From Streptantibioticus ferralitis (lineage in GTDB: Bacteria > Actinomycetota > Actinomycetes > Streptomycetales > Streptomycetaceae), in contig NZ_JARHTQ010000007.1 in NCBI RefSeq assembly GCF_029223525.1, forward strand, positions 248,001 to 312,000: DNA of 64,000 nucleotides. The letters run 5' to 3'. Each line of letters begins with the position of its first letter. Within the stretch, counting starts at the first letter, position 1. Both the position numbers and the translations under genes were made by a program. Below, piece by piece: positions 1 through 64,000 of this stretch. The notes below the pieces were generated by a model, which saw only the letters and a list, made by a program, of their open reading frames with translations, had not been told where the DNA came from and made no database searches.

Positions 1-1045
1 ACGCCAGGTACTGCAGCAGTGCCTGCGCACCCGCGTTGTCCTTGAGCGCCACCGCCACGTCGCCGCCGGAGACCAGCGGTGCCTTCCCGCCGTCGACAGC
101 CGGGAACGGGAAGAACTTGGCGTCCGTGCCGAGCTTCGCCTTGGTGTCGCTGGCGATGTTGGTGGCCACGAAGTCGCCCTCGTAGACCATGGCGGCCTTC
201 GGCGGGTTGGCGAAGGTCTGGTCGACAGAGGTCGGGAACTCGGTCTGCAGCGCGCCGCGATTGCCGCCCGCGATCAGCGAGGACTTGCCGAACAACTGGC
301 CGAGAGTGGTCAGTGCCTTGGCGACCGAGGGGTCGGTCCACTTGTTCTGGTGCTTGGTCAGCTTGTCGTAGAGGTCGGGCCCGGCCTGGCTGAGATAGAT
401 GTTCTCGAACCAGTCGGTGAGGGTCCAGCCGTCGGCCCCGCCGACGGAGACCGGCGTCGTACCGGAGTCCGAGATGGTCTGCGCGTCTTTGAGGAACTCG
501 GCCCAGGTGGTGGGTGGTTGGGCGATCCCGGCCGTCTGGAAGGCGCTGGTGTTGTACCAGACCGTGGACTTGTTGGCGGCCTTGAAGTAGACGCCGTACT
601 GCTTGCCGCCGGACGCGCCGAGGTTCTTCCAGCCGGAGCTGTAGTTACTGGAAAGCTCCTTGTCGACGGCCGAGTTGACCGGCTTGAGCCAGCCCGCCTT
701 GGCGAACTGCGCCAATACGCCCGGCTGCGGCAGGAACGCCACATCAGGGGCCGCGCCGCCCTGGATCTTGGTGCCCAGGAAGGTCGAGACATCGTCACCG
801 GTGGGTACGAAGCTGGTCTGCGCCCCGGTCAACTTGTCGAACTGCTGGATCACCTTGAGGAAGTTCTGCTGCTCCGGGCCGGTCCACACCGCCGCGACCT
901 GCAGATGCTGCCCGTGCAGATCGGGCAGCTTCACCCCTGACGAGGTGGCGCCACCCGCGGCGGTGGAGGACCCGCCGCCACCGCATGCGGTCGATGCCAT
1001 CGCCAGGGCGACCGTTGTGATGCCGATTGCCAGTCTGCGGTTCAT
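1..1045 (-). CDS. Sugar ABC transporter solute-binding lipoprotein, 3' end cut by window edge
   Basis: I translated the minus strand directly from an ATG at 1045, which has a strong AGGAGG ribosome site in front of it. The frame stays open for 348 codons to the window edge. The N-terminus is a lipoprotein signal with Arg-Arg, a short hydrophobic stretch and a Cys at residue 21 followed by a Gly/Ser-rich linker. The body reads like a family 1 extracellular solute-binding protein, with typical blocks such as APDVAFLPQPG and TTWAEFL. It would deliver a sugar to an ABC permease; the permease genes are presumably off the left edge. It lies 63 bp downstream of the alpha-glucosidase gene on the same strand, which suggests oligosaccharide uptake and hydrolysis together. 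The substrate cannot be named from sequence. Confidence 0.88.
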   Translation of the reverse strand, partial: MNRRLAIGITTVALAMASTACGGGGSSTAAGGATSSGVKLPDLHGQHLQVAAVWTGPEQQNFLKVIQQFDKLTGAQTSFVPTGDDVSTFLGTKIQGGAAPDVAFLPQPGVLAQFAKAGWLKPVNSAVDKELSSNYSSGWKNLGASGGKQYGVYFKAANKSTVWYNTSAFQTAGIAQPPTTWAEFLKDAQTISDSGTTPVSVGGADGWTLTDWFENIYLSQAGPDLYDKLTKHQNKWTDPSVAKALTTLGQLFGKSSLIAGGNRGALQTEFPTSVDQTFANPPKAAMVYEGDFVATNIASDTKAKLGTDAKFFPFPAVDGGKAPLVSGGDVAVALKDNAGAQALLQYLA

Positions 1046-1108
1046 GGTGTTCCTCCTGGTTGAGTGAGTGCTGTCAGTTGTGTGGCGAGTGGGTAGGGCG
1101 TTCGCGGA

Positions 1109-2839
1109 TCAGGCCGTGAGGTGGTCGCAGACCCACCAGGCCGCCGTGTTCCCGGGCAGTACGCCTGGTGGGCAGGCCCGGCTGGCGAGCAGTGGGATGC
1201 CGTCGACGGGTGCGGCCACCGGCAGGTCGCCGAAGTTCACGGCGCACACCAGGCCCTCCCCGCGGACGAAGGCCAGGACCTGCGGCGGCGAGTCCAGCCA
1301 GCGCACCGCGCCCGCTCCGAGTTGCGGCAGGCTGCGGCGCAGATGGATTGCGTCGCGGTACAGGTGCCAGAAGGACCCGGTGTCGGCCAGCGCCCGCTCC
1401 GTGGTGTGGTTGGCGAACCATTCCGGTTGCGGAAGCCACGGCTGCACCGGCGCGTCGCCCGGGGTGAAGCCGAACGGTGACGCCTGGCCGGACCACGGCA
1501 GCGGGATCCGGCAGCCGTCGCGGACCTTCAGCCGGCTGCCGGTCCGCCGGAAGATCGGGTCGGTGAGCACCTCGTCGGGCAGGTCCACGACCTCGGGAAG
1601 GCCGAGTTCCTCGCCCTGGTAGACGTAGGCGGCGCCGGGCAGCGCGAGCATCAGCAGCGCCGCGGCCCGCGCTCGGGCGCCGCCGGGATCGGGCAGATCG
1701 CTCCCGTCAGCGGGGGTGGGCGCGGCGTAACGGGTTACGGCCCTGATCTGGTCGTGGTTGTTGAGCACCCAGGTGATCGTCGAACCGGTCCCGGCGATGT
1801 CTTGCAGCGCCTCGGCGATGACGCGCTGGAAGACCTCCGCGTCCCAGGGCGCGGTCAACAGGTGGAAGAAGAAGGCCTGGTGGAGTTCGTCGGGCCGTAC
1901 GTACCGGGCCTGATCGGCAGGGGTCGGCACCGACACCTCGCCCACCAGGAGGCGGTCGCATCCGTCCAGCGCCGTGTACTCCTCGCAGATCGCGCGCCAT
2001 TCGCGCCACACCTGGTGCACCTCGGGCTGGTTCCACGCCAGGGGGTTGACCGAGTCCCGGGTTCGTTCGTCGGCTTCGGGGTCGGCGGAGTCCGGCAGTT
2101 CGGGGTGCTTGAACAGGCCCGCGGCCACGTCGATGCGGAATCCGTCGATGCCGCGGTCCAGCCAGAAGCGCAGCACCTGCTCGAAGTGGCGGCGCACCGC
2201 GGGATGGCGCCAGTTCCAGTCGGGCTGCTCGGGGGTGAAGAGATGTAGGTACCACTCGCCCGGGGTGCCATCGGATTCGACGATCCGAGTCCACGCCGGA
2301 CCGCCGAACATCGCCCGCCAGTTGTTGGGCGGCAGTTCGCCGTGCGCGCCGCGCCCCGGGGCGAAGTGGAAGCGGGAGCGCGCGGCGCTGCCGGGGCCGT
2401 CGGCGAGCGCCTGGCGGAACCAGGGGTGCTCGCTCGAGCAGTGGTTGGGGACGATGTCGACCAGGCACTTGAGACCCAGCCGGTGCGCATCGCGCACCAG
2501 TCGGTCGAAGGCCGCGAGGTCGCCGTAGAGCGGGTCCACATCGCAGTAGTCGGCGACGTCGTACCCGTGGTCGTGCTGCGGCGACGGATAGAACGGGGTG
2601 AGCCAGATGCCGTCCACCCCGAGTCGCTTGAGGTACGGCAGTCCGGCGCTGACTCCCGCGAGGTCGCCGATGCCGTCACCGGTGCTGTCCAGGAAGCTGC
2701 GGACATAGACCTGGTAGATCAGCGCGTCCCGCCACCACTGGCGGGGCACGCCCGGGGCGTTCCCCGCTCTCGGCCCCGGCACCGGTGCCGTGCGCACCGT
2801 GCTTCCCGCCGAGTCGTCGTACACCGGAGCGCCGATCAT
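1109..2839 (-). CDS. GH13 alpha-glucosidase / oligo-1,6-glucosidase-like enzyme
   Basis: This 576-residue protein belongs to glycoside hydrolase family 13. It shows the four conserved regions: DIVPNH near residue 128, GFRID with the nucleophile Asp near 237, LVGEV with the acid/base Glu near 301, and NNHD with the transition-state Asp near 363. It has no signal peptide, so it probably hydrolyses imported alpha-glucosides in the cytoplasm. The length fits alpha-glucosidases. The ribosome site before ATG 2839 is weak, so a somewhat later start is possible. It sits between two solute-binding lipoproteins on the same strand, consistent with an alpha-glucoside utilisation locus. Substrate choice among maltose, isomaltose and trehalose is not decidable here. 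Confidence 0.9.
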   Translation of the reverse strand: MIGAPVYDDSAGSTVRTAPVPGPRAGNAPGVPRQWWRDALIYQVYVRSFLDSTGDGIGDLAGVSAGLPYLKRLGVDGIWLTPFYPSPQHDHGYDVADYCDVDPLYGDLAAFDRLVRDAHRLGLKCLVDIVPNHCSSEHPWFRQALADGPGSAARSRFHFAPGRGAHGELPPNNWRAMFGGPAWTRIVESDGTPGEWYLHLFTPEQPDWNWRHPAVRRHFEQVLRFWLDRGIDGFRIDVAAGLFKHPELPDSADPEADERTRDSVNPLAWNQPEVHQVWREWRAICEEYTALDGCDRLLVGEVSVPTPADQARYVRPDELHQAFFFHLLTAPWDAEVFQRVIAEALQDIAGTGSTITWVLNNHDQIRAVTRYAAPTPADGSDLPDPGGARARAAALLMLALPGAAYVYQGEELGLPEVVDLPDEVLTDPIFRRTGSRLKVRDGCRIPLPWSGQASPFGFTPGDAPVQPWLPQPEWFANHTTERALADTGSFWHLYRDAIHLRRSLPQLGAGAVRWLDSPPQVLAFVRGEGLVCAVNFGDLPVAAPVDGIPLLASRACPPGVLPGNTAAWWVCDHLTA

Positions 2840-3020
2840 CCGTCACCGTCCTGGTCAGGCGTGTGACCCGCACACGCGAATAGCTCTGTTGTTCGATCGC
2901 CGACGCGGGCCACGGCCGGTTCGGCTGGCTGGCGTGTCGGTGGGGTCTGCCCGCGGTGCGGCGTACGGTGCCGGAACCTCGGGGCCTTGCTGACGCCCCG
3001 GGGCGAGGTGCATGCATGTT

Positions 3021-3131
3021 ATGTATAGCCGTCGAGTATGTGTCAACGGTGAGAACAGATATTTCCGCGCCGGGGTGATGTCCCTGCTCACGCGCTCGCC
3101 GGCTCGGATGCATGACGGGCATGTGTCAACG
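3021..3131 (-). promoter_or_regulatory. Putative regulatory region upstream of the alpha-glucosidase with a duplicated element
   Basis: The 401-bp gap 2840-3240 holds no gene I can support. On the minus strand it contains two copies of a 12-base element that reads CCGTTGACACAT (plus-strand positions 3039-3050 and 3120-3131). The first copy includes a perfect -35 (TTGACA) with a TATACA-like hexamer at 3022-3027; the spacing of 13 is too short for a classic promoter. The repeats may be an operator or two overlapping promoters for the alpha-glucosidase gene. Confidence 0.35.
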
Positions 3132-3178
3132 GCGTTGCGGGAGGCCGACGCGGTACGAACCGGAAGCAGGCATGCCGA

Positions 3179-3210
3179 AGCACCGGCAGTGCCGTAGGAC
3201 TGCCGGTGCT
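3179..3210 (-). terminator. Hairpin terminator after the second solute-binding protein gene
   Basis: A perfect 12-bp inverted repeat, AGCACCGGCAGT and its complement, with an 8-base loop lies 30 bp past the stop codon at 3241. There is no clear U tract, as is common in Streptomyces terminators. It would separate the solute-binding protein gene from the alpha-glucosidase transcript. Confidence 0.65.
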
Positions 3211-3240
3211 ACCCGGAGGTGAAGGGGTGGGCCGCCGCCG

Positions 3241-4509
3241 TCAGGGACCGCGGACGATGGTGCCCAGTTCGTCCGCCAGCCGGGCCGTCGCCTCGTCCGG
3301 CGAGCGCCGCAGCGTGAGGGCGTCGTGCGCCGCCTCGGCCACCGCGAGGCTCACCTGGTCGTAGTCCGGAGTCTTGGGACGGGGCTTGGCCGACAGGATG
3401 CTCTGCCGCAGCACCGGCAGATACGGATACCGCCTGACCAGCGCCGGATCGGTGTACAGCTGCGCCCACACCGGCGGCAGCGAGCCCTGCAGCAGCACCT
3501 GGCGTTCGTTGTCCAGCCCGGTGAGGAACCGGATCAGCGCCCGCGCCGTCTTCTGGTGCCGCGAGTAGCTGCTCACGGCGAGGTTGGAGCCGCCGAGCGA
3601 ACTGGAACCCGGCCCGTCAAGACCGGGCAGCGGCACCACGCCGAACCTGCCCGCGATCGGCGAGCCCTTCGCCTCGCCCAGGTCGTACGCGTACGGCCAG
3701 TTCCGCATGAACAGGTAGCGGCCGTCCTGGAACGCCTGGCGGGACTCCTCCTCCTTGAAGGTCAACGCCTCCTGCGGGATCCAGCCCTCGCGTACCCCGC
3801 GCACCAGGAAGTCCAGTGCCTGCCGGGCCGCGGGCGAGTCGACGGCGACCTTGGTGCCCTCGCCGGACAGCAGCTGACCACCGGCGGACTGCACCGCCTC
3901 CGCGTAGTTGACGGTGAGCCCCTCGTACGGCAGGAACTGGCCGGCGTAGCCCTTGAGGCCGTAGCGAGGTGCCACCGTCCTGGCGTCCCGCTCAAGGTCC
4001 GCCCATGTCCGCGGTGGCGGCAGATGCTCGCGGTCGAGGATGTCCTTGCGGTAGTAGAGCACTCCGGCATTGGTCACATAGGGGACCGCGTAGAGCCGGT
4101 CACGGAAGGTCGCCGTGTCGACAACGGGCTTGAGGAACTTGTCGAGCGGGAACTGATGCGTGTCCAGCGGACTGATCCATCCGGCGGCGGCGAACTCCGC
4201 GGTCCAGGAGACGTCCATGTTGAGCACGTCGTACCGCTCGCTCTTCGCCTGCAGATTGCTGATCATCTGGGCACGTACGTCGTCGGCGGCCTCGGGCAGC
4301 TCGATCAACGTGGCCTTCTGCGTCGGGTGGGAGGCGTTCCACACCTGCAGTCGACCCCGCAGATAGCCGGTGAGGTCCCGCCCGGTGGCCAGCGTTACCG
4401 GACCGGTACCGTCGGCGCCGGTGCTGACCGCCGAGCTGGCGGGCGAGCCGCACCCGGAGAGCAGCAGCACCCCGGTCACCACCCAACGCGCCACCATGGA
4501 CCAGCGCAT
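3241..4509 (-). CDS. ABC transporter solute-binding lipoprotein (family 1)
   Basis: The protein has 422 residues from ATG 4509, which I chose because GGGAGGAAC lies right before it; an upstream ATG at 4527 lacks this. The N-terminus is a lipoprotein signal with lipobox LLSGC (Cys 20). The body is a family 1 sugar-binding protein with the usual blocks: PPRTWADL near the middle, then a QDGRYLFMRNWPY segment and a C-terminal helical part. It probably binds a sugar outside the membrane. No permease gene is adjacent, so it may share the transport channel of the locus at the left edge or act as an orphan receptor. It is divergent from the padR-ABC operon. Confidence 0.88.
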   Translation of the reverse strand: MRWSMVARWVVTGVLLLSGCGSPASSAVSTGADGTGPVTLATGRDLTGYLRGRLQVWNASHPTQKATLIELPEAADDVRAQMISNLQAKSERYDVLNMDVSWTAEFAAAGWISPLDTHQFPLDKFLKPVVDTATFRDRLYAVPYVTNAGVLYYRKDILDREHLPPPRTWADLERDARTVAPRYGLKGYAGQFLPYEGLTVNYAEAVQSAGGQLLSGEGTKVAVDSPAARQALDFLVRGVREGWIPQEALTFKEEESRQAFQDGRYLFMRNWPYAYDLGEAKGSPIAGRFGVVPLPGLDGPGSSSLGGSNLAVSSYSRHQKTARALIRFLTGLDNERQVLLQGSLPPVWAQLYTDPALVRRYPYLPVLRQSILSAKPRPKTPDYDQVSLAVAEAAHDALTLRRSPDEATARLADELGTIVRGP

Positions 4510-4669
4510 GTGTTCCTCCCAGCGCACCGCCTACGGTGGTGCCAGCGTTAACATGGCGGTTATATATACCCCCTATCCATGAGGGTGGCCAGGGAGTGAA
4601 CGGGGGAGCGGGCGGGTCCCGAGCCGCCCGCCCTGTGGCATTTGAGCATCCAGGGAGGAGGCGGGCCCC

Positions 4670-5176
4670 GTGCGCCTGGCGCTGCTGGCGCTTCTCGCGA
4701 AGGAACCCGCGCACGGCTACGAGCTGAAGCAGGCTCTTGAACAGACCTTCGGTGCAGCGTACCCTCAGCCGAACATCGGACAGATCTATGTCACTTTGAG
4801 TCGTCTTGAGCAGAACGGCCTGATCCAGGGACAGGACGTCAACCAGTCCAGGCGACCCAACAAGCGGGTGTACGAGATCACCGAGGCCGGCCGCGAAGCA
4901 CTCGCCGGGTGGGTCGCCGAGCCGACCGAGGGCCCGCGGGTGCGGGACGAGTTCTTCATGAAACTCGTCCTGGCTCCGGCGACCGGTGTGACGGACCGGC
5001 TCGCGCTGATCAACAAACAGCGCCGCCACTACCTCAACATCATGCGGGGTCTGTCGCGGCTCGCCGCCGCGGAGGACCGGAACAACCGCGTCGCACAACT
5101 GCTCATCGAGGGAGCCATGCTGCACCTGCAGGCCGACCTCGACTGGCTGGAGCGCTGTCAGGAGGAACTCGATTGA
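4670..5176 (+). CDS. PadR-family transcriptional regulator
   Basis: The 168-residue protein has the PadR winged helix at the N-terminus (LLAKEPAHGYELKQALE, then a recognition part with QIYVTLSRLEQNGLI) and the C-terminal alpha-helical dimer domain from about residue 90. The start is GTG 4670, nine bases after AGGGAGGAGG. Its stop overlaps the start of the ABC ATPase gene, so it is translated together with the transporter. PadR proteins of this layout usually repress their own operon, and their ligand is often the exported drug. An AT-rich near-palindrome (GGTTATATATACC) at about 4557-4569 upstream could be its operator. Confidence 0.92.
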   Translation: MRLALLALLAKEPAHGYELKQALEQTFGAAYPQPNIGQIYVTLSRLEQNGLIQGQDVNQSRRPNKRVYEITEAGREALAGWVAEPTEGPRVRDEFFMKLVLAPATGVTDRLALINKQRRHYLNIMRGLSRLAAAEDRNNRVAQLLIEGAMLHLQADLDWLERCQEELD

Positions 5177-5949
5177 GCCGCCCCGGCCCATCCCCGGCCA
5201 GCACCGCGCCCGAGCAGGCCATGCTTCAGGTCAAGGACCTGGTCAAGGCATACCGTGCCGACGGCGCCACCTCATGGGCGGTGCGCCATGTCGATCTGCG
5301 CGTCGACCGGGGCGAGTTCGTCGCGATCATGGGCCCGTCAGGTGCCGGCAAGTCGACCCTGCTCCACCTGCTCGGCGGCCTTGACCGCCCTGACAGCGGC
5401 CAGATATGGCTGGACGGCCGACGAGTCGACGACCTCCCGGAGTCCCGCTGGGCCGTGCTGCGCAGGCGGTCGATCGGGTTCGTCTTCCAGTTCTCCAACC
5501 TCGTCTCCAACATGACCGCGGCCGACAACGTGGAACTGCCCGCCCTGTTGGCCGGGACACCGCCGCGGCAGGCCCGGGAGCGCCGGGAGGAACTGCTCAC
5601 CGAACTCGGACTGGAGCACAAGGCCCGCAGCACACCCGCCGCACTGTCCGGCGGCGAGCAGCAACGCGTGGCCCTTGCCCGGGCGTTGATCAACGAACCG
5701 AGCCTGCTGCTCGCCGACGAACCCACCGGCAGTCTCGACAGCCGCAACACCCGCGACGTGCTGCGCCTGCTGTCCCGCTGCCACGAGCGCGGTCAGACGA
5801 TCCTGCTCGTCACCCATGACGCCCGGGTCGCCAGCACGGCCGATCGCGTCATCAGCCTGTTCGACGGCGAGATAGCCGACGACTCGGCGGTCTCCCTGCC
5901 CGCGAACGGCGGCGGCACGGTCGCCGACGTAGTGCAGTTGAAGGGCTGA
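5173..5949 (+). CDS. ABC transporter ATP-binding protein, MacB/LolD type
   Basis: This ATPase has Walker [10 protein letters not shown], the signature [15 protein letters not shown] and Walker [13 protein letters not shown] followed by the H-loop THD. I take TTG 5173 as the start: AGGAGGA stands seven bases before it and it forms a TTGA overlap with the padR stop. ATG 5221 is an alternative with no good ribosome site. The product has 258 residues, or 242 from ATG 5221. The class works with FtsX-type permeases. The substrate could be a lipophilic compound or peptide, but the sequence does not say. Confidence 0.92.
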
Positions 5950-5952
5950 GCG

Positions 5953-8256
5953 ATGCGCGCGGTCCTTCGCTGGGAGTTCGCCGATCTGCGTGCCCATCGC
6001 GGCCAGGCCGCACTGATGGTCCTGGTCACCGCCGTCATCACGGTGTCCCTGATCCTCGCCAACGCCCTACTGCAGAACGCCGGAAACCCCTGGCAACGGA
6101 CCTTCGGGCAGTCCAACGGCGCCCACCTGTGGCTGCATGTGCGCCCCGGCGTGGACACCGCACCGCTCGCCCGGCTGGACGGCGTCGCGGCGGTCGCGGG
6201 CCCGTACCGGACCGCCCCCTCGACCCTGGTCCGCAGCGCGGAGAAGGTCCCGTTGGAGCTACGGGCCGTGGGTCCGGCGCTGCCGAAGGTCTCCCGCCCG
6301 TTGATGCGTTCCGGGCGCTGGCTGGACCCGTCGGTGTCCAACGGAGTCGTACTGGAGAGCTCGTTCGCCCGCTCGATGTGGGCGGCCGCCGGAGACTCCG
6401 TCACGGTCCGAGGCCTCGACGGCGCCACCCACACCATGCGGGTGCTCGGCGTCGCCGACACCGCCGACCAGGGCGCCTACCCGAACTGGACGCCCGGCCT
6501 CGGCTGGGTGCTGCCGAGCACCCTGGGCCGGATCGAGCCTGACCCCAGCCACACCGCGCAGACCGTCGGACTGCGCCTGCGCGACCCCGCGACCACCGAC
6601 TTCACCGCTCAGCAGGCTGTCACCGCACTCGGCAGCGACCAGGTGACCATGGTGTCCACCTGGCAGCAGGTACGCAGCTCCATGAACCTCGACAACCGGC
6701 TGCTGGGGCTGCTGCTCGCGGTGTTCGGACTGGTGGCGCTGCTGGCGGCCGCGCTGGCGGTCGCCGGTGCGGCGGGCAGCCGGGTACTGGCACAGGTCCG
6801 GGACATCGCCATGCTCAAGGCGGTGGGATTCACCCCGGCCCAGCTCGTCCGCATGTTCCTCTACGAGCACAGCGCGCTTGCCGTGGTCGGCATCGTCCTG
6901 GGAACGGCGGCGGCCAGCGGGATCGGGCCGCTGCTGCCCAGCCCGCTCGGCGAGGCCATGACCTTCTGGCAGGCCCAGCCCGACCATCTCGGCGCTCTGC
7001 TGGCCACCGGCGTCGGCGCGGTGCTGACCATCGCCCTGGCCACCGCGCTACCGGCCTGGCGGGCCGGACGGGTACCGGCGGTACCCACCGTACGGGCCGA
7101 CCGCCCGGTACGCCGGATGTCACTGCTGGCCCGGCTCGCACTGCTGCTGCGGCTGCCCCCGGCCCTGGTCCTCGGCGCACGGGACGCCTTCTACCGTCCG
7201 CTGCGCGCCGGACTCACCATCGCACGGCTGGCCATCCCGATGCTCATGATCACTGTGGCGCTGGGGAGTTGGGCCACGCTGGACGGCTTCCGGGACCACC
7301 CCGAACGGGTGGGACTCGCGGCCACGCTCACCGCCAAGCCCAGTGGCATCGACGCGGCGTCCGCCAGCCGTCTGCTGAGTCGGCAAGCAGGTGTGGCCGC
7401 CGCCTATCCCGGGGTCGAACTCCAGGCGCTGGTGCCCGGGCAGACCACGACGATCACCGTCCGCGGCCTGGGCACCGTCGCACGGCCCTACCCCTTCGCC
7501 TTGGCCGAAGGCCGCGGAATCCAGGACACCGACGAGGCGGTGGCGGGGCAGGGCGCACTCGACCAGATGCATGTCAAGGTCGGCCAGTGGGTGCGCGTGA
7601 TGACCGGCGGGACCCCGCGCATCCTGCACATCGTCGGGCGCAGCATCGAGCCCGACCACAACGGCGAAATGCTCTCCGTGGGAATGGAAGCCCTCGAAGG
7701 TCCGGTCGGCCTGCCCCAACCCCAGTACTACGCCCTGGTGTTGCGGCCCGGGGCGAGCCCGAGCGGGGTGCGGGCCGGTCTTCTCGCCGCCTCGCACAAC
7801 CAACTCGACGTCCAGCTGACCACCAATCCGGCGGACCAACTGGGCGCGGTCCGTGGGGTGGTCATCGGGCTCGTCGTGGTGCTGGCACTGATCGGACTGG
7901 CCGAACTCGTCACGGCCACCGGTTCCGGGCTGCGCGACCACATCCGCGACCTGGCTGTGCTGCGCGCCATGGGTCTGACGCCGAGGCAGGTGACGGCGGT
8001 CATCGTCACCAGCACCAGCCTGCTGACCACGGTGGCGGTGCTCGCCGGGACCGCCGTCGGTGTCCTGGTCTCGGACCGACTGATCAATCTGCAGGGACAC
8101 GCGAGCGGTGTCGGTGCGGGCATCGCCCAGATGCCTCCGCTCGGAACGCTGCTGCTGGCCGGAACCATCGCGGTCGTCGTGGCTGCCTGCGTCTCCGTCG
8201 TCCCCGCCGCCAGGGCCACCCGTGCTCGGGTGACGACGGCACTGAGCCAGTTCTGA
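5953..8256 (+). CDS. FtsX-family ABC transporter permease
   Basis: A 767-residue membrane protein with two FtsX domains, each with three to four membrane segments. The first is at about residues 250-375 and the second at about 630-760. Each contains the coupling-helix pattern, VRDIAMLKAVGFTPAQL in the first and IRDLAVLRAMGLTPRQV in the second. A hydrophobic segment near residue 20 and large extracellular parts match the long single-gene permeases that pair with MacB-like ATPases. The gene starts 3 bp after the ATPase stop, so padR, ATPase and permease form one operon. Confidence 0.92.
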   Translation: MRAVLRWEFADLRAHRGQAALMVLVTAVITVSLILANALLQNAGNPWQRTFGQSNGAHLWLHVRPGVDTAPLARLDGVAAVAGPYRTAPSTLVRSAEKVPLELRAVGPALPKVSRPLMRSGRWLDPSVSNGVVLESSFARSMWAAAGDSVTVRGLDGATHTMRVLGVADTADQGAYPNWTPGLGWVLPSTLGRIEPDPSHTAQTVGLRLRDPATTDFTAQQAVTALGSDQVTMVSTWQQVRSSMNLDNRLLGLLLAVFGLVALLAAALAVAGAAGSRVLAQVRDIAMLKAVGFTPAQLVRMFLYEHSALAVVGIVLGTAAASGIGPLLPSPLGEAMTFWQAQPDHLGALLATGVGAVLTIALATALPAWRAGRVPAVPTVRADRPVRRMSLLARLALLLRLPPALVLGARDAFYRPLRAGLTIARLAIPMLMITVALGSWATLDGFRDHPERVGLAATLTAKPSGIDAASASRLLSRQAGVAAAYPGVELQALVPGQTTTITVRGLGTVARPYPFALAEGRGIQDTDEAVAGQGALDQMHVKVGQWVRVMTGGTPRILHIVGRSIEPDHNGEMLSVGMEALEGPVGLPQPQYYALVLRPGASPSGVRAGLLAASHNQLDVQLTTNPADQLGAVRGVVIGLVVVLALIGLAELVTATGSGLRDHIRDLAVLRAMGLTPRQVTAVIVTSTSLLTTVAVLAGTAVGVLVSDRLINLQGHASGVGAGIAQMPPLGTLLLAGTIAVVVAACVSVVPAARATRARVTTALSQF

Positions 8257-8257
8257 C

Positions 8258-8275
8258 CCGCCGACGTCCCGGCGG
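8258..8275 (+). terminator. Short GC hairpin after the FtsX permease gene
   Basis: CCGCCG, a 6-base loop and CGGCGG lie immediately after the stop codon at 8256. It is a short stem with no U tract; I list it as a weak terminator candidate for the padR operon. Confidence 0.35.
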
Positions 8276-8487
8276 CTGCGCTCGTCCCGTATGGCGGTGC
8301 TTCCGGGCGCCGCTGAGTGAACGCCGTCCCGCCGTTCCGTGATGCGGTCGACCGAGGTCGTCCCAGGTCGTAGGCCTTCCTGCCGGTGATCGTCTGGGGA
8401 ACCGGCGCTAGTCATCGCCGAGCGGTGGGCGCATGGCTCCCTTGTGAAACGACGGCGTGCAGCGCGGCACCTCAGTAGGGTCTGGCC

Positions 8488-8922
8488 ATGGCATATACCT
8501 TCCAGGTGACGGTTGACTCGGCCGACCCGCACACGCTTGCCGACTGGTGGGCCGATGCCCTCGGCTGGGAAGTGGAGCCCACTGACGATACGTTCATCCG
8601 CCGGATGATCGCCGAAGGCCATGCGAGCGAGGACGACGCCACCACCCACCACGGCGCCCTCGTATGGAAGGCAGGCGCCGCGATCCGTCATCCGGAGGGC
8701 CTGGACCGCGCGCCGCGAATCCTCTTCCAGCTTGTGCCGGAGCCCAAGACGGCAAAGAACCGTGCGCACTTGGACGTGCGCACCGGTGCCGACGACGCCC
8801 AGGCCGTGGTTGACCGGTTGATCGCCAAGGGAGCGACCTTCCTCCACCACGGCAGGCAGGGACCCCACACATGGATCACACTCGCTGATCCGGAGAACAA
8901 CGAACTCTGCGTATCGCAATGA
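8488..8922 (+). CDS. VOC-family (glyoxalase-like) protein
   Basis: The 144-residue protein has a vicinal-oxygen-chelate pattern: an N-terminal strand with TFQVTVDSADP, a central RAHLDVRT strand and a C-terminal WITLADPENNELCV block. Members act in metal-dependent isomerisation, extradiol cleavage or drug binding; the function here is unknown. The ATG has no ribosome site. A -10-like TAGGGT ends six bases before it, so the mRNA is probably leaderless. It stands alone between the padR operon and the ABC-F remnant. Confidence 0.85.
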   Translation: MAYTFQVTVDSADPHTLADWWADALGWEVEPTDDTFIRRMIAEGHASEDDATTHHGALVWKAGAAIRHPEGLDRAPRILFQLVPEPKTAKNRAHLDVRTGADDAQAVVDRLIAKGATFLHHGRQGPHTWITLADPENNELCVSQ

Positions 8923-9067
8923 CCCTTCAGGGGCACAACCGAGCGGCACCCGCAGCTCACCAAGCCAGTCATCTCCGCGTCAGCCACGGCTGTCCGCCGA
9001 GCGGGTCTGCATCGCCAGACGGTCGGGGCCGGGGCCGGGTGGTCCGGGCCGGGGGCAGGCCGGGTGG

Positions 9068-9205
9068 TCAGGCGAGGGAGACCAGTTCTCGATACCCCTC
9101 GCTCCACAAGTGCTCGTCCGCGTCCGGCAGGAGCAGGACGTGTTCGGGGCGCAGCGCGTCGATGGCGCCCTCGTCGTGGGCGACCATCACGATCGCACCG
9201 TACCG
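9068..9205 (-). pseudogene. C-terminal remnant of an ABC-F family ATPase
   Basis: Reading the minus strand into the stop at 9068 gives about 46 residues. They contain GAIVMVAHDEGAID, then an ALRPEHVLLLPDADEHLW part and a short tail. This matches the end of the second ATPase domain of ABC-F proteins (the H-loop SHD written here as AHD). Nothing upstream continues the domain, so the rest of the gene has been lost. The remainder of the 8923-9281 gap shows no gene. Confidence 0.6.
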
Positions 9206-9281
9206 GCGGGGTACGACACTCCAGCCGCCGCAAACGGGCGCGCAGTTGCGGCTCTCACCGGCCCGCCATGCGCCGGGCGTG

Positions 9282-10058
9282 TCAGAGCGGGGTGTAGATG
9301 GAGAGTTTCAGTGCCGGGTGCTCGTTGGCCTGGAAGGTCGTGTAGCTGAACGTGCGGACGCCTTGTTCGGGGTGGTGGAGCGTCTTCTGGCCGTTTCCGC
9401 TGGTCAGGATGGAGTGCTGCTCCCACCATGCGGCAAATTCCGGGCAGTTGCGGCGCAGCCTGGTCGAGAGGTCGACGAAGGCGGGGTCGGCTGACCACAG
9501 ATCATGGGTGGTCCGGAACTGGGCCACGACGCGCTGGGCCTCCGCAGACCATCCCGGACCGAACAGGCGCCGCGCCTGAGGGTCGAGCAACAGGTAGACG
9601 AGGATGTTGCGGTCCTCGTCGGGCAGACGGTCGCAGCCGATGAACAACTCGGCTGCCGCGTCGTTCCAGGCCAGCAGATCCCATCGGCGGCCGGTGACAT
9701 AGGCGGGCTGGTCCAGACTCATGATCAGGTGCTGGATGGCCTCGGGCACCCGCTCCCGGACGAAGGGGCGGTGGCGGGGGCCGCGCGCCAGGGCCCGCAA
9801 GTGATCCTTCTCGACGTCGTCCAGGCGCAGGACGCGGGCCAGGGCGTCCAGGGTGGCGACCGAGGGACTGACGGCTCGTCCCTGCTCAAGCCGGATGTAC
9901 CAGTCGACACCGATGCCCGCGAGCTCGGCCACCTCCTCGCGCCTGAGTCCCGGTGTGCGCCGACGTCGCCGGTCGGGCACCCCGACCGCCTCCGGGCTCA
10001 GTTTCTCCCGGCGGGATCGGAGGAACTCGCCCAGTCCGTTGCGGGTCGACTCCGGCAT
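9282..10058 (-). CDS. XRE-type helix-turn-helix regulator with MmyB-like ligand domain
   Basis: The 258-residue protein has an N-terminal XRE helix-turn-helix (RRRTPGLRREEVAELAGI, then WYIRLEQGRAVSPS) and a C-terminal MmyB-type domain from about residue 100. Landmarks are WDLLAWNDAAAELF and a PEFAAWWEQH motif near the end. MmyB-like proteins bind fatty-acid-like ligands and commonly control an adjacent oxidoreductase. It is divergent from the quinone-oxidoreductase-like gene at 10225, with 166 bp between them, and is the likely regulator of that gene. Confidence 0.92.
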   Translation of the reverse strand: MPESTRNGLGEFLRSRREKLSPEAVGVPDRRRRRTPGLRREEVAELAGIGVDWYIRLEQGRAVSPSVATLDALARVLRLDDVEKDHLRALARGPRHRPFVRERVPEAIQHLIMSLDQPAYVTGRRWDLLAWNDAAAELFIGCDRLPDEDRNILVYLLLDPQARRLFGPGWSAEAQRVVAQFRTTHDLWSADPAFVDLSTRLRRNCPEFAAWWEQHSILTSGNGQKTLHHPEQGVRTFSYTTFQANEHPALKLSIYTPL

Positions 10059-10224
10059 GATCAGCTACTTCCCGTGCTTTCCACGAACGCGGCGGGCCGG
10101 TGTGTGCCACGAGGGTGGGTCCGCACAGTCCCAGGATGGTACTAGGCCTGGATGGGGTCCAGCGGCATGCGCACGATGGCGTCGCGCCACGTCCAGTGGC
10201 TCCGTCGAAAGGAGCGAGGCCGCG

Positions 10225-11316
10225 ATGAAAGCCGCAGTCCTGAAGCAGTTCGGATCTTCGTTGACCGTGCAGACCGTGCCCTCTCCCGTCCTGGGGACGG
10301 GAGAGGTCGTCGTGGATGTGGTGGCGGCCGGCGTGCTGCCCTACGCCGCGGAGGTCTTCAGCGGAGAACGGCAGTATCTGCTCACGCTGCCGGTGACACC
10401 CGGAGCCGGGGCAGTGGGCCGGGTGCGCGCCGTGGGACCCGACTCGACGCGGCTTACCGTGGGCGACTGGGTTCTGTGTGACCCGACTGTTCGCTCCCGG
10501 GACGACGCGCTGACTCCGGACATCACGCTGCAAGGACTGAGCGCACGCGGCCAGGGTGGGCTGCGCCTGCAGGAGCACTTCGGCCAGGGCTCCTTCGCCG
10601 AACAGTTGCTGGCCCCCACCGAGAACGTCTTCCCCATCGGCGCGATCGAACCCGGGGACGCCGGGGCGTGGTGTGCGCTCTCGCTCCTTCTCGTGCCCTA
10701 CGGCGGCCTGCTGGCGGCCGGTCTGCAGGCTGGCCAGACCGTGCTGATCAGCGGTGCCACCGGGCACTTCGGCAGCGCGGCCGTCGCGGTGGCCCTGGCC
10801 ATGGGAGCCGGCAGCGTGATCACGCCAGGGCGGAACGAGAAGATGCTCGATGAACTCCAACGCCGGTTCGGTTCGCGCATCCGGACGGTGCGGTTGTCCG
10901 GCGAGGAGGACGCGGACCGCGAGCGGATGCGCGGGGCGGCGCCGGGCCCGATCGACGCCGTCCTCGACCTGCTCCCGCCCTCGGCCGGAACGACACCGGT
11001 ACGGGCCGCGGCGATGACGGTCCGGGAGTACGGCACGGTCGTGCTGATGGGTGGCGTCGGCATGCTGGGCGGCGACGACCTGGGGCTGCCGTATCCGTGG
11101 ATCATGAGGAACAACATCACGATCCGTGGACAGTGGATGTACCCCCGTGAGGCCATCACCCGACTCATCCAACTGACCAGGTCCGGACAACTGGATCTCC
11201 GCCAGTTCGACATCACGGCGTTCGACCTCGACGACGCCAACGCGGCTGTCGCACACGCCGCCACCGACGGGCGTCACTTCAGCCTGACGGTCATTCAGCC
11301 GACCACACCACGCTGA
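10225..11316 (+). CDS. Zinc-type alcohol dehydrogenase / quinone oxidoreductase-like (MDR) protein
   Basis: The 363-residue protein starts at ATG 10225 behind AAAGGAGCGAG. It has the GroES-like fold at the N-terminus (VVDVVAAGVLPY, then PGAGAVGRVRAVG) and a Rossmann domain with the NADPH-binding pattern SGATGHFGSAAVAVALAMG near residue 175. I do not see the Cys pattern of the structural zinc lobe, so it fits the zinc-free quinone oxidoreductase branch. It probably reduces an activated carbonyl or enone. It is divergent from the MmyB-type regulator. Confidence 0.9.
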   Translation: MKAAVLKQFGSSLTVQTVPSPVLGTGEVVVDVVAAGVLPYAAEVFSGERQYLLTLPVTPGAGAVGRVRAVGPDSTRLTVGDWVLCDPTVRSRDDALTPDITLQGLSARGQGGLRLQEHFGQGSFAEQLLAPTENVFPIGAIEPGDAGAWCALSLLLVPYGGLLAAGLQAGQTVLISGATGHFGSAAVAVALAMGAGSVITPGRNEKMLDELQRRFGSRIRTVRLSGEEDADRERMRGAAPGPIDAVLDLLPPSAGTTPVRAAAMTVREYGTVVLMGGVGMLGGDDLGLPYPWIMRNNITIRGQWMYPREAITRLIQLTRSGQLDLRQFDITAFDLDDANAAVAHAATDGRHFSLTVIQPTTPR

Positions 11317-11320
11317 GCGT

Positions 11321-11362
11321 CGTTGGTGGGCCGCCCCTGTCGGGGGGGGCGCCCCACCAACG
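11321..11362. terminator. Bidirectional hairpin between convergent genes
   Basis: A long stem-loop: CGTTGGTGGG at 11321-11330 pairs with CCCACCAACG at 11353-11362, and the GC-rich interior can extend the stem. It lies just 4 bp after the oxidoreductase stop and about 70 bp before the end of the convergent MFS gene, so it can serve both. Confidence 0.75.
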
Positions 11363-11430
11363 CGCGCCTGCCCACGGGCTGATCCGCCCGGCGAGTTCGC
11401 GGCAGGCGTCGGTCATGACACGTACCCCGG

Positions 11431-12633
11431 TCAGTCCCGCGTCCGCGGCGGCCGACGCAGAAGGAACACGGCCACGCCGGCCGACAGCAGCATCACGCAC
11501 CCCGCGAAGACCAGACCGGCGCCGCGCAGCCCCAGAGCCAGGGTGAGGGCCCCGACTCCGACCACCGGCAAGGAGATTCCGACATAGGCGACGACGAAGA
11601 AGGCGGAGATCGTCGCGCCACGGTGCTCGTCCGGAGCCACCGCACTCACGCTGGTCAGGGCCGCGCGGAAACCCAGTCCTTGGCCGAGGCCGCCGACCAC
11701 CGCGCCGACCACCAGCACCGGCAGGGACTCCACCAGGAGGGAGGACGCCACCAGGGCAATGCCCAGCGTCAGCACCAGGCAACCGGCGGGCAGCGCGCGC
11801 CGCACGCCCACCCGGGGCATCAGAAGCTGTCCGGCTGTTGAGGAGCAGAACACCGAGAAGACGATCACGCCGGTAACCGCCAGATTGCGATCCCCCAGGG
11901 TCTGGGCGACGAAGCTCGGCGATACCGCGGTGAACAAGCCCAGCAGGGAGAATCCGGCGAAAGCGGCCAGCCCAGCGGGCGCGAACGCCTCGCGCGTCTG
12001 CTCGGGTACGACCATGCCCTGAGGGCGCAGCGGCGGCCGGGGAGTGCGACGCGCCACCGTCTCCGGCAGCGCGCCGGTGACAGCGATGGCCACCACGAGC
12101 AGCGCGATGTGTACCAGGAAGGGCAGCCGAAGCGGCCACGGCGCATACTGCGCCAGGAACCCCGACAACAGTGGACCACAGCCCAGGCCGCCCATGTTGG
12201 CGGCCGTGGCGGCGAATCCCGCACGTCCGCGCTGCTCCTGGGCAGCCAGCTCCAGTACGGCAGCCGTCGCGGCCCCGCTGAAGAGCCCCGCGGCAAATCC
12301 GGAAAGCAGCCGTCCCGCGAACAGCAGCGGCAGCCCGCCCTCATACAGGAAGCACACCGCACTCAGGACCGACAGCCCCAGAGCGAACAGCAGCACCGGG
12401 CGTCGGCCCAGGACGTCGGAGAAGTCACCGGCGACCAGCAGCGTGGCGATCACGCCGAGCGCGTAGACCGCGAAGACCACCGTCACCATCAGTTCGGAGA
12501 ACCCGATCTGTTCCCGGTAGAGCCCGTACAGCGGTGTCGGCAGTGTGGTCCCGGCCATGCCGACCGCGAACACCCCTGCGGCCGCGAGGTACCAGCCCTG
12601 GGCAGGACGTTCCCGTGTGTCTTGAGCGATCAC
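11431..12633 (-). CDS. MFS transporter, drug exporter-like
   Basis: A 400-residue protein with about twelve hydrophobic segments. It contains the loop-2/3 signature GDFSDVLGRRPVLL near residue 75 and a motif-C-like segment at LLSGFAAGLFSGA. It belongs to the major facilitator superfamily and is most like proton-driven drug efflux pumps. The GTG start at 12633 has no ribosome site. A -10-like TAGGTT (minus strand, 12640-12645) ends six bases before it, so the transcript may be leaderless. The substrate is unknown. Confidence 0.9.
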   Translation of the reverse strand: MIAQDTRERPAQGWYLAAAGVFAVGMAGTTLPTPLYGLYREQIGFSELMVTVVFAVYALGVIATLLVAGDFSDVLGRRPVLLFALGLSVLSAVCFLYEGGLPLLFAGRLLSGFAAGLFSGAATAAVLELAAQEQRGRAGFAATAANMGGLGCGPLLSGFLAQYAPWPLRLPFLVHIALLVVAIAVTGALPETVARRTPRPPLRPQGMVVPEQTREAFAPAGLAAFAGFSLLGLFTAVSPSFVAQTLGDRNLAVTGVIVFSVFCSSTAGQLLMPRVGVRRALPAGCLVLTLGIALVASSLLVESLPVLVVGAVVGGLGQGLGFRAALTSVSAVAPDEHRGATISAFFVVAYVGISLPVVGVGALTLALGLRGAGLVFAGCVMLLSAGVAVFLLRRPPRTRD

Positions 12634-13224
12634 GTCTCAAACCTAGCTGGCGGGCCTGACCAGCGGCTGTCTCGAATCACCCGCCCGACCCACTCCTGAT
12701 CCGAAAGCGCGCCCCGCCCCACGCCGACCGCATTGAAGCGTAGGCGGTGCCGTTCACACGACCCGTCGGACAGGCCCTGGACCTGGCTGGAAATGCCCAG
12801 GCCCGCCGTCGAGTTGGCGGACGGACTGTCGACGCTCGATCCAGGCCCTGCCACGAGCCCGCGCCAACTTCCGCGGCCCATAGGAACCTGCCGAGCCCCG
12901 GGGCTCGTGTGGCGTTGGGTCCGGCGTCCGCTCCACGCGGCTGCCGGGCCGTCAATTCGCCCGTTGACGCGGCGACAGTCGAAACGGGCCATCGTCACAA
13001 CCGGCGAACCACCACGAAAGATCTGGGCTCGCAACGCTTCCGGCCGTGTGTTTCTTGGTTCTTCTGCGAACCCTGGGCGGTTGCCCTTACTGTCTGTCCC
13101 CGGAAGAGCACTTCACGTGCGCTGGGGAGCCACGTGGAGCGAAATGGGGACTTGCTGAGCGCGGCCAGGGGGGTCTGAGCCGCCGTAGGCCGTAGTTGGG
13201 TCGACATCATGTACTGCCGCCGTT
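12634..13224. other. Intergenic region of 591 bp between the MFS gene and the GT2 operon
   Basis: No gene on either strand is supported; the open frames here lack codon bias and family signatures. A perfect 16-base palindrome without loop (CGAGCCCC/GGGGCTCG) is at 12892-12907. The region should hold the promoter of the glycosyltransferase/oxidase operon, but I could not pick a convincing -35/-10 pair. I looked for c-di-GMP and c-di-AMP riboswitch patterns and saw none. Confidence 0.4.
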
Positions 13225-14514
13225 GTGCGCGGCGGGTCCGAGGGGGGACTTTGCTTGCTTGTTTCCGTGTTCGTCACCGCTGTGTCGCTGACGCTGTTCT
13301 GGATGGCGGCGTTGACGCTGTGGTGGCAGATGCATGCGTGGCGTACGCCGGAGACTCTGGCGGCGACACGCTTTGACCAGCCTGACGGGGATGCCGGGTG
13401 CTCCTTCTCGCTGCTCGTGCCCGCCCGGCACGAGCAGGCCGTGCTCGAACACACCGTCACACGCCTGTTGGAGTCCAGCCACGGCTCCTTCGAGATCCTG
13501 GTGATCGTCGGCCATGACGACCCGGAGACCACCGAGGTCGCCGAGAAGGTAGCGGCGGCGGCACCGTACAGAGTGCGGGTCATCGTGGACACCCACGAGG
13601 TGAAGAACAAGCCGAAGGCGCTCAACACCGCGCTGCCGCAGTGCCGGGGAGAGATCGTCGGGGTCTTCGACGCAGAGGACCAGGTGCACCCCGAACTGCT
13701 CGCGCACGTCGACCACGCCTTCCGGTCAACCGGCGCCGACGTGGTGCAGGGCGGAGTCCAACTCATCAACTTCCACTCCAGCTGGTACAGCCTGCGCAAC
13801 TGCCTGGAGTACTTCTTCTGGTTCCGCAGCCGGTTGCATCTGCACGCGCTGAAGGGGTTCATTCCACTCGGCGGCAACACCGTCTTCGTCCGGACCGCCG
13901 TACTGCGCGAGGCCGGCGGCTGGGACCAGCAGTGCCTGGCGGAGGACTGCGATCTGGGGGTACGGCTGTCCAGCGCGGGCAGGCGAGTCGTCGTCGCGTA
14001 CGACGCGAACATGGTCACCCGTGAGGAGACCCCGGGAACACTGGTGAGCCTGCTGAAGCAGCGCACCCGCTGGAACCAGGGATTCCTGCAGGTCTACCGC
14101 AAGCGTGACTGGACGCGCCTGCCCACCCTCGGTCAGCGGATGCTCGCGCGCTACACCCTGAGCACCCCCTTCCTCCAGGCGTTCTCCGGAGTGGTGATCC
14201 CGGTCAACGCCGCCATCGCGATCTTCCTCGACGTGCCGGTCGGCATCGCGGTGGTGACCTTCCTGCCCGCCCTGACCGCGCTTGTCACCTTCGTGTTCGA
14301 GGTTGTCGGCCTGCACGACTTCGGCAAGCAGTACGGACTGCAGGTACGCCTCTCGCACTACGCCAAGCTCCTCGTCGGCGGCCCCTTCTACCAACTGCTC
14401 CTCGCCGGAGCCGCCATACGCGCGGTGTGGCGGGAGAGCAAGGGACGCAGCGACTGGGAGCTCACCGAGCACGTCGGCGCGCACCTCACGACGCGAGAGG
14501 ACGTGCTCCAGTGA
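13225..14514 (+). CDS. Membrane GT2 glycosyltransferase (polysaccharide synthase-like)
   Basis: Up to 429 residues. An N-terminal membrane helix is followed by a GT-A catalytic domain: FSLLVPARHEQAVLEHTV, the DAED metal site near residue 150, a GGNTVFVR block, the acceptor AEDCDLGVRL and the processive-type RTRWNQGFLQ (R/Q-x-x-R-W) motif near 290. Three or four membrane helices follow. This is the layout of cellulose/chitin/hyaluronan synthase-like enzymes, so it probably extends a beta-linked glycan across the membrane. The start is uncertain: GTG 13225 is the longest, but a GAGGGGGG ribosome site favours TTG 13255. It overlaps the next gene by GTGA and is in one operon with a GT39-type enzyme and a copper oxidase. 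Confidence 0.9.
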   Translation: MRGGSEGGLCLLVSVFVTAVSLTLFWMAALTLWWQMHAWRTPETLAATRFDQPDGDAGCSFSLLVPARHEQAVLEHTVTRLLESSHGSFEILVIVGHDDPETTEVAEKVAAAAPYRVRVIVDTHEVKNKPKALNTALPQCRGEIVGVFDAEDQVHPELLAHVDHAFRSTGADVVQGGVQLINFHSSWYSLRNCLEYFFWFRSRLHLHALKGFIPLGGNTVFVRTAVLREAGGWDQQCLAEDCDLGVRLSSAGRRVVVAYDANMVTREETPGTLVSLLKQRTRWNQGFLQVYRKRDWTRLPTLGQRMLARYTLSTPFLQAFSGVVIPVNAAIAIFLDVPVGIAVVTFLPALTALVTFVFEVVGLHDFGKQYGLQVRLSHYAKLLVGGPFYQLLLAGAAIRAVWRESKGRSDWELTEHVGAHLTTREDVLQ

Positions 14515-16172
14515 CAGCGACCGTACCCGCCGCGGTCCCGTCCGCCGCAGACCCGGTCCGACCGTCCGCGGCACCCGTGGCGCGGTTCCGCCGCGCCCGG
14601 CCCGATCTGCTGGTCTGCGCCCCGCTGTTGGCCGTGATCCTGCTCGTCCAGGGCTGGAACATCACCGCCTTCCCCGCCCTCAGCGACGACGAGGGAACGT
14701 ACCTGTCGCAGGCATGGGCGGTGCAGCAGGGCCAGGGGCTGGCCCACTACACCTACTGGTACGACCATCCGCCGCTCGGCTGGATCCAACTGGCCCTGGT
14801 CACCTGGGTGCCCTCGGCCATCGCACCGCCCAGCATGGCGGTGGGCTCGATGCGCTGCGTGATGCTTCTGGTCACCGCCGTGAGCGCGGTCCTGCTGTTC
14901 GTGCTGGCCCGGCGGCTCGGACTGCCGCGCTGGGCGGCGGCGTTGGGCATGGCGCTGTTCGGCCTGTCCCCGCTGTCCGTGGTGCTGCAGCGGGAGATAT
15001 TCCTGGACAACATAGCGGTGATGTGGATGCTCCTGGCCTTCGTGCTGGCCGCGTCCCCGAGCCGTCATCTGTGGCACCACTTCGGTGCCGGAGTGGCCGC
15101 CGCGACGGCCGTGTTGTCCAAGGAGACGATGCTGGTCGTACTGCCCGCGCTGCTGGTGACGATGTGGCGGCACAGCCACCGGGACACCCGGAAGTTCGCC
15201 GTGACGGGAGCGGTGACGGCGTGCGTCCTGATCGGACTGTGCTATCCGCTGTACGCCTTGCTCAAGGGCGAGTTGTGGCCCGGCCCCGGGCATGTCTCGC
15301 TGACCGACGGCATCCTGTTCCAGATGCGGCGGACCGGTTCCGGCAGCATCTTCTCCGCGCACTCCGGCGCCCATGCGGTACTGAACTCCTGGCTGTACTA
15401 CGACCGGGTGCTGCCGCTGGGCGGGCTGGCCGCCGTCGTGCTGCTGCTCCTGACCGCGTACTGGTCGGGTACCGGGCGGGCGGTGTTCGGGCCGGTGCTG
15501 GCCGCCGCGCTGCTGGCCGCCGTGGCGATGCGCCCGACCGGCTACCTGCCGGCGATGTACGTCATCCAGGCACTGCCCTTCCTGGCCCTGTCGCTCGCCG
15601 GACTGGCCGTAGCCGGAACCGGCCTGGCCGAGCGGGTGGCGCGCCGGGTACGACGGGTGGCGGCCGCTCGGCTGCTGCGCTGGTCGGCGGTCGGGGCGCT
15701 CGGCGCGCTGACGGCGGCTGTCGTAGTGCCCAACTGGTACGACGGCGACCGGTCCGTGGAAACCATCGACGCCAACGCCGCTTACCGCTCAGCCGCCTTG
15801 TGGATGGCCACCAAGGCGGGCGACCCCGCACGGACCCGGGTGCTCGTCGACGACGCGCTCTGGCTGGACCTGGTGCACCAGGGCTACCGGCCCGGGACCG
15901 GTGTCATCTGGTTCTACAAGGCCGACCTCGACCCCGCCGTCAGCAAGACCATGCCGCACGGCTACCGGGACATCGACTATGTGGTCGCCACCCCCACGGT
16001 GCGGCGCGACGCCGTCAACCTGCCCACCGTACGCGCTGCCTTGGATCACTCCGAGACGGTCGCCGCGTTCGGCAGCGGCGACAACCGGATCGAGATCCGC
16101 CGGGTGCCCAAGGAAGCGGACGGCCACCCCCGTGTGCCACAGAGTCCGAACTCCAGCCGAAAGGATGGGTGA
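14511..16172 (+). CDS. GT39/PMT-like membrane glycosyltransferase
   Basis: The 553-residue protein has about 11-12 hydrophobic segments and the GT-C hallmark in its first extracytoplasmic loop: ALSDDEGTYLSQA with the acidic D-D-E cluster near residue 60, then YWYDHPPLGWIQLA. Such enzymes use polyprenyl-phosphate sugars and add them to proteins, lipids or glycans outside the membrane. A C-terminal soluble part of about 130 residues follows the last helix. It overlaps its neighbours by GTGA upstream and by one base downstream, so it is translationally coupled to the GT2 synthase and the oxidase. The acceptor is unknown. Confidence 0.87.
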   Translation: MTATVPAAVPSAADPVRPSAAPVARFRRARPDLLVCAPLLAVILLVQGWNITAFPALSDDEGTYLSQAWAVQQGQGLAHYTYWYDHPPLGWIQLALVTWVPSAIAPPSMAVGSMRCVMLLVTAVSAVLLFVLARRLGLPRWAAALGMALFGLSPLSVVLQREIFLDNIAVMWMLLAFVLAASPSRHLWHHFGAGVAAATAVLSKETMLVVLPALLVTMWRHSHRDTRKFAVTGAVTACVLIGLCYPLYALLKGELWPGPGHVSLTDGILFQMRRTGSGSIFSAHSGAHAVLNSWLYYDRVLPLGGLAAVVLLLLTAYWSGTGRAVFGPVLAAALLAAVAMRPTGYLPAMYVIQALPFLALSLAGLAVAGTGLAERVARRVRRVAAARLLRWSAVGALGALTAAVVVPNWYDGDRSVETIDANAAYRSAALWMATKAGDPARTRVLVDDALWLDLVHQGYRPGTGVIWFYKADLDPAVSKTMPHGYRDIDYVVATPTVRRDAVNLPTVRAALDHSETVAAFGSGDNRIEIRRVPKEADGHPRVPQSPNSSRKDG

Positions 16173-18577
16173 TGACACCAATTCCGCGCAGACGCGACCG
16201 CGTTCGCGAACGACGCCGGTCGGCAGGTGCCCTACTGCTCGCCGTCGTCACCTCCATGGGGCTGCTGCTGTCCGGGTCCCCAGCGGCACATGCGGGGTCC
16301 AATCTGCTGGTCAACCCCGGTTTCGAGTCCGTCGGACCCGACGGGATGCCAACCTGCTGGGAGAAGTCCGGCTGGGGCGACAACGACTTCACCGCGCAAC
16401 TCACCGACAAGTCGCACAGCGGCAGCAACGCGATGGCGCTGACCGTCACCCGCATCACCGGCGGCGACCGCAAGGCGATGATGCTGGAAAGCACTTCGTG
16501 CGCACCGGATGTGACTCCCAACCACCAGTACGACCTGTCGGTCTGGTACACGAGCAGCACACCCAACGCCGCGATCACGGTCTTCCGGCATGACGTCCAG
16601 AACGGCTGGCAGTACTGGACCGACCTCAAGACACTCCCGGTGAGCCCCGACTACCAGCACGCCGAGGTGCGTACCCCCGTGGTGCCGCCCAACACCGACC
16701 AGATCACCTGGGGCGTGTCCGTCTACGGCGTCGGGACCGTCGTCACCGACGACTACGACATGGAGGACGCCACCCAGCCCACGCCGGGCGACGCCTGCTC
16801 CGCGGGCGCCGCGTGTACCCAAGGGTCATGGCAGGTGATGCCGTTCAAGAATCCGGTCCGCAGCATGCACGCCGTCGTGCTGCGCAACGGGAAGGTGCTG
16901 CTGGTCGCCGGTTCCGGCAACAGCCCGGAGCTGTTCCAGGCGGGCACCTTCACCTCCGCCGTCTACGACCCGAAGAACGGATCGTTCGTCACGATCCCCA
17001 CACCCGTTGACATGTTCTGCGGCGGCCACGTCCAACTCTCCGACGGCCGGGTGCTGATCCTCAGCGGCACCAAGGCGTACTCCGACAGCAGCCACGGCTA
17101 CGAGGGCATCAAGGACTCCTACATCTTCGATCCGGCGACCAACAGTTACACCAAGACGAACGACCTGCACGACGGCCACTGGTACCCGTCGGCCACCGTG
17201 CTCGGCAACGGCGATGTGATCACCTTCGGCGGGTTGAAGGAGGACTCCTCCGGCAACGTCACCACCGAACGGTTCTCCCAGGTCCAGCAGCAGTGGCTGC
17301 CCACCAACCAGGTCAATCAGACGTGGTCGTTCTGGGGCCTGTACCCGTCGATGATCCTGATGCAGGACGGACGGCTCTTCTACTCCGGCAGCCATGTCTT
17401 CGGCAACGGCACTCCGGGCACCGGCGCGTCGATCTACGACACCAATGCCAACACCGTCACCGACGTACCCGGCCTGCAGGACAAGGACCACCGGGACCAG
17501 TCGGCGAGCGTGCTGCTGCCTCCGGCCCAGGACCAGCGCGTGCTGACCATGGGCGGCGGCAACATCGACTCCAACCCCGACGCCAACCGCAACACCGACA
17601 TCATCGACCTCAAGCAGCCCAATCCCCAGTACGTCCCCGGACCGCCGCTCCCCCAGGGCACCGTCGACCAGGGCGCGGGCCCGGTCCCGGAGACCGGCGC
17701 GCAGGGCAAGATGTACGTCTCGGCGGTACTGCTGCCCGACGGTAATGTGCTGGAGACCGGCGGAGGACTGCACAACCGCGCCGACCCGGTCTACGAAGCG
17801 TCGATGTTCGACCCCACGACCAACACCTACAAGCCGGGGATGGCCACCGATCCCATCCCGCGCTCCTACCACTCGGCCGCGTTCCTGCTGCCCGACGCCC
17901 GGGTCATGACGGTCGGCGACAACCCCGGCAACGGCACCTTCGACGAGCATGTGTCGATCTACACCCCGCCGTACCTGTACAAGGGGCCCCGACCGCAGAT
18001 CACGTTCACGGCCAACAGCCAGTGGACATACGGCAGTACGCAGCGCATCACCGTCGACCGGCCGATCGTGAAGGCCGAACTGATCCGCCCGGCCGCCGTC
18101 ACCCACTCCTCCGACCCCAACCAGCGCTTCGTCGACCTGCCCATCGGGGTGAACGGCAACTCCGTCGACCTGAACGTCACCAGCAACCCCAACCTGGCAC
18201 CGCCCGGCTGGTACATGCTCTTCGCCGTCGACGCCGCCGGGGTACCCTCGGTGGCCTCCTGGGTCCACCTGGGCACCAGCCCGGCCAACACCGGACCCTC
18301 GGCCATGGTCCACAACTTCGCGCACTCACCGGAGAACCACGCCAAACAAGCCGGCCGGCCGCGCACCGCGCAGCCGATCAGCCCCCAACTGTCCGGCTGC
18401 GACCGCGACTACGGCGGCGCCGACGTCTGCGTCCCGACCGTGTTCCCCAAGGGAGTGCCCAACACCACCGCGGGCCGCTGCACCTGGCTCCACCACCACG
18501 GCTACGCCCGGCTGCGGCTCACCGGCAGGAAGGACCCACTGGGGCTTGATCCCCATCACGACGGATGGGCCTGCTGA
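16172..18577 (+). CDS. Secreted copper radical oxidase (galactose oxidase/GlxA-like) with N-terminal carbohydrate-binding-like domain
   Basis: From ATG 16172 (AAAGGA six bases upstream) the protein has 801 residues. It has a Sec signal with an AHA-G cleavage site near residue 40, a jelly-roll domain typical of carbohydrate-binding modules (LLVNPGFES to about 190), a Kelch propeller and a C-terminal Ig-like domain (DUF1929). All galactose-oxidase-type residues can be placed: Cys 283 in DMFCGGH and Tyr 338 in HWYPSA for the thioether cofactor, axial Tyr 566 and His 567 in RSYHSA, and His 645 in VTHSSDPNQR. The tail is Cys-rich and ends with an Excalibur-like DPHHDGWAC. By analogy with Streptomyces CslA-GlxA, it probably oxidises the glycan made by the two upstream membrane enzymes. 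Confidence 0.92.
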   Translation: MTPIPRRRDRVRERRRSAGALLLAVVTSMGLLLSGSPAAHAGSNLLVNPGFESVGPDGMPTCWEKSGWGDNDFTAQLTDKSHSGSNAMALTVTRITGGDRKAMMLESTSCAPDVTPNHQYDLSVWYTSSTPNAAITVFRHDVQNGWQYWTDLKTLPVSPDYQHAEVRTPVVPPNTDQITWGVSVYGVGTVVTDDYDMEDATQPTPGDACSAGAACTQGSWQVMPFKNPVRSMHAVVLRNGKVLLVAGSGNSPELFQAGTFTSAVYDPKNGSFVTIPTPVDMFCGGHVQLSDGRVLILSGTKAYSDSSHGYEGIKDSYIFDPATNSYTKTNDLHDGHWYPSATVLGNGDVITFGGLKEDSSGNVTTERFSQVQQQWLPTNQVNQTWSFWGLYPSMILMQDGRLFYSGSHVFGNGTPGTGASIYDTNANTVTDVPGLQDKDHRDQSASVLLPPAQDQRVLTMGGGNIDSNPDANRNTDIIDLKQPNPQYVPGPPLPQGTVDQGAGPVPETGAQGKMYVSAVLLPDGNVLETGGGLHNRADPVYEASMFDPTTNTYKPGMATDPIPRSYHSAAFLLPDARVMTVGDNPGNGTFDEHVSIYTPPYLYKGPRPQITFTANSQWTYGSTQRITVDRPIVKAELIRPAAVTHSSDPNQRFVDLPIGVNGNSVDLNVTSNPNLAPPGWYMLFAVDAAGVPSVASWVHLGTSPANTGPSAMVHNFAHSPENHAKQAGRPRTAQPISPQLSGCDRDYGGADVCVPTVFPKGVPNTTAGRCTWLHHHGYARLRLTGRKDPLGLDPHHDGWAC

Positions 18578-18639
18578 CCGCGGAGTCAGGATCGGAAGGG
18601 AAGCCTTTCTCCAGCTGATCCCGGGTCCGGCCCGGGCTG

Positions 18640-18685
18640 CGGCCGGGATGGTGAGTCGGGACGCCCCGGCGCACCATCCCGGCCG
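18640..18685. terminator. Long hairpin after the copper oxidase gene
   Basis: A perfect 14-bp stem, CGGCCGGGATGGTG at 18640-18653 and its complement at 18672-18685, has an 18-base GC-rich loop. It lies 62 bp after the oxidase stop and 78 bp before the next start. It is probably the terminator of the glycan operon. Confidence 0.65.
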
Positions 18686-18763
18686 TACCGTGTCGGCCGC
18701 AGGCCTGGCGCGCGACGGGCTGATCGCCATGGCCTGGGGGAAAATGGTCGGGAGGTGACCGTG

Positions 18764-20050
18764 ATGACGCCCTGGCGACTTCGGGATCTGGAGGAAGGCG
18801 ACCTGGACCAGGTGGTGCGCATCTGGGAGGAGTCGCGCGACACGGCCGCGGACCCCGCGGTGAGCCTCGCGGAGGTGGTCAGTGCCCTTCGCATGGACAC
18901 ACCGGCCGTGGTGGCTGTGGTGGGGGACCAGGTCGTCGGTGCCGCGGTGTCCTCGACGTCGCAGGAGCGGGCCTGGGTGCTGCGGCTGGCCGTCACCCGT
19001 CAGTGGCGCCACCACGGCATCGGGTCGGCACTGCTGACCGCCCTTGAGCGCCGTTTGGCGCCCATGGGCGTGCAGCGCATCGGGGCGCTGCTGCCGGCGG
19101 GGGAGATGGGCGAGCGGGCCTTCAAGAACTCCGGATACACCAGTCGGCCGGACCTGGGTTACTTCGAGAAGCTGCTGTCCGCGGATTCGGCGGAGGCCAC
19201 CATCCTCGAACAACTCGGCGGGGTGGTGCCGGAGGACGGTCTGTGGGCGCAGATCGCGGGCATGAGCGCGGAGAAGACGCTGATCGAGCGGCGGCTGGTG
19301 CTACCGCTGGAGAATCCGGAAGCTGCGGAGCGTTACCATCTGACTCCGCCACGTGCCGTCGTGCTGTTCGGTCCGCCGGGCACGGGCAAGACCACGTTCG
19401 CGCGGGCGGTGGCCTCCCGGCTGCGGTGGCCGTTCGTCGAGGTGTTCCCCTACCAGCTGTCCGAGGACGCCCACGGGGTGGCCAACGGGCTACGTCAGCT
19501 GTTCTCGCGCGTCGAGCACCTCAAGCAGGTCGTGCTCTTCTTCGACGAGGCGGAGGAGATCGCCTCCGAACGGCAGGATCCGACCTCGCTGGCCCACCGG
19601 GTGACCAATGAGCTCCTCAAGCTCATCCCGCAGTTCCGGCGCGGGCAGCGCAGGCTTCTGATCTGCGCGACCAATGTGGTGCGTTCCCTGGATCCCGCCT
19701 TCCTGCGGCCGGGGCGCTTCGACTACCTGATCCCGGTCGGCCCACCGGATGCCGAAGCCCGCAGGGCCATCTGGGTCCGGTACATCGGGCCGGACAGGGC
19801 AGCCTCCATCGACCTGGAGGCGTTGGTCCATGCCAGTGACCGCTTCACACCCGCGGACATCGAGTACGCGGCGCGCACCGCCGCGCAGGCTGCCTTCGAA
19901 CGGCACCTGGCAGCTGGCCCGCGGCAGGTCGAGGACGTGACCGAACTGACCGGCGACTACCTGCAGGCCATCGCCAACACCCGCACCACCCTCACCGAAG
20001 AGGACATCCGCGCCTTCGACCGCGACCTGCGGACAGCCGCCCGCGTATGA
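18764..20050 (+). CDS. GNAT acetyltransferase / AAA+ ATPase fusion protein
   Basis: From ATG 18764 (GGGAGG eight bases upstream) the protein has 428 residues. Residues 1-135 form a GNAT domain with an acetyl-CoA loop in RQWRHHGIGSALL. Residues about 180-400 form an AAA+ module of FtsH/CDC48-like type: Walker A GPPGTGKTTFARAVA near 203, Walker B VLFFDEAEEI, sensor ICATN and arginine-finger RPGRFD. A lid with FTPADIEYAARTA follows. The fusion suggests ATP-driven remodelling of a protein that is also acetylated or recognised by the GNAT part. No partner is obvious from the neighbours. An upstream GTG at 18755 is possible but overlaps the ribosome site. Confidence 0.88.
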   Translation: MTPWRLRDLEEGDLDQVVRIWEESRDTAADPAVSLAEVVSALRMDTPAVVAVVGDQVVGAAVSSTSQERAWVLRLAVTRQWRHHGIGSALLTALERRLAPMGVQRIGALLPAGEMGERAFKNSGYTSRPDLGYFEKLLSADSAEATILEQLGGVVPEDGLWAQIAGMSAEKTLIERRLVLPLENPEAAERYHLTPPRAVVLFGPPGTGKTTFARAVASRLRWPFVEVFPYQLSEDAHGVANGLRQLFSRVEHLKQVVLFFDEAEEIASERQDPTSLAHRVTNELLKLIPQFRRGQRRLLICATNVVRSLDPAFLRPGRFDYLIPVGPPDAEARRAIWVRYIGPDRAASIDLEALVHASDRFTPADIEYAARTAAQAAFERHLAAGPRQVEDVTELTGDYLQAIANTRTTLTEEDIRAFDRDLRTAARV

Positions 20051-20583
20051 AAGCCGAATCGCCCCGAGAGCATGTGGCGATATCCAGAACAGCGGCGTCG
20101 CCGCAGGTCCGGGATAAGTAAATGTGTGTGACAACGGAATGCTGAAGTAATGGCCGGCCGATGGCCGTTTGACGGTCAACTCCGGTCGCCACGGCTTCGT
20201 TGTGAGTGTTAACGCCACCGTCACGAAGAATCAACAAGCCGGGGATGGAGAACCCGGGGTGTCATGGTTATGTTCATGGGGTGGATCCTGCGCGTAATTG
20301 TGTAAAATCCGCCCGACTCTGACCTTGTGCTGGCGAGTCTGCTCAGTATCATCTGCCGCTTGCCCGGGCGTACTTGATTCGCTGCTCATGGGTGGGGCGG
20401 TCCGGCTTCTGATGTGCGTTGCGTAGGTTGACTCTTCGCATTGATGTCGCTACCTTCGGCACCGCCTCAATTCGAACGTCCATCCGGGGTCTGGAGCCCG
20501 TATGGCCATTCCCTCATGTCCTGGTTGCTTCCTTTGCGCCGCTAATCCCCCCAATGCGTCATCAAATCCCCTCCGGAGAGCAC
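20051..20583 (+). promoter_or_regulatory. 533-bp leader region of the PKS operon with a candidate promoter
   Basis: No gene is supported here. At 20428-20433 lies TTGACT, then a 17-base spacer, then TACCTT at 20451-20456, which is a good primary sigma-factor promoter. It would start transcription near 20463 and leave a 5' leader of about 120 bases before ATG 20584. A second weaker pair, TTGTGC and TATCAT with a 16-base spacer, lies near 20325-20352. The region is less GC-rich than its flanks. I saw no clear operator palindrome. Confidence 0.55.
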
Positions 20584-23500
20584 ATGACGTCCGCTGCGCG
20601 CTTAGACGACATTGTCATAGGCATCAGTCCCCTCGGTGAACCGGACGCCAGACTCACCTCGGCGGTGAGTCGCGCCGGGGGACTCGGAGTGCTCGATCTG
20701 GGTACAGGGGGCCGCCGGGCGCGGGAGGCGCTCGCTGACACAAGTCGCTGGACGACGGGCGCCCGGTACGGAGTCCGGGTGGGCACTGCCTGCCAACTCG
20801 CGCCCACGGACGTCGAGGCCCCCGAGGGGGCGGGCCCGGACACCGTGGTCCTTGGCGTTGACGCGCCCTGGCGGACAGGCGAAGTCGCCGGCCGCTACCG
20901 GGTGTTGGTGGAGGTGACCGACCTGAACCAGGCCCTGGAAGCTGTCCGCTCCGGGGCACACGGCCTGATCGCCCGGGGCAGTGAGAGCGGCGGCCGGGTC
21001 GGGGAGCTCAGCACGTTCGTCCTGCTCCAGCACCTGCTTGCCGAGCCCGCGGTGTCCATCCCCGTGTGGGCCTGCGGCGGCATCGGGACGCGTACGGCAG
21101 CCGGTGCGGTGCTCGGCGGGGCGGCCGGGGTCGTTCTGGACACCCAACTGGCGCTGCTCGCCGAGTCCGGCCTGCCGCAGGAGGCGGTTGCCGTGATCCG
21201 CTCCATGGACGGTTCCGAGACCGTCGTCATCGACGGTCACCGGGTGCTGCGCCGCGGTCCCGTTGCCGTACCGGGCGTCGAGGACACCGCTCGCGTCGCC
21301 GCCCGACCCGGCGTGCACGATCCGCGCACCCAACTGCTCCCGGTGGGTCAGGACGGCTTCCTCGCCAGCCGCTTCGCCGAGCGTTGGCACGATGTCGGCG
21401 GGGCCGTCCGGGCCGTCACCGAGGCCATCCGCAAGGCCGTACGGGACGACTCGGCAGCCGCGGCGTTACGCCCCGGGTCGGCGATGAGCAGCACACTCGG
21501 TACCCGACTGCCGGTCGTACAGGGCCCGATGACCAGGGTCAGCGATCAGTCGGAATTCGCCGCCGCCGTCGCCGACGAGGGCGCGCTGCCCTTCATCGCG
21601 CTCGCCCTGGCGGGGCCGGAGCGAGCGCGCGAGGTGCTGACAGAGGCCAAGTCCGCGCTGGGGGGACGGCCGTGGGGCGTCGGCCTACTCGGCTTCGCGC
21701 CACCGGAGATCAGACGAGTCCAGCTCGAAGCCGTACGCGAACAGCGCCCAAGCCATGTGATCATCGCGGGCGGGCGGCCGTCCCAAGCCGAGGCGCTGGA
21801 GCGGGACGGGATCACCACCTTTCTGCACGTTCCCTCGCCAGGGCTGCTCCGCCAGTTCCTCCAGGCCGGTGCCCGCCGGTTCGTCCTCGAAGGATCCGAA
21901 TGCGGCGGCCATGTCGGGCCGCGCAGCAGCTTCCCGCTCTGGGAGGCCCAACTGGCGGTGATCGAGGACTACTTGGACGGCGCCGGGGAGACGAGAGACC
22001 GCGTCGAGGTGCTCTTCGCCGGCGGAATCCACGATGAACGGTCAGCCGCGATGGTGGCCGCGCTGACCGCCCCGCTCGTCCGCCAAGGCGGCGCCGTCGG
22101 CCTGCTGATGGGCACCGCGTACCTCTTCACCAAGGAAGCGGTGGAGCGCGGCGCCGTCCAGCCGCTCTTTCAACGCCAGGTGGCGGCCGCACGGCGCACC
22201 GTGCTGCTGGAGACCGCCCCAGGCCACGCCACCCGGTGCGTGGCCAGCCCCTTCGCCGACGGCTACCCCGCCGTCAAGGAGCGGCTGCGGGCAAGTGGCG
22301 TCCCCGACCGGCAGATGTGGGAGGAACTGGAGCGGCTCAACGTCGGCCGGCTGCGCATCGCCAGCAAGGGGCTGGAACGAGACGCGGACGGCGAACTGCT
22401 GCCGGTCACCGAGGAACGCCAGCTCGCCGAGGGCGTGTTCATGGCTGGACAGGTCGCGGTGCTGCGCTCGGCCACCACCACGATCGGCGCGCTGCACCAC
22501 TCGGTCTCCCACGGCGCCGCGGACTTCCTCGCCGGACGCGCGGCCTCGCTCCAACAGCGCCTTGGCGTCACACAGGCTCAGCGGTACGCCGAACCGGAGG
22601 CGCCCGCGCCGTTGGACGTGGCGGTGGTCGGCATGGCCTGCATGTTCCCGCAGGCGCCCGACCTCGCCTCGTTCTGGGCCAATGTACTGGGCGGCGTCGA
22701 CGCGGTCACCGAAGTGCCCGGAGAGCGATGGGATCCCTCGGTGCACCACGCACCGACCAATGACGGCGACACCGGCGCCAGAAGCGCCACCGCCTCCAAG
22801 TGGGGTGGATTCCTGCCGAAGATCCCGTTCGACCCTCTTCGGTACGGCATCCCGCCGACCGCGCTCGGCAGCATCGAGCCGGTGCAGTTGCTCGCCCTTG
22901 AGGCCGCCCGACGCGCCCTGGACGACGCCGGATACGGCGACCGGGGCCGGGCGTTCGACCGGTCCCGTACCGCGGTCGTCTTCGGCGCCGAAGCCGGCAG
23001 TGATCTGTCCAACGCCCATGCGCTTCGTGCGGTGCTGCCGTCCTACCTCGGCACGGTACCGGAGGCACTCGCGGAGCAACTGCCCGAGCTGACCGAGGAC
23101 TCCTTCCCCGGCATGCTCGCCAACGTGATCTCCGGGCGGATCGCCAACCGGCTCGACCTCGGCGGCGCCAACTACACGGTGGACGCGGCCTGCGCGTCGT
23201 CACTGGCCGCCGTGGATGTCGCATGCAAGGAACTGGTCGCGGGCACCAGCGACATCGTCTTGTGCGGTGGCGCCGACCTGCACAACGGCATCAACGACTA
23301 TGTGCTCTTCTCCTCGGTGCACGCCCTCTCGCCGACCGGCCGCTCGCGCGCCTTCGACAACTCGGCGGACGGCATCGCGCTCGGGGAGGGCGTGGCCTGC
23401 GTCGTACTCAAGCGGCTGGCCGACGCGTCGCGGGACGGCGACCGGATCTACGGCGTGATCAAAGGGGTGGGCAGCTCCAGCGACGGCCGGTCGCTCGGCC

Positions 23501-26500
23501 TGACCGCGCCACGCCCCGAAGGCCAGCGGGCCGCCCTGGAACGCGCCTACCGCAACGCCCGTGTCTCACCCGCCGATGTCGGCCTGATCGAGGCCCATGG
23601 CACCGGGACGGCCGTCGGCGACCGCACCGAACTGGCCATCCTCAGTGAAGTGTTCACCAGCGCCGGTGCCACACCAGGGGGCTGTGCGCTCGGCTCCGTC
23701 AAGTCGCAGATCGGGCACACCAAATGCGCCGCCGGACTGGCCGGACTCATCAAGACCGCCCTGGCGCTGCACACCGGTGTCAAGCCGCCGACCCTGCACA
23801 TCACCCGCCCGAACGACGCATGGGAGCCGCAGCGCAGCCCATTCGTCTTCCACACGGAGGCACGGCCGTGGGCGGCACCGCCCACGGAACGGACCGCGGG
23901 GCTCAGCGCGTTCGGATTCGGCGGCACCAACTTCCATGTGGTGCTGGCGGCTCATGACAGCGGTGCGCCGCCGGCTCACGGGCTCGACGCCTGGCCCGCC
24001 GAGCTGTTCACCTTCCGCGGTACGGACCGCTCCGCCGCGTTGCGCGAGGTAGCGGAGACGCTGGAGCTGGCTGCCGGGAACGACCGCTCCGGGCGGCCGT
24101 GGCGGCTGCGCGACCTCGCGCTGGCCGTGGCCCAGCGCTCGGATGCCAGCCGTGAGCCGGTTCAGGTGGCCGTGGTGGCCAAGGACTTGGACGGTCTGGC
24201 CGGGCAGCTGCGCCGGGTACTCGCGGGCGAACACGACCCCGCGAACGGGATCCATATTTCTGATAGGTCGTCAGAAATCGGGGTTCCGGCTTCCCCTCAA
24301 TCGCCGAGTCGGGGAAAGGTCGCCTTTCTCTTCCCCGGCCAGGGCAGCCAGCGGCCCGGCATGTTCGCGGACATATTCGTCGCCTTTCCCGAACTGCACC
24401 GCTATCTCGAACTCGGCCGGGCCCACGCGGACGTTCTCCATCCGCCCACCGCCTTCGACGAGACCCGGCGCGTGGCACAGCAACAGCGGATCGCGGACAC
24501 CCGCGTGGCACAGCCGGTTCTCGGCGTGACGGGTCTGTCGGCGTACGCCCTGCTCACGGCCGCCGGCATCCAGCCGGACATGCTCGCCGGACACAGCTAC
24601 GGGGAACTCGTCGCCCTCTGCGCGGCGGGCGCCCTCGATCCGCGAACCCTGCTGGAGTTGAGCGCCGAGCGTGCGACCGCCATCCTCGAAGCGGCCGGGG
24701 ACGAGCCGGGTGCCATGGCCGCGGTGACGGCAGGAGCGCAGGACGCCGAGCGGATCCTGCGCCAGGCGGGGCTGGTCGGGAAGGCCGTCGTCGCCAACCA
24801 CAACGCACCGCGCCAGACGGTGCTCTCCGGACACACGGACGCGGTGGACGAGGCGATGCGGCTGTTCCGGGAGGCCGGGTACGGCGCCCGGCGGCTTCCG
24901 GTGGCCTGCGCCTTTCACAGTCCGCTGCTCGCCGGTGCGGGGGAACGGTTCGCCCAGGCGCTCGCGAGGCGCCGGGTGCGAGCCCCCGAGCTGCCGGTCT
25001 GGGCCAACCGCACCGCCGCCGTCCATGGCACGGACCCGGACGAGATTCGGTCGGAGCTGGCCGCCCAGATCGAAGCGCCGGTCCGCTTCGCGGCGCAGAT
25101 CGAGGCCATGTACGAGGCGGGCGCCAGGGCGTTCGTCGAGGCGGGCCCCGGCACGGTGCTCACCCGGCTGGTCGGCTCGATCCTGGGGGACCGCCCGCAC
25201 CGAGCGATCGCCTTTGAGGGCGGCGGTGCCGGCGCCAACGGCCTGCACGCTTTCCTCGACGCGCTCGCCCAACTCGCCGTCGCCGGGCTGCCGGTGCGCA
25301 CCGGCTGGATGTTCCGCGGCCGAGACGCGGTAGCGGCCGACCGCAAGGCGCCACCGACGCGGCCCGGATGGACGGTGGACGGCCACCTGGTGCGCACGGC
25401 GGACGGCGAACTCCTGCCCGGTGCGCTGGCGCCCGCCCGACGGATCCGGGAAGCGACGATCAGCGCGCCGGACCGGCCGGACGGTGTGCAGGCGGAACGG
25501 GACGAGCTGGTCCGCGAATTCCTGCGCGGCAGCCGGGAAATGGTCGCGGCCCAGCGCGATGTGCTGCTGGCCCACCTCGGTGCCGAACCGGGCACCCGGT
25601 TCACCGCCCCTGTCGCACCCGTCGTGGCCGAACCGCGGCGGACGGCGGCGACCGCCGCGGTCCCCGCCGATGCTCCGCACGGCACCGAAGCCGCCCCCAC
25701 TCCGGCCGCGCGCACCGCCGCCGACGTGTCGCGGGTGGTGTCGCAGATCATCAGCGAGCGCACGGGCTACCCCCTCGACATGATCGCGCCCGACCTCGAC
25801 CTGGAAGCCGACCTGAGCATCGACTCGATCAAGCGCGCCGAGATCGCGGGCGAACTCGCCAAGCGGTTGGGGATGAGCGGCGAAGGCGCGGCGGCGCTCG
25901 GCGACGAGGAACTGGAAGATCTCGCCAAGGCCCGCACCACGGCGGCTGTCACCGCCTGGCTGACCGGGCGACTGACACCGCTCGACGGATCCGGCACGCA
26001 GGCATCGTCCGAACTCCAAGTGCCACTATCAACAGATGAGTTGGGGTCCGATGCGATCCGGCAGCGGCTCCCGTCCGTAGCCGGAGAAGCACCCAAACGG
26101 CTTCTGCTGCGCCCTGTGCCGCTCGGCGAGCCGGACCCCGCAACCGACCCCGCCGTCCTGCTGACCGGTAAACGCTTCGTGCTGCTGGGCGGCGGTGGCG
26201 GCGTCGCCGGGACCGTCTCGGCTCGACTCGCGGCACACGGCGCCGAAGCCGTGACCCTCGGCGCCGGCCATCTGCTCACCGACCGGGACGGGCACGTGGA
26301 CGGCGTGATCCTTTTGGAGCCCTTGGCCGACGCTGGCACTCCGGTGCTGCCCGAGGCGTTCCCGGTGCTCCAGGCCGCCCTGCGGCGCTCACCGCGCTGG
26401 CTGCTGGCGGTGCGCAGCAGCGATCCGCTCGACCTGCGCGCTGCCGGACTGCACGGGTTCTTCCGCACGGTGGCCAAGGAGTACCCGGGGATTGCGGCAC

Positions 26501-27594
26501 GCGTCGTCGACATGCCGTCGGCAGACCCCGGCGCCGCATCCGCTCACGGCTACGGTGGTGAGGAGCCCGGGGCCGTAGCGGACGCGCTGCTCGGCGAGTT
26601 GCTCGCCCCGGACGGTGCACCGGTGGTGCTGCGGACCGTCACGGACAGGCACGGGCTGGAGCTGGTGGAGACCCCGCTCGGGAGCCTGGCCACCTCGGGC
26701 GCCGGACCCGCAGGTGACGGGGCGGCGGAGGCCGCCGCCATCGGCCTCGACCGCGACAGCGTGGTGGTACTGGTCGGCGGGGCACGGGGCATCACCGCAC
26801 GGTTCGCCGCCACGCTCGTCGCCGCCGCACGCTGCCGTATCGAACTGCTCGGCCGGACGCCCGAGCTGACCGGGCCAGAGGACCCGGTCACCGCCGACGC
26901 CCGCGATCCGGCGTCCCTGCGCGCGGTGCTCGCCGTCCAAGGCCACCGGACACCCGCCGAGATCCAGCGGGAAGCCTCCCGAATCCTGGCCCAGCGCGAA
27001 GTCGCCGCCACCTTGGACGAGTTGAGGCGCCTCGGCAGCCAGGTGCGATACCGCTCCGTGGACTTCCGGGAGACCGATGCCGTACTCCAGGCCGTCAAGG
27101 AGATCCACGCCGAGCACGGCCGACTGGACGGCGTCGTGTACGGCGCGGGCGTCATCGAGGACCGGCTGATCGAGCAGAAGTCCGCGGAGTCCTTCAAGCG
27201 GGTCTTCGGCACGAAGGTGGACGGGGCGAGCGCCCTGCTGGACGCGCTGGAGGAACTGCCGGTCGGCCCCGCCCTTCTGGTGCTGTTCGGCAGCATCTCC
27301 GCGGTGCTCGGCAATCCCGGCCAGGCGGACTACGCCGCGGCCAACGACGCGCTGGAGACCCTCGGCCAACGGTGGGCGGCTCGCACGGGGCGCCGGGCGC
27401 TCACCGTGCACTGGGGTCCCTGGGCGCCCACCGGGGCGCACGCGGGCATGGTCACCCCGGAACTCGCCCGTGAGTACGCGCGGCGCGGCATCCCACTCAT
27501 CGACCCGGAGGAAGGCGCACTCGCGCTGCTGCGCGAACTCGCCTGGCAGAGCGAGCCGACCGCCTCCGTCGTCGTCACCGCGTCGCAGTGGTGA
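20584..27594 (+). CDS. PUFA-synthase/HglE-like type I PKS: NPD-NPD-KS-AT-ACP-KR
   Basis: I start at ATG 20584 behind GGAGAG, because the longer open frame runs over the promoter; the product has 2336 residues. Two TIM-barrel domains of the nitronate monooxygenase/PfaD type come first: about 1-240 (ARGSESGGRVG, CGGIGT) and about 304-640 (EGSECGGHVGPRS, FAGGIHD). KS spans 676-1120 with Cys 870 in DAACASS and both catalytic His motifs. AT begins near 1244 with Ser 1338 in GHSYGE. One ACP lies at 1715-1790 with Ser 1748 in the Pfa-type SIDSIKRAEI. KR is at 2058-2336 with GGARGI, Ser 2237 and Tyr 2250. The NPD domains are the likely enoyl reductase. It resembles PfaA plus PfaD fused, with a single ACP. 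Confidence 0.93.
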   Translation: MTSAARLDDIVIGISPLGEPDARLTSAVSRAGGLGVLDLGTGGRRAREALADTSRWTTGARYGVRVGTACQLAPTDVEAPEGAGPDTVVLGVDAPWRTGEVAGRYRVLVEVTDLNQALEAVRSGAHGLIARGSESGGRVGELSTFVLLQHLLAEPAVSIPVWACGGIGTRTAAGAVLGGAAGVVLDTQLALLAESGLPQEAVAVIRSMDGSETVVIDGHRVLRRGPVAVPGVEDTARVAARPGVHDPRTQLLPVGQDGFLASRFAERWHDVGGAVRAVTEAIRKAVRDDSAAAALRPGSAMSSTLGTRLPVVQGPMTRVSDQSEFAAAVADEGALPFIALALAGPERAREVLTEAKSALGGRPWGVGLLGFAPPEIRRVQLEAVREQRPSHVIIAGGRPSQAEALERDGITTFLHVPSPGLLRQFLQAGARRFVLEGSECGGHVGPRSSFPLWEAQLAVIEDYLDGAGETRDRVEVLFAGGIHDERSAAMVAALTAPLVRQGGAVGLLMGTAYLFTKEAVERGAVQPLFQRQVAAARRTVLLETAPGHATRCVASPFADGYPAVKERLRASGVPDRQMWEELERLNVGRLRIASKGLERDADGELLPVTEERQLAEGVFMAGQVAVLRSATTTIGALHHSVSHGAADFLAGRAASLQQRLGVTQAQRYAEPEAPAPLDVAVVGMACMFPQAPDLASFWANVLGGVDAVTEVPGERWDPSVHHAPTNDGDTGARSATASKWGGFLPKIPFDPLRYGIPPTALGSIEPVQLLALEAARRALDDAGYGDRGRAFDRSRTAVVFGAEAGSDLSNAHALRAVLPSYLGTVPEALAEQLPELTEDSFPGMLANVISGRIANRLDLGGANYTVDAACASSLAAVDVACKELVAGTSDIVLCGGADLHNGINDYVLFSSVHALSPTGRSRAFDNSADGIALGEGVACVVLKRLADASRDGDRIYGVIKGVGSSSDGRSLGLTAPRPEGQRAALERAYRNARVSPADVGLIEAHGTGTAVGDRTELAILSEVFTSAGATPGGCALGSVKSQIGHTKCAAGLAGLIKTALALHTGVKPPTLHITRPNDAWEPQRSPFVFHTEARPWAAPPTERTAGLSAFGFGGTNFHVVLAAHDSGAPPAHGLDAWPAELFTFRGTDRSAALREVAETLELAAGNDRSGRPWRLRDLALAVAQRSDASREPVQVAVVAKDLDGLAGQLRRVLAGEHDPANGIHISDRSSEIGVPASPQSPSRGKVAFLFPGQGSQRPGMFADIFVAFPELHRYLELGRAHADVLHPPTAFDETRRVAQQQRIADTRVAQPVLGVTGLSAYALLTAAGIQPDMLAGHSYGELVALCAAGALDPRTLLELSAERATAILEAAGDEPGAMAAVTAGAQDAERILRQAGLVGKAVVANHNAPRQTVLSGHTDAVDEAMRLFREAGYGARRLPVACAFHSPLLAGAGERFAQALARRRVRAPELPVWANRTAAVHGTDPDEIRSELAAQIEAPVRFAAQIEAMYEAGARAFVEAGPGTVLTRLVGSILGDRPHRAIAFEGGGAGANGLHAFLDALAQLAVAGLPVRTGWMFRGRDAVAADRKAPPTRPGWTVDGHLVRTADGELLPGALAPARRIREATISAPDRPDGVQAERDELVREFLRGSREMVAAQRDVLLAHLGAEPGTRFTAPVAPVVAEPRRTAATAAVPADAPHGTEAAPTPAARTAADVSRVVSQIISERTGYPLDMIAPDLDLEADLSIDSIKRAEIAGELAKRLGMSGEGAAALGDEELEDLAKARTTAAVTAWLTGRLTPLDGSGTQASSELQVPLSTDELGSDAIRQRLPSVAGEAPKRLLLRPVPLGEPDPATDPAVLLTGKRFVLLGGGGGVAGTVSARLAAHGAEAVTLGAGHLLTDRDGHVDGVILLEPLADAGTPVLPEAFPVLQAALRRSPRWLLAVRSSDPLDLRAAGLHGFFRTVAKEYPGIAARVVDMPSADPGAASAHGYGGEEPGAVADALLGELLAPDGAPVVLRTVTDRHGLELVETPLGSLATSGAGPAGDGAAEAAAIGLDRDSVVVLVGGARGITARFAATLVAAARCRIELLGRTPELTGPEDPVTADARDPASLRAVLAVQGHRTPAEIQREASRILAQREVAATLDELRRLGSQVRYRSVDFRETDAVLQAVKEIHAEHGRLDGVVYGAGVIEDRLIEQKSAESFKRVFGTKVDGASALLDALEELPVGPALLVLFGSISAVLGNPGQADYAAANDALETLGQRWAARTGRRALTVHWGPWAPTGAHAGMVTPELAREYARRGIPLIDPEEGALALLRELAWQSEPTASVVVTASQW

Positions 27595-30500
27595 CCGTGG
27601 CGCGCGAAGACAGCGTCCACCGCGGGCCAGTCGGCAGGTCGTACCCGGTCGCCATCGTGGGGATGGCCGTGTTGCTGCCCGGCGCGCCGGACCTGGACAC
27701 CTACTGGCGCAACCTGGTGAACGGCGCGGACGCGATCACCGATGTGCCACCAGGGCGGTGGGACAGCGACTTCTACCACCCGGACAGCGCGGGCGGTCCG
27801 ACCGCGCCCGACCGTGTGTACTGCCGACGGGGCGGATTCGTGGACGAGTTCGCCGAGGTGGAGGTCACCCGGTTCGGCATCATGCCCGCCTCGGTGCCGG
27901 GTGCCGAGCCCGACCAACTGCTCGCCCTGAAAGTGGCGGCCGCGGCCGTCGCGGACGCGGGTGGCGAGGACCGGCTGCCCGACCGGCAGCGGGTGGGCGT
28001 GGTGCTGGGCCGCGGCGGATACCTCACGCCCGGACTCGTCCGGCTCGACCAGCGGGTACGCACCGCACGCCAACTGGTGTGCACCCTCGGCGAGTTGTTG
28101 CCCGGCCTCCGCGCCGATCAGTTGGAGCGTGTGCACGCGGCCTTCACCGAGCGCCTCGGGCCCGACCGCCCCGAGGCGGCCATCGGACTGGTGCCCAACC
28201 TCGCCGCCTCACGCGTGGCGCACCGACTCGACCTGCGCGGGCCCGCCTACACCGTGGACGCCGCCTGCGCCTCGTCACTCGTGGCGGTCGACCAGGCGGT
28301 GGGGGAGCTGGCCTCCGGCCGGTGCGACGTGATGCTCGCCGGTGGAGTGCACCACTGCCACGACATCACCTTGTGGAGCGTCTTCTCCCAGCTCGGTGCG
28401 CTCTCCCCGAGCCAGCGCATCCGGCCCTTCCACCGCGCGGCCGACGGCATTCTGATCGGCGAGGGCACCGGAGTCGTGGTACTCAAACGACTGGCCGACG
28501 CGCAGGGGGCGGGCGACCGTGTCTACGCCGTCATCCGGGGCACCGGGGTCGCCAGCGACGGCCGCGCCGCGGGCCCGGTCAACCCGGATCCGGCGGGCCA
28601 GGCGCGCGCCGTGCGGCAGGCGTGGCGAACGGCTGGCCTGGACCCCCGGGACCCGGACGCGATCGGGCTGCTGGAGGCACACGGCACCGCCACGCCCGCC
28701 GGAGACGCGGCCGAACTGGTCACGCTGGCCGATGTGTTCGGCCCGCGCGATCCCGGCGGAGCCGACGACCGCGCCGTGATCGGGTCGGTGAAGTCGATGA
28801 TCGGCCACACCATGCCGGCCGCCGGGGTGGCCGCACTGGTCAAGGCCGCCCTCGCGGTCCACCACGGCGTACTGCTGCCCACCCTGCACTGCGACGACCC
28901 GCACCCCGCTCTCGCGGCGACCCGGTTCCGTACCCTCGACACGGCGCAGCCGTGGGAAACCGGCCCCGGGCGGCCCGTACGCCGTGCGGCGGTGAACGCC
29001 TTCGGCTTCGGCGGCATCAACGCCCATGTGGTGCTGGAGCAGCCGCCAACGCCTGCTTCGTCCGTCGCCGCGACCGCTCCACGGGCCGTCGTGGCCGAGC
29101 CGGAGCGAGTCCTGGCGCTGTCCGCGGCCACCCCGGAACGACTCGCCGAGCTGCTCGCGGCGGACGACTCCGCCGTGCGCGCCGCGGGGGCAGTACGCCC
29201 CGCCGGGTCGGGCCGCAGCAGGCTCGGCATCGTCGACCCGACCGCCAAGCGGCTGGCGATGGCCAGGCGCATGGTCGCCAAGGGACGCTCCTGGCGCGGT
29301 CGGCACGACATCTGGTTCGTCCCCAGTCCACTGCTCGGCAGCGGCACCAACGGGATGCCGGGGAAGCTGGCCTTCGTGTTCCCCGGCCTTGAAGGCGAGT
29401 TCGAGCCCCGGGTGCACGGCGTGGCCGAGCACTTCGGGCTCGGCCGTGCGGCGGTACGCAGCGGTGGACCGGCACTGGCCGAAGACGTCGGCCGACGCGG
29501 AACCGATGTCTTCGGCGTCGGCCGCCTGCTGGACGCCGCGTTGCGGCACATGGGGATCGCGCCGGACGCGGTGGCCGGGCACAGCGTCGGCGAATGGACC
29601 GCGATGGTGGCGGGCGGCATGTACGCGGGCAACGCGGTCGACGCCTTCCTCGACTCCTTCGACCCGGACGCGCTCCGTGTGCCCGCGATGGCCTTCGCGG
29701 TCCTCGGCGCCTCCGCGGAGCGGGTAATGGCCGCACTGCGGGAGTGGTCGGACGACGGGATCGTGCTGTCCCACGACAACTCGGCGCACCAGTCGATCGT
29801 GTGCGGTCCTCCGGCTCCCGTCGCGGAGTTCGTCCGGTCGCTGCGGGCCGACGGGGTGATAGCGCAGGTCCTGCCGTTCCAGTCCGGCTTCCACACCCCG
29901 ATGCTCGCCCCCTACCTGGGGCCGATCGAAGCGGCCGCGCACCGTTTCGATCTGCTCCCGCCGACCGTCCCCGTCTGGTCGGCGACGACGGCCGCGCCCT
30001 ATCCACCGGACGAGGCCGCCGTACGGGAGCTGTTCGTACGGCACCTGCTGGAGCCCGTGCGCTTCCGGCCGCTGACCGAGGCCATGTACGAGGCGGGCTT
30101 CCGCGCCTTCGTACAGGTCGGTACCGGTCAGCTGGCCTCGCTCATCAGCGACACCCTGCACGACAGGGAACACCTCGTGGTCGCCGCCAACTCGCCGCAC
30201 CGCGACGGCCTCGCCCAACTCCGGTGCGTGGCCACGGCGTTGTGGGCCGACGGAGCCCGCGTGGACCCATCGCTGCCGCCCGCGTCTGCCGCGCACAGCG
30301 GGACGGGACACACCGCGGCGTCCCCCACGGCGTCGGCCCCGCATCAGCCGGTGCGGCTCGACCTGGGCGGTCCACTGGTCCGACTGGACGCGGGTGAACT
30401 AGCCGAACTGCGCCGCGAGTTGGCGCCCGCAGCCGATCCCACCGGCCACCTGGGCAGCCCCGCCGCGGCACTCGACAACGCGGCCGAACGCTTCCCGCTT

Positions 30501-32234
30501 GCCGCCGAACTCGGCGCGCTGCTGCGGGAGACGGCCGAGACCGCCGCCGAACTCATCGCAGCGGGAGACCGGACGGCGTCACCGCCGTCTCTCCCGCCCA
30601 CAGTCGGCGCGCAGCCGCCGCCGCACACCCTGGAGACGCACACCGTGCTGCGGGTCTCCACGGACACCATGCCCTATCTGCTCGACCACTGCTTCTTCCC
30701 GCAGCGGCCCGACTGGCCCGACGCGGCGGACCGTTGGCCGGTGGTACCGGCCACCACGATCGTCCGGCACCTCATGGAGGCGGCGGAGCGGGCCGCCTCC
30801 GGGCAGTGCGCCGTCGCGGTGCACGGCGCCCGCTTCGACCAGTGGGTGACCGCCGCACCACCGGCGGACGTGCCGATCACCACGAAACCGTCGCCCGACG
30901 GCCCGGGCAGGATCCGCGTCACCTTCGGCCGCAGCGCGCACGCCACGGTGGAGGTGGCGTCCCACTACCCCGCGGACCGCCCCGAACCATGGCGGGCCGA
31001 CCCCGCCGATGAGCGCGTTCCCGGCCACACGGCAGCCCAACTCTACGACGAGCGCTGGATGTTCCACGGTCCGCTGTTCCAGGGCGTCACCGATATCACC
31101 GCGATCGGCGAGAAGCACGTCCGCGGCACGATCGCCACGCCTCCGGCGCCCGGCGGTCTGCTGGACAACGTCGGCCAGCTCCTCGGCTACTGGATCATGG
31201 CGACCCGCACCGAGCGGACCGTGGTCTTCCCGGTCGGGATTCGGCACCTGCGCTTCTTCGAGCCGCACCCGCGCCCAGGCATCGAGCTGGAGTGCCTGGT
31301 CAGGATCGTCTCACTGACCGACACGGCACTCGAAGCCGACGTACAACTCGTCGCTGACGGCCGGGTGTGGGCCGAGCTGACCGGCTGGCGGGACCGCAGG
31401 TTCGACAACCACCCGGAGACCAAGGCGGTCGAGCGCTTCCCACAGCGCAACACGCTCTCCAAGGCGCAGCCCGGCGGCTGGGTCCTCCTCCACGAACGAT
31501 GGCCGGACCTCGCCTCCCGTGATCTGATCATGCGTAACCACCTGGGCGGCGCAGAGCGTACCGAGTACGAGCGCCACCCGCCGCACGGGCGCAGACAGTG
31601 GCTGCTCGGCCGGATCGCGGCCAAGGACGCCGTACGGCAGTGGCTTTGGGACCATGACGAGGGCCCGGTCTTCCCCGCGGAGATCCGGATCCACAACGAC
31701 GAACACGGCCGCCCGTACGCCACGGGCGTACACGGACGTACCCTCCCGGCCCTGGATGTCTCGCTGGCGCACCGGGCCGAGACCGGCGTGGCACTCGTGG
31801 TAACGCGACGATCGCAAGGGCGCGCGGACAGTCCGGCTCCCGGCATCGACATCGAGGAGATCGCCGACCTGACCGAGCAGACCCTCGCGGTCGCCTTCGG
31901 CACGTCGGAGCACAAGCTGATCGCCGCGTTGCGCGCCGCGACCGGCGAGGCCGAGGCGTGGTGGGCCACGACGTTCTGGGCGGCGAAGGAGGCCGTCGCC
32001 AAGGCGGAGGGCACCGGTTTCCGCGGCAGACCGCGGGACTTCGCCGTGGTCGAGGCGGACGTGAGGGCCGCACCGGTGCGCCTCGTGGTCGAGGCTGCCG
32101 CGCCCACCGGTCGGCGGCGCCGCTATCGGGTGCACAGCACGGGGGTGGCCAACCCGCCGGGGTTGCCGCCCAGGGAATACATCGTGGCCTGGACGAACGG
32201 ACCGGCGGACGACAACGAGGAGATCGATCAGTGA
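27591..32234 (+). CDS. PUFA-synthase-like PKS subunit: KS-AT-DH-phosphopantetheinyl transferase
   Basis: The GTG at 27591 overlaps the previous stop (GTGA); a GTG one codon earlier is equally open. The 1547-residue protein has a complete KS (17-483, Cys 226 in DAACASS, His in EAHGTAT and MIGHT) and a divergent AT from about 590 with Ser 665 in GHSVGE. A double-hotdog dehydratase at about 1010-1270 has His 1033 in LLDHCFF and Asp 1192 in LLDNVGQLLG. A Sfp/ACPS-type phosphopantetheinyl transferase at about 1285-1547 has GIDIEE (Asp 1420, Glu 1422) and WAAKEA (Lys 1466). It would pair with the first subunit for chain building and dehydration and would also activate the ACPs. Unlike PfaC, there is only one KS and it is not a decarboxylase-type chain-length factor. 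Confidence 0.93.
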   Translation: MTVAREDSVHRGPVGRSYPVAIVGMAVLLPGAPDLDTYWRNLVNGADAITDVPPGRWDSDFYHPDSAGGPTAPDRVYCRRGGFVDEFAEVEVTRFGIMPASVPGAEPDQLLALKVAAAAVADAGGEDRLPDRQRVGVVLGRGGYLTPGLVRLDQRVRTARQLVCTLGELLPGLRADQLERVHAAFTERLGPDRPEAAIGLVPNLAASRVAHRLDLRGPAYTVDAACASSLVAVDQAVGELASGRCDVMLAGGVHHCHDITLWSVFSQLGALSPSQRIRPFHRAADGILIGEGTGVVVLKRLADAQGAGDRVYAVIRGTGVASDGRAAGPVNPDPAGQARAVRQAWRTAGLDPRDPDAIGLLEAHGTATPAGDAAELVTLADVFGPRDPGGADDRAVIGSVKSMIGHTMPAAGVAALVKAALAVHHGVLLPTLHCDDPHPALAATRFRTLDTAQPWETGPGRPVRRAAVNAFGFGGINAHVVLEQPPTPASSVAATAPRAVVAEPERVLALSAATPERLAELLAADDSAVRAAGAVRPAGSGRSRLGIVDPTAKRLAMARRMVAKGRSWRGRHDIWFVPSPLLGSGTNGMPGKLAFVFPGLEGEFEPRVHGVAEHFGLGRAAVRSGGPALAEDVGRRGTDVFGVGRLLDAALRHMGIAPDAVAGHSVGEWTAMVAGGMYAGNAVDAFLDSFDPDALRVPAMAFAVLGASAERVMAALREWSDDGIVLSHDNSAHQSIVCGPPAPVAEFVRSLRADGVIAQVLPFQSGFHTPMLAPYLGPIEAAAHRFDLLPPTVPVWSATTAAPYPPDEAAVRELFVRHLLEPVRFRPLTEAMYEAGFRAFVQVGTGQLASLISDTLHDREHLVVAANSPHRDGLAQLRCVATALWADGARVDPSLPPASAAHSGTGHTAASPTASAPHQPVRLDLGGPLVRLDAGELAELRRELAPAADPTGHLGSPAAALDNAAERFPLAAELGALLRETAETAAELIAAGDRTASPPSLPPTVGAQPPPHTLETHTVLRVSTDTMPYLLDHCFFPQRPDWPDAADRWPVVPATTIVRHLMEAAERAASGQCAVAVHGARFDQWVTAAPPADVPITTKPSPDGPGRIRVTFGRSAHATVEVASHYPADRPEPWRADPADERVPGHTAAQLYDERWMFHGPLFQGVTDITAIGEKHVRGTIATPPAPGGLLDNVGQLLGYWIMATRTERTVVFPVGIRHLRFFEPHPRPGIELECLVRIVSLTDTALEADVQLVADGRVWAELTGWRDRRFDNHPETKAVERFPQRNTLSKAQPGGWVLLHERWPDLASRDLIMRNHLGGAERTEYERHPPHGRRQWLLGRIAAKDAVRQWLWDHDEGPVFPAEIRIHNDEHGRPYATGVHGRTLPALDVSLAHRAETGVALVVTRRSQGRADSPAPGIDIEEIADLTEQTLAVAFGTSEHKLIAALRAATGEAEAWWATTFWAAKEAVAKAEGTGFRGRPRDFAVVEADVRAAPVRLVVEAAAPTGRRRRYRVHSTGVANPPGLPPREYIVAWTNGPADDNEEIDQ

Positions 32235-32554
32235 CCACCAGTGAGCAGACCCCTGCGGTCTCCGTGGTCGACGCGCGGACCGTCCTCGCGGAGATCACGG
32301 AGATGCTCCGCACCGTACTCGACGAGTACGGCCTCGACGACACCGAGATCACCATGGAAAGCCGCTTCACCGAGGACCTGGAGCTGGAGAGCATCGACCT
32401 GGTCACCCTGGCGGGCGAGTTGGAGGCACGCTACGGGCGGCAGGTCAACTTCGCCGAGTTCGTGGCCGACTTGGAGCTTGGGGAGATCATCGGCCTCACC
32501 GTCGGACGTCTCGTCGAGTACGTCGTGCGGTGCCTCAACGCCGAGGGGAGCTGA
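32231..32554 (+). CDS. Discrete acyl carrier protein
   Basis: A 107-residue acidic carrier protein with the attachment site in DLELESIDLVTLAGELE; the phosphopantetheine Ser is in LESIDL. GTG 32231 overlaps the stop of the PKS gene as GTGA. It may carry a starter or an extender, or receive the finished chain before release. The PKS itself has only one ACP, so this one could also serve as a second carrier for the iterative enzyme. The PPTase domain in the preceding gene product is its likely activator. Confidence 0.92.
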   Translation: MTTSEQTPAVSVVDARTVLAEITEMLRTVLDEYGLDDTEITMESRFTEDLELESIDLVTLAGELEARYGRQVNFAEFVADLELGEIIGLTVGRLVEYVVRCLNAEGS

Positions 32555-32557
32555 TCG

Positions 32558-33403
32558 ATGGCGATGATCCGGACAGCCGACGGACCGGATGGCATCACAC
32601 TCCATGTACAGCGGCTCGCTCCGCCGGACGGTCGCCCGCCCACCGCCACCGCCGTGCTGCTGCACGGCCTGCTCACCGACAGCCTGGCCAGCTACTACTT
32701 CACCGTGGCCCCCGCGCTCGCCGCCGCCGGGATCGACGTGGTGATGTACGACCACCGCGGCCACGGTCGCAGCGAACGCCCTTGCGCCGACTACCGGTTG
32801 GCCGACTTCGTCCGCGACCTGGAGCGGCTGCTCGACCGGTTGGAGATCACCGGCCCCGTCCACCTGGTGGGCAACTGCTTCGGCGGAACGGTGGCCTTCG
32901 AGTACGCCGTCCGCCACCCGGATCGGGTCGCGGGTGTCTCGCTGATCGAATCGAATCCGGCCACGGAGTCCTGGGCCAAGGAGATAGCCGATATCTTCCG
33001 GCGTCTCGTCACGGAACTGGTCGAGCACGAGGCCGAGGCGCTGGCCTGGGTCAACGCCAACGAGGGCGGACACACCGCCAGGTTGGCGAAGTCGGCGGCC
33101 CGGCTGATGCGCTCCACCAGCATCGCGACGGACGTTCCGGCGAGCCGGGTGCTCAGCGAGGAGCAGGTCCGCTCGGTGCACTGCCCGGTGCTGGCCGTCT
33201 ACGGCTCCGACTCCGAACTCGCCGGGCAGACATGGCGGCTGGAGTCGCTGGTGCCGGGCACGCGATCGATCGTCCTGCCCGGCCAGGGCCACTCCGTGCT
33301 GGCGGAGGCACCCGGGCTCGTCCTCGATCTGCTCCTGTCCGGTATCCGCGAGCCCGGCGGCACGCCGCCGGTGCCGGTCCCGGCCGAGGGCGACGCACGG
33401 TGA
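32558..33403 (+). CDS. Alpha/beta hydrolase with a cysteine nucleophile, possible chain-release enzyme
   Basis: The 281-residue protein has the alpha/beta-hydrolase fold with the oxyanion loop HGLLTDS and DHRGHGRSERP. The nucleophile elbow reads GNCFGG, so the usual Ser is Cys 107. The other triad members fit Asp 218 (YGSDSEL) and His 245 (GQGHSVL). It starts 3 bp after the ACP gene stop and overlaps the next gene by GTGA. This position and the Cys triad suggest a thioesterase-like or acyltransferring release step, for example passing the chain to an alcohol or sugar. Plain ester hydrolysis is also possible. Confidence 0.88.
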   Translation: MAMIRTADGPDGITLHVQRLAPPDGRPPTATAVLLHGLLTDSLASYYFTVAPALAAAGIDVVMYDHRGHGRSERPCADYRLADFVRDLERLLDRLEITGPVHLVGNCFGGTVAFEYAVRHPDRVAGVSLIESNPATESWAKEIADIFRRLVTELVEHEAEALAWVNANEGGHTARLAKSAARLMRSTSIATDVPASRVLSEEQVRSVHCPVLAVYGSDSELAGQTWRLESLVPGTRSIVLPGQGHSVLAEAPGLVLDLLLSGIREPGGTPPVPVPAEGDAR

Positions 33404-34602
33404 GCCGCTTCCTGTTCGTCGTGCCGCCGCTGGTCGGCCATGTCAACCCCACAGTGGGAGTCGGGGCTGAACTGGCCGCCCGCGGACACCAGGTGGCCTG
33501 GGCCGGAATGCCCGAGGTCGTGCGACCGCTGGTCGGCGACGGCGCCGCGGTCTTCGTCTGCGGCGGTCCGCGGCTCGGCGAGGGCGGCGCCGTGCGCCCA
33601 CCGGACGTACGCGGCCCGAGCGCGCTGAAGTTCCTCTGGGAACGATTCCTGGCGCCGCTCGCCGAGGAGATGACCCCTGGCGTGCGTGCGGCGGTAGCGG
33701 ACTTCCGCCCGGATGTGCTGGTCGCCGACCAGCAGACCGTCGCCGGAGGTCTGACCGCCGAACTGCTCGGCGTACGGTGGGCCACCTCCGCCACCACCTC
33801 GGCCGAGTTCACCGGCGCGCTCGACGGCATGCCCAAGGTCGACGCCTGGCTCGACGGGCTGCTGGGCGACCTGCGCCACTGCACGGGCGACCCGGCCGGG
33901 ACGGCGGATCCGCGGTTCTCACCGCACCTGGTGCTCGCCTTCACCACCGAGGAACTCGCCGGACGCCCGGTGCGGGCGCGGGACCGGATTCGTTTCGTCG
34001 GCCCGTCGATCGCCCACCGCCCGACCCCGCACCACTTCCCCTGGCGCTGGCTCGACCCCGCGCGCCCCTCGGTACTGGTCACCTTGGGCACCGCCAACGC
34101 CGAGGCAGGCGCACGCTTCCTCGCCGAATGCCGCGAGGCCGTGCGCCGCCGAACCGACCGCCTCCAAGCGGTGATCGCCGACCCCGCGGGCTCGCTCGGT
34201 CCGCCCACTCCGGATGACAAGGACGTGCTGGTGCTGCCATACGTTCCCCAACTCCCGCTCCTCGAAAGGGTCGACGCCGTCGTCTGCCACGCGGGACACA
34301 ACACCGTCTGCGAATCCCTGTGGCACGGCGTCCCGCTGGTCGTGGCACCGATCCGCGATGACCAACCCGTCGTCGCCGCCCAGGTGGTGGACGCCAGGGC
34401 GGGCATCCGCGTCAGGTTCGGCAGAGTCACGGCGTCCAGGCTCGGCGACGCGCTCGACGCCGTGCTCCACGAGCCCGGCTATCGTGCCGCGGCCGAGCGA
34501 GTCGGGGCGTCCTTCCACGCGGCGGGCGGAGCCGCCGCGGCCGCCACCCACCTGGAACGGTTGGCGGACGAGCCCGCGCCCATCCCCGAGGTGAAGAAAT
34601 GA
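33400..34602 (+). CDS. GT1-family glycosyltransferase (MGT/UGT-like)
   Basis: The 400-residue protein has the two-lobed GT-B fold of family 1. The N-terminus FLFVVPPLVGHVNPTVGVGAE is the acceptor-side start seen in macrolide and lipid glycosyltransferases. The C-terminal donor site has LVLPYVPQLPLLERVDAVVCH-type sequence followed by AGHNTVCESLWHGVPLV near residue 295 and the DDQPVVA end. It would add one sugar from an NDP-sugar to a hydroxyl on the PKS product. Both ends overlap neighbouring genes by four bases, so it is part of the PKS operon. The donor sugar is not predictable here. Confidence 0.92.
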   Translation: MSRFLFVVPPLVGHVNPTVGVGAELAARGHQVAWAGMPEVVRPLVGDGAAVFVCGGPRLGEGGAVRPPDVRGPSALKFLWERFLAPLAEEMTPGVRAAVADFRPDVLVADQQTVAGGLTAELLGVRWATSATTSAEFTGALDGMPKVDAWLDGLLGDLRHCTGDPAGTADPRFSPHLVLAFTTEELAGRPVRARDRIRFVGPSIAHRPTPHHFPWRWLDPARPSVLVTLGTANAEAGARFLAECREAVRRRTDRLQAVIADPAGSLGPPTPDDKDVLVLPYVPQLPLLERVDAVVCHAGHNTVCESLWHGVPLVVAPIRDDQPVVAAQVVDARAGIRVRFGRVTASRLGDALDAVLHEPGYRAAAERVGASFHAAGGAAAAATHLERLADEPAPIPEVKK

Positions 34603-35714
34603 GCGGCGGCCACACTCCCGGAACGGCAACGAAGCGGAACCGCGCCGCGACCGTCGCCCAGCTTCGTCCGCGCTACCAGGCCGATCTGGCCCAGGGCACC
34701 GCGCAGTTCTTCGACCAGCGCCGCGCCGACTGCCCGTGGTGCGGCTCGACCCGGCTGCGGCAGCGACTGCGGACGCCCGACCTCTTCCAGCACAAACCCG
34801 GCCACTTCAACCTCGACAAGTGCCAGGAGTGCGGCCATGTCTTCCAGAACCCCAGGCTGAACGGCGCGGGTCTGGAGTTCTACTACCGGGACTTCTACGA
34901 CGGACTGGGGGAGAAGGACCTCGAAGGCGTCTTCACCGGACCCGGCCGGGAGAAGATGTACCGACGTCGCGCCGAGTCCCTGAAGCCCTTCGCCCGCTCC
35001 CCGAAGAGCTGGCTCGACGTCGGCACCGGCCACGGGCACTTCTGCGCCACTGCCCGTACCGTCTTCCCCGGAACCTCGTTCGACGGACTGGACTTCAGCT
35101 CAGGTATCGAACTGGCCGAGCGGGCCGGCCGGATCGACCGCGGATTTCGCGGCAGCTTCACCGAGTTGGCGCGCGGGGAACTCGTCGGCGGATACGACGC
35201 CGTCAGCATGTATCACTACCTGGAACACAGCACCGACCCGCGGAGCGAACTGCGGGCAGCCCGGCAGGCGCTCCGCCCGGGAGGGCATCTGCTGATCGAG
35301 GTGCCCGATCCGCAGAGCCGCCTCGCCGCAGTGCTCGGCCGCTGGTGGCTGCCCTGGCTGCAACCACAGCATCTGAACTTCGTGCCCGTGGCCAACCTCC
35401 GCGAAGAGCTGACCGTCCTCGGCTTCACCGTGGTCGCCGAGGAACACGCCGAGCCGCATGACACGGTCGACCTGCTCGGTGCCGTATGGCTGTCGCTGAA
35501 CGCCATCGCCCCACCCGAGGACGCTCCCTGGCTCGCCAAACCGACCGACGGCATCCATCGCCTGCTACGCGCCGCGATCTTGTTGGCCGGGGTTCCCGCA
35601 CTGCTCGTGGGCACCACGCTCGACCGGCTGCTGGTCAAGCCGATCGCCCACCGGCTGGGCCTGAGCAACGCCTACCGGGTGATCGCCCGGCGGCCTGAGG
35701 CGCCGCCCGGGTAA
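34599..35714 (+). CDS. SAM-dependent methyltransferase with N-terminal zinc ribbon
   Basis: The 371-residue protein opens with a zinc ribbon, CPWCGSTRLR and CQECGHVFQNPRL (four Cys between residues 45 and 80). A class I methyltransferase fold follows, with motif I LDVGTGHGHF near 140 and a YHYLEH segment. The C-terminus has a hydrophobic stretch near 325-345 (LLAGVPALLVGTTLDRLL), which may attach it to the membrane. This layout resembles sugar C- or O-methyltransferases acting on deoxysugars or glycolipids. ATG 34599 overlaps the glycosyltransferase stop (ATGA). It may methylate the attached sugar or the lipid chain. It is the last gene of the coupled operon. Confidence 0.9.
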   Translation: MSGGHTPGTATKRNRAATVAQLRPRYQADLAQGTAQFFDQRRADCPWCGSTRLRQRLRTPDLFQHKPGHFNLDKCQECGHVFQNPRLNGAGLEFYYRDFYDGLGEKDLEGVFTGPGREKMYRRRAESLKPFARSPKSWLDVGTGHGHFCATARTVFPGTSFDGLDFSSGIELAERAGRIDRGFRGSFTELARGELVGGYDAVSMYHYLEHSTDPRSELRAARQALRPGGHLLIEVPDPQSRLAAVLGRWWLPWLQPQHLNFVPVANLREELTVLGFTVVAEEHAEPHDTVDLLGAVWLSLNAIAPPEDAPWLAKPTDGIHRLLRAAILLAGVPALLVGTTLDRLLVKPIAHRLGLSNAYRVIARRPEAPPG

Positions 35715-35971
35715 CGCCCGCTCCCGGCGGTCAGCGCGGGGCGTGCCCGCCCGCCGCGGCGCGTACACCGCAGGAGGCCCAAGGTGGCGCACATCGCAGC
35801 TGTGCATATGGGGCCCTCGGAGTACAACCGCCGCGGACGGCGATGTTGCCGGCGGGCAGGCGTGAGCGCGTCACCCGGTCGCGGCCCGGTCGGTTCTCGC
35901 CTTGCCCGCGCGGGCTGACGACAATGCCCTGGGACGCTGCACGGCTGGCGCGATGAGTGAGGGCGGTGTTG

Positions 35972-36610
35972 ATGGGTGACCTGACGGTGCTTCCGCTCGC
36001 GGTCACCATGATGATGGGCCCGCAAATCATCACGGCCGTCATCCTGGTGACGACGCCTCGCCCGGTGCGGGCCTCGCTCGCGTTCGTCGCCGGGGTCATC
36101 GTCGCGGCGGCGGCGGGTACGGCGGCCGCACGAGGACTCGCCGCGCTGCTGAGCCACGCGATCGGCCTGGGCGCTCATGCGGATCGAGGCTCGGCGGGCA
36201 ACGTCATCCAGTACATCCTGGTCGCGTTGCTGCTGTTCCTGGCCTTGCGGAGTTACCGGGGCCGCGCGACCGCCGAGCCGCCGAAATGGCTGGGCACACT
36301 GCTGACCGCGGGCCCCGGCAAGGCCTTCAAGGCGGGATTGCTGCTGGTCCTCCTGATGCCGTCGGACATCGTGATCATGCTGACGGTGGGCGCCAACCTC
36401 GCCTCGCGCCGCGCGGACTTCGGCTCGGCGATCCCGTTCCTGGCGGCCACAGCACTGATCGCGGCGCTTCCGCTGCTGATCTACCTGCTGTTCCGGCCGC
36501 TGGCGGCAAAGGCGATGCCCAAGGTCCGGGACTCGTTGACCAGCCACAGCTGGCTGGTCAACGTGGTCTGCTGCCTGGTCTTCGTCGTGCTCATCCTGTC
36601 CGGGGTGTGA
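35972..36610 (+). CDS. GAP-family (glycopeptidolipid-addressing-like) membrane protein
   Basis: The 212-residue protein has six hydrophobic segments and the look of the Sap/GAP family of actinobacteria: LPLAVTMMMGPQIITAVIL at the N-terminus, a cytoplasmic loop with GKAFKAG, and PSDIVIMLTVGAN. In mycobacteria, Gap is needed for glycopeptidolipids to reach the surface. I use ATG 35972 with GAGGGCGG upstream; GTG 35957 is possible. It lies 257 bp after the methyltransferase on the same strand, and I infer that it may help export the PKS glycolipid. Its end is only 6 bp from the convergent neighbour. Confidence 0.87.
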   Translation: MGDLTVLPLAVTMMMGPQIITAVILVTTPRPVRASLAFVAGVIVAAAAGTAAARGLAALLSHAIGLGAHADRGSAGNVIQYILVALLLFLALRSYRGRATAEPPKWLGTLLTAGPGKAFKAGLLLVLLMPSDIVIMLTVGANLASRRADFGSAIPFLAATALIAALPLLIYLLFRPLAAKAMPKVRDSLTSHSWLVNVVCCLVFVVLILSGV

Positions 36611-36616
36611 TCCCGG

Positions 36617-37048
36617 CTACGCCTCCACGGGCCTGCCGCCGTAGGCGCACAGCGCGTAGATCGCCACGATGTCGAACACGATGATCACCAGGGACCAGAA
36701 CGGGTACGCGGACACGACCCACATATGAGCGAACGCGTTGACGGACAGCACCGCCACCCCGAACCAGCGCCCTGTCTGACCGCCCGCCAGGACGCTGAAC
36801 CCTGCCACGGCCTGCAGGATGGCGAGTGCCAGCAGGGTCCAGCCCCACGCCCGAAGATCGCCGATGACGATGTGCGCCCCGGCAACGAAGACATGCGACT
36901 GGACGATGGCGGCGATGGCCTCAAGGCCGTTGAAGAACGCCAGGATGAACAGCATGACGGCCGCGAAGGTCACCATGCCGCTACCGGGGCGCATACCCCT
37001 GGCAGGCGCTCCATGCGCACCCGCTGCTGATGAGGCATGAGAAACCAT
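36617..37048 (-). CDS. Small four-helix membrane protein, DUF7144-like
   Basis: The 143-residue protein has four membrane segments. A first helix near residue 28-48 contains FFNGLEAIAAI, and the middle contains DLRAWGWTLLALAILQAVAGF. It ends with SLVIIVFDIVAIYALCAYG. This is a widespread actinobacterial family of unknown function. ATG 37048 has GGGAGG upstream. It stands alone on the minus strand and is convergent with the GAP-family gene. Confidence 0.85.
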   Translation of the reverse strand: MVSHASSAAGAHGAPARGMRPGSGMVTFAAVMLFILAFFNGLEAIAAIVQSHVFVAGAHIVIGDLRAWGWTLLALAILQAVAGFSVLAGGQTGRWFGVAVLSVNAFAHMWVVSAYPFWSLVIIVFDIVAIYALCAYGGRPVEA

Positions 37049-37316
37049 GACACACCTCCCATGAGGTCTCGCTCATCCACCGTCTCACGGGACGGAGTAC
37101 TGCTCCACCGCACCGGCCGCCGACCGCTCTCCTACCGCTTCGTGGCTGCGAGCGTGACGGCTGGTTCCCCGATGGCGCGTCACTCATGGGGCCCACCTCC
37201 GGTCGCCAACCCGGTGTCGCGCGGTTTGTCTGGACGCGGTGGCCGCGCGCTACGGCACTCCCACTCGTCGAGTGCGTTCCCGTGGAAGCGTCGGGCCACC
37301 GCACAGGGAGCGTGAG

Positions 37317-38651
37317 ATGGCGCCTAGTGAGCCGGACGGCGGCCAGGGACCGCCGGGTCCGCGGGAAGGGGAACCGGGCGAGCTGGAGGCGCTGCGGCGC
37401 CGCATTTCCCGGTTGGAAGCCGCCGCCCCACCCGCTGCCGTCCATCACCGCCTGCGCACCACCGGCTCCGTCCTGCTGATCACGCTCGCCTCGGTGCTCT
37501 CGCTGTTGGCCGTACTGTCCGTGTGGGCGAGCAACGAGGTCGCCGACACCGACCGGTATGTCGCGACGGTGGCGCCCCTGGCGGGCAACCCCACGGTGCA
37601 GGATGCGGCCACCAATCGGATCACCGGCGTCGTCCTGCACCAGATCGATGTGAACTCCCTGGTGAACCAGCTCGCCCAAGCGGCCGGTGAGCGGGGCGTG
37701 CCACCACGGGCCGCCAGTTTGATCAAGGGACTGTCCGGGCCGATCGCCAAGGGCCTGACCAGCCTGATCCACGATGTGGTCCACAGGGTGGTCACCAGCA
37801 AGCAGTTCGCCACGATCTGGGCCGACGCCAACCGGGCCGCGCACAAGGCGATCGACAAGGCCCTGACCGGCAAGGGCGGCGGCAGTGTGCGACTGGTCAA
37901 CGATCAGGTCGCGATCGACGTAGGCCCGGCCGTGGCCCGGGTCAAGGACGAACTGGTCAGCTCGGGTTTCGGCGCCGCTGCCAAGATCCCCCCGGTGCAC
38001 ACGCGGTTCGTGGTCTTCTCGTCGCCCGACATCGCCAAGCTCCAGACGTACTTCCGCCTCCTGGAAATCGCCGGCGACTGGCTTGCGGTGGTCGCGGTCC
38101 TCATCGCCGCGATCGGTGTCCTCATCGCCGCGAACCGCCGCCGGGCGCTGATCGGGGCCGCATTGGGCGTGGCCGCCGCCATGCTGGTGCTCGGTCTCGC
38201 GCTCGCCGTCTTCCGGGCCTTCTACCTCGACCATCTCCCTCCGGAGGTGTCCCAGGCCGCGGCGGGCGCGGTCTACGACGCGCTGGTGCGGTTCCTACGG
38301 CAGGCGGTGCGCGCCGTGGGGGTCCTGGCGCTGGTCGTTGCGATCGGAGCATTCCTCATCGGGCCGTCCCGGGCCGCCGTCGCCATTCGCTCCGCGGGCA
38401 GCACCGGGATCGGGGGCGTACGCGGTGTGGCCGACTCGCTCGGGTTCCGGGCGGGCCCGGTGGAGTCGTTCGTCAGGCGCTACAAGCGCTGGATCGGGGC
38501 GGCGGTGCTGCTGATCGCCGCCGTCGTGTTCATCTTCTGGAGCCATCCGACAGCCGTGGTCGTCTTCTGGTTCGCGGTGGTCGTCCTCGGCGCGTTCGGC
38601 ATCCGGGAATTCCTCGCCCCCGCGTCTGGCCATACCCCGACGAAGGGTTAG
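37317..38651 (+). CDS. Actinobacterial membrane protein with N-terminal coiled coil
   Basis: The 444-residue protein starts at ATG 37317 six bases after AGGGAG. It has an acidic, Pro/Gly-rich start, a short helix with heptad character (LEALRRRISRLEAA), one membrane segment near 55-75, and an extracellular domain of about 180 residues (NEVADTDRYVATVAPLAGNPTVQ). A cluster of four to five membrane segments to the C-terminus completes it. This matches a conserved Streptomyces integral membrane family of unknown function. No enzyme motif is visible. Confidence 0.85.
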   Translation: MAPSEPDGGQGPPGPREGEPGELEALRRRISRLEAAAPPAAVHHRLRTTGSVLLITLASVLSLLAVLSVWASNEVADTDRYVATVAPLAGNPTVQDAATNRITGVVLHQIDVNSLVNQLAQAAGERGVPPRAASLIKGLSGPIAKGLTSLIHDVVHRVVTSKQFATIWADANRAAHKAIDKALTGKGGGSVRLVNDQVAIDVGPAVARVKDELVSSGFGAAAKIPPVHTRFVVFSSPDIAKLQTYFRLLEIAGDWLAVVAVLIAAIGVLIAANRRRALIGAALGVAAAMLVLGLALAVFRAFYLDHLPPEVSQAAAGAVYDALVRFLRQAVRAVGVLALVVAIGAFLIGPSRAAVAIRSAGSTGIGGVRGVADSLGFRAGPVESFVRRYKRWIGAAVLLIAAVVFIFWSHPTAVVVFWFAVVVLGAFGIREFLAPASGHTPTKG

Positions 38652-38719
38652 GCCGCGATGCGGTGGAACGGGAACCTTGCCGGGGCCGGCGGTATCTCGG
38701 CGCGTCGGCCGGGAGTGGG

Positions 38720-39208
38720 TCAGGACTGCTGGTTGGGGCATGCTTCGTCGGGCCCGATCGCGCTGTTGACGCGGTGGCCGATCTCCCGCAGCTGCCGCTG
38801 CTGGGCCTTGGTCAGCGGGTCGAAGAGCAGACGGCGTACCTCGGCGACATGGCCCGGGGCGGTCGCCACGACCTTCTCCCAACCGGCGTCGGTGAGAACC
38901 GCGAGGGTGTAGCGCCCGTCGGCCGGATCCGGGGTGCGGTAGACCCAGCCCCGCTTCTCCAGCCGCTTGATCACATGGGACAGACGGGAGAGCGACCCGT
39001 CCGCGAACAGTGCCAGCTCGCTCATCCGCAAGGTGCGCTCCGGCGACATGGACAGCCCGGACAGCACCTGGTACTCGAAGTGGCTGATGCCCGCATCCCG
39101 CTGCAGCTGGGTGTCCAGCGCGGCCGAAAGCCGGATCAGCATGCTGACCAGCGCCAGCCAGGACTCGCGTTCCTCGTCGTTCAGCCAGCGGGGCTCATCT
39201 GCGCTCAT
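38720..39208 (-). CDS. MarR-family transcriptional regulator
   Basis: The 162-residue protein has the MarR winged helix: ISHFEYQVLSGLSMSPERTLRMSELA in the first part, a recognition segment SLSRLSHVIKRLEKRGWV, and the beta wing with DPADGRYTLAVLTDAG. It is divergent from doxX. A -10-like TAGGGT (minus strand, 39215-39220) ends six bases before the ATG, so the mRNA is probably leaderless. Four regularly spaced palindromes lie in the shared intergenic region; the first falls inside its own promoter spacer, so autorepression is likely. Confidence 0.93.
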   Translation of the reverse strand: MSADEPRWLNDEERESWLALVSMLIRLSAALDTQLQRDAGISHFEYQVLSGLSMSPERTLRMSELALFADGSLSRLSHVIKRLEKRGWVYRTPDPADGRYTLAVLTDAGWEKVVATAPGHVAEVRRLLFDPLTKAQQRQLREIGHRVNSAIGPDEACPNQQS

Positions 39209-39222
39209 CCACTCACCCTAAC

Positions 39223-39336
39223 TTGATCCATCAACTCGACGACCGGCAGGAGACGCTTGAACCGTCAAGCGACAACATGCCCCGATTCACTTGACGCTTC
39301 AAGTTGGATGGGCCTATCGTCAAGTTGAATATTCAA
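39223..39336. promoter_or_regulatory. Array of four TTGA-N4-TCAA operators, 34 bp apart, between marR-type gene and doxX
   Basis: The sites are at 39223-39234, 39257-39268, 39291-39302 and 39325-39336. The centres are 34 bp apart each time. Flanking bases extend some sites, such as GCTTGA-ACCG-TCAAGC and ACTTGA-CGCT-TCAAGT. The third site overlaps a doxX -35 (TTGACG at 39291), with an 18-base spacer to TATCGT at 39315-39320, and the fourth lies just downstream. The first sits in the promoter spacer of the MarR gene. They are the likely MarR binding sites. Confidence 0.75.
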
Positions 39337-39360
39337 GTTATCGAGCAGGAAGTCCCCCTG

Positions 39361-39735
39361 ATGAACATCACCCTGTGGATCATCGCGAGTGTCCTCGCCA
39401 TCGCGTTCTTCGCTGCCGGTTTGATGAAGATCGCCCAACCGCGCGAGAAGCTCGCCGCCTCCGGCATGGCCTGGGCAGGGGACTTCTCGCCGGGAGCCAT
39501 CAAGGCGATCGGCGCCGTCGAGATCCTCGGCGCCCTCGGCCTGATCCTTCCGGCCGCGCTGAACGTCGCTCCCGTCCTGGTCGCGTGGGCGGCCGTGGGT
39601 CTGGCGGTGGTCATGCTGAGCGCGGCCGTGGTGCACGCGCGCCGCAAGGAGAACCAGGCGGTCCCGGTCAATGTCGTACTGCTCGTGCCGGCCGTACTCG
39701 TGGCCTGGGGCCGCTTCGGCCCGCACTCCTTCTGA
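39361..39735 (+). CDS. DoxX-family membrane protein
   Basis: The 124-residue protein has four membrane segments, with FFAAGLMKIAQPREKLA at the N-terminus and a GAVEILGALGLILPA helix. This is typical of DoxX/DoxX-like small membrane proteins, often linked to redox or quinone stress. I use ATG 39361, eight bases after AGGAAG; a GTG-type upstream start at 39304 would overlap the operators. The gene is controlled by a promoter covered by the MarR sites. Confidence 0.9.
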   Translation: MNITLWIIASVLAIAFFAAGLMKIAQPREKLAASGMAWAGDFSPGAIKAIGAVEILGALGLILPAALNVAPVLVAWAAVGLAVVMLSAAVVHARRKENQAVPVNVVLLVPAVLVAWGRFGPHSF

Positions 39736-39837
39736 CCTGCCCGGCGGCGGGCCCTCCCGCCAGGTCGGCGCCGTGCTCTGGAACGCCTCTCCGGACGACG
39801 GAGGCGAGCTGCGGTGAGTGCGCGGGCGCGTCGGTCG

Positions 39838-40352
39838 TCAGACGAGGAAGGCCGTGGCTTCGAGGTTTTCCGCCGCGACGGCAAGGGCTGTCTGTGCGTA
39901 GGCGGCGACTGACCGGCTCCGTGTGTCGCGTCGATAGGCAGGTGCCACCGTCGTGGCGCTCAGATCCGACACCGGGATCGACGGAGCGCGCTGGCCGCCG
40001 TCGCGCTGGTAGCGCTCGTTGACAGCGCGCAGCAGTCGCCCATCGCTGCCCGGCTTGACCGCGATGACCGGCGGGCGGTCACCCTGCCCGGCTCGCAGCG
40101 CACGGGCCTCGGCGGTGGTGATGGCGTCCAGCGCGACCGTCGCGTCCTCCAGCAGGACCGAGCCAGCCGTGGTCAGGCGGATGTGGCGGGTGGTGCGCTG
40201 CAGCAGGGCCACTCCCAACTTGGCCTCCGGCGCGCGGATGGCGCGGGGAGCGCGGTTTGTGCCATGTGCAGGCGCTGCGCGGCCCGGGTGAGGTTCAACT
40301 CCTCGGCCACCGCGACACAGTAGCGAAGAGCCCCCGAGTCCGGGCGATTCAT
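39838..40352 (-). pseudogene. Frameshifted and shortened LysR-family regulator
   Basis: From ATG 40352 the minus strand reads a LysR N-terminus (LRYCVAVAEELNLTRAAQRLH). Near 40245 the frame breaks where a normal SRAIR would follow AL; restoring one base continues as EAKLGVALLQRTTRHIRLT in the other frame. The remaining frame ends at 39838, only about 170 residues in total compared with about 300 normally. The effector domain is mostly missing. It faces the SDR remnant at 40364, so both halves of an old regulator/target pair have decayed. Confidence 0.8.
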
Positions 40353-40363
40353 GCGTAGCCCCG

Positions 40364-40531
40364 GTGACGGGGGCGAATCGCGGCATCGGCATGGAGACGG
40401 CGGCCCAGCTCGGCGAGTTGGGGTTCCATGTGGTGCTCGGGGCCCGCGACATGGCCGCGGCGATCGCGCCGCGTCGGATCTACGCGGCCGTGGCCTCAGC
40501 GCTGCGGCACTGGCACTGGACGTGCTGCTGA
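40364..40531 (+). pseudogene. N-terminal remnant of a short-chain dehydrogenase
   Basis: Starting at GTG 40364 the frame reads VTGANRGIGMETAAQLGELG, then FHVVLGARD, which is the TGxxxGIG cofactor site and second strand of an SDR. After about 35 residues the similarity ends, and the frame stops at 40531. There is no catalytic Tyr-x-x-x-Lys region anywhere nearby. It is divergent from the broken LysR gene. Confidence 0.75.
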
Positions 40532-40563
40532 CGTCACATCAACTCGCCGTGCGCGGGCAGCGG

Positions 40564-41715
40564 TCAGGGTGTCCCCGATTCAGGTGTGACACCCCGATGA
40601 CTTTGCGCGCCCGACACGATTTGTCGACTGGACACCGCGGTACGAGCCAGGGCCAAGACCGCCATGTCGTCCTGGATCCGGCCGCCCGCCCAGCGGGATA
40701 CGTCCTGGACGAGAGCATCCACGAGCTGGCTCGGATCGGTGTACCTGCCAGGGGCGAGTTGTGTGCAGGGATCGTAGAACGTGCCTTCCTTGTTGCGTGC
40801 TTCCGTTACACCGTCGGTGACCAGCAGAAGCGAGGCGCCGAGCCGCAGCGGAAAGACATCCCCGTCCGACGCGCGGCCGGACTTGGCCTCTGGAAGTCTC
40901 AGCCCCAGCGGCAGCTCGTGATCGGTGGGTTCCAGCCGGACCGTGGCTCCGTCGTGGACCAGGAAAGGCGCCGGATGCCCTCGGTTGATCAGCCGGACCG
41001 AGCTCCCGTCCGGAGGGATCTGGACCAGCACGGCGGTGGTGAAGTCCTCAGCGCCGGCAACGGTGTTCCGGCGGTCACTGTCCCGAGACAGCGCCCCGTC
41101 CAACTGATCCGCGAGCTCAGCCAAGGTGGGAGCGTGCTCGGCTTCCTGGCGAAACGCGCCGACGATCACGGAGACGGACGAGACCGCCTGCAGCCCCTTG
41201 CCCCGGACATCGGCGATGATCGCTCGCACCCCGAACGGGGTGGACTGCACGGCATACAGGTCCCCACCGATCCGGGCCTCGACCTGAGCCGTCTCGTACC
41301 GGGCGGCTACCGCGACCGGCCCCGCACGGCGCGGCGGATCCGGCAGTACCGCCCGCTGCGCCGCCTCGGCCACGTCGCGGGCCAACGCGAGATCGCGCCC
41401 TTGCCGGCCCACCATGCTGTTGATCAACAGCGCCAGGACACTGGTGACGATGACGACGGCCAGGTCGACGAAGAGTGCCATGGGCGGGCGTCGGACCTGC
41501 AGATCCACCACAACCGAGACCGCGCACGCCGTTATGGCGAAGGAAAGACTGATACGAAACGGCAGCAGGGCGCCCGCGACCAGCGGAGCTGCGGCCAGGA
41601 GGGGCAGCCCCATGTACGGCTGGAGTCCGAAGAGGTCGGCCGCCGCGCCTCCGAGGAGCAGCAGGGTGACGGCGGCACCCCGGAGTCCAAGCGGTCCAGC
41701 GCGGATCTTCTCCAT
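40564..41715 (-). CDS. Membrane-anchored SpoIIE-type PP2C protein phosphatase
   Basis: The 383-residue protein has three to four membrane segments in the first 105 residues, then a PP2C SpoIIE domain. The metal-binding motifs are visible: ARIGGDLYAV near 150, IADVRGKGLQA near 167, LLLVTDGVTEARN near 300 and QDDMAVLAL near 350. It would dephosphorylate a Ser/Thr-phosphorylated partner such as an anti-anti-sigma factor. This class is abundant in Streptomyces. No anti-sigma gene is next to it. Confidence 0.93.
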   Translation of the reverse strand: MEKIRAGPLGLRGAAVTLLLLGGAAADLFGLQPYMGLPLLAAAPLVAGALLPFRISLSFAITACAVSVVVDLQVRRPPMALFVDLAVVIVTSVLALLINSMVGRQGRDLALARDVAEAAQRAVLPDPPRRAGPVAVAARYETAQVEARIGGDLYAVQSTPFGVRAIIADVRGKGLQAVSSVSVIVGAFRQEAEHAPTLAELADQLDGALSRDSDRRNTVAGAEDFTTAVLVQIPPDGSSVRLINRGHPAPFLVHDGATVRLEPTDHELPLGLRLPEAKSGRASDGDVFPLRLGASLLLVTDGVTEARNKEGTFYDPCTQLAPGRYTDPSQLVDALVQDVSRWAGGRIQDDMAVLALARTAVSSRQIVSGAQSHRGVTPESGTP

Positions 41716-41857
41716 TGCCTCTCACTCGGCCGTGGGGCTCGTCCGGGCATTGAGTGCCAACCGGTCATCCGGATCATTCCGGTAAACCTTAAATAAATTC
41801 TGCCATATCGGCTATTCGCTTATGTGACGAGGTCGGCGGGCGCCTGCGGTGTCGCGT

Positions 41858-42244
41858 TCAGTGCTCCAGCGCTCGGGCGATGGGCAAGGTGTCGGACGTC
41901 TGGCGCAGTTGTGTGATCTTCCCCGCGCGCAGGGTGAAGAAGTGGGCGAACCGGGAGGCGAAGTCATTGCCCTTTGCGGTGATGCCGATGTAGCGGCCGA
42001 GCACGATGACGTGGTCCTCGTCCTCGTAGAACTCGTCGCCGACGCAGCGGAATTCCTGGAAGTCGCCGAGGAAGCGGAAGAAGTCGTTGACGATGTGTTC
42101 CAGGCCGTCGTAGACGCCCCCGTTGGGGAAGCCCTCGGCAACGTCCCACTGTGCCTCATCGGCCACCACGGACCTGATGACCTCCAGGTCGCCCTTGGCG
42201 TTGTAGAAGCGGCGGACGACGTCGATCTGCGGGGAGTCGGTCAT
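41858..42244 (-). CDS. SnoaL-like / NTF2-fold protein
   Basis: The 128-residue protein has the small cone-shaped NTF2 fold pattern: VVRRFYNAKGDLEVIRSVVADEAQWDV in its first helix-strand, a GLEHIVNDFFRFLGDF helix and a DHVIVLGRYIGITAKG strand ending with HFFTLRAGKITQLR. Such proteins include polyketide cyclases and limonene-epoxide-hydrolase-like enzymes. ATG 42244 has GGAGAA upstream. It has no biosynthetic neighbour, so I do not assign a substrate. Confidence 0.87.
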   Translation of the reverse strand: MTDSPQIDVVRRFYNAKGDLEVIRSVVADEAQWDVAEGFPNGGVYDGLEHIVNDFFRFLGDFQEFRCVGDEFYEDEDHVIVLGRYIGITAKGNDFASRFAHFFTLRAGKITQLRQTSDTLPIARALEH

Positions 42245-42806
42245 GGTGCGCGGTTCTCCTCTCGTCGGTGGTGAAGTGGTAACAGCCGGCTTGCGCGGGC
42301 CGCCACGTCAGGCTCGTCGAGGATGCCCGACAGTTGGGCTCCCGCGCAGCCGCGCTTTCGGCCTTCCGGCAGGTGCAGGTAGGCCAAGCCTGTGGGCGCC
42401 ACCTCTCCGGGCGGGGTTCGGCATCATGCGGGGGAGGCCGCACAGCTGGTTTGTTATTCATTCAACTTTCGTCGGCGATCAGTACGCACTCGGAGGCTGC
42501 TGATGAACGCGAGCACCGCCGCCCGCGTCATCAGTGACAACTGTCGGTCGTCTGATCCCCACACGCCTCGAACAACCAGCGTTTCGGCGCCCGCGAAGGT
42601 GTCCTACCCAGGGCCCTGCGGGAGGAGTTCGTCAGCACGACGCCGCCGTCGGCTGCGCCTTCGTCGTCGAGCAGGATACGGATGGACCCGTTCGACCACG
42701 GGCGAGTGGGTTCCTGTCAGAAGGAGTTTTCACCCTTGAGCGATGATGGGTGTGTCGGCTATGCAGGTTCTGTGCGTGGCAACCGCTCGGTGGCTACCGT
42801 TCTCGC
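42245..42806. other. 562-bp region without a recognisable gene
   Basis: I read all frames and found no family motif or consistent codon use. It is less GC-rich in parts (around 42460-42560). A short stretch near 42620-42740 has an open frame with Ser/Arg-rich composition and no similarity I recognise. It may be decayed coding sequence. The right end contains the promoter of the VOC gene: TACCGT at 42795-42800, six bases before ATG 42807. Confidence 0.4.
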
Positions 42807-43154
42807 ATGATCAACGGTGCTCACGTCATCATTTACAGCCAGGACGCGGTTGCGGACCGAGCCTTCTTTCGGGATGTCCTTGGCTATCCGCATGTCGATG
42901 CAGGCGATGGCTGGCTCATCTTCAAACTGCCTCCGGCGGAGGTCGCGGTGCATCCGTCCGACGGGCCGTCACACGAGTTGCTCCTCATGTGCGATGACGT
43001 CCAGGCGACGGTGGATGAGCTGACAGCCAACGGCATGGAGTTCATCGAGCCTGTCACCACAGTGGGATGGGGGGCGAAGGCCGTGTTGCGGCTCCCTGGC
43101 GGGGGTTCGTTGGGACTCTACGAGCCACGCCACGACGTGGCCTATGAGCTTTGA
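42807..43154 (+). CDS. VOC-family (glyoxalase/bleomycin-resistance-like) protein
   Basis: The 115-residue protein has the two-module VOC pattern: INGAHVIIYSQDAVADRAFF at the start, GWLIFKLPPAEVAVHPS in the middle, HELLLMCDDVQATVDEL, and a last strand with GGSLGLYEPRH. The metal ligands could be the His and Glu in these strands. ATG 42807 follows a -10-like TACCGT by six bases and lacks a ribosome site, so it is probably leaderless. The role is unknown. Confidence 0.85.
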   Translation: MINGAHVIIYSQDAVADRAFFRDVLGYPHVDAGDGWLIFKLPPAEVAVHPSDGPSHELLLMCDDVQATVDELTANGMEFIEPVTTVGWGAKAVLRLPGGGSLGLYEPRHDVAYEL

Positions 43155-43367
43155 CCGGTCCTGTCGACAGGAACCACTCGATCAACTCCCGTTCATCATC
43201 GGTGAGTTCCACGCGCGTCACGCTGGCGTTCTACCAGCTCGGACCAGCTCCCCGAAAACCAGATGGGGGGACGCCGTCGGCCAGGGGCCCGCCACCTTGG
43301 CACACCCGAAGGATCGCGCAGCCGCCCCACCATGCACCCCACCGGCGTTCCGTGGACTCAGGGATGC

Positions 43368-43976
43368 CTAGCGTTCCCATCCGCCCGCGCCGCCCGGACT
43401 GGTCATGCCACTCCAGCCGTTGTCGAGGAGGGCGAAGATCCGGTCGAGGGCTGTTTCGGCGTCCGGTCGTCCGTGGACGAGGGCGACGGCGTCGAGGGCG
43501 AAGTGGGCCAGTGCCTGGCAGCCGGGGTCGTCGGCGGGCAGGCCGGCGTCGGTGCCGATCGCCGCCGCCAGCGCGTTCTCGTGGCGGAGCCACATGCGGC
43601 GGCCGTACTCGCGCAGCGGTGGAGTGGTGTCGATGAGGTGGAGGAAGTCGGGGAAGCCGGGATCGGCGCGGACCTGCCGGGAGCGTTCCTCGTGCAGGAG
43701 TCCGCGCAGCGCCTGGGGGACGGTCTGGCCGACGGGGCGGTCGCGGACGGCGGCGACGAGTGCGGCCTCGCGGTCGGTGTCCTCGTCGAAGACCAGTGCT
43801 TCCTTGCCGTCGGGGAAGTGTTTGAACAGCGTGGTCACCGAAACATCGGCGGCCTCGGCGACGTCCCGCACGCCGACCGCGTCATAGCCGCGCTCCAGGA
43901 ACAGCCTCAGCGCCGCGTCCGCCAGTGCCTGGCGGGTCGCGGCCTTCTTGCGCTCGCGGCGCCCCATCTCGGTCAT
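43368..43976 (-). CDS. TetR-family regulator, divergent to the TetX-like monooxygenase
   Basis: The 202-residue protein has the TetR helix-turn-helix at residues about 10-60 (RKKAATRQALADAALRLF, then VRDVAEAADVSVTTLFKHF). The rest is an all-helical ligand domain. TAGTGT (minus strand, 43983-43988) ends six bases before the ATG, which predicts a leaderless mRNA. The intergenic region carries a CCGAT-N10-ATCGG palindrome. It probably represses the flavin monooxygenase gene at 44132. Confidence 0.92.
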   Translation of the reverse strand: MTEMGRRERKKAATRQALADAALRLFLERGYDAVGVRDVAEAADVSVTTLFKHFPDGKEALVFDEDTDREAALVAAVRDRPVGQTVPQALRGLLHEERSRQVRADPGFPDFLHLIDTTPPLREYGRRMWLRHENALAAAIGTDAGLPADDPGCQALAHFALDAVALVHGRPDAETALDRIFALLDNGWSGMTSPGGAGGWER

Positions 43977-43994
43977 ACCACTACACTAGCACAT

Positions 43995-44014
43995 CCGATC
44001 ACTAAGTTTATCGG
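43995..44014. promoter_or_regulatory. Candidate TetR operator CCGAT-N10-ATCGG
   Basis: A perfect 5+5 inverted repeat with a 10-base AT-rich centre lies 18 bp upstream of the TetR gene start and 117 bp upstream of the monooxygenase start. The position over the -35 area of the TetR gene suits a shared repressor site. Confidence 0.45.
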
Positions 44015-44131
44015 TTGCGCTTTTTTATCGACTTCACTTATGGTGATGGTGTCCGGCCGCCCGACCGGGGCCGGCCAGAGGACGAGCCGCCGCGGCGGAC
44101 GACCACTCCAGACAGAAAAGGGATCTCACCC

Positions 44132-45340
44132 GTGACCACCACACCCCGCATCGCGATCATCGGCGGCGGACCCGCCGGACTGATGTGCGCCCGCATCCTG
44201 CAACAGCACGGCACCGAGCCGACCGTCTACGACGCCGACGCCGCCGTGAACTCCCGTGACCCGGGAGGCACACTGGACCTGCACGCCGACGCCGGCCAGA
44301 TCGCCCTGGAGGACGCCGGCCTGATGGACGCCTTCATGGCGCTGGCCCGCATCGAGGGTCAGGCAATGACCCGCCGGGACCACCACGGCAGCGTCCTGGC
44401 CGAATACATTCCGGCCGAAGACGACACGGCAGCCCCCGAGATCGACCGCGGCCAGCTGCGCACCCTGCTCTTCGAACACCTCAAGCCCGGCACCGTGCGA
44501 TGGGGGCACAAACTGCTCCAGGTCACCCCGGCCGGTGACGGGACACACCACCTGGAGTTCGCCAACGGCACCCGCGTGCAAGCCGACATGGTCATCGGGG
44601 CGGACGGAGCCTGGTCGAAGGTCCGTCCCCTGCTCACCGACGCGGCGCCGCAGTACCTCGGGGTCTGCTTCCTCGACGTCCGGTTCGACGATGTCGACAC
44701 CCGCCACCCCGAGATCGCCGCACTCGTCGGTGATGGCCACATGTTCGCCAACGACAACGACGGCCGCGCGGTGATCGTCCAGCGCAACAGCAACAACATG
44801 GTCCGCGGCTACATCGCCTTCCGCGCCAAAGCCGAATGGCACACCGAAGCCGGCGTGGGCCTCGCCGACCGTGACGCCGTCCGCGCCTTCCTCCTGCGGG
44901 AGTTCAGCGGTTGGTCAGCGACCATGCGTCCGCTGCTCACCGACAACGACAGCGACTACATACCCCGCTCTTTCTGGGCCCTGCCCGCACCCCTGACCTG
45001 GAGTCACCTCCCCGGCGTCACCCTCATCGGCGACGCCGCCCATCTGATGGCGCCCTTCGGCGGACACGGCACCAACCTCGCCCTCCTCGACGCCGCCGAA
45101 CTCGCGCACGCCATCGCGAAGGAGGACACCATCGACAAGGCCATCACACGCTACGAGGCAACGATGTTCCCTCGGTCCGGCGAACTCGCCACCAGTTCCA
45201 ACAACGCACTCCGGGGCTTCTTCGCCACCACGTCCCCGGACGCCCCGCACCTCCCCCCGGACCACGCCCAGGAGCACAAGAACTACATGGCCAGGGCAGC
45301 CGAATACCGCCGCCGGCAAGCCGAAGCCGATCACGCATAG
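44132..45340 (+). CDS. FAD-dependent monooxygenase, TetX-like
   Basis: The 402-residue protein is a class A flavin monooxygenase: IAIIGGGPAGLMCARIL for ADP binding, SRDPGGTLDLHADAGQIALE near 45, the DG motif VIGADGAWSKVR near 165 and IGDAAHLMAPFGGHGTNLAL near 310. The GGTLDLH and APFGGHGTN blocks are those of TetX-type tetracycline-inactivating enzymes. GTG 44132 has AAGGGA upstream. Together with the divergent TetR gene it looks like an inducible detoxification pair. Whether it accepts tetracyclines or another aromatic polyketide cannot be told from sequence. Confidence 0.9.
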   Translation: MTTTPRIAIIGGGPAGLMCARILQQHGTEPTVYDADAAVNSRDPGGTLDLHADAGQIALEDAGLMDAFMALARIEGQAMTRRDHHGSVLAEYIPAEDDTAAPEIDRGQLRTLLFEHLKPGTVRWGHKLLQVTPAGDGTHHLEFANGTRVQADMVIGADGAWSKVRPLLTDAAPQYLGVCFLDVRFDDVDTRHPEIAALVGDGHMFANDNDGRAVIVQRNSNNMVRGYIAFRAKAEWHTEAGVGLADRDAVRAFLLREFSGWSATMRPLLTDNDSDYIPRSFWALPAPLTWSHLPGVTLIGDAAHLMAPFGGHGTNLALLDAAELAHAIAKEDTIDKAITRYEATMFPRSGELATSSNNALRGFFATTSPDAPHLPPDHAQEHKNYMARAAEYRRRQAEADHA

Positions 45341-45453
45341 GACATCGGCACACCTCACGCACCAAGAGCATCGCGTCGACCACGGGGTGAAGCGAACCCC
45401 GGGCCGCGCCTTGCCCGCCGCGACCACGAGGCGCGCCACCGACGTCGACAGCC

Positions 45454-45579
45454 GACGGCTCGTCCTCGGCACCCATTGCGCCCGCGGGCAACGGCAGTTC
45501 ACCGAACCGCCACACGTACACGCGGCCGCGGGCGCAGTTCGAGGGCGTGATCTGGCGGTTCCGCACGTCGCGCTGCTGA
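45454..45579 (+). mobile_element. N-terminal remnant of an IS5-type transposase
   Basis: The plus frame reads YTRPRAQFEGVIWRFRTSR and stops at 45579; just before it is an IAPAGNGSSPNRH segment. This corresponds to the N-terminal helix of IS5-family transposases, usually ending in WRFRTG-x-x-WRDLP. No DDE domain or terminal repeats remain. The rest of the 45341-45824 gap contains nothing I recognise. Confidence 0.55.
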
Positions 45580-45824
45580 CGGATCCCGAGCGCGCCTGTC
45601 TTCGCTGTCACACGTCAGATCACCGGGCGGCTGTCCTGCGCTGCGGTCCGCGCCCACCCCGACCGGATCCACCCCTGCGGCCCACCGGCCAGGCGAGCGT
45701 CGCGCCACGACGAGCCGAGAACCGACCCACCCGCCTGACCCGCCACAGATCAGGCTCTCGGACGGCTATACCGGGGGCACTCACCCTTTTGGCGTATATG
45801 CGGCGGTAGGCCTGGCTGCTATTG

Positions 45825-46184
45825 ATGGAGCATCCGCAACTGACCAGCCTGGGTGGGGGGATCGGCGTGATCGAAAAGGACCGTTCGGATTCCGAGTCGC
45901 AGGAGCTCGGTGAAATCTCCAGCAGTGCCTGTGCGCGGCTACTTGCGATGCACACCCAAGAGGTGTGCGCGATCAACGTAACGGCCGGCGGCGACAGGTA
46001 CCCGGACTTCTTCGTGGAAGGTCCCGGGAATCCACCCGGATGGCATGAGAGGTTCGGAGACAAGGGGCCGCGCCCCTTCCATGGAGATGACCTCGCTGCC
46101 AACTCCGGTGCGCGGGTGCACACAGCACCTCACATTCCGGTCGCCCAGGCCTACTTGCGTCTGCGATCGAGCCTCGACAAGTAG
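45825..46184 (+). CDS. Small protein directly upstream of a radical SAM maturase, candidate RiPP precursor
   Basis: An ORF of 119 codons from ATG 45825; GTG 45867 has a better ribosome site (GGGGGG) and would give 105 codons. Its TAG stop is directly followed by the GTG start of the radical SAM gene. The N-terminal half is acidic and leader-like (VIEKDRSDSESQELGEI). The C-terminal half is rich in aromatic, Gly, Pro and Asp residues, with YPDFF, GW, ERFGDKG and FHGDD. I recognise no family. The aromatic-x-Asp pattern is what cyclophane-forming radical SAM enzymes act on, so a precursor role is plausible. It could also be an unrelated accessory protein. Confidence 0.6.
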   Translation: MEHPQLTSLGGGIGVIEKDRSDSESQELGEISSSACARLLAMHTQEVCAINVTAGGDRYPDFFVEGPGNPPGWHERFGDKGPRPFHGDDLAANSGARVHTAPHIPVAQAYLRLRSSLDK

Positions 46185-47390
46185 GTGAGCACCCACGCGG
46201 AACAACACGGCCACGACAAGCAGGCCGCCAGCGCGCTGACGCCGCCGTACCTGCAACTGGTGGTCAAGGTTTCGAAGTTCTGCAACCTTCGCTGCCGGTA
46301 CTGCTACGAGTATCCTTCGCTGGGCGACCGGACCGCCATGAGCCTGCCTGATGTTCGGAAGATGATCCGGCACGTCGCAGAGTGGCTGGCAGGCCAGAAC
46401 AGGTCGGCGGACTTCGTGTGGCATGGCGGCGAACCGCTGTTGATGCCACACGGCTTCTATCGTGAGGTCAAGCGGATTCAGGAGCAACTCCTTGGCTCCG
46501 CTGGCATCCCTTACAGCAACTCCGTCCAGACGAACCTCTTTCGGCTCACCGATGGCGACATCTCATTGATGAGCGAAGTCTTCGACGAGGTCGGTGTGTC
46601 CCTGGACCTGGTGGGCGGCCAGCGGGTCACGGTAGCCGGTCGCTCCGCGCAGCCGCGCGTCCTGGCGAACATGCAGCGTCTCATGAATGCCGGAATTCCC
46701 TTCGGCTGCATCACGGTGCTTTCCCGTGCCACGGCACCTCATGTCGCGGCGATCTACCGTTTCTTCGAAGACGCGGGCTTGAGCTTCCGCCTCCTGCCGA
46801 TCTACCGAACGGGCTACCCAGGACAACAGGCGGACCACGAGCTGACCCCAGCCCAGATCGTCCGTGCCCTCAAGACCGTCACCGACCAGTGGTTGCGTTC
46901 GGACAGTTTCCTCAACGTCGAGCCGATCCAGAGCTATGTGGCGAATGTCGTCCATGCGCTGTCGAGTGGCGCGAGTCCGCGTTTCTACGACAAGGAGCAT
47001 GGCGAGACCATTCTCATCATCGACACGGACGGGTCTGTTTACTCCAACGCAGACGCCTATGACCCGACCCTGTGCCACGGCAATGTCTTCACCGATTCCG
47101 TTCAACAGCAGCGCCGCTCCGCGCCTTTCGGCGAGGCGTTGCGCCAGTCGCGGCACCGGGTCCAACGGGTGTGCACCGGCTGCCGGTTCCACGGCTCGTG
47201 CTCCGGATTCTTCGCCGCGGAAGCCACGCCGGAGCAGCGGTGGCGAGATCCCGTGTCCGGCGTGCCCTTCTGCGGCGTCGCGCTACCCATACACTGCTAC
47301 ATCGAAGAGCGCCTCACCGCGCTCGGCCTGGTGGACAGCGTGACGCATCGCCTGGACCGGTCCCTGCTTGAACGGGGGGCCGTCGCCTGA
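46185..47390 (+). CDS. Radical SAM/SPASM peptide-modifying enzyme
   Basis: The 401-residue protein has the radical SAM cluster CNLRCRYC (Cys 33, 37, 40) and the HGGEPLL motif near 85. Its C-terminal SPASM region has CTGCRFHGSC (Cys 330, 333, 339) followed by two more Cys near 365 and 372 that can bind auxiliary clusters. This is the layout of RiPP maturases and sulfatase maturases. GTG 46185 has no ribosome site and follows the small ORF stop without a gap, so translation is coupled. No sulfatase gene is near. I infer that it modifies the preceding small protein. Confidence 0.9.
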   Translation: MSTHAEQHGHDKQAASALTPPYLQLVVKVSKFCNLRCRYCYEYPSLGDRTAMSLPDVRKMIRHVAEWLAGQNRSADFVWHGGEPLLMPHGFYREVKRIQEQLLGSAGIPYSNSVQTNLFRLTDGDISLMSEVFDEVGVSLDLVGGQRVTVAGRSAQPRVLANMQRLMNAGIPFGCITVLSRATAPHVAAIYRFFEDAGLSFRLLPIYRTGYPGQQADHELTPAQIVRALKTVTDQWLRSDSFLNVEPIQSYVANVVHALSSGASPRFYDKEHGETILIIDTDGSVYSNADAYDPTLCHGNVFTDSVQQQRRSAPFGEALRQSRHRVQRVCTGCRFHGSCSGFFAAEATPEQRWRDPVSGVPFCGVALPIHCYIEERLTALGLVDSVTHRLDRSLLERGAVA

Positions 47391-47454
47391 CCGCATCCGG
47401 TCGCACCAGCTGAATCCCGAGTACCGCCGCGTCTCCGACGTGATCCGCACTCAC

Positions 47455-48420
47455 TCACGTCATCGTGGCGAAGGCATCGACGCCGGTGAGTTCGGCCGAC
47501 AGTTTCCACAGCCGTGCGGCCCGCTGCGGATCAGTGGCCCACGCACTCACTCCGCGGCCCAGGACGGTGTCCTCAGCGGCGGGCTCGGCGATGTCGCAGT
47601 CCTCGCAGTACACGCCGCCCATGCCTGCCAGTTGTGGTGAGGTCGCTGCCCAAACCTGTGTCGCCGCGCCCTGTTGGGGTGTCTTCCAGCCGCTGTTCGT
47701 CGGACTGGTGCTGATCGTCGCTGCCAGCTCCGCCAGTTCCTCCTCGGACATATGGCGGGCCAACTGTGTGCGAATCGTGCCCGGGTGTACCGAGAACGCC
47801 CGTACCTCAGCATCCCGGCCCAGCGCGTCCAGATGCAGCGCGAACAAGGCATTGGCTGTCTTCGCCTGCCCATAAGCCTGCCACTTGTCATAACCGCGCT
47901 CGAAGCGCACGTCGTCCCAGTGGATGTCCGAGAGCTGATGCCCGTTGGAGGACACCGACACCACGCGGGCACCCCCTCGTGCGATCGCCGGCCAGAGCCG
48001 GTTCACCAGCGCGTAGTGGCCGAGGTGATTGGTGGCGAACTGGGCTTCCCAGCCGGGCCCGACACGCGATTCCGGACACGCCATGATCCCGGCGTTGTTG
48101 ATCAGTATGTCGATGCCGCGGCCCGAGGTCAGGAACCGATCGGCGAAGGTGCGCACGCTGTCCAGGTCGGTCAGGTCCAGCTCTTCCACCTCCACGCCGT
48201 CGATCGTGCTCACCGCCTCCTGGGCAGTGGCGCGCCGCCGGGCGGGGACGACGACGTGGGCTCCCACGCTGGCGAGGGCCCGCGTCGTTTCCAATCCCAG
48301 TCCCGAATAACCACCGGTCACGATCGCCAGCTTGCCCGACAGGTCGATGCCCGCCAGTACGTCAGTGGTGGTGCTTTGAGTGCCGAACCCTGTGTTGATC
48401 TCGCGTTGCGGTGTGGTCAT
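47455..48420 (-). CDS. Short-chain dehydrogenase/reductase, WW-oxidoreductase-like
   Basis: The 321-residue protein has the SDR cofactor site TGGYSGLGLE near residue 36, the NNAG motif near 108 and the active site with Ser in VSVSSNGH and YGQAKTANALF (Y-x-x-x-K). Its length and the SNGHQLSDIHWDD block fit the retinol-dehydrogenase/WWOX-like group. It uses NAD(P)H on an unknown carbonyl. It is convergent with the radical SAM gene. A leaderless start is suggested by TAGATT six bases before ATG 48420. Confidence 0.92.
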   Translation of the reverse strand: MTTPQREINTGFGTQSTTTDVLAGIDLSGKLAIVTGGYSGLGLETTRALASVGAHVVVPARRRATAQEAVSTIDGVEVEELDLTDLDSVRTFADRFLTSGRGIDILINNAGIMACPESRVGPGWEAQFATNHLGHYALVNRLWPAIARGGARVVSVSSNGHQLSDIHWDDVRFERGYDKWQAYGQAKTANALFALHLDALGRDAEVRAFSVHPGTIRTQLARHMSEEELAELAATISTSPTNSGWKTPQQGAATQVWAATSPQLAGMGGVYCEDCDIAEPAAEDTVLGRGVSAWATDPQRAARLWKLSAELTGVDAFATMT

Positions 48421-48426
48421 GCACCG

Positions 48427-48457
48427 AATCTACGGATTTGAGCGCGCTCGAAGGCAA
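48427..48457 (-). promoter_or_regulatory. Promoter with palindrome for the SDR gene
   Basis: On the minus strand TTGCCT (48452-48457), a 19-base spacer and TAGATT (48427-48432) precede ATG 48420 by six bases. The spacer contains a near-perfect palindrome, TTCGAGCG/CGCTCAAA (48437-48452), that could be an operator. The long spacer weakens the case. Confidence 0.4.
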
Positions 48458-48601
48458 CCTCGACCCGGCCTTTACTGAACATCGACGACAGGACGAAGGC
48501 CTGCGATGCCCCGCAGCATGGGTACGGTCGGCATGACCGTCGTGGCACCCCGCTCGTCGGCCGCTTGCTCCGACGGCTGGGAGTACGGTCCCCACTCGGC
48601 G

Positions 48602-49009
48602 TCACCCGGCGGTGGCGCCCAGCGCGCTGAGCCAGGTCTGGATCGCCCCCGCCGTCGTGTGCGCGTGGTCCTCGTTCACGGTCCAGTGTTCGCCGGGGAC
48701 GTCCACGGTGTCGTACGGCTCCAGCCAGGAGGTCCGCCGCTCCTCGTCCCCCGCGCGGTATCCGCCGCGGAACCGCATCTGCGGCGCCGGTTCCGTGGCG
48801 CGGACCAGCAGCGTGGGGACGCCCACCGGTTCCGGGCGCCAGCCGCGGGCCATGCGGGTGTAGGCCCCCAATGCGGCCATGGACATGTCGTCCACGACGG
48901 CGTCGAATTGCCCGCCCATCTGAAGAGGGACGCGTGCGGGCATCGCGAGCAGCCATGGCTCGTCCTCGCGGTCCGGGGTGACGTGATGGGCGTCGACGAT
49001 GATGAGGCC
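48602..49009 (-). pseudogene. C-terminal fragment of a polyketide synthase thioesterase
   Basis: The minus frame from about 49009 to the stop at 48602 reads as the last 135 residues of a type I PKS/NRPS thioesterase. It has GLIIVDAHHV, a lid helix, VPTLLVRATEPAPQM and the end DVPGEHWTVNEDHAHTT with the catalytic His. The nucleophile half is missing. At 49008 the sequence switches abruptly to an IS110-like transposase fragment in a different frame. The parent modular PKS is not in this window. Confidence 0.8.
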
Positions 49010-49300
49010 GGTCGGCGGTGGGGAAAGCGTCCAGGCTGCCGCCGATGGCGGCGAGGAACTCGGCGCCCAGGGTCGCTCCAACGCCGGGCATGGAAAGGAT
49101 AATTTCGGCGAGTTCGTGCTCGCGAAACCGGCCCTCGATGAGCTTGTCGGTCTCGGCGATCTTCTCGTTGGGGGCCATCACCTCCTTCGCGAGGGTGTGC
49201 ACCATCTTCGCGATAGCCTGCTCACCCGCGACGGTGGTGTGCTGGCGCCCGGCGGCCTCGACCGCCTTCGCAGCAAGGGTCTCGGGGCTGCGGACACCGC
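49008..49300 (-). mobile_element. IS110/IS116-type transposase fragment joined to the thioesterase remnant
   Basis: The minus frame reads AKAVEAAGRQHTTVAGEQ, then IEGRFREHELAEIILSMPGV and GATLGAEFLAAIGG. This is the helix-hairpin-helix C-terminal domain of IS110-family transposases. It ends at the junction with the thioesterase fragment around 49008. The N-terminal DEDD domain is not seen. The element is dead. Confidence 0.72.
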
Positions 49301-49408
49301 CCGGCGCAGCACGCTGATCGCCTGGTCGCGGTCGCGCGGGACAGCGTTGGCGATGAGCGCTTCGCCGGTCTCCCCGGCCCCCACGCGCCCGGAGAAGCCG
49401 AGTGGTGC

Positions 49409-49981
49409 TCAGCCCGCCAGGGGCTGCGCCTTGCCGTCGCCCCCGAGTACACGCTCGACCTCGGCCTGGGATGCTCCGTACTCGGCGAGCACGTCCGCCA
49501 CCACGCCGGGTCCGGCTGCGAGCGCCAACAGGATGTGCTCGTCGCCGATGTGGCGGTCGCCGCGGGCCAGCGCGGCCCGCAAGGAGCGCTCCAGTACGGC
49601 TTTCGCCTCGCGGGTGAAGGGCCGATGCCCGGCGGACCACCAGTGCCTGGGCCTCCGGCCGGTGGCCAGGGCGCCGCGCCCGTGGGCGTCCTCGACGCGG
49701 GCGACGATCTCCGTGACGTCGATGCCGAGACCGGCCAACGCCTCGGCGTCCACCCGGGAGATCCCGCCCCGGCGCCGGGCCTCGCCCAAGGCCCGCTCCA
49801 GGAGCTCGCGACGCTCGGTCACGCCCAGGGCGTTCAGTACGAAGGCCGCCTTGGTGCCCTCCCGCTCCAGCAGCGAGAGCAGTAGGTGCTCCTCGGCGAC
49901 GGTCTCGGAGACGACGCGCTCGGCGTGCCCGACCGCGCCCTCCACGACATCGCGGGCGCTCTTGGAAAACCTCTCGAACAT
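49409..49981 (-). CDS. Stand-alone Clp N-terminal domain protein
   Basis: The 190-residue protein starts at ATG 49981 behind GGGAGG. It carries two Clp_N repeats, MFERFSKSARDVVEGAV with EEHLLLSLLEREGT, and PFTREAKAVLERSL with GDEHILLALAAGPG. There is no ATPase domain. In ClpC/ClpB this domain binds substrates or adaptors, so the protein may act as an adaptor, decoy or ligand sensor. Its gene lies 2 bp downstream of a small HTH gene in the same direction, so the two form one operon. Confidence 0.88.
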   Translation of the reverse strand: MFERFSKSARDVVEGAVGHAERVVSETVAEEHLLLSLLEREGTKAAFVLNALGVTERRELLERALGEARRRGGISRVDAEALAGLGIDVTEIVARVEDAHGRGALATGRRPRHWWSAGHRPFTREAKAVLERSLRAALARGDRHIGDEHILLALAAGPGVVADVLAEYGASQAEVERVLGGDGKAQPLAG

Positions 49982-49983
49982 TG

Positions 49984-50193
49984 TCAACGCCTCCCGTACT
50001 TCTTGTGAACGGCCTGCCTGCTGACGCCGAGTTCGTTGGCGATCTCCTGCCATGACCAGCCCTGGACCCGGGCGCTTCTGACTTGTACGGCCTCAAGCTG
50101 CTCCAGCAGCCGCCGCAGCGCGGCGACGGCCCGCAGCCCGACCCGCGGGTCACGGTCGCCCGCCCGCTCGGCGAGATCGGTTGCATCGCTCAT
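49984..50193 (-). CDS. Small helix-turn-helix protein paired with the Clp-N protein
   Basis: A 69-residue protein with a helical N-terminus (VGLRAVAALRRLLEQLEAVQ) and a C-terminal HTH: WSWQEIANELGVSRQAVHKKY. I use ATG 50193 instead of TTG 50202, because a TAAGTT -10 ends seven bases before it and makes a leaderless mRNA. The HTH-plus-Clp-N pair is common in actinomycetes. Two perfect palindromes cover its promoter, so it is probably an autorepressor. Confidence 0.87.
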   Translation of the reverse strand: MSDATDLAERAGDRDPRVGLRAVAALRRLLEQLEAVQVRSARVQGWSWQEIANELGVSRQAVHKKYGRR

Positions 50194-50197
50194 ACCT

Positions 50198-50242
50198 GTC
50201 AACTTACGTTGACGTTCCAGTTGGTGTCAACTGTGGTTGACA
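50198..50242 (-). promoter_or_regulatory. Leaderless promoter with two GTCAAC-N4-GTTGAC operators
   Basis: On the minus strand TTGACA (50225-50230), an 18-base spacer and TAAGTT (50201-50206) precede ATG 50193 by seven bases. Perfect palindromes GTCAAC-TTAC-GTTGAC (50198-50213) and GTCAAC-TGTG-GTTGAC (50226-50241) cover the -10 and the -35. Their centres are 28 bp apart. This is the expected layout of an autorepressed promoter. Confidence 0.8.
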
Positions 50243-50419
50243 GGGGGTCCGTGACTGCGCAGTCCGTACTCGGCGGCTTGGGTCTGCCTAACTCGTCGTG
50301 CTGGCGGGACGCAGGCCCCGGCGAACCGCACAGGATCGAGTGCGTCGCCCCTGATCAAGCCGTGGAATCATCGGGCATCCGGGGCAGACGGACGGCTTCG
50401 TGGAGGGTGGAGGCTGGAA

Positions 50420-51218
50420 GTGGTTGACGGTTGGGAGTGGGACGAGACCTTGTTCTCGGGAACAGCCGCCCATTACCAGCATGGGAGGCTGCCTTACGCC
50501 CCTGGGCTGGTGGAAGCGCTCGCCGAGGTTCTGCAGCTCGACGGGCGCGGGCCTCTCATCGACGGGGGATGCGGACCAGGCACCCTTGCCGTGAACCTGG
50601 CGCATTTGTTCACGCCGGGCCGCCGAGGCGTCAACGACCGGGAAGGCGCAGTGGGTGCGGGCCCGAGCCGAGGATCTTCCGGCAGGCCGTGGCGCGTTCA
50701 CTGTGGCGGCCTTCGGCCAGTCCTTCCATTGGATGGATCGCGACCTGGTGGCGACAACCATCCGAGACATGCTCCAGCCCGGCGGGGCGTTGGTACACAT
50801 CTCGGACTTGAAGACCGAGACCCGCAGCGTTGACGACCCTCCGTATCCACCGGTGCCCTACGCAGCGATGGATGAGCTGGTCAAGCGCTATCTGGGACCG
50901 GTTCGGCGAGCCGGCCGCGGGGTGCTGCCGCGGGGAACACCCGGGGACGAGTCGGCGGTGTTTGCCCGGGCCGGGTTCTGTCGCCCCGAGCGGCATGTGG
51001 TGCCCGGCGGGCAGGCGTTGGAACGCAGCTGTGATGATGTCGTCGCGTGGGCGTTCTCGATGTCGTCCTCGGCTCCTCGGTTGTTCGGCGCGTGCCGCGA
51101 GGACCTCGAGGCGGACCTGCGTCGACTGCTGCGGGAGGTTTCCCCGGCGGGCCGGTTCTCCGAACGCCAACCGAGCACCGAGGTCTTCCTCTGGCGGAGG
51201 CCGTCTTCCGAGTCGTGA
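50420..51218 (+). pseudogene. Class I methyltransferase with internal deletion and frameshift
   Basis: The first frame (from 50420) reads a methyltransferase start and motif I, PLIDGGCGPGTLAVNLAHLF. Near 50615-50640 the segment that normally binds the adenosine (usually D-x-x-x-x-M) is missing and the frame changes. From there the second frame continues normally with VRARAEDLPAG, QSFHWMDRD and MLQPGGALVHI to a proper C-terminus at 51218. About 20 residues are lost, so the enzyme should not bind SAM properly. Confidence 0.75.
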
Positions 51219-51485
51219 TCAAGCAGCCATTGGCATGTGACACGGCCTTCCCCGTTCACGGGTGAGCCGACGGGTCATGAGCGGCTGCCTGCGCGTCATC
51301 CGGGCATGTGGCTGCCGTTCTCGGTTGCTCACCCCCACCTGCCGGGAGTGCTGCTCATCCTCGGGTTCTTTGCTGTGGTGACCGCCTTTGTGGCGAGCGT
51401 CTCGCTGCCCTCCTGGCACTGAAGACGGCTGGCCGGCCGAGAGCCGTGTGACTTGCGAAGAGCCTCGCCAGTATGTTGTCAGAAC

Positions 51486-51572
51486 CACGTGGAGCGGCTG
51501 CTGTCGAAACTCGGCTTCACTTCGCGGTCGCAGATCGCCGTCTGGGCCCACGAGCGGCGGCTGGTGCTGTGA
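51486..51572 (+). pseudogene. LuxR-type helix-turn-helix tail remnant
   Basis: The frame HVERLLSKLGFTSRSQIAVW and eight more residues to the stop at 51572 is the last helix of a LuxR/GerE DNA-binding domain. Nothing upstream continues the domain. The remainder of 51219-51728 has no supported gene; a 38-codon frame with one membrane segment (from ATG 51306) has no independent support. Confidence 0.6.
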
Positions 51573-51728
51573 CCGGGAACATTCGTCGGGTGGGACGGAG
51601 GGCGGGTCCTCGGAGGGGTTCAACCTCGTGACAGCGGCATACCGCGGACTGCTTCGCCTGAGCATCCATCGGAAACGGTCCGTCTACGACTCGGGGCCCC
51701 GGTTCCCCGGTCATCAACAGCCTGGAGA

Positions 51729-52391
51729 TCATCGGGGGAGGGTCTGGGTGACACGCCACAGGCGACGGGGCAAGTCACCTTCCTCGAACGCGAACACCTC
51801 GTCCAGACTCCATCCGACGGCGAGGTCGTCGACGAGGTCGCGGGGGAAGAAGTGCACGGCGAACCCGCCGTGTTCCCATATGTCGTCTCCGTAGGTGGTG
51901 CCGACGCCGTAGTGGGCGTCGCCGGTGTGCCGGACGGTGTAGACGAACACCCCACCGGGCCGCAGGACGCGGCGGACCTCGCCGACGAGGGCGTGGATCT
52001 GCTTCGTCGACAGGGCCATGCACAGCAGCATGTGGGCGAAGACCGCGTCGGTCGAGGCATCCGGCAGCGGCAGCGGCTCACGCACGTCGTGCACAGCGCA
52101 GGCCACCCGCTCCTCGACGTCCCACGCGCGAGCGGCCGACCTGAGCTGTTCCAGGCCGACGGAGCTGAAGTCGGTGGCTTGGACGGCGAAGCCCTCGCGG
52201 GCGAAGAACAGGGCGTCGCGGCCGTGTCCGGCCCCCAGCTCCAGCACGTCTCTCGCTCCCGCGGAGCGGAACACCCCAACAGCGTGGACCGCGGGTGCGG
52301 AGGGCCGCTCGCCGTACATCCCCGGGTGGGCGGTGTAGGTGTCCTGCCAGTGCCCTCGCTGAATGCCTGCGAGGTCCTTCTCCTCTGCCAT
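51729..52391 (-). CDS. Class I SAM-dependent methyltransferase
   Basis: A 220-residue methyltransferase with motif I VLELGAGHGRDALFFA near residue 50, ATDFS near 73, a LPLPDASTDAVFAHMLLCM block and VLRPGGVFVYTVRHTGD. It resembles the small Tam/UbiE-like enzymes. There is no domain that identifies the substrate. It stands alone on the minus strand between two decayed regions. Confidence 0.9.
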   Translation of the reverse strand: MAEEKDLAGIQRGHWQDTYTAHPGMYGERPSAPAVHAVGVFRSAGARDVLELGAGHGRDALFFAREGFAVQATDFSSVGLEQLRSAARAWDVEERVACAVHDVREPLPLPDASTDAVFAHMLLCMALSTKQIHALVGEVRRVLRPGGVFVYTVRHTGDAHYGVGTTYGDDIWEHGGFAVHFFPRDLVDDLAVGWSLDEVFAFEEGDLPRRLWRVTQTLPR

Positions 52392-52723
52392 GGTTCCCCA
52401 CTTCCCAGATCAGCCTACCTACCGGACGACGTGGGTCTCGCTGCGTACGGCGTCGCGTCGTCCAACCGAAGCACTCACCGGCCGCGCATCTTTCGGGGGG
52501 CCGGGGATGAGTGTGGTCTCCAGTGCTGTGATCCCCTTTCCCGCTCCTGCTGTGTCAGCGGTGGGGCGTGGGTTTCCTCCCGCTACGCCTGGGGTTCGGG
52601 CGGATGAGTTGCGTGTTGTGGGGCTACGAACGGTGCGCCGGATGCGCTGTGGGAAGGCGCGCGCCGCACCGTCGGCGCGACCTGCCCGATTTGGAGCTGC
52701 TACTGCTCCACCCGCAGGGCCCG

Positions 52724-52762
52724 CCCCGATTTCAGACCCCGACTTCAGACCCCGACTTCAGG
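52724..52762. repeat. Three tandem 13-bp repeats
   Basis: CCCCGATTTCAGA, CCCCGACTTCAGA and CCCCGACTTCAGG follow each other without spacers just downstream of the hydrolase stop. It is a short tandem repeat and not a CRISPR array. The surrounding gap 52392-52797 contains no gene I can support. Confidence 0.7.
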
Positions 52763-52797
52763 CCCCGGCGGTGCGCCCTGGCCGGGTGGGCCACCGG

Positions 52798-53718
52798 CTA
52801 GTCGCGTGCAAGGTCGACGGCGGGCGGCTGTTGGTCGGCGGGGTCGGCGAGCGCGCGCAGTTCGTTGGCGTAGGTGGCCCAGGCGTCGCGGGCGAGGAAA
52901 TGGCCGACGTCGGGCACGGTGCGCAGACGGGCGCCGGGGACGGCGGCGGCGATGTCGCGCGCGGCCGTCACGCGTAGCAGCGGGTCGCGCTCGCCGTGCA
53001 GTACCAGGGTCGGCGTTGTGATCTGGGCGAGCGAGCCGCCGTGCCATTTCACGCCGATCTGGCGGCTCTGCGCCTTCTGGTCGCGGAAGCTGGCGACGTG
53101 GTGTGTCGCCTCCTTGTCCACGAACTCGCGCACGTCGTTCTCGTCGAGGTGCTGGTGGGGCGCGGCCAGGATACGAGCGACGGCCACGGCGAGGGCCAGG
53201 TCGCCTTCCGGGGTCTTGGGGTAGTGCAGCCGGGCGAAGCGGGCCAGGGACGCCAGGTGCAGGTAGCGCAGGACGCTCAGTCCCTTGGCGTCGCTGGGCA
53301 CTGCCGAGGAGGTGGTGGTGCTCAGCACGCGCTGCGGGTGCCGGATCGCGATGCGCTGCGCCACGAGCCCGCCCATGGAGTGGCCGAAGACATGGGCGCG
53401 CTCCCAGTTGAGGGCATCGAGAACGGCGACGGCGTCGTCGGTCAGGTCTTCGGCGCTGTAGGCCGGGATCGAACGGCGCAACAGGGCCTTGATCGGCGGG
53501 CCGACGCGCTGGTCAGGCAGGTGGGTGGACTGACCGGCGTCGCGCTGGTCGTAGGCCACCACGTGGAAGCCACGGCGCACCAGTTCGCGCACCAGTCCGT
53601 CAGGCCACCAGAACCGTGAAGTTCCCAGTCCCATGACCAGCAGCAGCGGGTCCCCGCCCGCCCCTCCGAGGTCCTCGAAGGCGATCTGGATCCCACCGTT
53701 GTGCGCGAAGCGCGGCAT
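52798..53718 (-). CDS. Alpha/beta hydrolase
   Basis: From ATG 53718 (AAGGGAG upstream) the protein has 306 residues. It shows LLLVMGLGTSRFWW at the oxyanion region, VAYDQRDAGQS, the nucleophile elbow GHSMGGLVAQ near residue 105, and LVLHGERDPLL and VPDVGHFLAR for the acid and His. This is the epoxide-hydrolase/aclacinomycin-methylesterase-like branch. It is divergent from a TetR gene with a long palindrome between them, so it is probably the regulated target. The substrate is unknown. Confidence 0.92.
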   Translation of the reverse strand: MPRFAHNGGIQIAFEDLGGAGGDPLLLVMGLGTSRFWWPDGLVRELVRRGFHVVAYDQRDAGQSTHLPDQRVGPPIKALLRRSIPAYSAEDLTDDAVAVLDALNWERAHVFGHSMGGLVAQRIAIRHPQRVLSTTTSSAVPSDAKGLSVLRYLHLASLARFARLHYPKTPEGDLALAVAVARILAAPHQHLDENDVREFVDKEATHHVASFRDQKAQSRQIGVKWHGGSLAQITTPTLVLHGERDPLLRVTAARDIAAAVPGARLRTVPDVGHFLARDAWATYANELRALADPADQQPPAVDLARD

Positions 53719-53732
53719 CGCGACTCCCTTCT

Positions 53733-53766
53733 TTCGCATACAGCGTTCGCGAACATCGTATGCGAA
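53733..53766. promoter_or_regulatory. 34-bp near-perfect palindrome, likely TetR operator
   Basis: TTCGCATAC (53733-53741) and GTATGCGAA (53758-53766) are perfect inverted repeats around a perfect 10-base core GTTCGCGAAC (53745-53754), all with the same centre at 53749.5. Only three base pairs mismatch over the full length. It lies between the divergent hydrolase and TetR genes. Confidence 0.75.
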
Positions 53767-53798
53767 TGGATAGGCTGGCGGCAACATGGGAGGTGGCA

Positions 53799-54470
53799 GT
53801 GGCTGGACGGCAGGAACCCGTGATCTGGATGCGGCCGGAGCAGGCCCGGATCGGGCGCCCGGCTGAGCGCAGCCGTGCTGAAATCACCGCTGCCGCAATG
53901 GACTTGGCGGACCGGGAAGGCCTGGAGGCGGTCTCCATGCGCCGCGTCGCCGCGGCCTTGGGTACCGGCGCCGCCTCGCTCTACCGCTACGTGGCCACCC
54001 GCGACGACCTGCTCGACCTGATGACCGACAGCACCGCGGGCGAGTACGACCTGCCCGCCCCCAGCGGCGACTGGCAGGCCGACCTGCTCCAACTCGCCCA
54101 CCAGGCCCGGCAGATCATGCGACGCCACCCCTGGCTGCCGACCCTGGTCATCACCCGCCCGACTCTCGGCCCGTACGGGATCGACCTGCTCGAGCACGTA
54201 CTCGACGTACTCGCCGACCACCCGGCCGACCCCGCCCGCAAACTTGAGGCCTTCGCCCTACTGAACGCCCTGACCGCGCTGTTCGTCCAGAACGAACTGG
54301 CCACCGCAGACCCCGACGCCCAGCGCCAGACCGCCTACCTGCGCCACGTGGCCGCCGCGGGCGACCACCCGCGTATCGCCGCTCTGTTCGCCGCCACCGC
54401 ACCCGAAGGTGAGCCCCGCGACCGGTTCGCCACCATAATTCGCCGCACCTTGACCGGCGTGCTGGGCTGA
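53799..54470 (+). CDS. TetR/AcrR-family regulator with TetR_C-type ligand domain
   Basis: I use GTG 53799, because GGGAGG lies five bases upstream; ATG 53766 would start inside the operator. The 223-residue protein has the HTH in RSRAEITAAAMDLADREG with MRRVAAALGTGAASLYRYV, then an all-helical ligand domain with IMRRHPWLPTLVITRPTLGP typical of tetracycline-repressor-like C-terminal domains. It probably represses the divergent hydrolase and itself through the 34-bp palindrome. Confidence 0.92.
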   Translation: MAGRQEPVIWMRPEQARIGRPAERSRAEITAAAMDLADREGLEAVSMRRVAAALGTGAASLYRYVATRDDLLDLMTDSTAGEYDLPAPSGDWQADLLQLAHQARQIMRRHPWLPTLVITRPTLGPYGIDLLEHVLDVLADHPADPARKLEAFALLNALTALFVQNELATADPDAQRQTAYLRHVAAAGDHPRIAALFAATAPEGEPRDRFATIIRRTLTGVLG

Positions 54471-54516
54471 CGCCGCCCGAGCTCCGGTTCCCCGCCCACC
54501 GGCCCGGCGCTCCCTC

Positions 54517-54666
54517 GGCCGCCACGGCATCACGGCCAGCGCCGCCCCCAACTCGGCGCTCGCCGCCGATATCCCCAGCCCGCTCCTCGCCGACCTGGCC
54601 GACATACACCGGCACACCGCCGTCCGCTGGGTCGCCTACGCCAGGCGTGACTGGGTCGAGTACCTG
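54517..54666 (+). mobile_element. C-terminal remnant of a site-specific integrase/recombinase
   Basis: The plus frame reads GRHGITASAAPNSALAA, then PLLADLADIHRHTAVRWVAY and ARRDWVEYL. I recognise this as the end of actinobacterial integrase-like proteins that have LADLLGIH-x-x-TA-x-RW. The catalytic part is absent, and the frame runs on into unrelated sequence. Confidence 0.55.
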
Positions 54667-54716
54667 CTGTCCGGGCTGCGGGCAAATCTGGAGAAGTCGA
54701 TCCAGCCATCGACTAG

Positions 54717-55705
<989 letters not shown>

Positions 55706-55789
55706 TGGCATCCCCCACGTCTCAGAGTCACTTCAGGTCGGCCATTGCATTGGATCATCCAACTGCCATAGCCGGCCATCGTTAGGGCC

Positions 55790-56020
55790 CTACTTCGTGA
55801 CCATGCCCGCAGCGCGCCCGAGCCGGGTGCGCACGGCGGTACCGGCGCAGGCGATCACGGTGATACCGCCGAGAACGGTGGGCCAGGTGATCTGCTCGCG
55901 CAGGATCAGCGCAGCCCAGCAGATGCCCAGCACCGGCTGAACGAGCCGTATCTGGCTGACCTGGGCCATCGGGCCGATCGCGAGTCCGCGGTACCAGGCG
56001 AAGAAGCCGAGGAACATGCG
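55790..56020 (-). pseudogene. C-terminal fragment of an EamA/DMT-family transporter
   Basis: The minus frame gives FLGFFAWYRGLAIGPMAQVS, then QPVLGICWAALILREQI and LGGITVIACAG. This is the last three helices of an EamA-type drug/metabolite transporter. At about 56020 it is cut off and meets an integrase fragment on the plus strand. The remaining seven helices are missing. Confidence 0.8.
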
Positions 56021-56165
56021 CCGAGGCGAAGCGCGAAGACTCCACTGGAGCGACGTCCACCTCAACGACAGCGTGCTCTACGCCCGCTACCCCCTCCCCG
56101 TCTTCGTCACAACACCTCGGCCTCACCTCGCCCCCCAGACCCGATCCACCAAGAGCTGGGGCTGC
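56016..56165 (+). mobile_element. Tyrosine recombinase remnant adjoining the EamA fragment
   Basis: The plus frame MRRGEARRLHWSDVHLNDS corresponds to the GLRRGEA-x-x-L-x-W-x-D-V box with the first catalytic Arg of phage-type integrases. A PQTRSTKSW piece follows, which matches the P-K-T-x-x-S-x-R segment. The later catalytic His-x-x-Arg and Tyr are missing. It is joined directly to the truncated EamA gene. Confidence 0.68.
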
Positions 56166-56244
56166 AAGAGCCGCGGCGTCTCGGGCGGAAGCGGTGTCCA
56201 ACGTCAAAGTGACTTACCGACCGGTCGGACCGTTAGGAGAGCTG

Positions 56245-57831
56245 TCAGCCGCGGGCGCGGAGGCTGGCTTCTTCGAGGTCGAGTTCGCGCTGGATCCGGC
56301 GCCGGGTGGCATTGCTGATCTTGTTCGCTTCGTAGAGGCGCTGGAGCTCGGCCGCCTCGATGGCGATGAGTGTCCGGCGTATCTCGCGGTAGGCGTCGGC
56401 AGGTCGGGCGTCTGGGTCGGTGTAGTGGGCATCTTCGGCCTGGTGGATGCGCGCTTCCAGCTGGCGACGGGCCTGTTTCAAGGCGGCCTCCGCGGCGGCA
56501 CCCAGATCGGCGAGCTGATCCAGATCGCCAAGCTGTTTGAGCTCTTCGAGAGCGGCGCGGGCAATGTGTCGGCGGGTCCGGGACTCCTCGCGGGCGGTGT
56601 GCTCTGGTTCCACAGCGATGCCGGAGCGGCGGACGACAGGGGCGAGGGTGAAACCCTGGAAGATAAGAGTGAGCGCGATGGTCCCGGTGGTGAGCGTGAG
56701 GATGAGCGCCCGGTGCGGCAGCGGCGCCCCTGTGTGGGTGGCCAGGGGGATGGAGAGCGCGGCGGCCAGCGGCATGACGCCTCGGGTGCCTGCCCAGGAC
56801 AAGACGGCCGGAACGCGCCAGGAGAGGCGACGGTCGCCCTCCCCGTGCCGGTACTGGATCAGGGCGGACAGCGGGAAGATCCACAGCAGGCGGATCGCCA
56901 GCACAGTGAAGGCGATGACCGGCACCCACAGCGGCCAGCCGTGCTCGTCGTGCGCGAGCTGACGGACGGCGGAGGGGAGCTCGAGGCCAATGAGGGCGAA
57001 GACGACGCTCTCCAGCAGGAAAGTCACGGTGTCGTAGACGGCGTGGACCTGGAGGCGGATGGGGGCGTTGCTGAGCTTGCGGCCGGTGATGCCGAAGGCG
57101 ACCCCGGACACGATGACGGCGGTGACGCCGGAGGTGTGCGATTGCTCCGCGATGACGTACGAGGCGTACGGAGTGACCAATGCGATGACGGTCTCCAGCA
57201 CGGGGTCCTCGGTTCGTCTGCGGATGAGCGTCACCACTGCGGCGACCGCCGCGCCGATGAGGGCTCCTCCGCCTGCAAGGATCAGGAACTGCTCGATGGT
57301 CCCGGGCACGGTGATGGCGCTGCTGGAAACCGCGGTGACCACGGCGACCTTGTACAGGACCAGGGATGTGGCGTCGTTGAACAGGCTTTCCGCCTGCACC
57401 ATGGCCTGTACGCGCGGTGGGAGAGACAGGCGCCGGCCGAGCGCGGTAACGGCCACGGGGTCGGTGCTGGCTAGGACAGAGCCGAGGATGAACGCGGTCG
57501 CGGCGGTGAGCGGGGTGATCGCTCGGGCGACGTACCCGACGGCGATGGCCGAGGCGAGGACCAGGCCGAAGACCAGGCCGGTAACAGGGCGCCACACCGT
57601 GCGTAGGTCGCGGACGGAGATTTCCCCGGCCGAGGCGAAGAGCAGTGGCGGCAGCACCAGCACGTTGATCACGTGAGGCGGCAGGCGAACCTCCGGAACC
57701 CAGGGCATCAGCCCAACGATCAGACCGGCAACCACGAGGAGCGAGGGCGCGGGCAAGCTCCAGCGCCGGGCACCGGTCGCCACGGCTGTGGCCAGGACCA
57801 CGAGCAGCAGGATGACGGTCAGGCCGGTCAT
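56245..57831 (-). CDS. Na+/H+ antiporter, CPA1/NhaP family
   Basis: The 528-residue protein has about 12 membrane segments. It contains PPLLFASAGEISVRDLRT near 60, the ion-site segment SVLASTDPVAVTALG near 120, ESLFNDATSLVLYK near 150 and a WAGTRGVMPLAAALS helix near 345. The C-terminal 120 residues are cytoplasmic and strongly helical (LEELKQLGDLDQLADLG). This is the standard layout of bacterial CPA1 antiporters, which exchange Na+ or K+ for H+. It looks intact although both flanks are decayed mobile DNA. Confidence 0.93.
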   Translation of the reverse strand: MTGLTVILLLVVLATAVATGARRWSLPAPSLLVVAGLIVGLMPWVPEVRLPPHVINVLVLPPLLFASAGEISVRDLRTVWRPVTGLVFGLVLASAIAVGYVARAITPLTAATAFILGSVLASTDPVAVTALGRRLSLPPRVQAMVQAESLFNDATSLVLYKVAVVTAVSSSAITVPGTIEQFLILAGGGALIGAAVAAVVTLIRRRTEDPVLETVIALVTPYASYVIAEQSHTSGVTAVIVSGVAFGITGRKLSNAPIRLQVHAVYDTVTFLLESVVFALIGLELPSAVRQLAHDEHGWPLWVPVIAFTVLAIRLLWIFPLSALIQYRHGEGDRRLSWRVPAVLSWAGTRGVMPLAAALSIPLATHTGAPLPHRALILTLTTGTIALTLIFQGFTLAPVVRRSGIAVEPEHTAREESRTRRHIARAALEELKQLGDLDQLADLGAAAEAALKQARRQLEARIHQAEDAHYTDPDARPADAYREIRRTLIAIEAAELQRLYEANKISNATRRRIQRELDLEEASLRARG

Positions 57832-58169
57832 GGAGTGTCCCCGGTGGGTTGCGGCTTGTTACCCCCCTCTGACCAGGTGCTTTATCAACGTAACCGACCT
57901 CGGGCGGTGATGCAGCCGATGGAGCCGCGACCGTCCGGGGCGCGGCAGTCGTTGCGGCGGCGCACCCTGCCCATGGTTCAGGCCCGCGTACAAAGCGTCG
58001 TGCCCCCCGGCGGTGTTCTGCGGCCGGGGCCGGCCCGACGAGTCTTCACCGGCCCGTCCGCGCAGAGCACCGCGTCGGTGAGACCGAACAGTTCGTGTGC
58101 ACGCGAGGCCAGGCACGCGTACAACTCCGCAGGATTCTGTAGTTCTGATCCGGGTTCTCACGCGGGACA

Positions 58170-58310
58170 CGCCTGCTCATCATGAACGAGCGACACCTAC
58201 GCGCCGTGCTGGACACCCACACCGACCACTACAACCGGCATCGCCCCACCAATCCCTCCACCAACGACCTCCCCAAGCCGCGGAGCCTGGCCAGGCAGCC
58301 CTCGTGATCT
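58170..58310 (+). mobile_element. IS3/IS481-type transposase C-terminal remnant
   Basis: The plus frame reads RLLIMNERHLRAVLDTHTDH and YNRHRP, then continues after a frameshift as HQSLHQRPPQA. This is the end of the rve catalytic domain of IS481/IS3-like transposases (usually R-x-L-I-x-N-x-RHL-x-x-VL). No intact ends were seen. The neighbouring stretch 57832-58169 holds no gene I can support. Confidence 0.65.
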
Positions 58311-58492
58311 CACCCGGAAGCCGCATCCGCTCCGGCGTAGGCCTTCAGGTCCCGAGCCTGGCTGAACCAGGTGCGGTCGTCGCCGATCTCGATGAGTATC
58401 CGGGCGCCGGTGAGCGTGGCAAGGCCGGGGAAGCTCGTGGTGATCTGTGCGTCGGGGTGCTGCGGGAACAACTCCCCGACCCACGAGGCCAA
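58310..58492 (-). mobile_element. IS110-type transposase remnant
   Basis: The minus frame reads FPQHPDAQITTSFPGLATLT, then GARILIEIGDDRTWFSQARD and LKAYAGADAASG. This is the C-terminal transposase_20 domain of IS110-family enzymes. It is only about 60 residues long. It is distinct from the IS110-like fragment at 49 kb. Confidence 0.72.
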
Positions 58493-58539
58493 TTAGGCGT
58501 ACAGCTCACGCCAGAACCGCCGTTACCCGCGGCGATGGC

Positions 58540-58711
58540 AGATCCGGCACACGATCCCCGAGCACCGGGACCAGCGGGCTGACCGCGGAACGAAGTCGAG
58601 CGGACCAGCAACGCGCTCAAGGGCTCTCGAGCCGTGGCCACCCGGTACGAGAAGGCGTTCGTCTTTCACGGCACGGTCACCCTCGTCGCGATCCGGCTGC
58701 GGCTGCGTTGA
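58540..58711 (+). mobile_element. IS5-type transposase C-terminal remnant
   Basis: The plus frame ending at 58711 reads EVERTSNALKGSRAVATRYE, then KAFVFHGTVTLVAIRLRLR. This is the last DDE-domain part of IS5-family transposases (V-E-R-x-x-N-x-L-K-x-x-R-x-VATRY). Just before it, in another frame, is IRHTIPEHRDQRA, the usual preceding block, so the copy is frameshifted. Confidence 0.7.
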
Positions 58712-58729
58712 TGATCCGCCGCGCACTCC

Positions 58730-59104
58730 CTAGCGTCGTACCGCGAGCATTGCGGCCAGCACGGCCACCAGCCCTGCGGTGACGGAGACCAGGCCCAGCA
58801 GCGTGGCGACCCAGCGCATCCTCAGCGATCGGTGGCGCAGGGCGCATTGATGCTGCTGCTCGTGGTTGCGGGAGGCGGTGCGGTGCATGAGGTCCAGCCA
58901 GTCGGCCGTGTAGTGGCCGATGACGTCCTCCCGTTGCCGGGAGGTCAGCCACGGCAGCCGGTTGGCGAATCGCGCGGCATTCTTCTGGGCTTCGCTGATC
59001 TCAGCCTGCCAGGACAAGTACGACGCGATCTCGTCCATGTCCGGGGCACACGGCGAGCCCTCTCCAGACGGCCCCCCATATGCCTTGCCGACTCCGGGGC
59101 TCAC
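58730..59104 (-). CDS. Small single-helix membrane protein coupled to ctaD
   Basis: The 124-residue protein has a helical cytoplasmic part ([20 protein letters not shown], then [22 protein letters not shown]) and one membrane helix at the C-terminus ([20 protein letters not shown]). GTG 59104 overlaps the ctaD stop by four bases, so it is co-translated with the oxidase gene. ATG 59038 is an alternative start. I do not know a function; the coupling suggests an accessory role with the terminal oxidase. Confidence 0.78.
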
Positions 59105-60858
59105 CGATCGGATCCTTGTGGGCTATCGCCCGGTTCACTCCCGCCCTGTGGCGCGCCGCTAATAGGGGGAGGCTGGAGTTGACGCTCTACTTCGTAGGCG
59201 GCGATGTCGGGGTGGTGCAGGTCGAACGCCGGGGATTCGGAGCGGATACGCGGCAGCGTGAGGAAGTTGTGCCGCGGTGGCGGGCAGGATGTCGCCCATT
59301 CCAATGACCGTCCGAAGCCCCAGGGGTCGTCAACTTCCACCTTTTTGCCGTACTTCGCGGTCTTCCAGATGTTGTAGAAGAAGGGGAGCGTCGAGCCGCC
59401 GAGCAGGAAGGCGCCGATGGAGGAGACCGTGTTGAGCGTGGTGAAGCCGTCGACCGCCAGGTAGTCCGCGTAGCGGCGCGGCATTCCGATCACGCCCAGC
59501 CAGTGCTGGACGAGGAAGGTGCCGTGGAAGCCGATGAACAGCGTCCAGAAGTGGATTTTCCCCAGGCGTTCGTCGAGCATTTTCCCGGTGAACTTGGGCC
59601 ACCAGAAATAGAACCCGGCGAACATGGCGTAGACGACGGTGCCGAAGACCGTGTAATGGAAGTGCGCCACCACGAAGTACGAGTCCGAGACGTGGAAGTC
59701 GATCGGCGGCGCGGCCAGCAGCACACCGGTCAGGCCACCGAAGAGGAAGGTCACAAGGAAGCCGATCGACCACAGCATCGGTGTCTCGAAGCTCAGCGAC
59801 CCCTTCCACATCGTGCCGATCCAGTTGAAGAACTTCACACCGGTCGGGACCGCGATCAGGAAGGACATGAAGGAGAAGAACGGCAGCAGCACGCCACCGG
59901 TGACGTACATGTGGTGCGCCCACACCGTGATGGACAGACCGGCGATGGTGATGGTCGCGGCCACCAGGCCGATGTAGCCGAAGATCGGCTTCCGTGCGAA
60001 AACCGGGATGACCTCGGTGACGATGCCGAAGAACGGCAGCGCGATGATGTACACCTCGGGATGGCCGAAGAACCAGAAGAGGTGCTCCCACAGCAGCGGA
60101 CCGCCGTTGGCCGCGTCGAAGACGTGTGCCCCGAACTTGCGGTCCGCCTCCAGCACCAGCAGCGCGCCAGCCAGCACGGGGAAGGCCATCATCACCAGCA
60201 CCGAGGTCAGCAGCACATTCCACGTGAAGATCGGCATGCGGAACATCGTCATGCCCGGAGCGCGCATGCACACGACCGTGGCGATGAAGTTGACCGCCCC
60301 CAGGATGGTGCCGAAGCCGGAGAGGGCCAGCCCCATGATCCACATGTCTCCGCCGACACCCGGAGAGCGGACCGCGTCGGTCAGCGGAGAGTAGGCGAAC
60401 CAGCCGAAGTCCGCCGCACCCTGGGGGGTGAGGAAGCCGCCCACCACAATCAGCCCGCCGAACAGGTACAGCCAGTAGGCGAACATGTTCAGCCGCGGGA
60501 ACGCCACGTCGGGCGCGCCGATCTGCAGTGGCATGATCCAGTTGGTGAAGCCCGCGAACAGCGGCGTCGCGAAAAGCAGCAGCATGATCGTGCCGTGCAT
60601 CGTGAACGCCTGGTTGAACTGCTCGGTCGACATGATCTGCAGGCCGGGACGGGCCAGCTCGGCGCGCATGAGCAGCGCCATGATGCCGCCGATGATGAAG
60701 AAGCCGAACGACGTCGCCAGGTACAGCGTGCCGATCGTCTTGTGGTCGGTGGTGGTCATCCACTTCACGACCGCGTTGCCCGGCTGCTTACGCCGCACCG
60801 GCGGCAGCTCGGTGGCTCCGCCCACGGCAGCACCCTGGGGTTCGTTGAGGATGCTCAC
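59101..60858 (-). CDS. ctaD: Cytochrome c oxidase subunit I (aa3-type)
   Basis: From GTG 60858 (AGGAG upstream) the protein has 585 residues. It has the haem-copper oxidase subunit I fold: [15 protein letters not shown] at the start, [11 protein letters not shown] with a haem a ligand, and [18 protein letters not shown] with the Cu-B His and the cross-linked Tyr. [10 protein letters not shown] has the next two Cu-B ligands, and [10 protein letters not shown] has the His pair for haem a and a3. It carries about 12 membrane helices and reduces O2 in the respiratory chain. No subunit II or III gene is next to it, so it may be a second ctaD copy outside the main cta/qcr cluster. Confidence 0.96.
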
Positions 60859-61313
60859 TGCGCCACTCCTGTATTGCCACCAGCTGCCGGAAAATATCCG
60901 AACCACCTTCCCATTCGGGGCCATTCAGGGTGAATGACCGGGCAGTGGCGGCGCGTCGAATTGAGCCTTCCGGCTCACTCTTACGACCGCGCCTCGGTCT
61001 CGTTGAGCGCCGAGTATGACGAACATGTGGTTGTGAGATGAGTTCGAAATGGTGACGGTCCCGCCCGGGAACGCCGGCGTCCCCCTCACCATCCGAGCTG
61101 GTAGGGCTTCTTCCTGCTTGGGCTCTTCGTGGTCGCGGGGCTTGTGAGGCTGGTGTCCCGACGGGGCAGATCAACGTTCCGCAACCTCTGGCGGCCAGTT
61201 ATCTCCCCAACAACTGGCACGCCAAGGGAATCTGAAGTGGCCGCTGACATCTGACCTATCGGATACGCCCTGGTGCTCCAGCAGCGCTTTGTCCCTACCG
61301 GGCCTCCCGCGCT

Positions 61314-61565
61314 ATCCCCGGAGGCGTTTCCGACGCCGAGGTCGCCGCCTGTATCCGGGCGGCGGCCAGCACGTTCTGGCATCAGTGCGGAACGGCCCGG
61401 ATCGGTGTCGACGGCGACGCCGTCGTCGATTCCGAGCTGCGCGTCAGGGGCCTGGAGGGCCTGCGCGTTGCCGACGCATCGGTGCTGCCACGCGTGACCT
61501 CCGGGAACACCATGGCCCCGTGCGTGGTCATCGGGCACCGGGCGGCCAGTCTCATCCGCGGCTGA
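61314..61565 (+). pseudogene. C-terminal fragment of a GMC-family oxidoreductase
   Basis: Eighty-three codons and a stop read as the end of a choline-dehydrogenase/glucose-oxidase-like flavoprotein: AASTFWHQCGTARIG with the catalytic His, GLEGLRVADASVLPRVTSGN and TMAPCVVIGHRAASLI. The FAD-binding N-terminal 450 residues are absent. The region 60859-61313 upstream has no supported gene, apart from a short hydrophobic frame near 61110-61200. Confidence 0.82.
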
Positions 61566-61702
61566 GTGCCGGGCGCGCTCGTCCGGCGGGGGCATCGGGG
61601 GTGGGGTCAGGCTCGCGCAGATGTGGGCGGCATTGCCCGGGCGGCTCTCCAGCGGGCACGCTGAGGGCACTCCGCGGTTGCCCTGTCGAGGGAGCTGACT
61701 TG

Positions 61703-63469
61703 ATGGACCCGTATGTCCGAACAGCTGGCCTCGACGAGGCCGATCGTGCCCTGATCAACGACTCCCTGTCGCTCGTCCGGTCGGCGGACGCACGTGCTGT
61801 CGTGCGGGACCTGCTGCCCCGGCTCACGGAGAGGGAGCAGGAGTCCGTGGCCGCTCACTGTGACGTGGCCCATGCTGCCGCGCTGGTGTTTCCGCCCTCG
61901 CTGGACGGGCTGATCGCTGGTCTTCGGGCCGACGGCTTCACCGTCGGCGAAGCCGTCCCCAGCGTGGTGGTACGCGAACGGCTGAGCCGGCGTTACGGTG
62001 TGCCGGTTACCGCGCTGGAGGTCACGATCCTGCACGTACAGGTGCCTGCCACCGGTCAAGGGCCATGCGAGATCGAGCTCTTCGTCCTGGAGACGGCGCC
62101 GGGTACGGAGCTGCGCGCGATCGCCGCCAGGGAACGTATGGAACGCAACGAGTCCCACCTCGCACTGGAGGTGAGGGCACCCGACGGCGTGGTCATGGCG
62201 GGATTGCGTGCGCTCCTGGCCGACCATGGCGGACTGGCTGCCGACGGTGGGGGCTACAACTCCCTTGAGAACTGCACCGTGTTGTACTTCCTCAGTGCTG
62301 CCGCCGACGGCCGGGACGGGCTCTCCGCAACCGGCCCGGCGCGTTCCAGGCGCCTGGAGTTACGGGCCCGTGGCCACCACCCGGCGGTCCTGGCCGCCCA
62401 CCGGGGGGCCGAGCCGGGTGATCCGGCGAAACGTCTGCTGGAGCTGATGACCGGGGCCTGGACGACCCAGGCGATCGCGGTGGCTGCCAGGCTGGGCCTG
62501 GCCGACCAGTTGCCCGGTCCCTCCGTCCGATCCACGCGCGGCACCGAAGCCGCGGCAGCAGCCGGTTCCGTTGCCGAGCTGGCCGGCCGTCTCACTGCCG
62601 ATCCGGCCGGCCTGGTCCGCCTGCTGCGCTACCTCGCGGCCGTGGGAGTGGTCACTCCTGTCGGCGACTTCTACGCGCTGACGGAGCTCGGTGCGCTGCT
62701 CCGGGAGGACTCCCGGCACTCGCTGCGCTCGCTGGCACTGCTCTACGGCGGGCCCTTCTACCAGTCCTTCGGGGAACTGGCCCATTCCGTCCGTACCGGA
62801 AGGGAGGCGTTCAAAGCGCTCTTCGGGAAGGGACACTTCGACTATTTCGCCGAACGGCCCGGCTTGGCCAAGCTGTTCGACTCCGCGATGGCCGCCAGCG
62901 CAGCGATGTTCGAGCCGGTACCCGGCCTCTTCGACTTCTCGGACGCCCGCGTGGTGGTGGATGTCGCCGGAGGCAACGGGCAGTTGCTCGGCCTGCTCCT
63001 GGCTCGCGCGCCTCATCTGCGGGGCGTGCTCCTGGAACGAGCGCACGTGCTGGAGGGTGCACGCCGGCACCTGGCCGGTGCGGGATGCGCCGACCGTTGC
63101 TCCTTCGTAGCCGGTGACTTCACCCGTGCCGTGCCAGAGGGCGGGGACGTCTACCTGCTGTCACGCGTCCTGCACGACTGGGACGACGAGCGGTGCCTGA
63201 CCATCCTGCGCCGCTGTGCCGAGAGCATGCACGAGAAGTCCCAACTACTGCTTGTGGAGCGGCTGTTGCCCGACACCGAAGAGCGAATGCCCAGGGCTGC
63301 GCCGTCCCTGGCGGTGGCCTGGGACCTGCACATGATGTGCAACGTGGGCGGCCAGGAGCGGACCACCGGCCACTATCAACGCCTCCTGGCTACGGCCGGA
63401 TTCGAGCTGCTCTCGGTCCGGGGCCTGCCGCTCGACGGCAACCTGTTGCACGCCCGACGACGGGGCTGA
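61703..63469 (+). CDS. O-methyltransferase with an additional N-terminal domain
   Basis: The 588-residue protein starts at ATG 61703 behind GAGGGAG. Residues about 240-588 are a plant-type/AcnB O-methyltransferase: a dimerisation winged helix (LMTGAWTTQAIAVAARLGLA), motif I VVVDVAGGNGQLL near 420 and the catalytic His in LSRVLHDWDDERC near 490. Residues 1-210 are a separate domain. Its strands (ILHVQV, IELFVLE, HLALEV, TVLYF) remind me of a VOC fold, but I cannot name it. Most family members lack it. Together with the acyl-CoA ligase gene that begins 32 bp downstream, it looks like part of a biosynthetic cluster leaving the window on the right. Confidence 0.87.
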   Translation: MDPYVRTAGLDEADRALINDSLSLVRSADARAVVRDLLPRLTEREQESVAAHCDVAHAAALVFPPSLDGLIAGLRADGFTVGEAVPSVVVRERLSRRYGVPVTALEVTILHVQVPATGQGPCEIELFVLETAPGTELRAIAARERMERNESHLALEVRAPDGVVMAGLRALLADHGGLAADGGGYNSLENCTVLYFLSAAADGRDGLSATGPARSRRLELRARGHHPAVLAAHRGAEPGDPAKRLLELMTGAWTTQAIAVAARLGLADQLPGPSVRSTRGTEAAAAAGSVAELAGRLTADPAGLVRLLRYLAAVGVVTPVGDFYALTELGALLREDSRHSLRSLALLYGGPFYQSFGELAHSVRTGREAFKALFGKGHFDYFAERPGLAKLFDSAMAASAAMFEPVPGLFDFSDARVVVDVAGGNGQLLGLLLARAPHLRGVLLERAHVLEGARRHLAGAGCADRCSFVAGDFTRAVPEGGDVYLLSRVLHDWDDERCLTILRRCAESMHEKSQLLLVERLLPDTEERMPRAAPSLAVAWDLHMMCNVGGQERTTGHYQRLLATAGFELLSVRGLPLDGNLLHARRRG

Positions 63470-63501
63470 CAAGCAGTACCGGTGCGGGGAAGGATTCATG
63501 C

Positions 63502-64000
63502 ATGGCGGTTACGGTCCACGACTATCTCGTCGCCCCCTCGGACGCCACCACCGAGGGACGCAGCCGTACGACACTGCCGGAGATCTTCGCCGCGGCCGCC
63601 GACGCGCACGGCGATGCTCCGGCCGTCGTCGGTTGCGGCGAACCGCGGTCGTGGTCGCAGTGGCGCGCCGAGTCCCAGGACTTGGCCGCGGGCCTGCAGG
63701 GCCGCGGAATCGGTGTGGGCGACGTGGTGGCCGTCCACCTTCCGAACTGCTGGGAGTTCGTGGTCACCCACACCGCGGTGGCCGAGGTCGGCGCGGTGCT
63801 CCTGCCGCTCCATCTCACCTACGGTGAGCGGGAGCTGCTGACGTTGATGCGCCGGGCGGGGGCCCGCGTGCTCGTCCTGCCCGCAGGTTACCGACAGGTG
63901 GACGGTGTGGCGCTGGGCCGGCGGCTGCTGGCCCGGCTGGACGCGCTCGAACTCGTGCTGGTCGTCGGGGAGGCCCGGCCGACGGCCCTGGCGGAAGGAG
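63502..64000 (+). CDS. AMP-dependent acyl-CoA synthetase/ligase, N-terminal part
   Basis: The frame from ATG 63502 (GGGGAAGG upstream) stays open to the window edge, 166 codons. It reads the N-terminal domain of ANL adenylating enzymes: LPEIFAAAADAHGDAPAVV, SWSQWRAESQDLAAGLQGRG and VAVHLPNCWEFVVTHTAVAE. The P-loop and the A-domain motifs lie outside the window. It may activate a carboxylic acid for the methyltransferase-containing locus. Confidence 0.85.
   Translation, partial: MAVTVHDYLVAPSDATTEGRSRTTLPEIFAAAADAHGDAPAVVGCGEPRSWSQWRAESQDLAAGLQGRGIGVGDVVAVHLPNCWEFVVTHTAVAEVGAVLLPLHLTYGERELLTLMRRAGARVLVLPAGYRQVDGVALGRRLLARLDALELVLVVGEARPTALAEG

Follow-up and report, generated by a model that had tools for sequence, protein, structure and literature searches.

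Among the Pfa-like synthases typed by Shulse & Allen (2011, PMC3098273), Type M has members in Actinosynnema, Frankia (all three finished genomes), Renibacterium and Streptomyces avermitilis, and the consulted part of that description mentions no ACP-hydrolase-glycosyltransferase-methyltransferase cassette, doubled enoyl reductase (ER) or product, the string "glycosyl" occurring 0 times in the paper. In the same source, S. coelicolor represents Type L, with a separate PfaD and a KS-CLF-DH2-AT protein, and Type F, the HglE group, has no DH/I domains. The S. coelicolor genes are called only eicosapentaenoic acid genes in the consulted parts of PMC7324645 and PMC5932044, and our literature search found nothing joining SCO0127 to PUFA, nor for an hglE combination.

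We analyzed a stretch of 64,000 nucleotides from Streptantibioticus ferralitis (the window), in which six genes lie head to tail on the forward strand at positions 20584-35714, mostly overlapping. They encode, in this series, ER-ER-KS-AT-ACP-KR (PKS1), KS-AT-DH-PPTase (PKS2), an acyl carrier protein (ACP), an alpha/beta hydrolase (ABH), a GT1 glycosyltransferase (GT) and a zinc-ribbon methyltransferase (MT). Pfam and NCBIfam located all of the domains and genes that a first-pass annotation had assigned here; the single NPD region of that annotation is indeed reductase-like, and in fact consists of two FabK-like domains. PKS1 (20584-27594, from an ATG at 20584) matches Pfam families for NMO, KS (22615-23802), AT (24325-25173), one ACP (25735-25926) and KR (26761-27426). 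TIGR03151 matches both of its N-terminal halves, NPD1 (approx. 20602-21250) and NPD2 (approx. 21469-22563), with values of 4.7e-15 and 2.2e-20 that are domain-level and under the model cut-off. In PKS2 (27588-32234), Pfam places KS (27645-28892), AT (29535-30185), PS-DH (DH, approx. 30645-31427) and ACPS (PPTase, around 31842-32078). Downstream are the stand-alone ACP with an LESID serine (32231-32554; NCBIfam ACP models, best 8.2e-10), ABH (32558-33403; PF00561, 2.9e-29), the MGT-type GT with catalytic His14 and a DQ donor motif (33400-34602; TIGR01426), and a Cys4 zinc-ribbon SAM MT with a hydrophobic C-terminus (34599-35714; PF13489, 4.4e-25). With the start codons selected here, the PKS1/PKS2, PKS2/ACP, ABH/GT and GT/MT overlaps are 4-7 nt and the ACP-ABH spacing is 3 bp; the cassette genes of relatives also overlap (median gaps of -4 to 3 bp). 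The same genome contains a second full copy of the cassette with the genes in identical order.

Judged by its domain order, the locus fits the Type M secondary-lipid synthases, with a PfaD-type ER fused to PfaA in the order ER-KS-AT-ACP-KR, and it has the arrangement of Renibacterium (PMC13291983), a fused PfaD-PfaA plus a PfaBC-type protein with a fused PPTase. The first-pass annotation had pointed to a similar locus in S. coelicolor around SCO0124-SCO0129. This likeness extends to the presence of a Pfa-like synthase in Streptomyces, but Type L, set apart by the consulted parts of published descriptions only, differs, since here the ER is fused to PKS1, PKS2 is KS-AT-DH-PPTase and there is one DH. 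A Pfa-like synthase and a chain predicted to end on a sugar are shared with the HglE group, which the annotation had also invoked; however, assignment to the strict heterocyst-glycolipid synthases is not supported, as Type F is devoid of the DH that is invariant here (His and Asp in 149/149 related loci), and the cassette of the present locus includes a hydrolase. PUFA synthases of Types A/B were rejected, the score against TIGR02813 (PfaA) being 889.7 against a cut-off of 1010.1, with one ACP and not 4-6 in tandem, and KS-AT-DH-PPTase with the PKS2 KS Cys kept (142/142) standing in place of PfaC (KS-CLF-DH2). Enediyne PKSs (PKSE) are single proteins with KS-AT-ACP-KR-DH-PPTase, and were rejected because two proteins, two KSs and ERs are found here. 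The tandem TIM-barrel reductases, the first mostly without its catalytic His, are a new detail. The thraustochytrid PUFA synthase ERb/ERc (PMC13311796) likewise has two TIM-barrel ERs in one synthase, but there they are in two proteins and both have the His motif, whereas here they are in tandem in one protein.

In the AlphaFold model of PKS1 (pLDDT 83.7), the second barrel resembles FabK (Z about 34) and filled the VIA-align list, so that the first barrel rests on sequence and model. Catalytic residues of PKS1 are invariant wherever readable, except in NPD1, whose catalytic His is missing from 118 of the 120 loci that could be read; NPD2 keeps its enoyl-reductase His and Glu in 128/128, indicating that enoyl reduction is under selection. 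In PKS2, the AT Ser is kept in 145/145 loci, in addition to the KS and DH residues given above, and some loci have a degenerate PPTase, with another residue in place of the Asp in 14 of the 141 that are readable; a PDB sequence search with DH-PPTase gave no match at E 0.01. The stand-alone ACP keeps its Ser in all 149 loci. The description of the hydrolase as Cys-type holds for the window, where the nucleophile elbow is GNCFGG, but not as a family rule, as the nucleophile is Ser in 134 and Cys in 13 of 147 loci, with the catalytic His in 147/147; PDB sequence searches returned generic relatives only. GT matches the TIGR01426 MGT model at 1.9e-46 (158.8 bits, below the cut-off of 260), its PDB relatives include the oleandomycin GT and YjiC, and both His14 and DQ are found in 144/144 loci. 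The four zinc-ribbon Cys of MT are kept in 92-93 of 93 loci, and its PDB relatives are weak and generic (best 5.4e-7), UbiG-type O-methyltransferases among them. The Allokutzneria MT has a fused N-terminal extension, modeled at low confidence (pLDDT 67).

The named loci (n = 82) comprise 2 plasmid loci and the best 80 of at least 571, and are thus biased to close relatives. The 65 survey loci were picked by hand: the family contributed 30 of its 48 places, the class 33 of 41 additional ones and the phylum both of its additional places, the unpicked places including contig-end pieces and some close relatives. L001, L085, L151-L158 (short pieces) and L159-L165 are outside the 149 loci; five near-duplicates were found among the 149, leaving 144. 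PKS1 was not counted as a tailoring gene: its C-terminal part passes the strict position filter in 141/149 loci, and of the others L100, L108 and L121 lie on contigs that end within PKS2, while the remaining five have a PKS1 match. At the limits used, the synthase probe was found in at least 49/200 family, at least 33/246 class and at least 5/198 phylum genomes, which are lower bounds because no more than 6-8 first-look candidates were scored in each genome.

Downstream of the synthase, ACP was found in 149, ABH in 147, GT in 147 and MT in 93 of the 149 loci (144, 142, 142 and 88 of the 144 non-redundant loci; 65, 65, 64 and 44 of the 65 survey loci). Every locus with all three of ACP, ABH and GT has them in this order (145/145), MT follows GT in 93/93, and gene order is maintained down to about 40% PKS2 identity; a locus of Actinosynnema pretiosum (L071), a congener of the Actinosynnema member of Type M, is 60-61% identical. 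Clustering of the flanking ORFs revealed no regulator or other conserved gene near the frequency of the core. Next came ABC transporters and two families named by eye, a secreted SGNH-type hydrolase in 12 loci and MFS exporters in 10. This search relied on home-made ORF calls, excluded a mainly minus-strand cluster of 1576 ORFs as antisense noise, and in most named loci extends no further than about 3 kb upstream of PKS1. Given the order kept in 145/145 loci and the lack of another flanking family near that share, the linkage is not due to chance. Distances also correlate (r of 0.91 for PKS2-GT, 0.88 for PKS2-ABH and 0.91 for PKS2-MT), in part mirroring species descent; of the tests, only the same-genome pairs control for descent, and in 11/11 pairs tested, L107/L121 being left out, PKS2, GT and ABH stay together in one lineage. 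The first-pass proposal of a PKS wired to glycosylation and methylation, for which unconserved tailoring genes had been named as a refutation, is thus supported: it withstands this test for ACP, hydrolase and GT, and MT is kept in 93/149.

Exceptions to the core are few: L027 and L029 have no matching ABH, GT is absent from L093 although its contig has room, and the contig of L072 stops 73 bp past ABH, cutting off the GT/MT/ABC slot. About 30 of the 149 loci (31 including L072) have neither MT nor an ABC exporter behind GT, which indicates that the core can do without methylation, and some loci carry three or four tandem methyltransferases. In 20 MT-less loci an ABC exporter occupies the post-GT slot, and MT and ABC never occur in one locus; only this position-restricted count is used, because the flanking ABC cluster mixes different ABC proteins. 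Five deep loci (L086, L087, L098, L127 and L130) have a gene of 300-375 aa directly behind the cassette, without a Pfam match in the three scanned (L086, L087 and L098).

We consider it probable (roughly 70%) that the six genes form one operon for a glycolipid, and the most likely product is a glycolipid with a long hydroxy-acid chain that is glucosylated and in many lineages also O-methylated. The C-terminal PPTase of PKS2 would arm the carriers, and PKS1 and PKS2 would iteratively build a long acyl chain from malonyl units in a KS/KR/DH/ER cycle, with the DH skipped in some rounds so that some hydroxyls remain. Enoyl reduction would fall to the second TIM barrel, the first, having lost its His, probably being a non-catalytic partner. 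The chain would pass to the stand-alone ACP and be released or esterified by the hydrolase, which we propose to be a release or lactonising enzyme. GT may then place a hexose, probably glucose, on a hydroxyl or the carboxyl, donor and acceptor being guessed from family and motif, and MT would O-methylate the product. In sister lineages an ABC exporter takes the place of MT, which makes secretion or surface exposure of the product probable. It is also conceivable that the tailoring enzymes have a substrate different from the PKS chain, and selective use of the ER could leave this chain unsaturated.

The first-pass annotation had the glycolipid exported by an adjoining Gap/Sap-like membrane protein, which we regard as very improbable. 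The gene (35957-36610, forward strand; PF11139, 4.9e-34) is on the same strand, 242-257 bp downstream of MT; counting to an internal ATG at 35972 gives the 257 bp first reported. Neither a terminator-like nor a sigma-70-like site was seen in the stretch of the interval scanned, whose RNA fold is ordinary (z of -0.54). However, tblastn of the Sap-like protein against all loci found the gene in 1/149, the window alone. None was found behind the cassette of the closest relative (L004), and among 41 genomes searched, its own included, the only other one bearing it (G212) is recorded as having no synthase match. The co-occurrence that the annotation had proposed to check thus holds for the tailoring genes and fails for the GAP gene, and the Sap gene was rejected as a cassette member or coupled exporter. 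A cell-retained envelope or spore-coat glycolipid, with a role like that of heterocyst glycolipids (e.g. a diffusion barrier), is less improbable, although we still think it unlikely. Chain type and GT resemble the heterocyst-glycolipid logic, family f69 (inferred to be that of Frankia) has cassette copies in two lineages, with nifH over the cut-off in 2 of 6 genomes tested (G422 and G594), and the consulted part of Shulse & Allen (PMC3098273) places Type M in each finished Frankia genome. Against this, nifH was not over the cut-off in the other 4 f69 genomes, Pfam found no thioester-reductase domain among the cassette proteins of the window, and the patchy distribution, the linear-plasmid copies close to IS elements and the ABC exporter variant together suggest an accessory secreted compound. 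Granadaene-like logic combines a carrier, a GT, a PPTase and an ABC exporter. A glycosylated polyene pigment or polyketide, in place of a saturated lipid, would suit the association of ABC exporter and GT1 and the single DH, but the invariant NPD2 His and Glu make it improbable.

Antiviral glycolipids of the macrodiolide kind have been known since the 1990s. Fattiviracins and cycloviracins are described, in the consulted part of PMC4365757, as acylglucose dimers, with trihydroxy fatty acids that span about C22-C33, from Streptomyces and Kibdelosporangium albatum, with three cycloviracin glucoses methoxylated at C2. As a special form of our glycolipid explanation, we tentatively raise the possibility that the cassette makes macrodiolides of this type and is the unreported locus of cycloviracins, fattiviracins and kin; no biosynthetic gene cluster for cycloviracin, fattiviracin or glucolipsin was found in the literature searched. 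The PUFA-type iterative synthase would then produce C22-C33 hydroxy-acids, GT1 would glucosylate each, the hydrolase would act in lactone formation, joining two glucosylated acids via glucose O-6, and the zinc-ribbon MT(s) would add the 2-O-methyl groups. Predicted chemistry and producer groups agree with cycloviracin, fattiviracin and glucolipsin glycolipids: K. albatum is Allokutzneria albata in the NCBI taxonomy, and 3/3 genomes examined from that genus, including Allokutzneria sp. L048, have the cassette with two MTs. Fattiviracin, which the consulted part of PMC4365757 does not call methylated, would suit the MT-less branches. On the other hand, the Allokutzneria match is at genus level only and in one lineage, and could be a coincidence because the cassette is common (at least 49/200 family genomes). 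Moreover, cycloviracin has five glucoses whereas about 35 kb at each of the three Allokutzneria loci contain a single cassette-type GT1, and the 2-methyl, iso-branched chain of glucolipsin fits a malonyl-type AT poorly.

In summary, a synthase family listed in 2011 without a known product is accompanied across actinomycetes by a fixed glycosylation cassette, which makes its product class predictable and testable. The cassette is a concrete gene candidate for the antiviral glycolipids; if the macrodiolide assignment is true, unseen members of this class would come from the branch with the ABC exporter and from the loci whose methyltransferases number three or four in tandem.

Six forward-strand genes of the window (20584-35714), which lies in a genome of 8.8 Mb, read as one operon, because, with the start codons chosen, neighbouring genes overlap by 4-7 nt at four junctions and are 3 bp apart at the fifth. 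They encode two polyketide synthases, PKS1 (20584-27594; KS, AT, ACP, KR and FabK/NMO domains) and PKS2 (27588-32234; KS, AT, DH and PPTase domains; both by Pfam and NCBIfam), an ACP (32231-32554), an alpha/beta hydrolase with a Cys nucleophile (ABH, 32558-33403), a GT1 glycosyltransferase (GT, 33400-34602) and a zinc-ribbon methyltransferase (MT, 34599-35714). A Sap-like membrane protein gene (35957-36610; Pfam PF11139, 4.9e-34) follows MT after 242 bp, or 257 bp from its ATG. Upstream of the operon, a GNAT acetyltransferase domain is fused to an AAA+ ATPase (18755-20050), and at 13225-16172 a GT2 glycosyltransferase gene overlaps that of a PMT-like membrane glycosyltransferase.

In its domain order, the synthase matches the Type M secondary-lipid synthases. 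It differs from Type L, in which the accessible text of PMC3098273 places S. coelicolor, from Type A/B (PfaA model score 889.7, below the cut-off of 1010.1) and from Type F, since a DH is present. Fused PfaDA and PfaBC proteins with a PPTase are described, and likened to Renibacterium, in the accessible text of PMC13291983. The first-pass annotation correctly noted an enoyl-reductase-like NPD in PKS1 and missed its doubling: the N-terminus (AlphaFold pLDDT 83.7) carries a pair of FabK-like domains, matched at 4.7e-15 and 2.2e-20, neither of them over the NCBIfam model's cut-off. The predicted structure of the second aligns with FabK (Z ~34), and its catalytic His is kept in 128/128 readable loci. 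The first is probably a structural partner, as the matching position is His in just 2 of 120 readable loci and Arg in 97. The accessible text of PMC13311796 terms thraustochytrid PUFA synthases unique for two TIM-barrel enoyl reductases; there, however, the pair is split over two proteins, whereas PKS1 holds both.

We compared 149 loci: 84 comprising the window, a second copy in its genome, two plasmid loci and 80 named genome loci, and 65 that a 448-aa DH-PPTase probe found in surveys of the genus, family, class and phylum. Behind PKS2, an ACP was present in 149, ABH in 147, GT in 147, MT in 93 and the Sap-like gene in 1 (144, 142, 142, 88 and 1 of the 144 non-redundant loci; 65, 65, 64, 44 and 0 of the survey loci). 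PKS2 identity to the window falls to ~40%. GT is truly absent from L093 only; in the other GT-less locus, L072, the contig stops 73 bp behind the hydrolase. The order PKS2-ACP-ABH-GT was kept in 145/145 loci having all of these, with MT behind GT in all 93 that bear it. Clustering of flanking ORFs returned no other gene conserved to a comparable degree. The proposed wiring of the synthase to glycosylation and methylation is supported by these counts.

The cassette enzymes are kept, with these residues in readable loci: KS Cys (131/131 and 142/142 for KS1 and KS2), AT Ser (131/131 in PKS1, 145/145 in PKS2), DH His and Asp (149/149), KR Tyr (137/137), ACP Ser (133/133 and 149/149 for the two ACPs), His14 and the DQ motif of GT (144/144) and the MT cysteines (92-93 of 93). 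Some loci vary in their PPTase residues (another residue stands in for Asp in 14 of 141 readable loci). As the hydrolase nucleophile, 134 loci have Ser and 13 have Cys; those with Cys fall at three distinct points along the tree order (the window's branch, L091/L092 and L082).

Pairwise distances correlate with those of PKS2 (GT 0.91, ABH 0.88, MT 0.91), to which shared species descent contributes. With cassette copies within one genome as the control for descent, PKS2, GT and ABH were each nearest to the same-lineage copy elsewhere, not to the genome-mate, in 11/11 pairs tested. The window's own genome holds a complete second six-gene cassette in the same order (L084, contig C33:565000-584900; 56-69% identity). 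All six genes also occur on two Streptomyces linear plasmids (L002 and L003), near IS elements (IS3 at both, IS6 at L002). The synthase probe matched at least 2/3 genomes of the genus, 49/200 of the family (E 1e-60), 33/246 of the class (E 1e-40) and 5/198 of the phylum (E 1e-20), all lower bounds. Genomes of one family, f69, had up to four matches apiece; nifH was over cut-off in 2 of 6 tested and not in 4. We infer f69 to be the Frankia family, which fits with the Type M synthase reported for all three finished Frankia genomes in the accessible text of PMC3098273.

We regard the synthase as of a known type; the tailoring cassette fixed to it was not found described in the literature searched. 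The reading first proposed, that the cassette would make a glycolipid, is well supported by the comparative evidence from sequence. A long chain would be assembled on PKS1/PKS2, presumably from malonyl units given the AT1 motif AFHS, and passed to the stand-alone ACP; the hydrolase would release or esterify it, GT1 would glycosylate it, probably with a glucose donor given its DQ motif, and MT would O-methylate it. The cassette might, more doubtfully, be the biosynthetic locus of cycloviracin/fattiviracin-type glycolipids. These are acylglucose dimers of trihydroxy fatty acids (~C22-C33), with three glucoses methoxylated at C2 in cycloviracin, according to the accessible text of PMC4365757. A gene set of this kind is what such long chains, the glucosides, the lactone ring and the O-methyl groups would require. 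Kibdelosporangium albatum, which produces cycloviracin, bears the name Allokutzneria albata in NCBI taxonomy; L048 is from Allokutzneria sp. A3M-2-11, and 3/3 genomes examined of that genus have PKS1-PKS2-ACP-ABH-GT with two MTs nearby. However, this match concerns one genus only, at genus level, the cassette is common, and cycloviracin carries more sugars than a single GT could account for without repeated action. No gene cluster for these compounds and their kin was found in the accessible text of the open-access literature searched.

The slot behind GT holds MT in 93 loci, an ABC exporter in 20, neither in 31 (L072 merely because its contig ends) and a contig end in 5. Of these 93 loci, 86 have a single MT; the other 7 have two (one locus), three (three loci) or four (three loci). 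Four same-family methyltransferases stand behind GT in L094, L101 and L102, and three in L097, L100 and L081, the last with a gap after the first; such tandems suggest multiply methylated products. In several deep lineages, MT is extended at its N-terminus by ~260 or more residues that, judged by eye, include hydrophobic segments; the loci with this extension are L086, L103, L112, L127, L128, L048 and L081, and no Pfam match covers it in the three scanned (L086, L128, L048). A conserved protein of ~300-375 aa stands directly behind the cassette in deep lineages, at L086 (reverse complement 14785-15912), L087 (14390-15451), L098, L127 and L130, with no Pfam match in the three scanned (L086, L087, L098). 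The first-pass annotation had made the Gap-type Sap-like protein the exporter, and this part must be dropped: the tailoring genes recur with the synthase, but the Sap-like gene accompanies it in the window alone of the 149 loci, and among 41 genomes searched, its own included, the only other one with the gene (G212) gave no synthase match in the family survey. No dedicated exporter gene is conserved in the window's branch. The ABC exporter stands directly behind GT, with MT missing, in L044-L047, L049, L055, L061, L062, L064, L066, L071, L075, L109, L111, L114, L115, L117, L121, L124 and L131, and the two genes occur together there in 0/149 loci; this exclusive variant argues for a product that would be secreted or surface-exposed.
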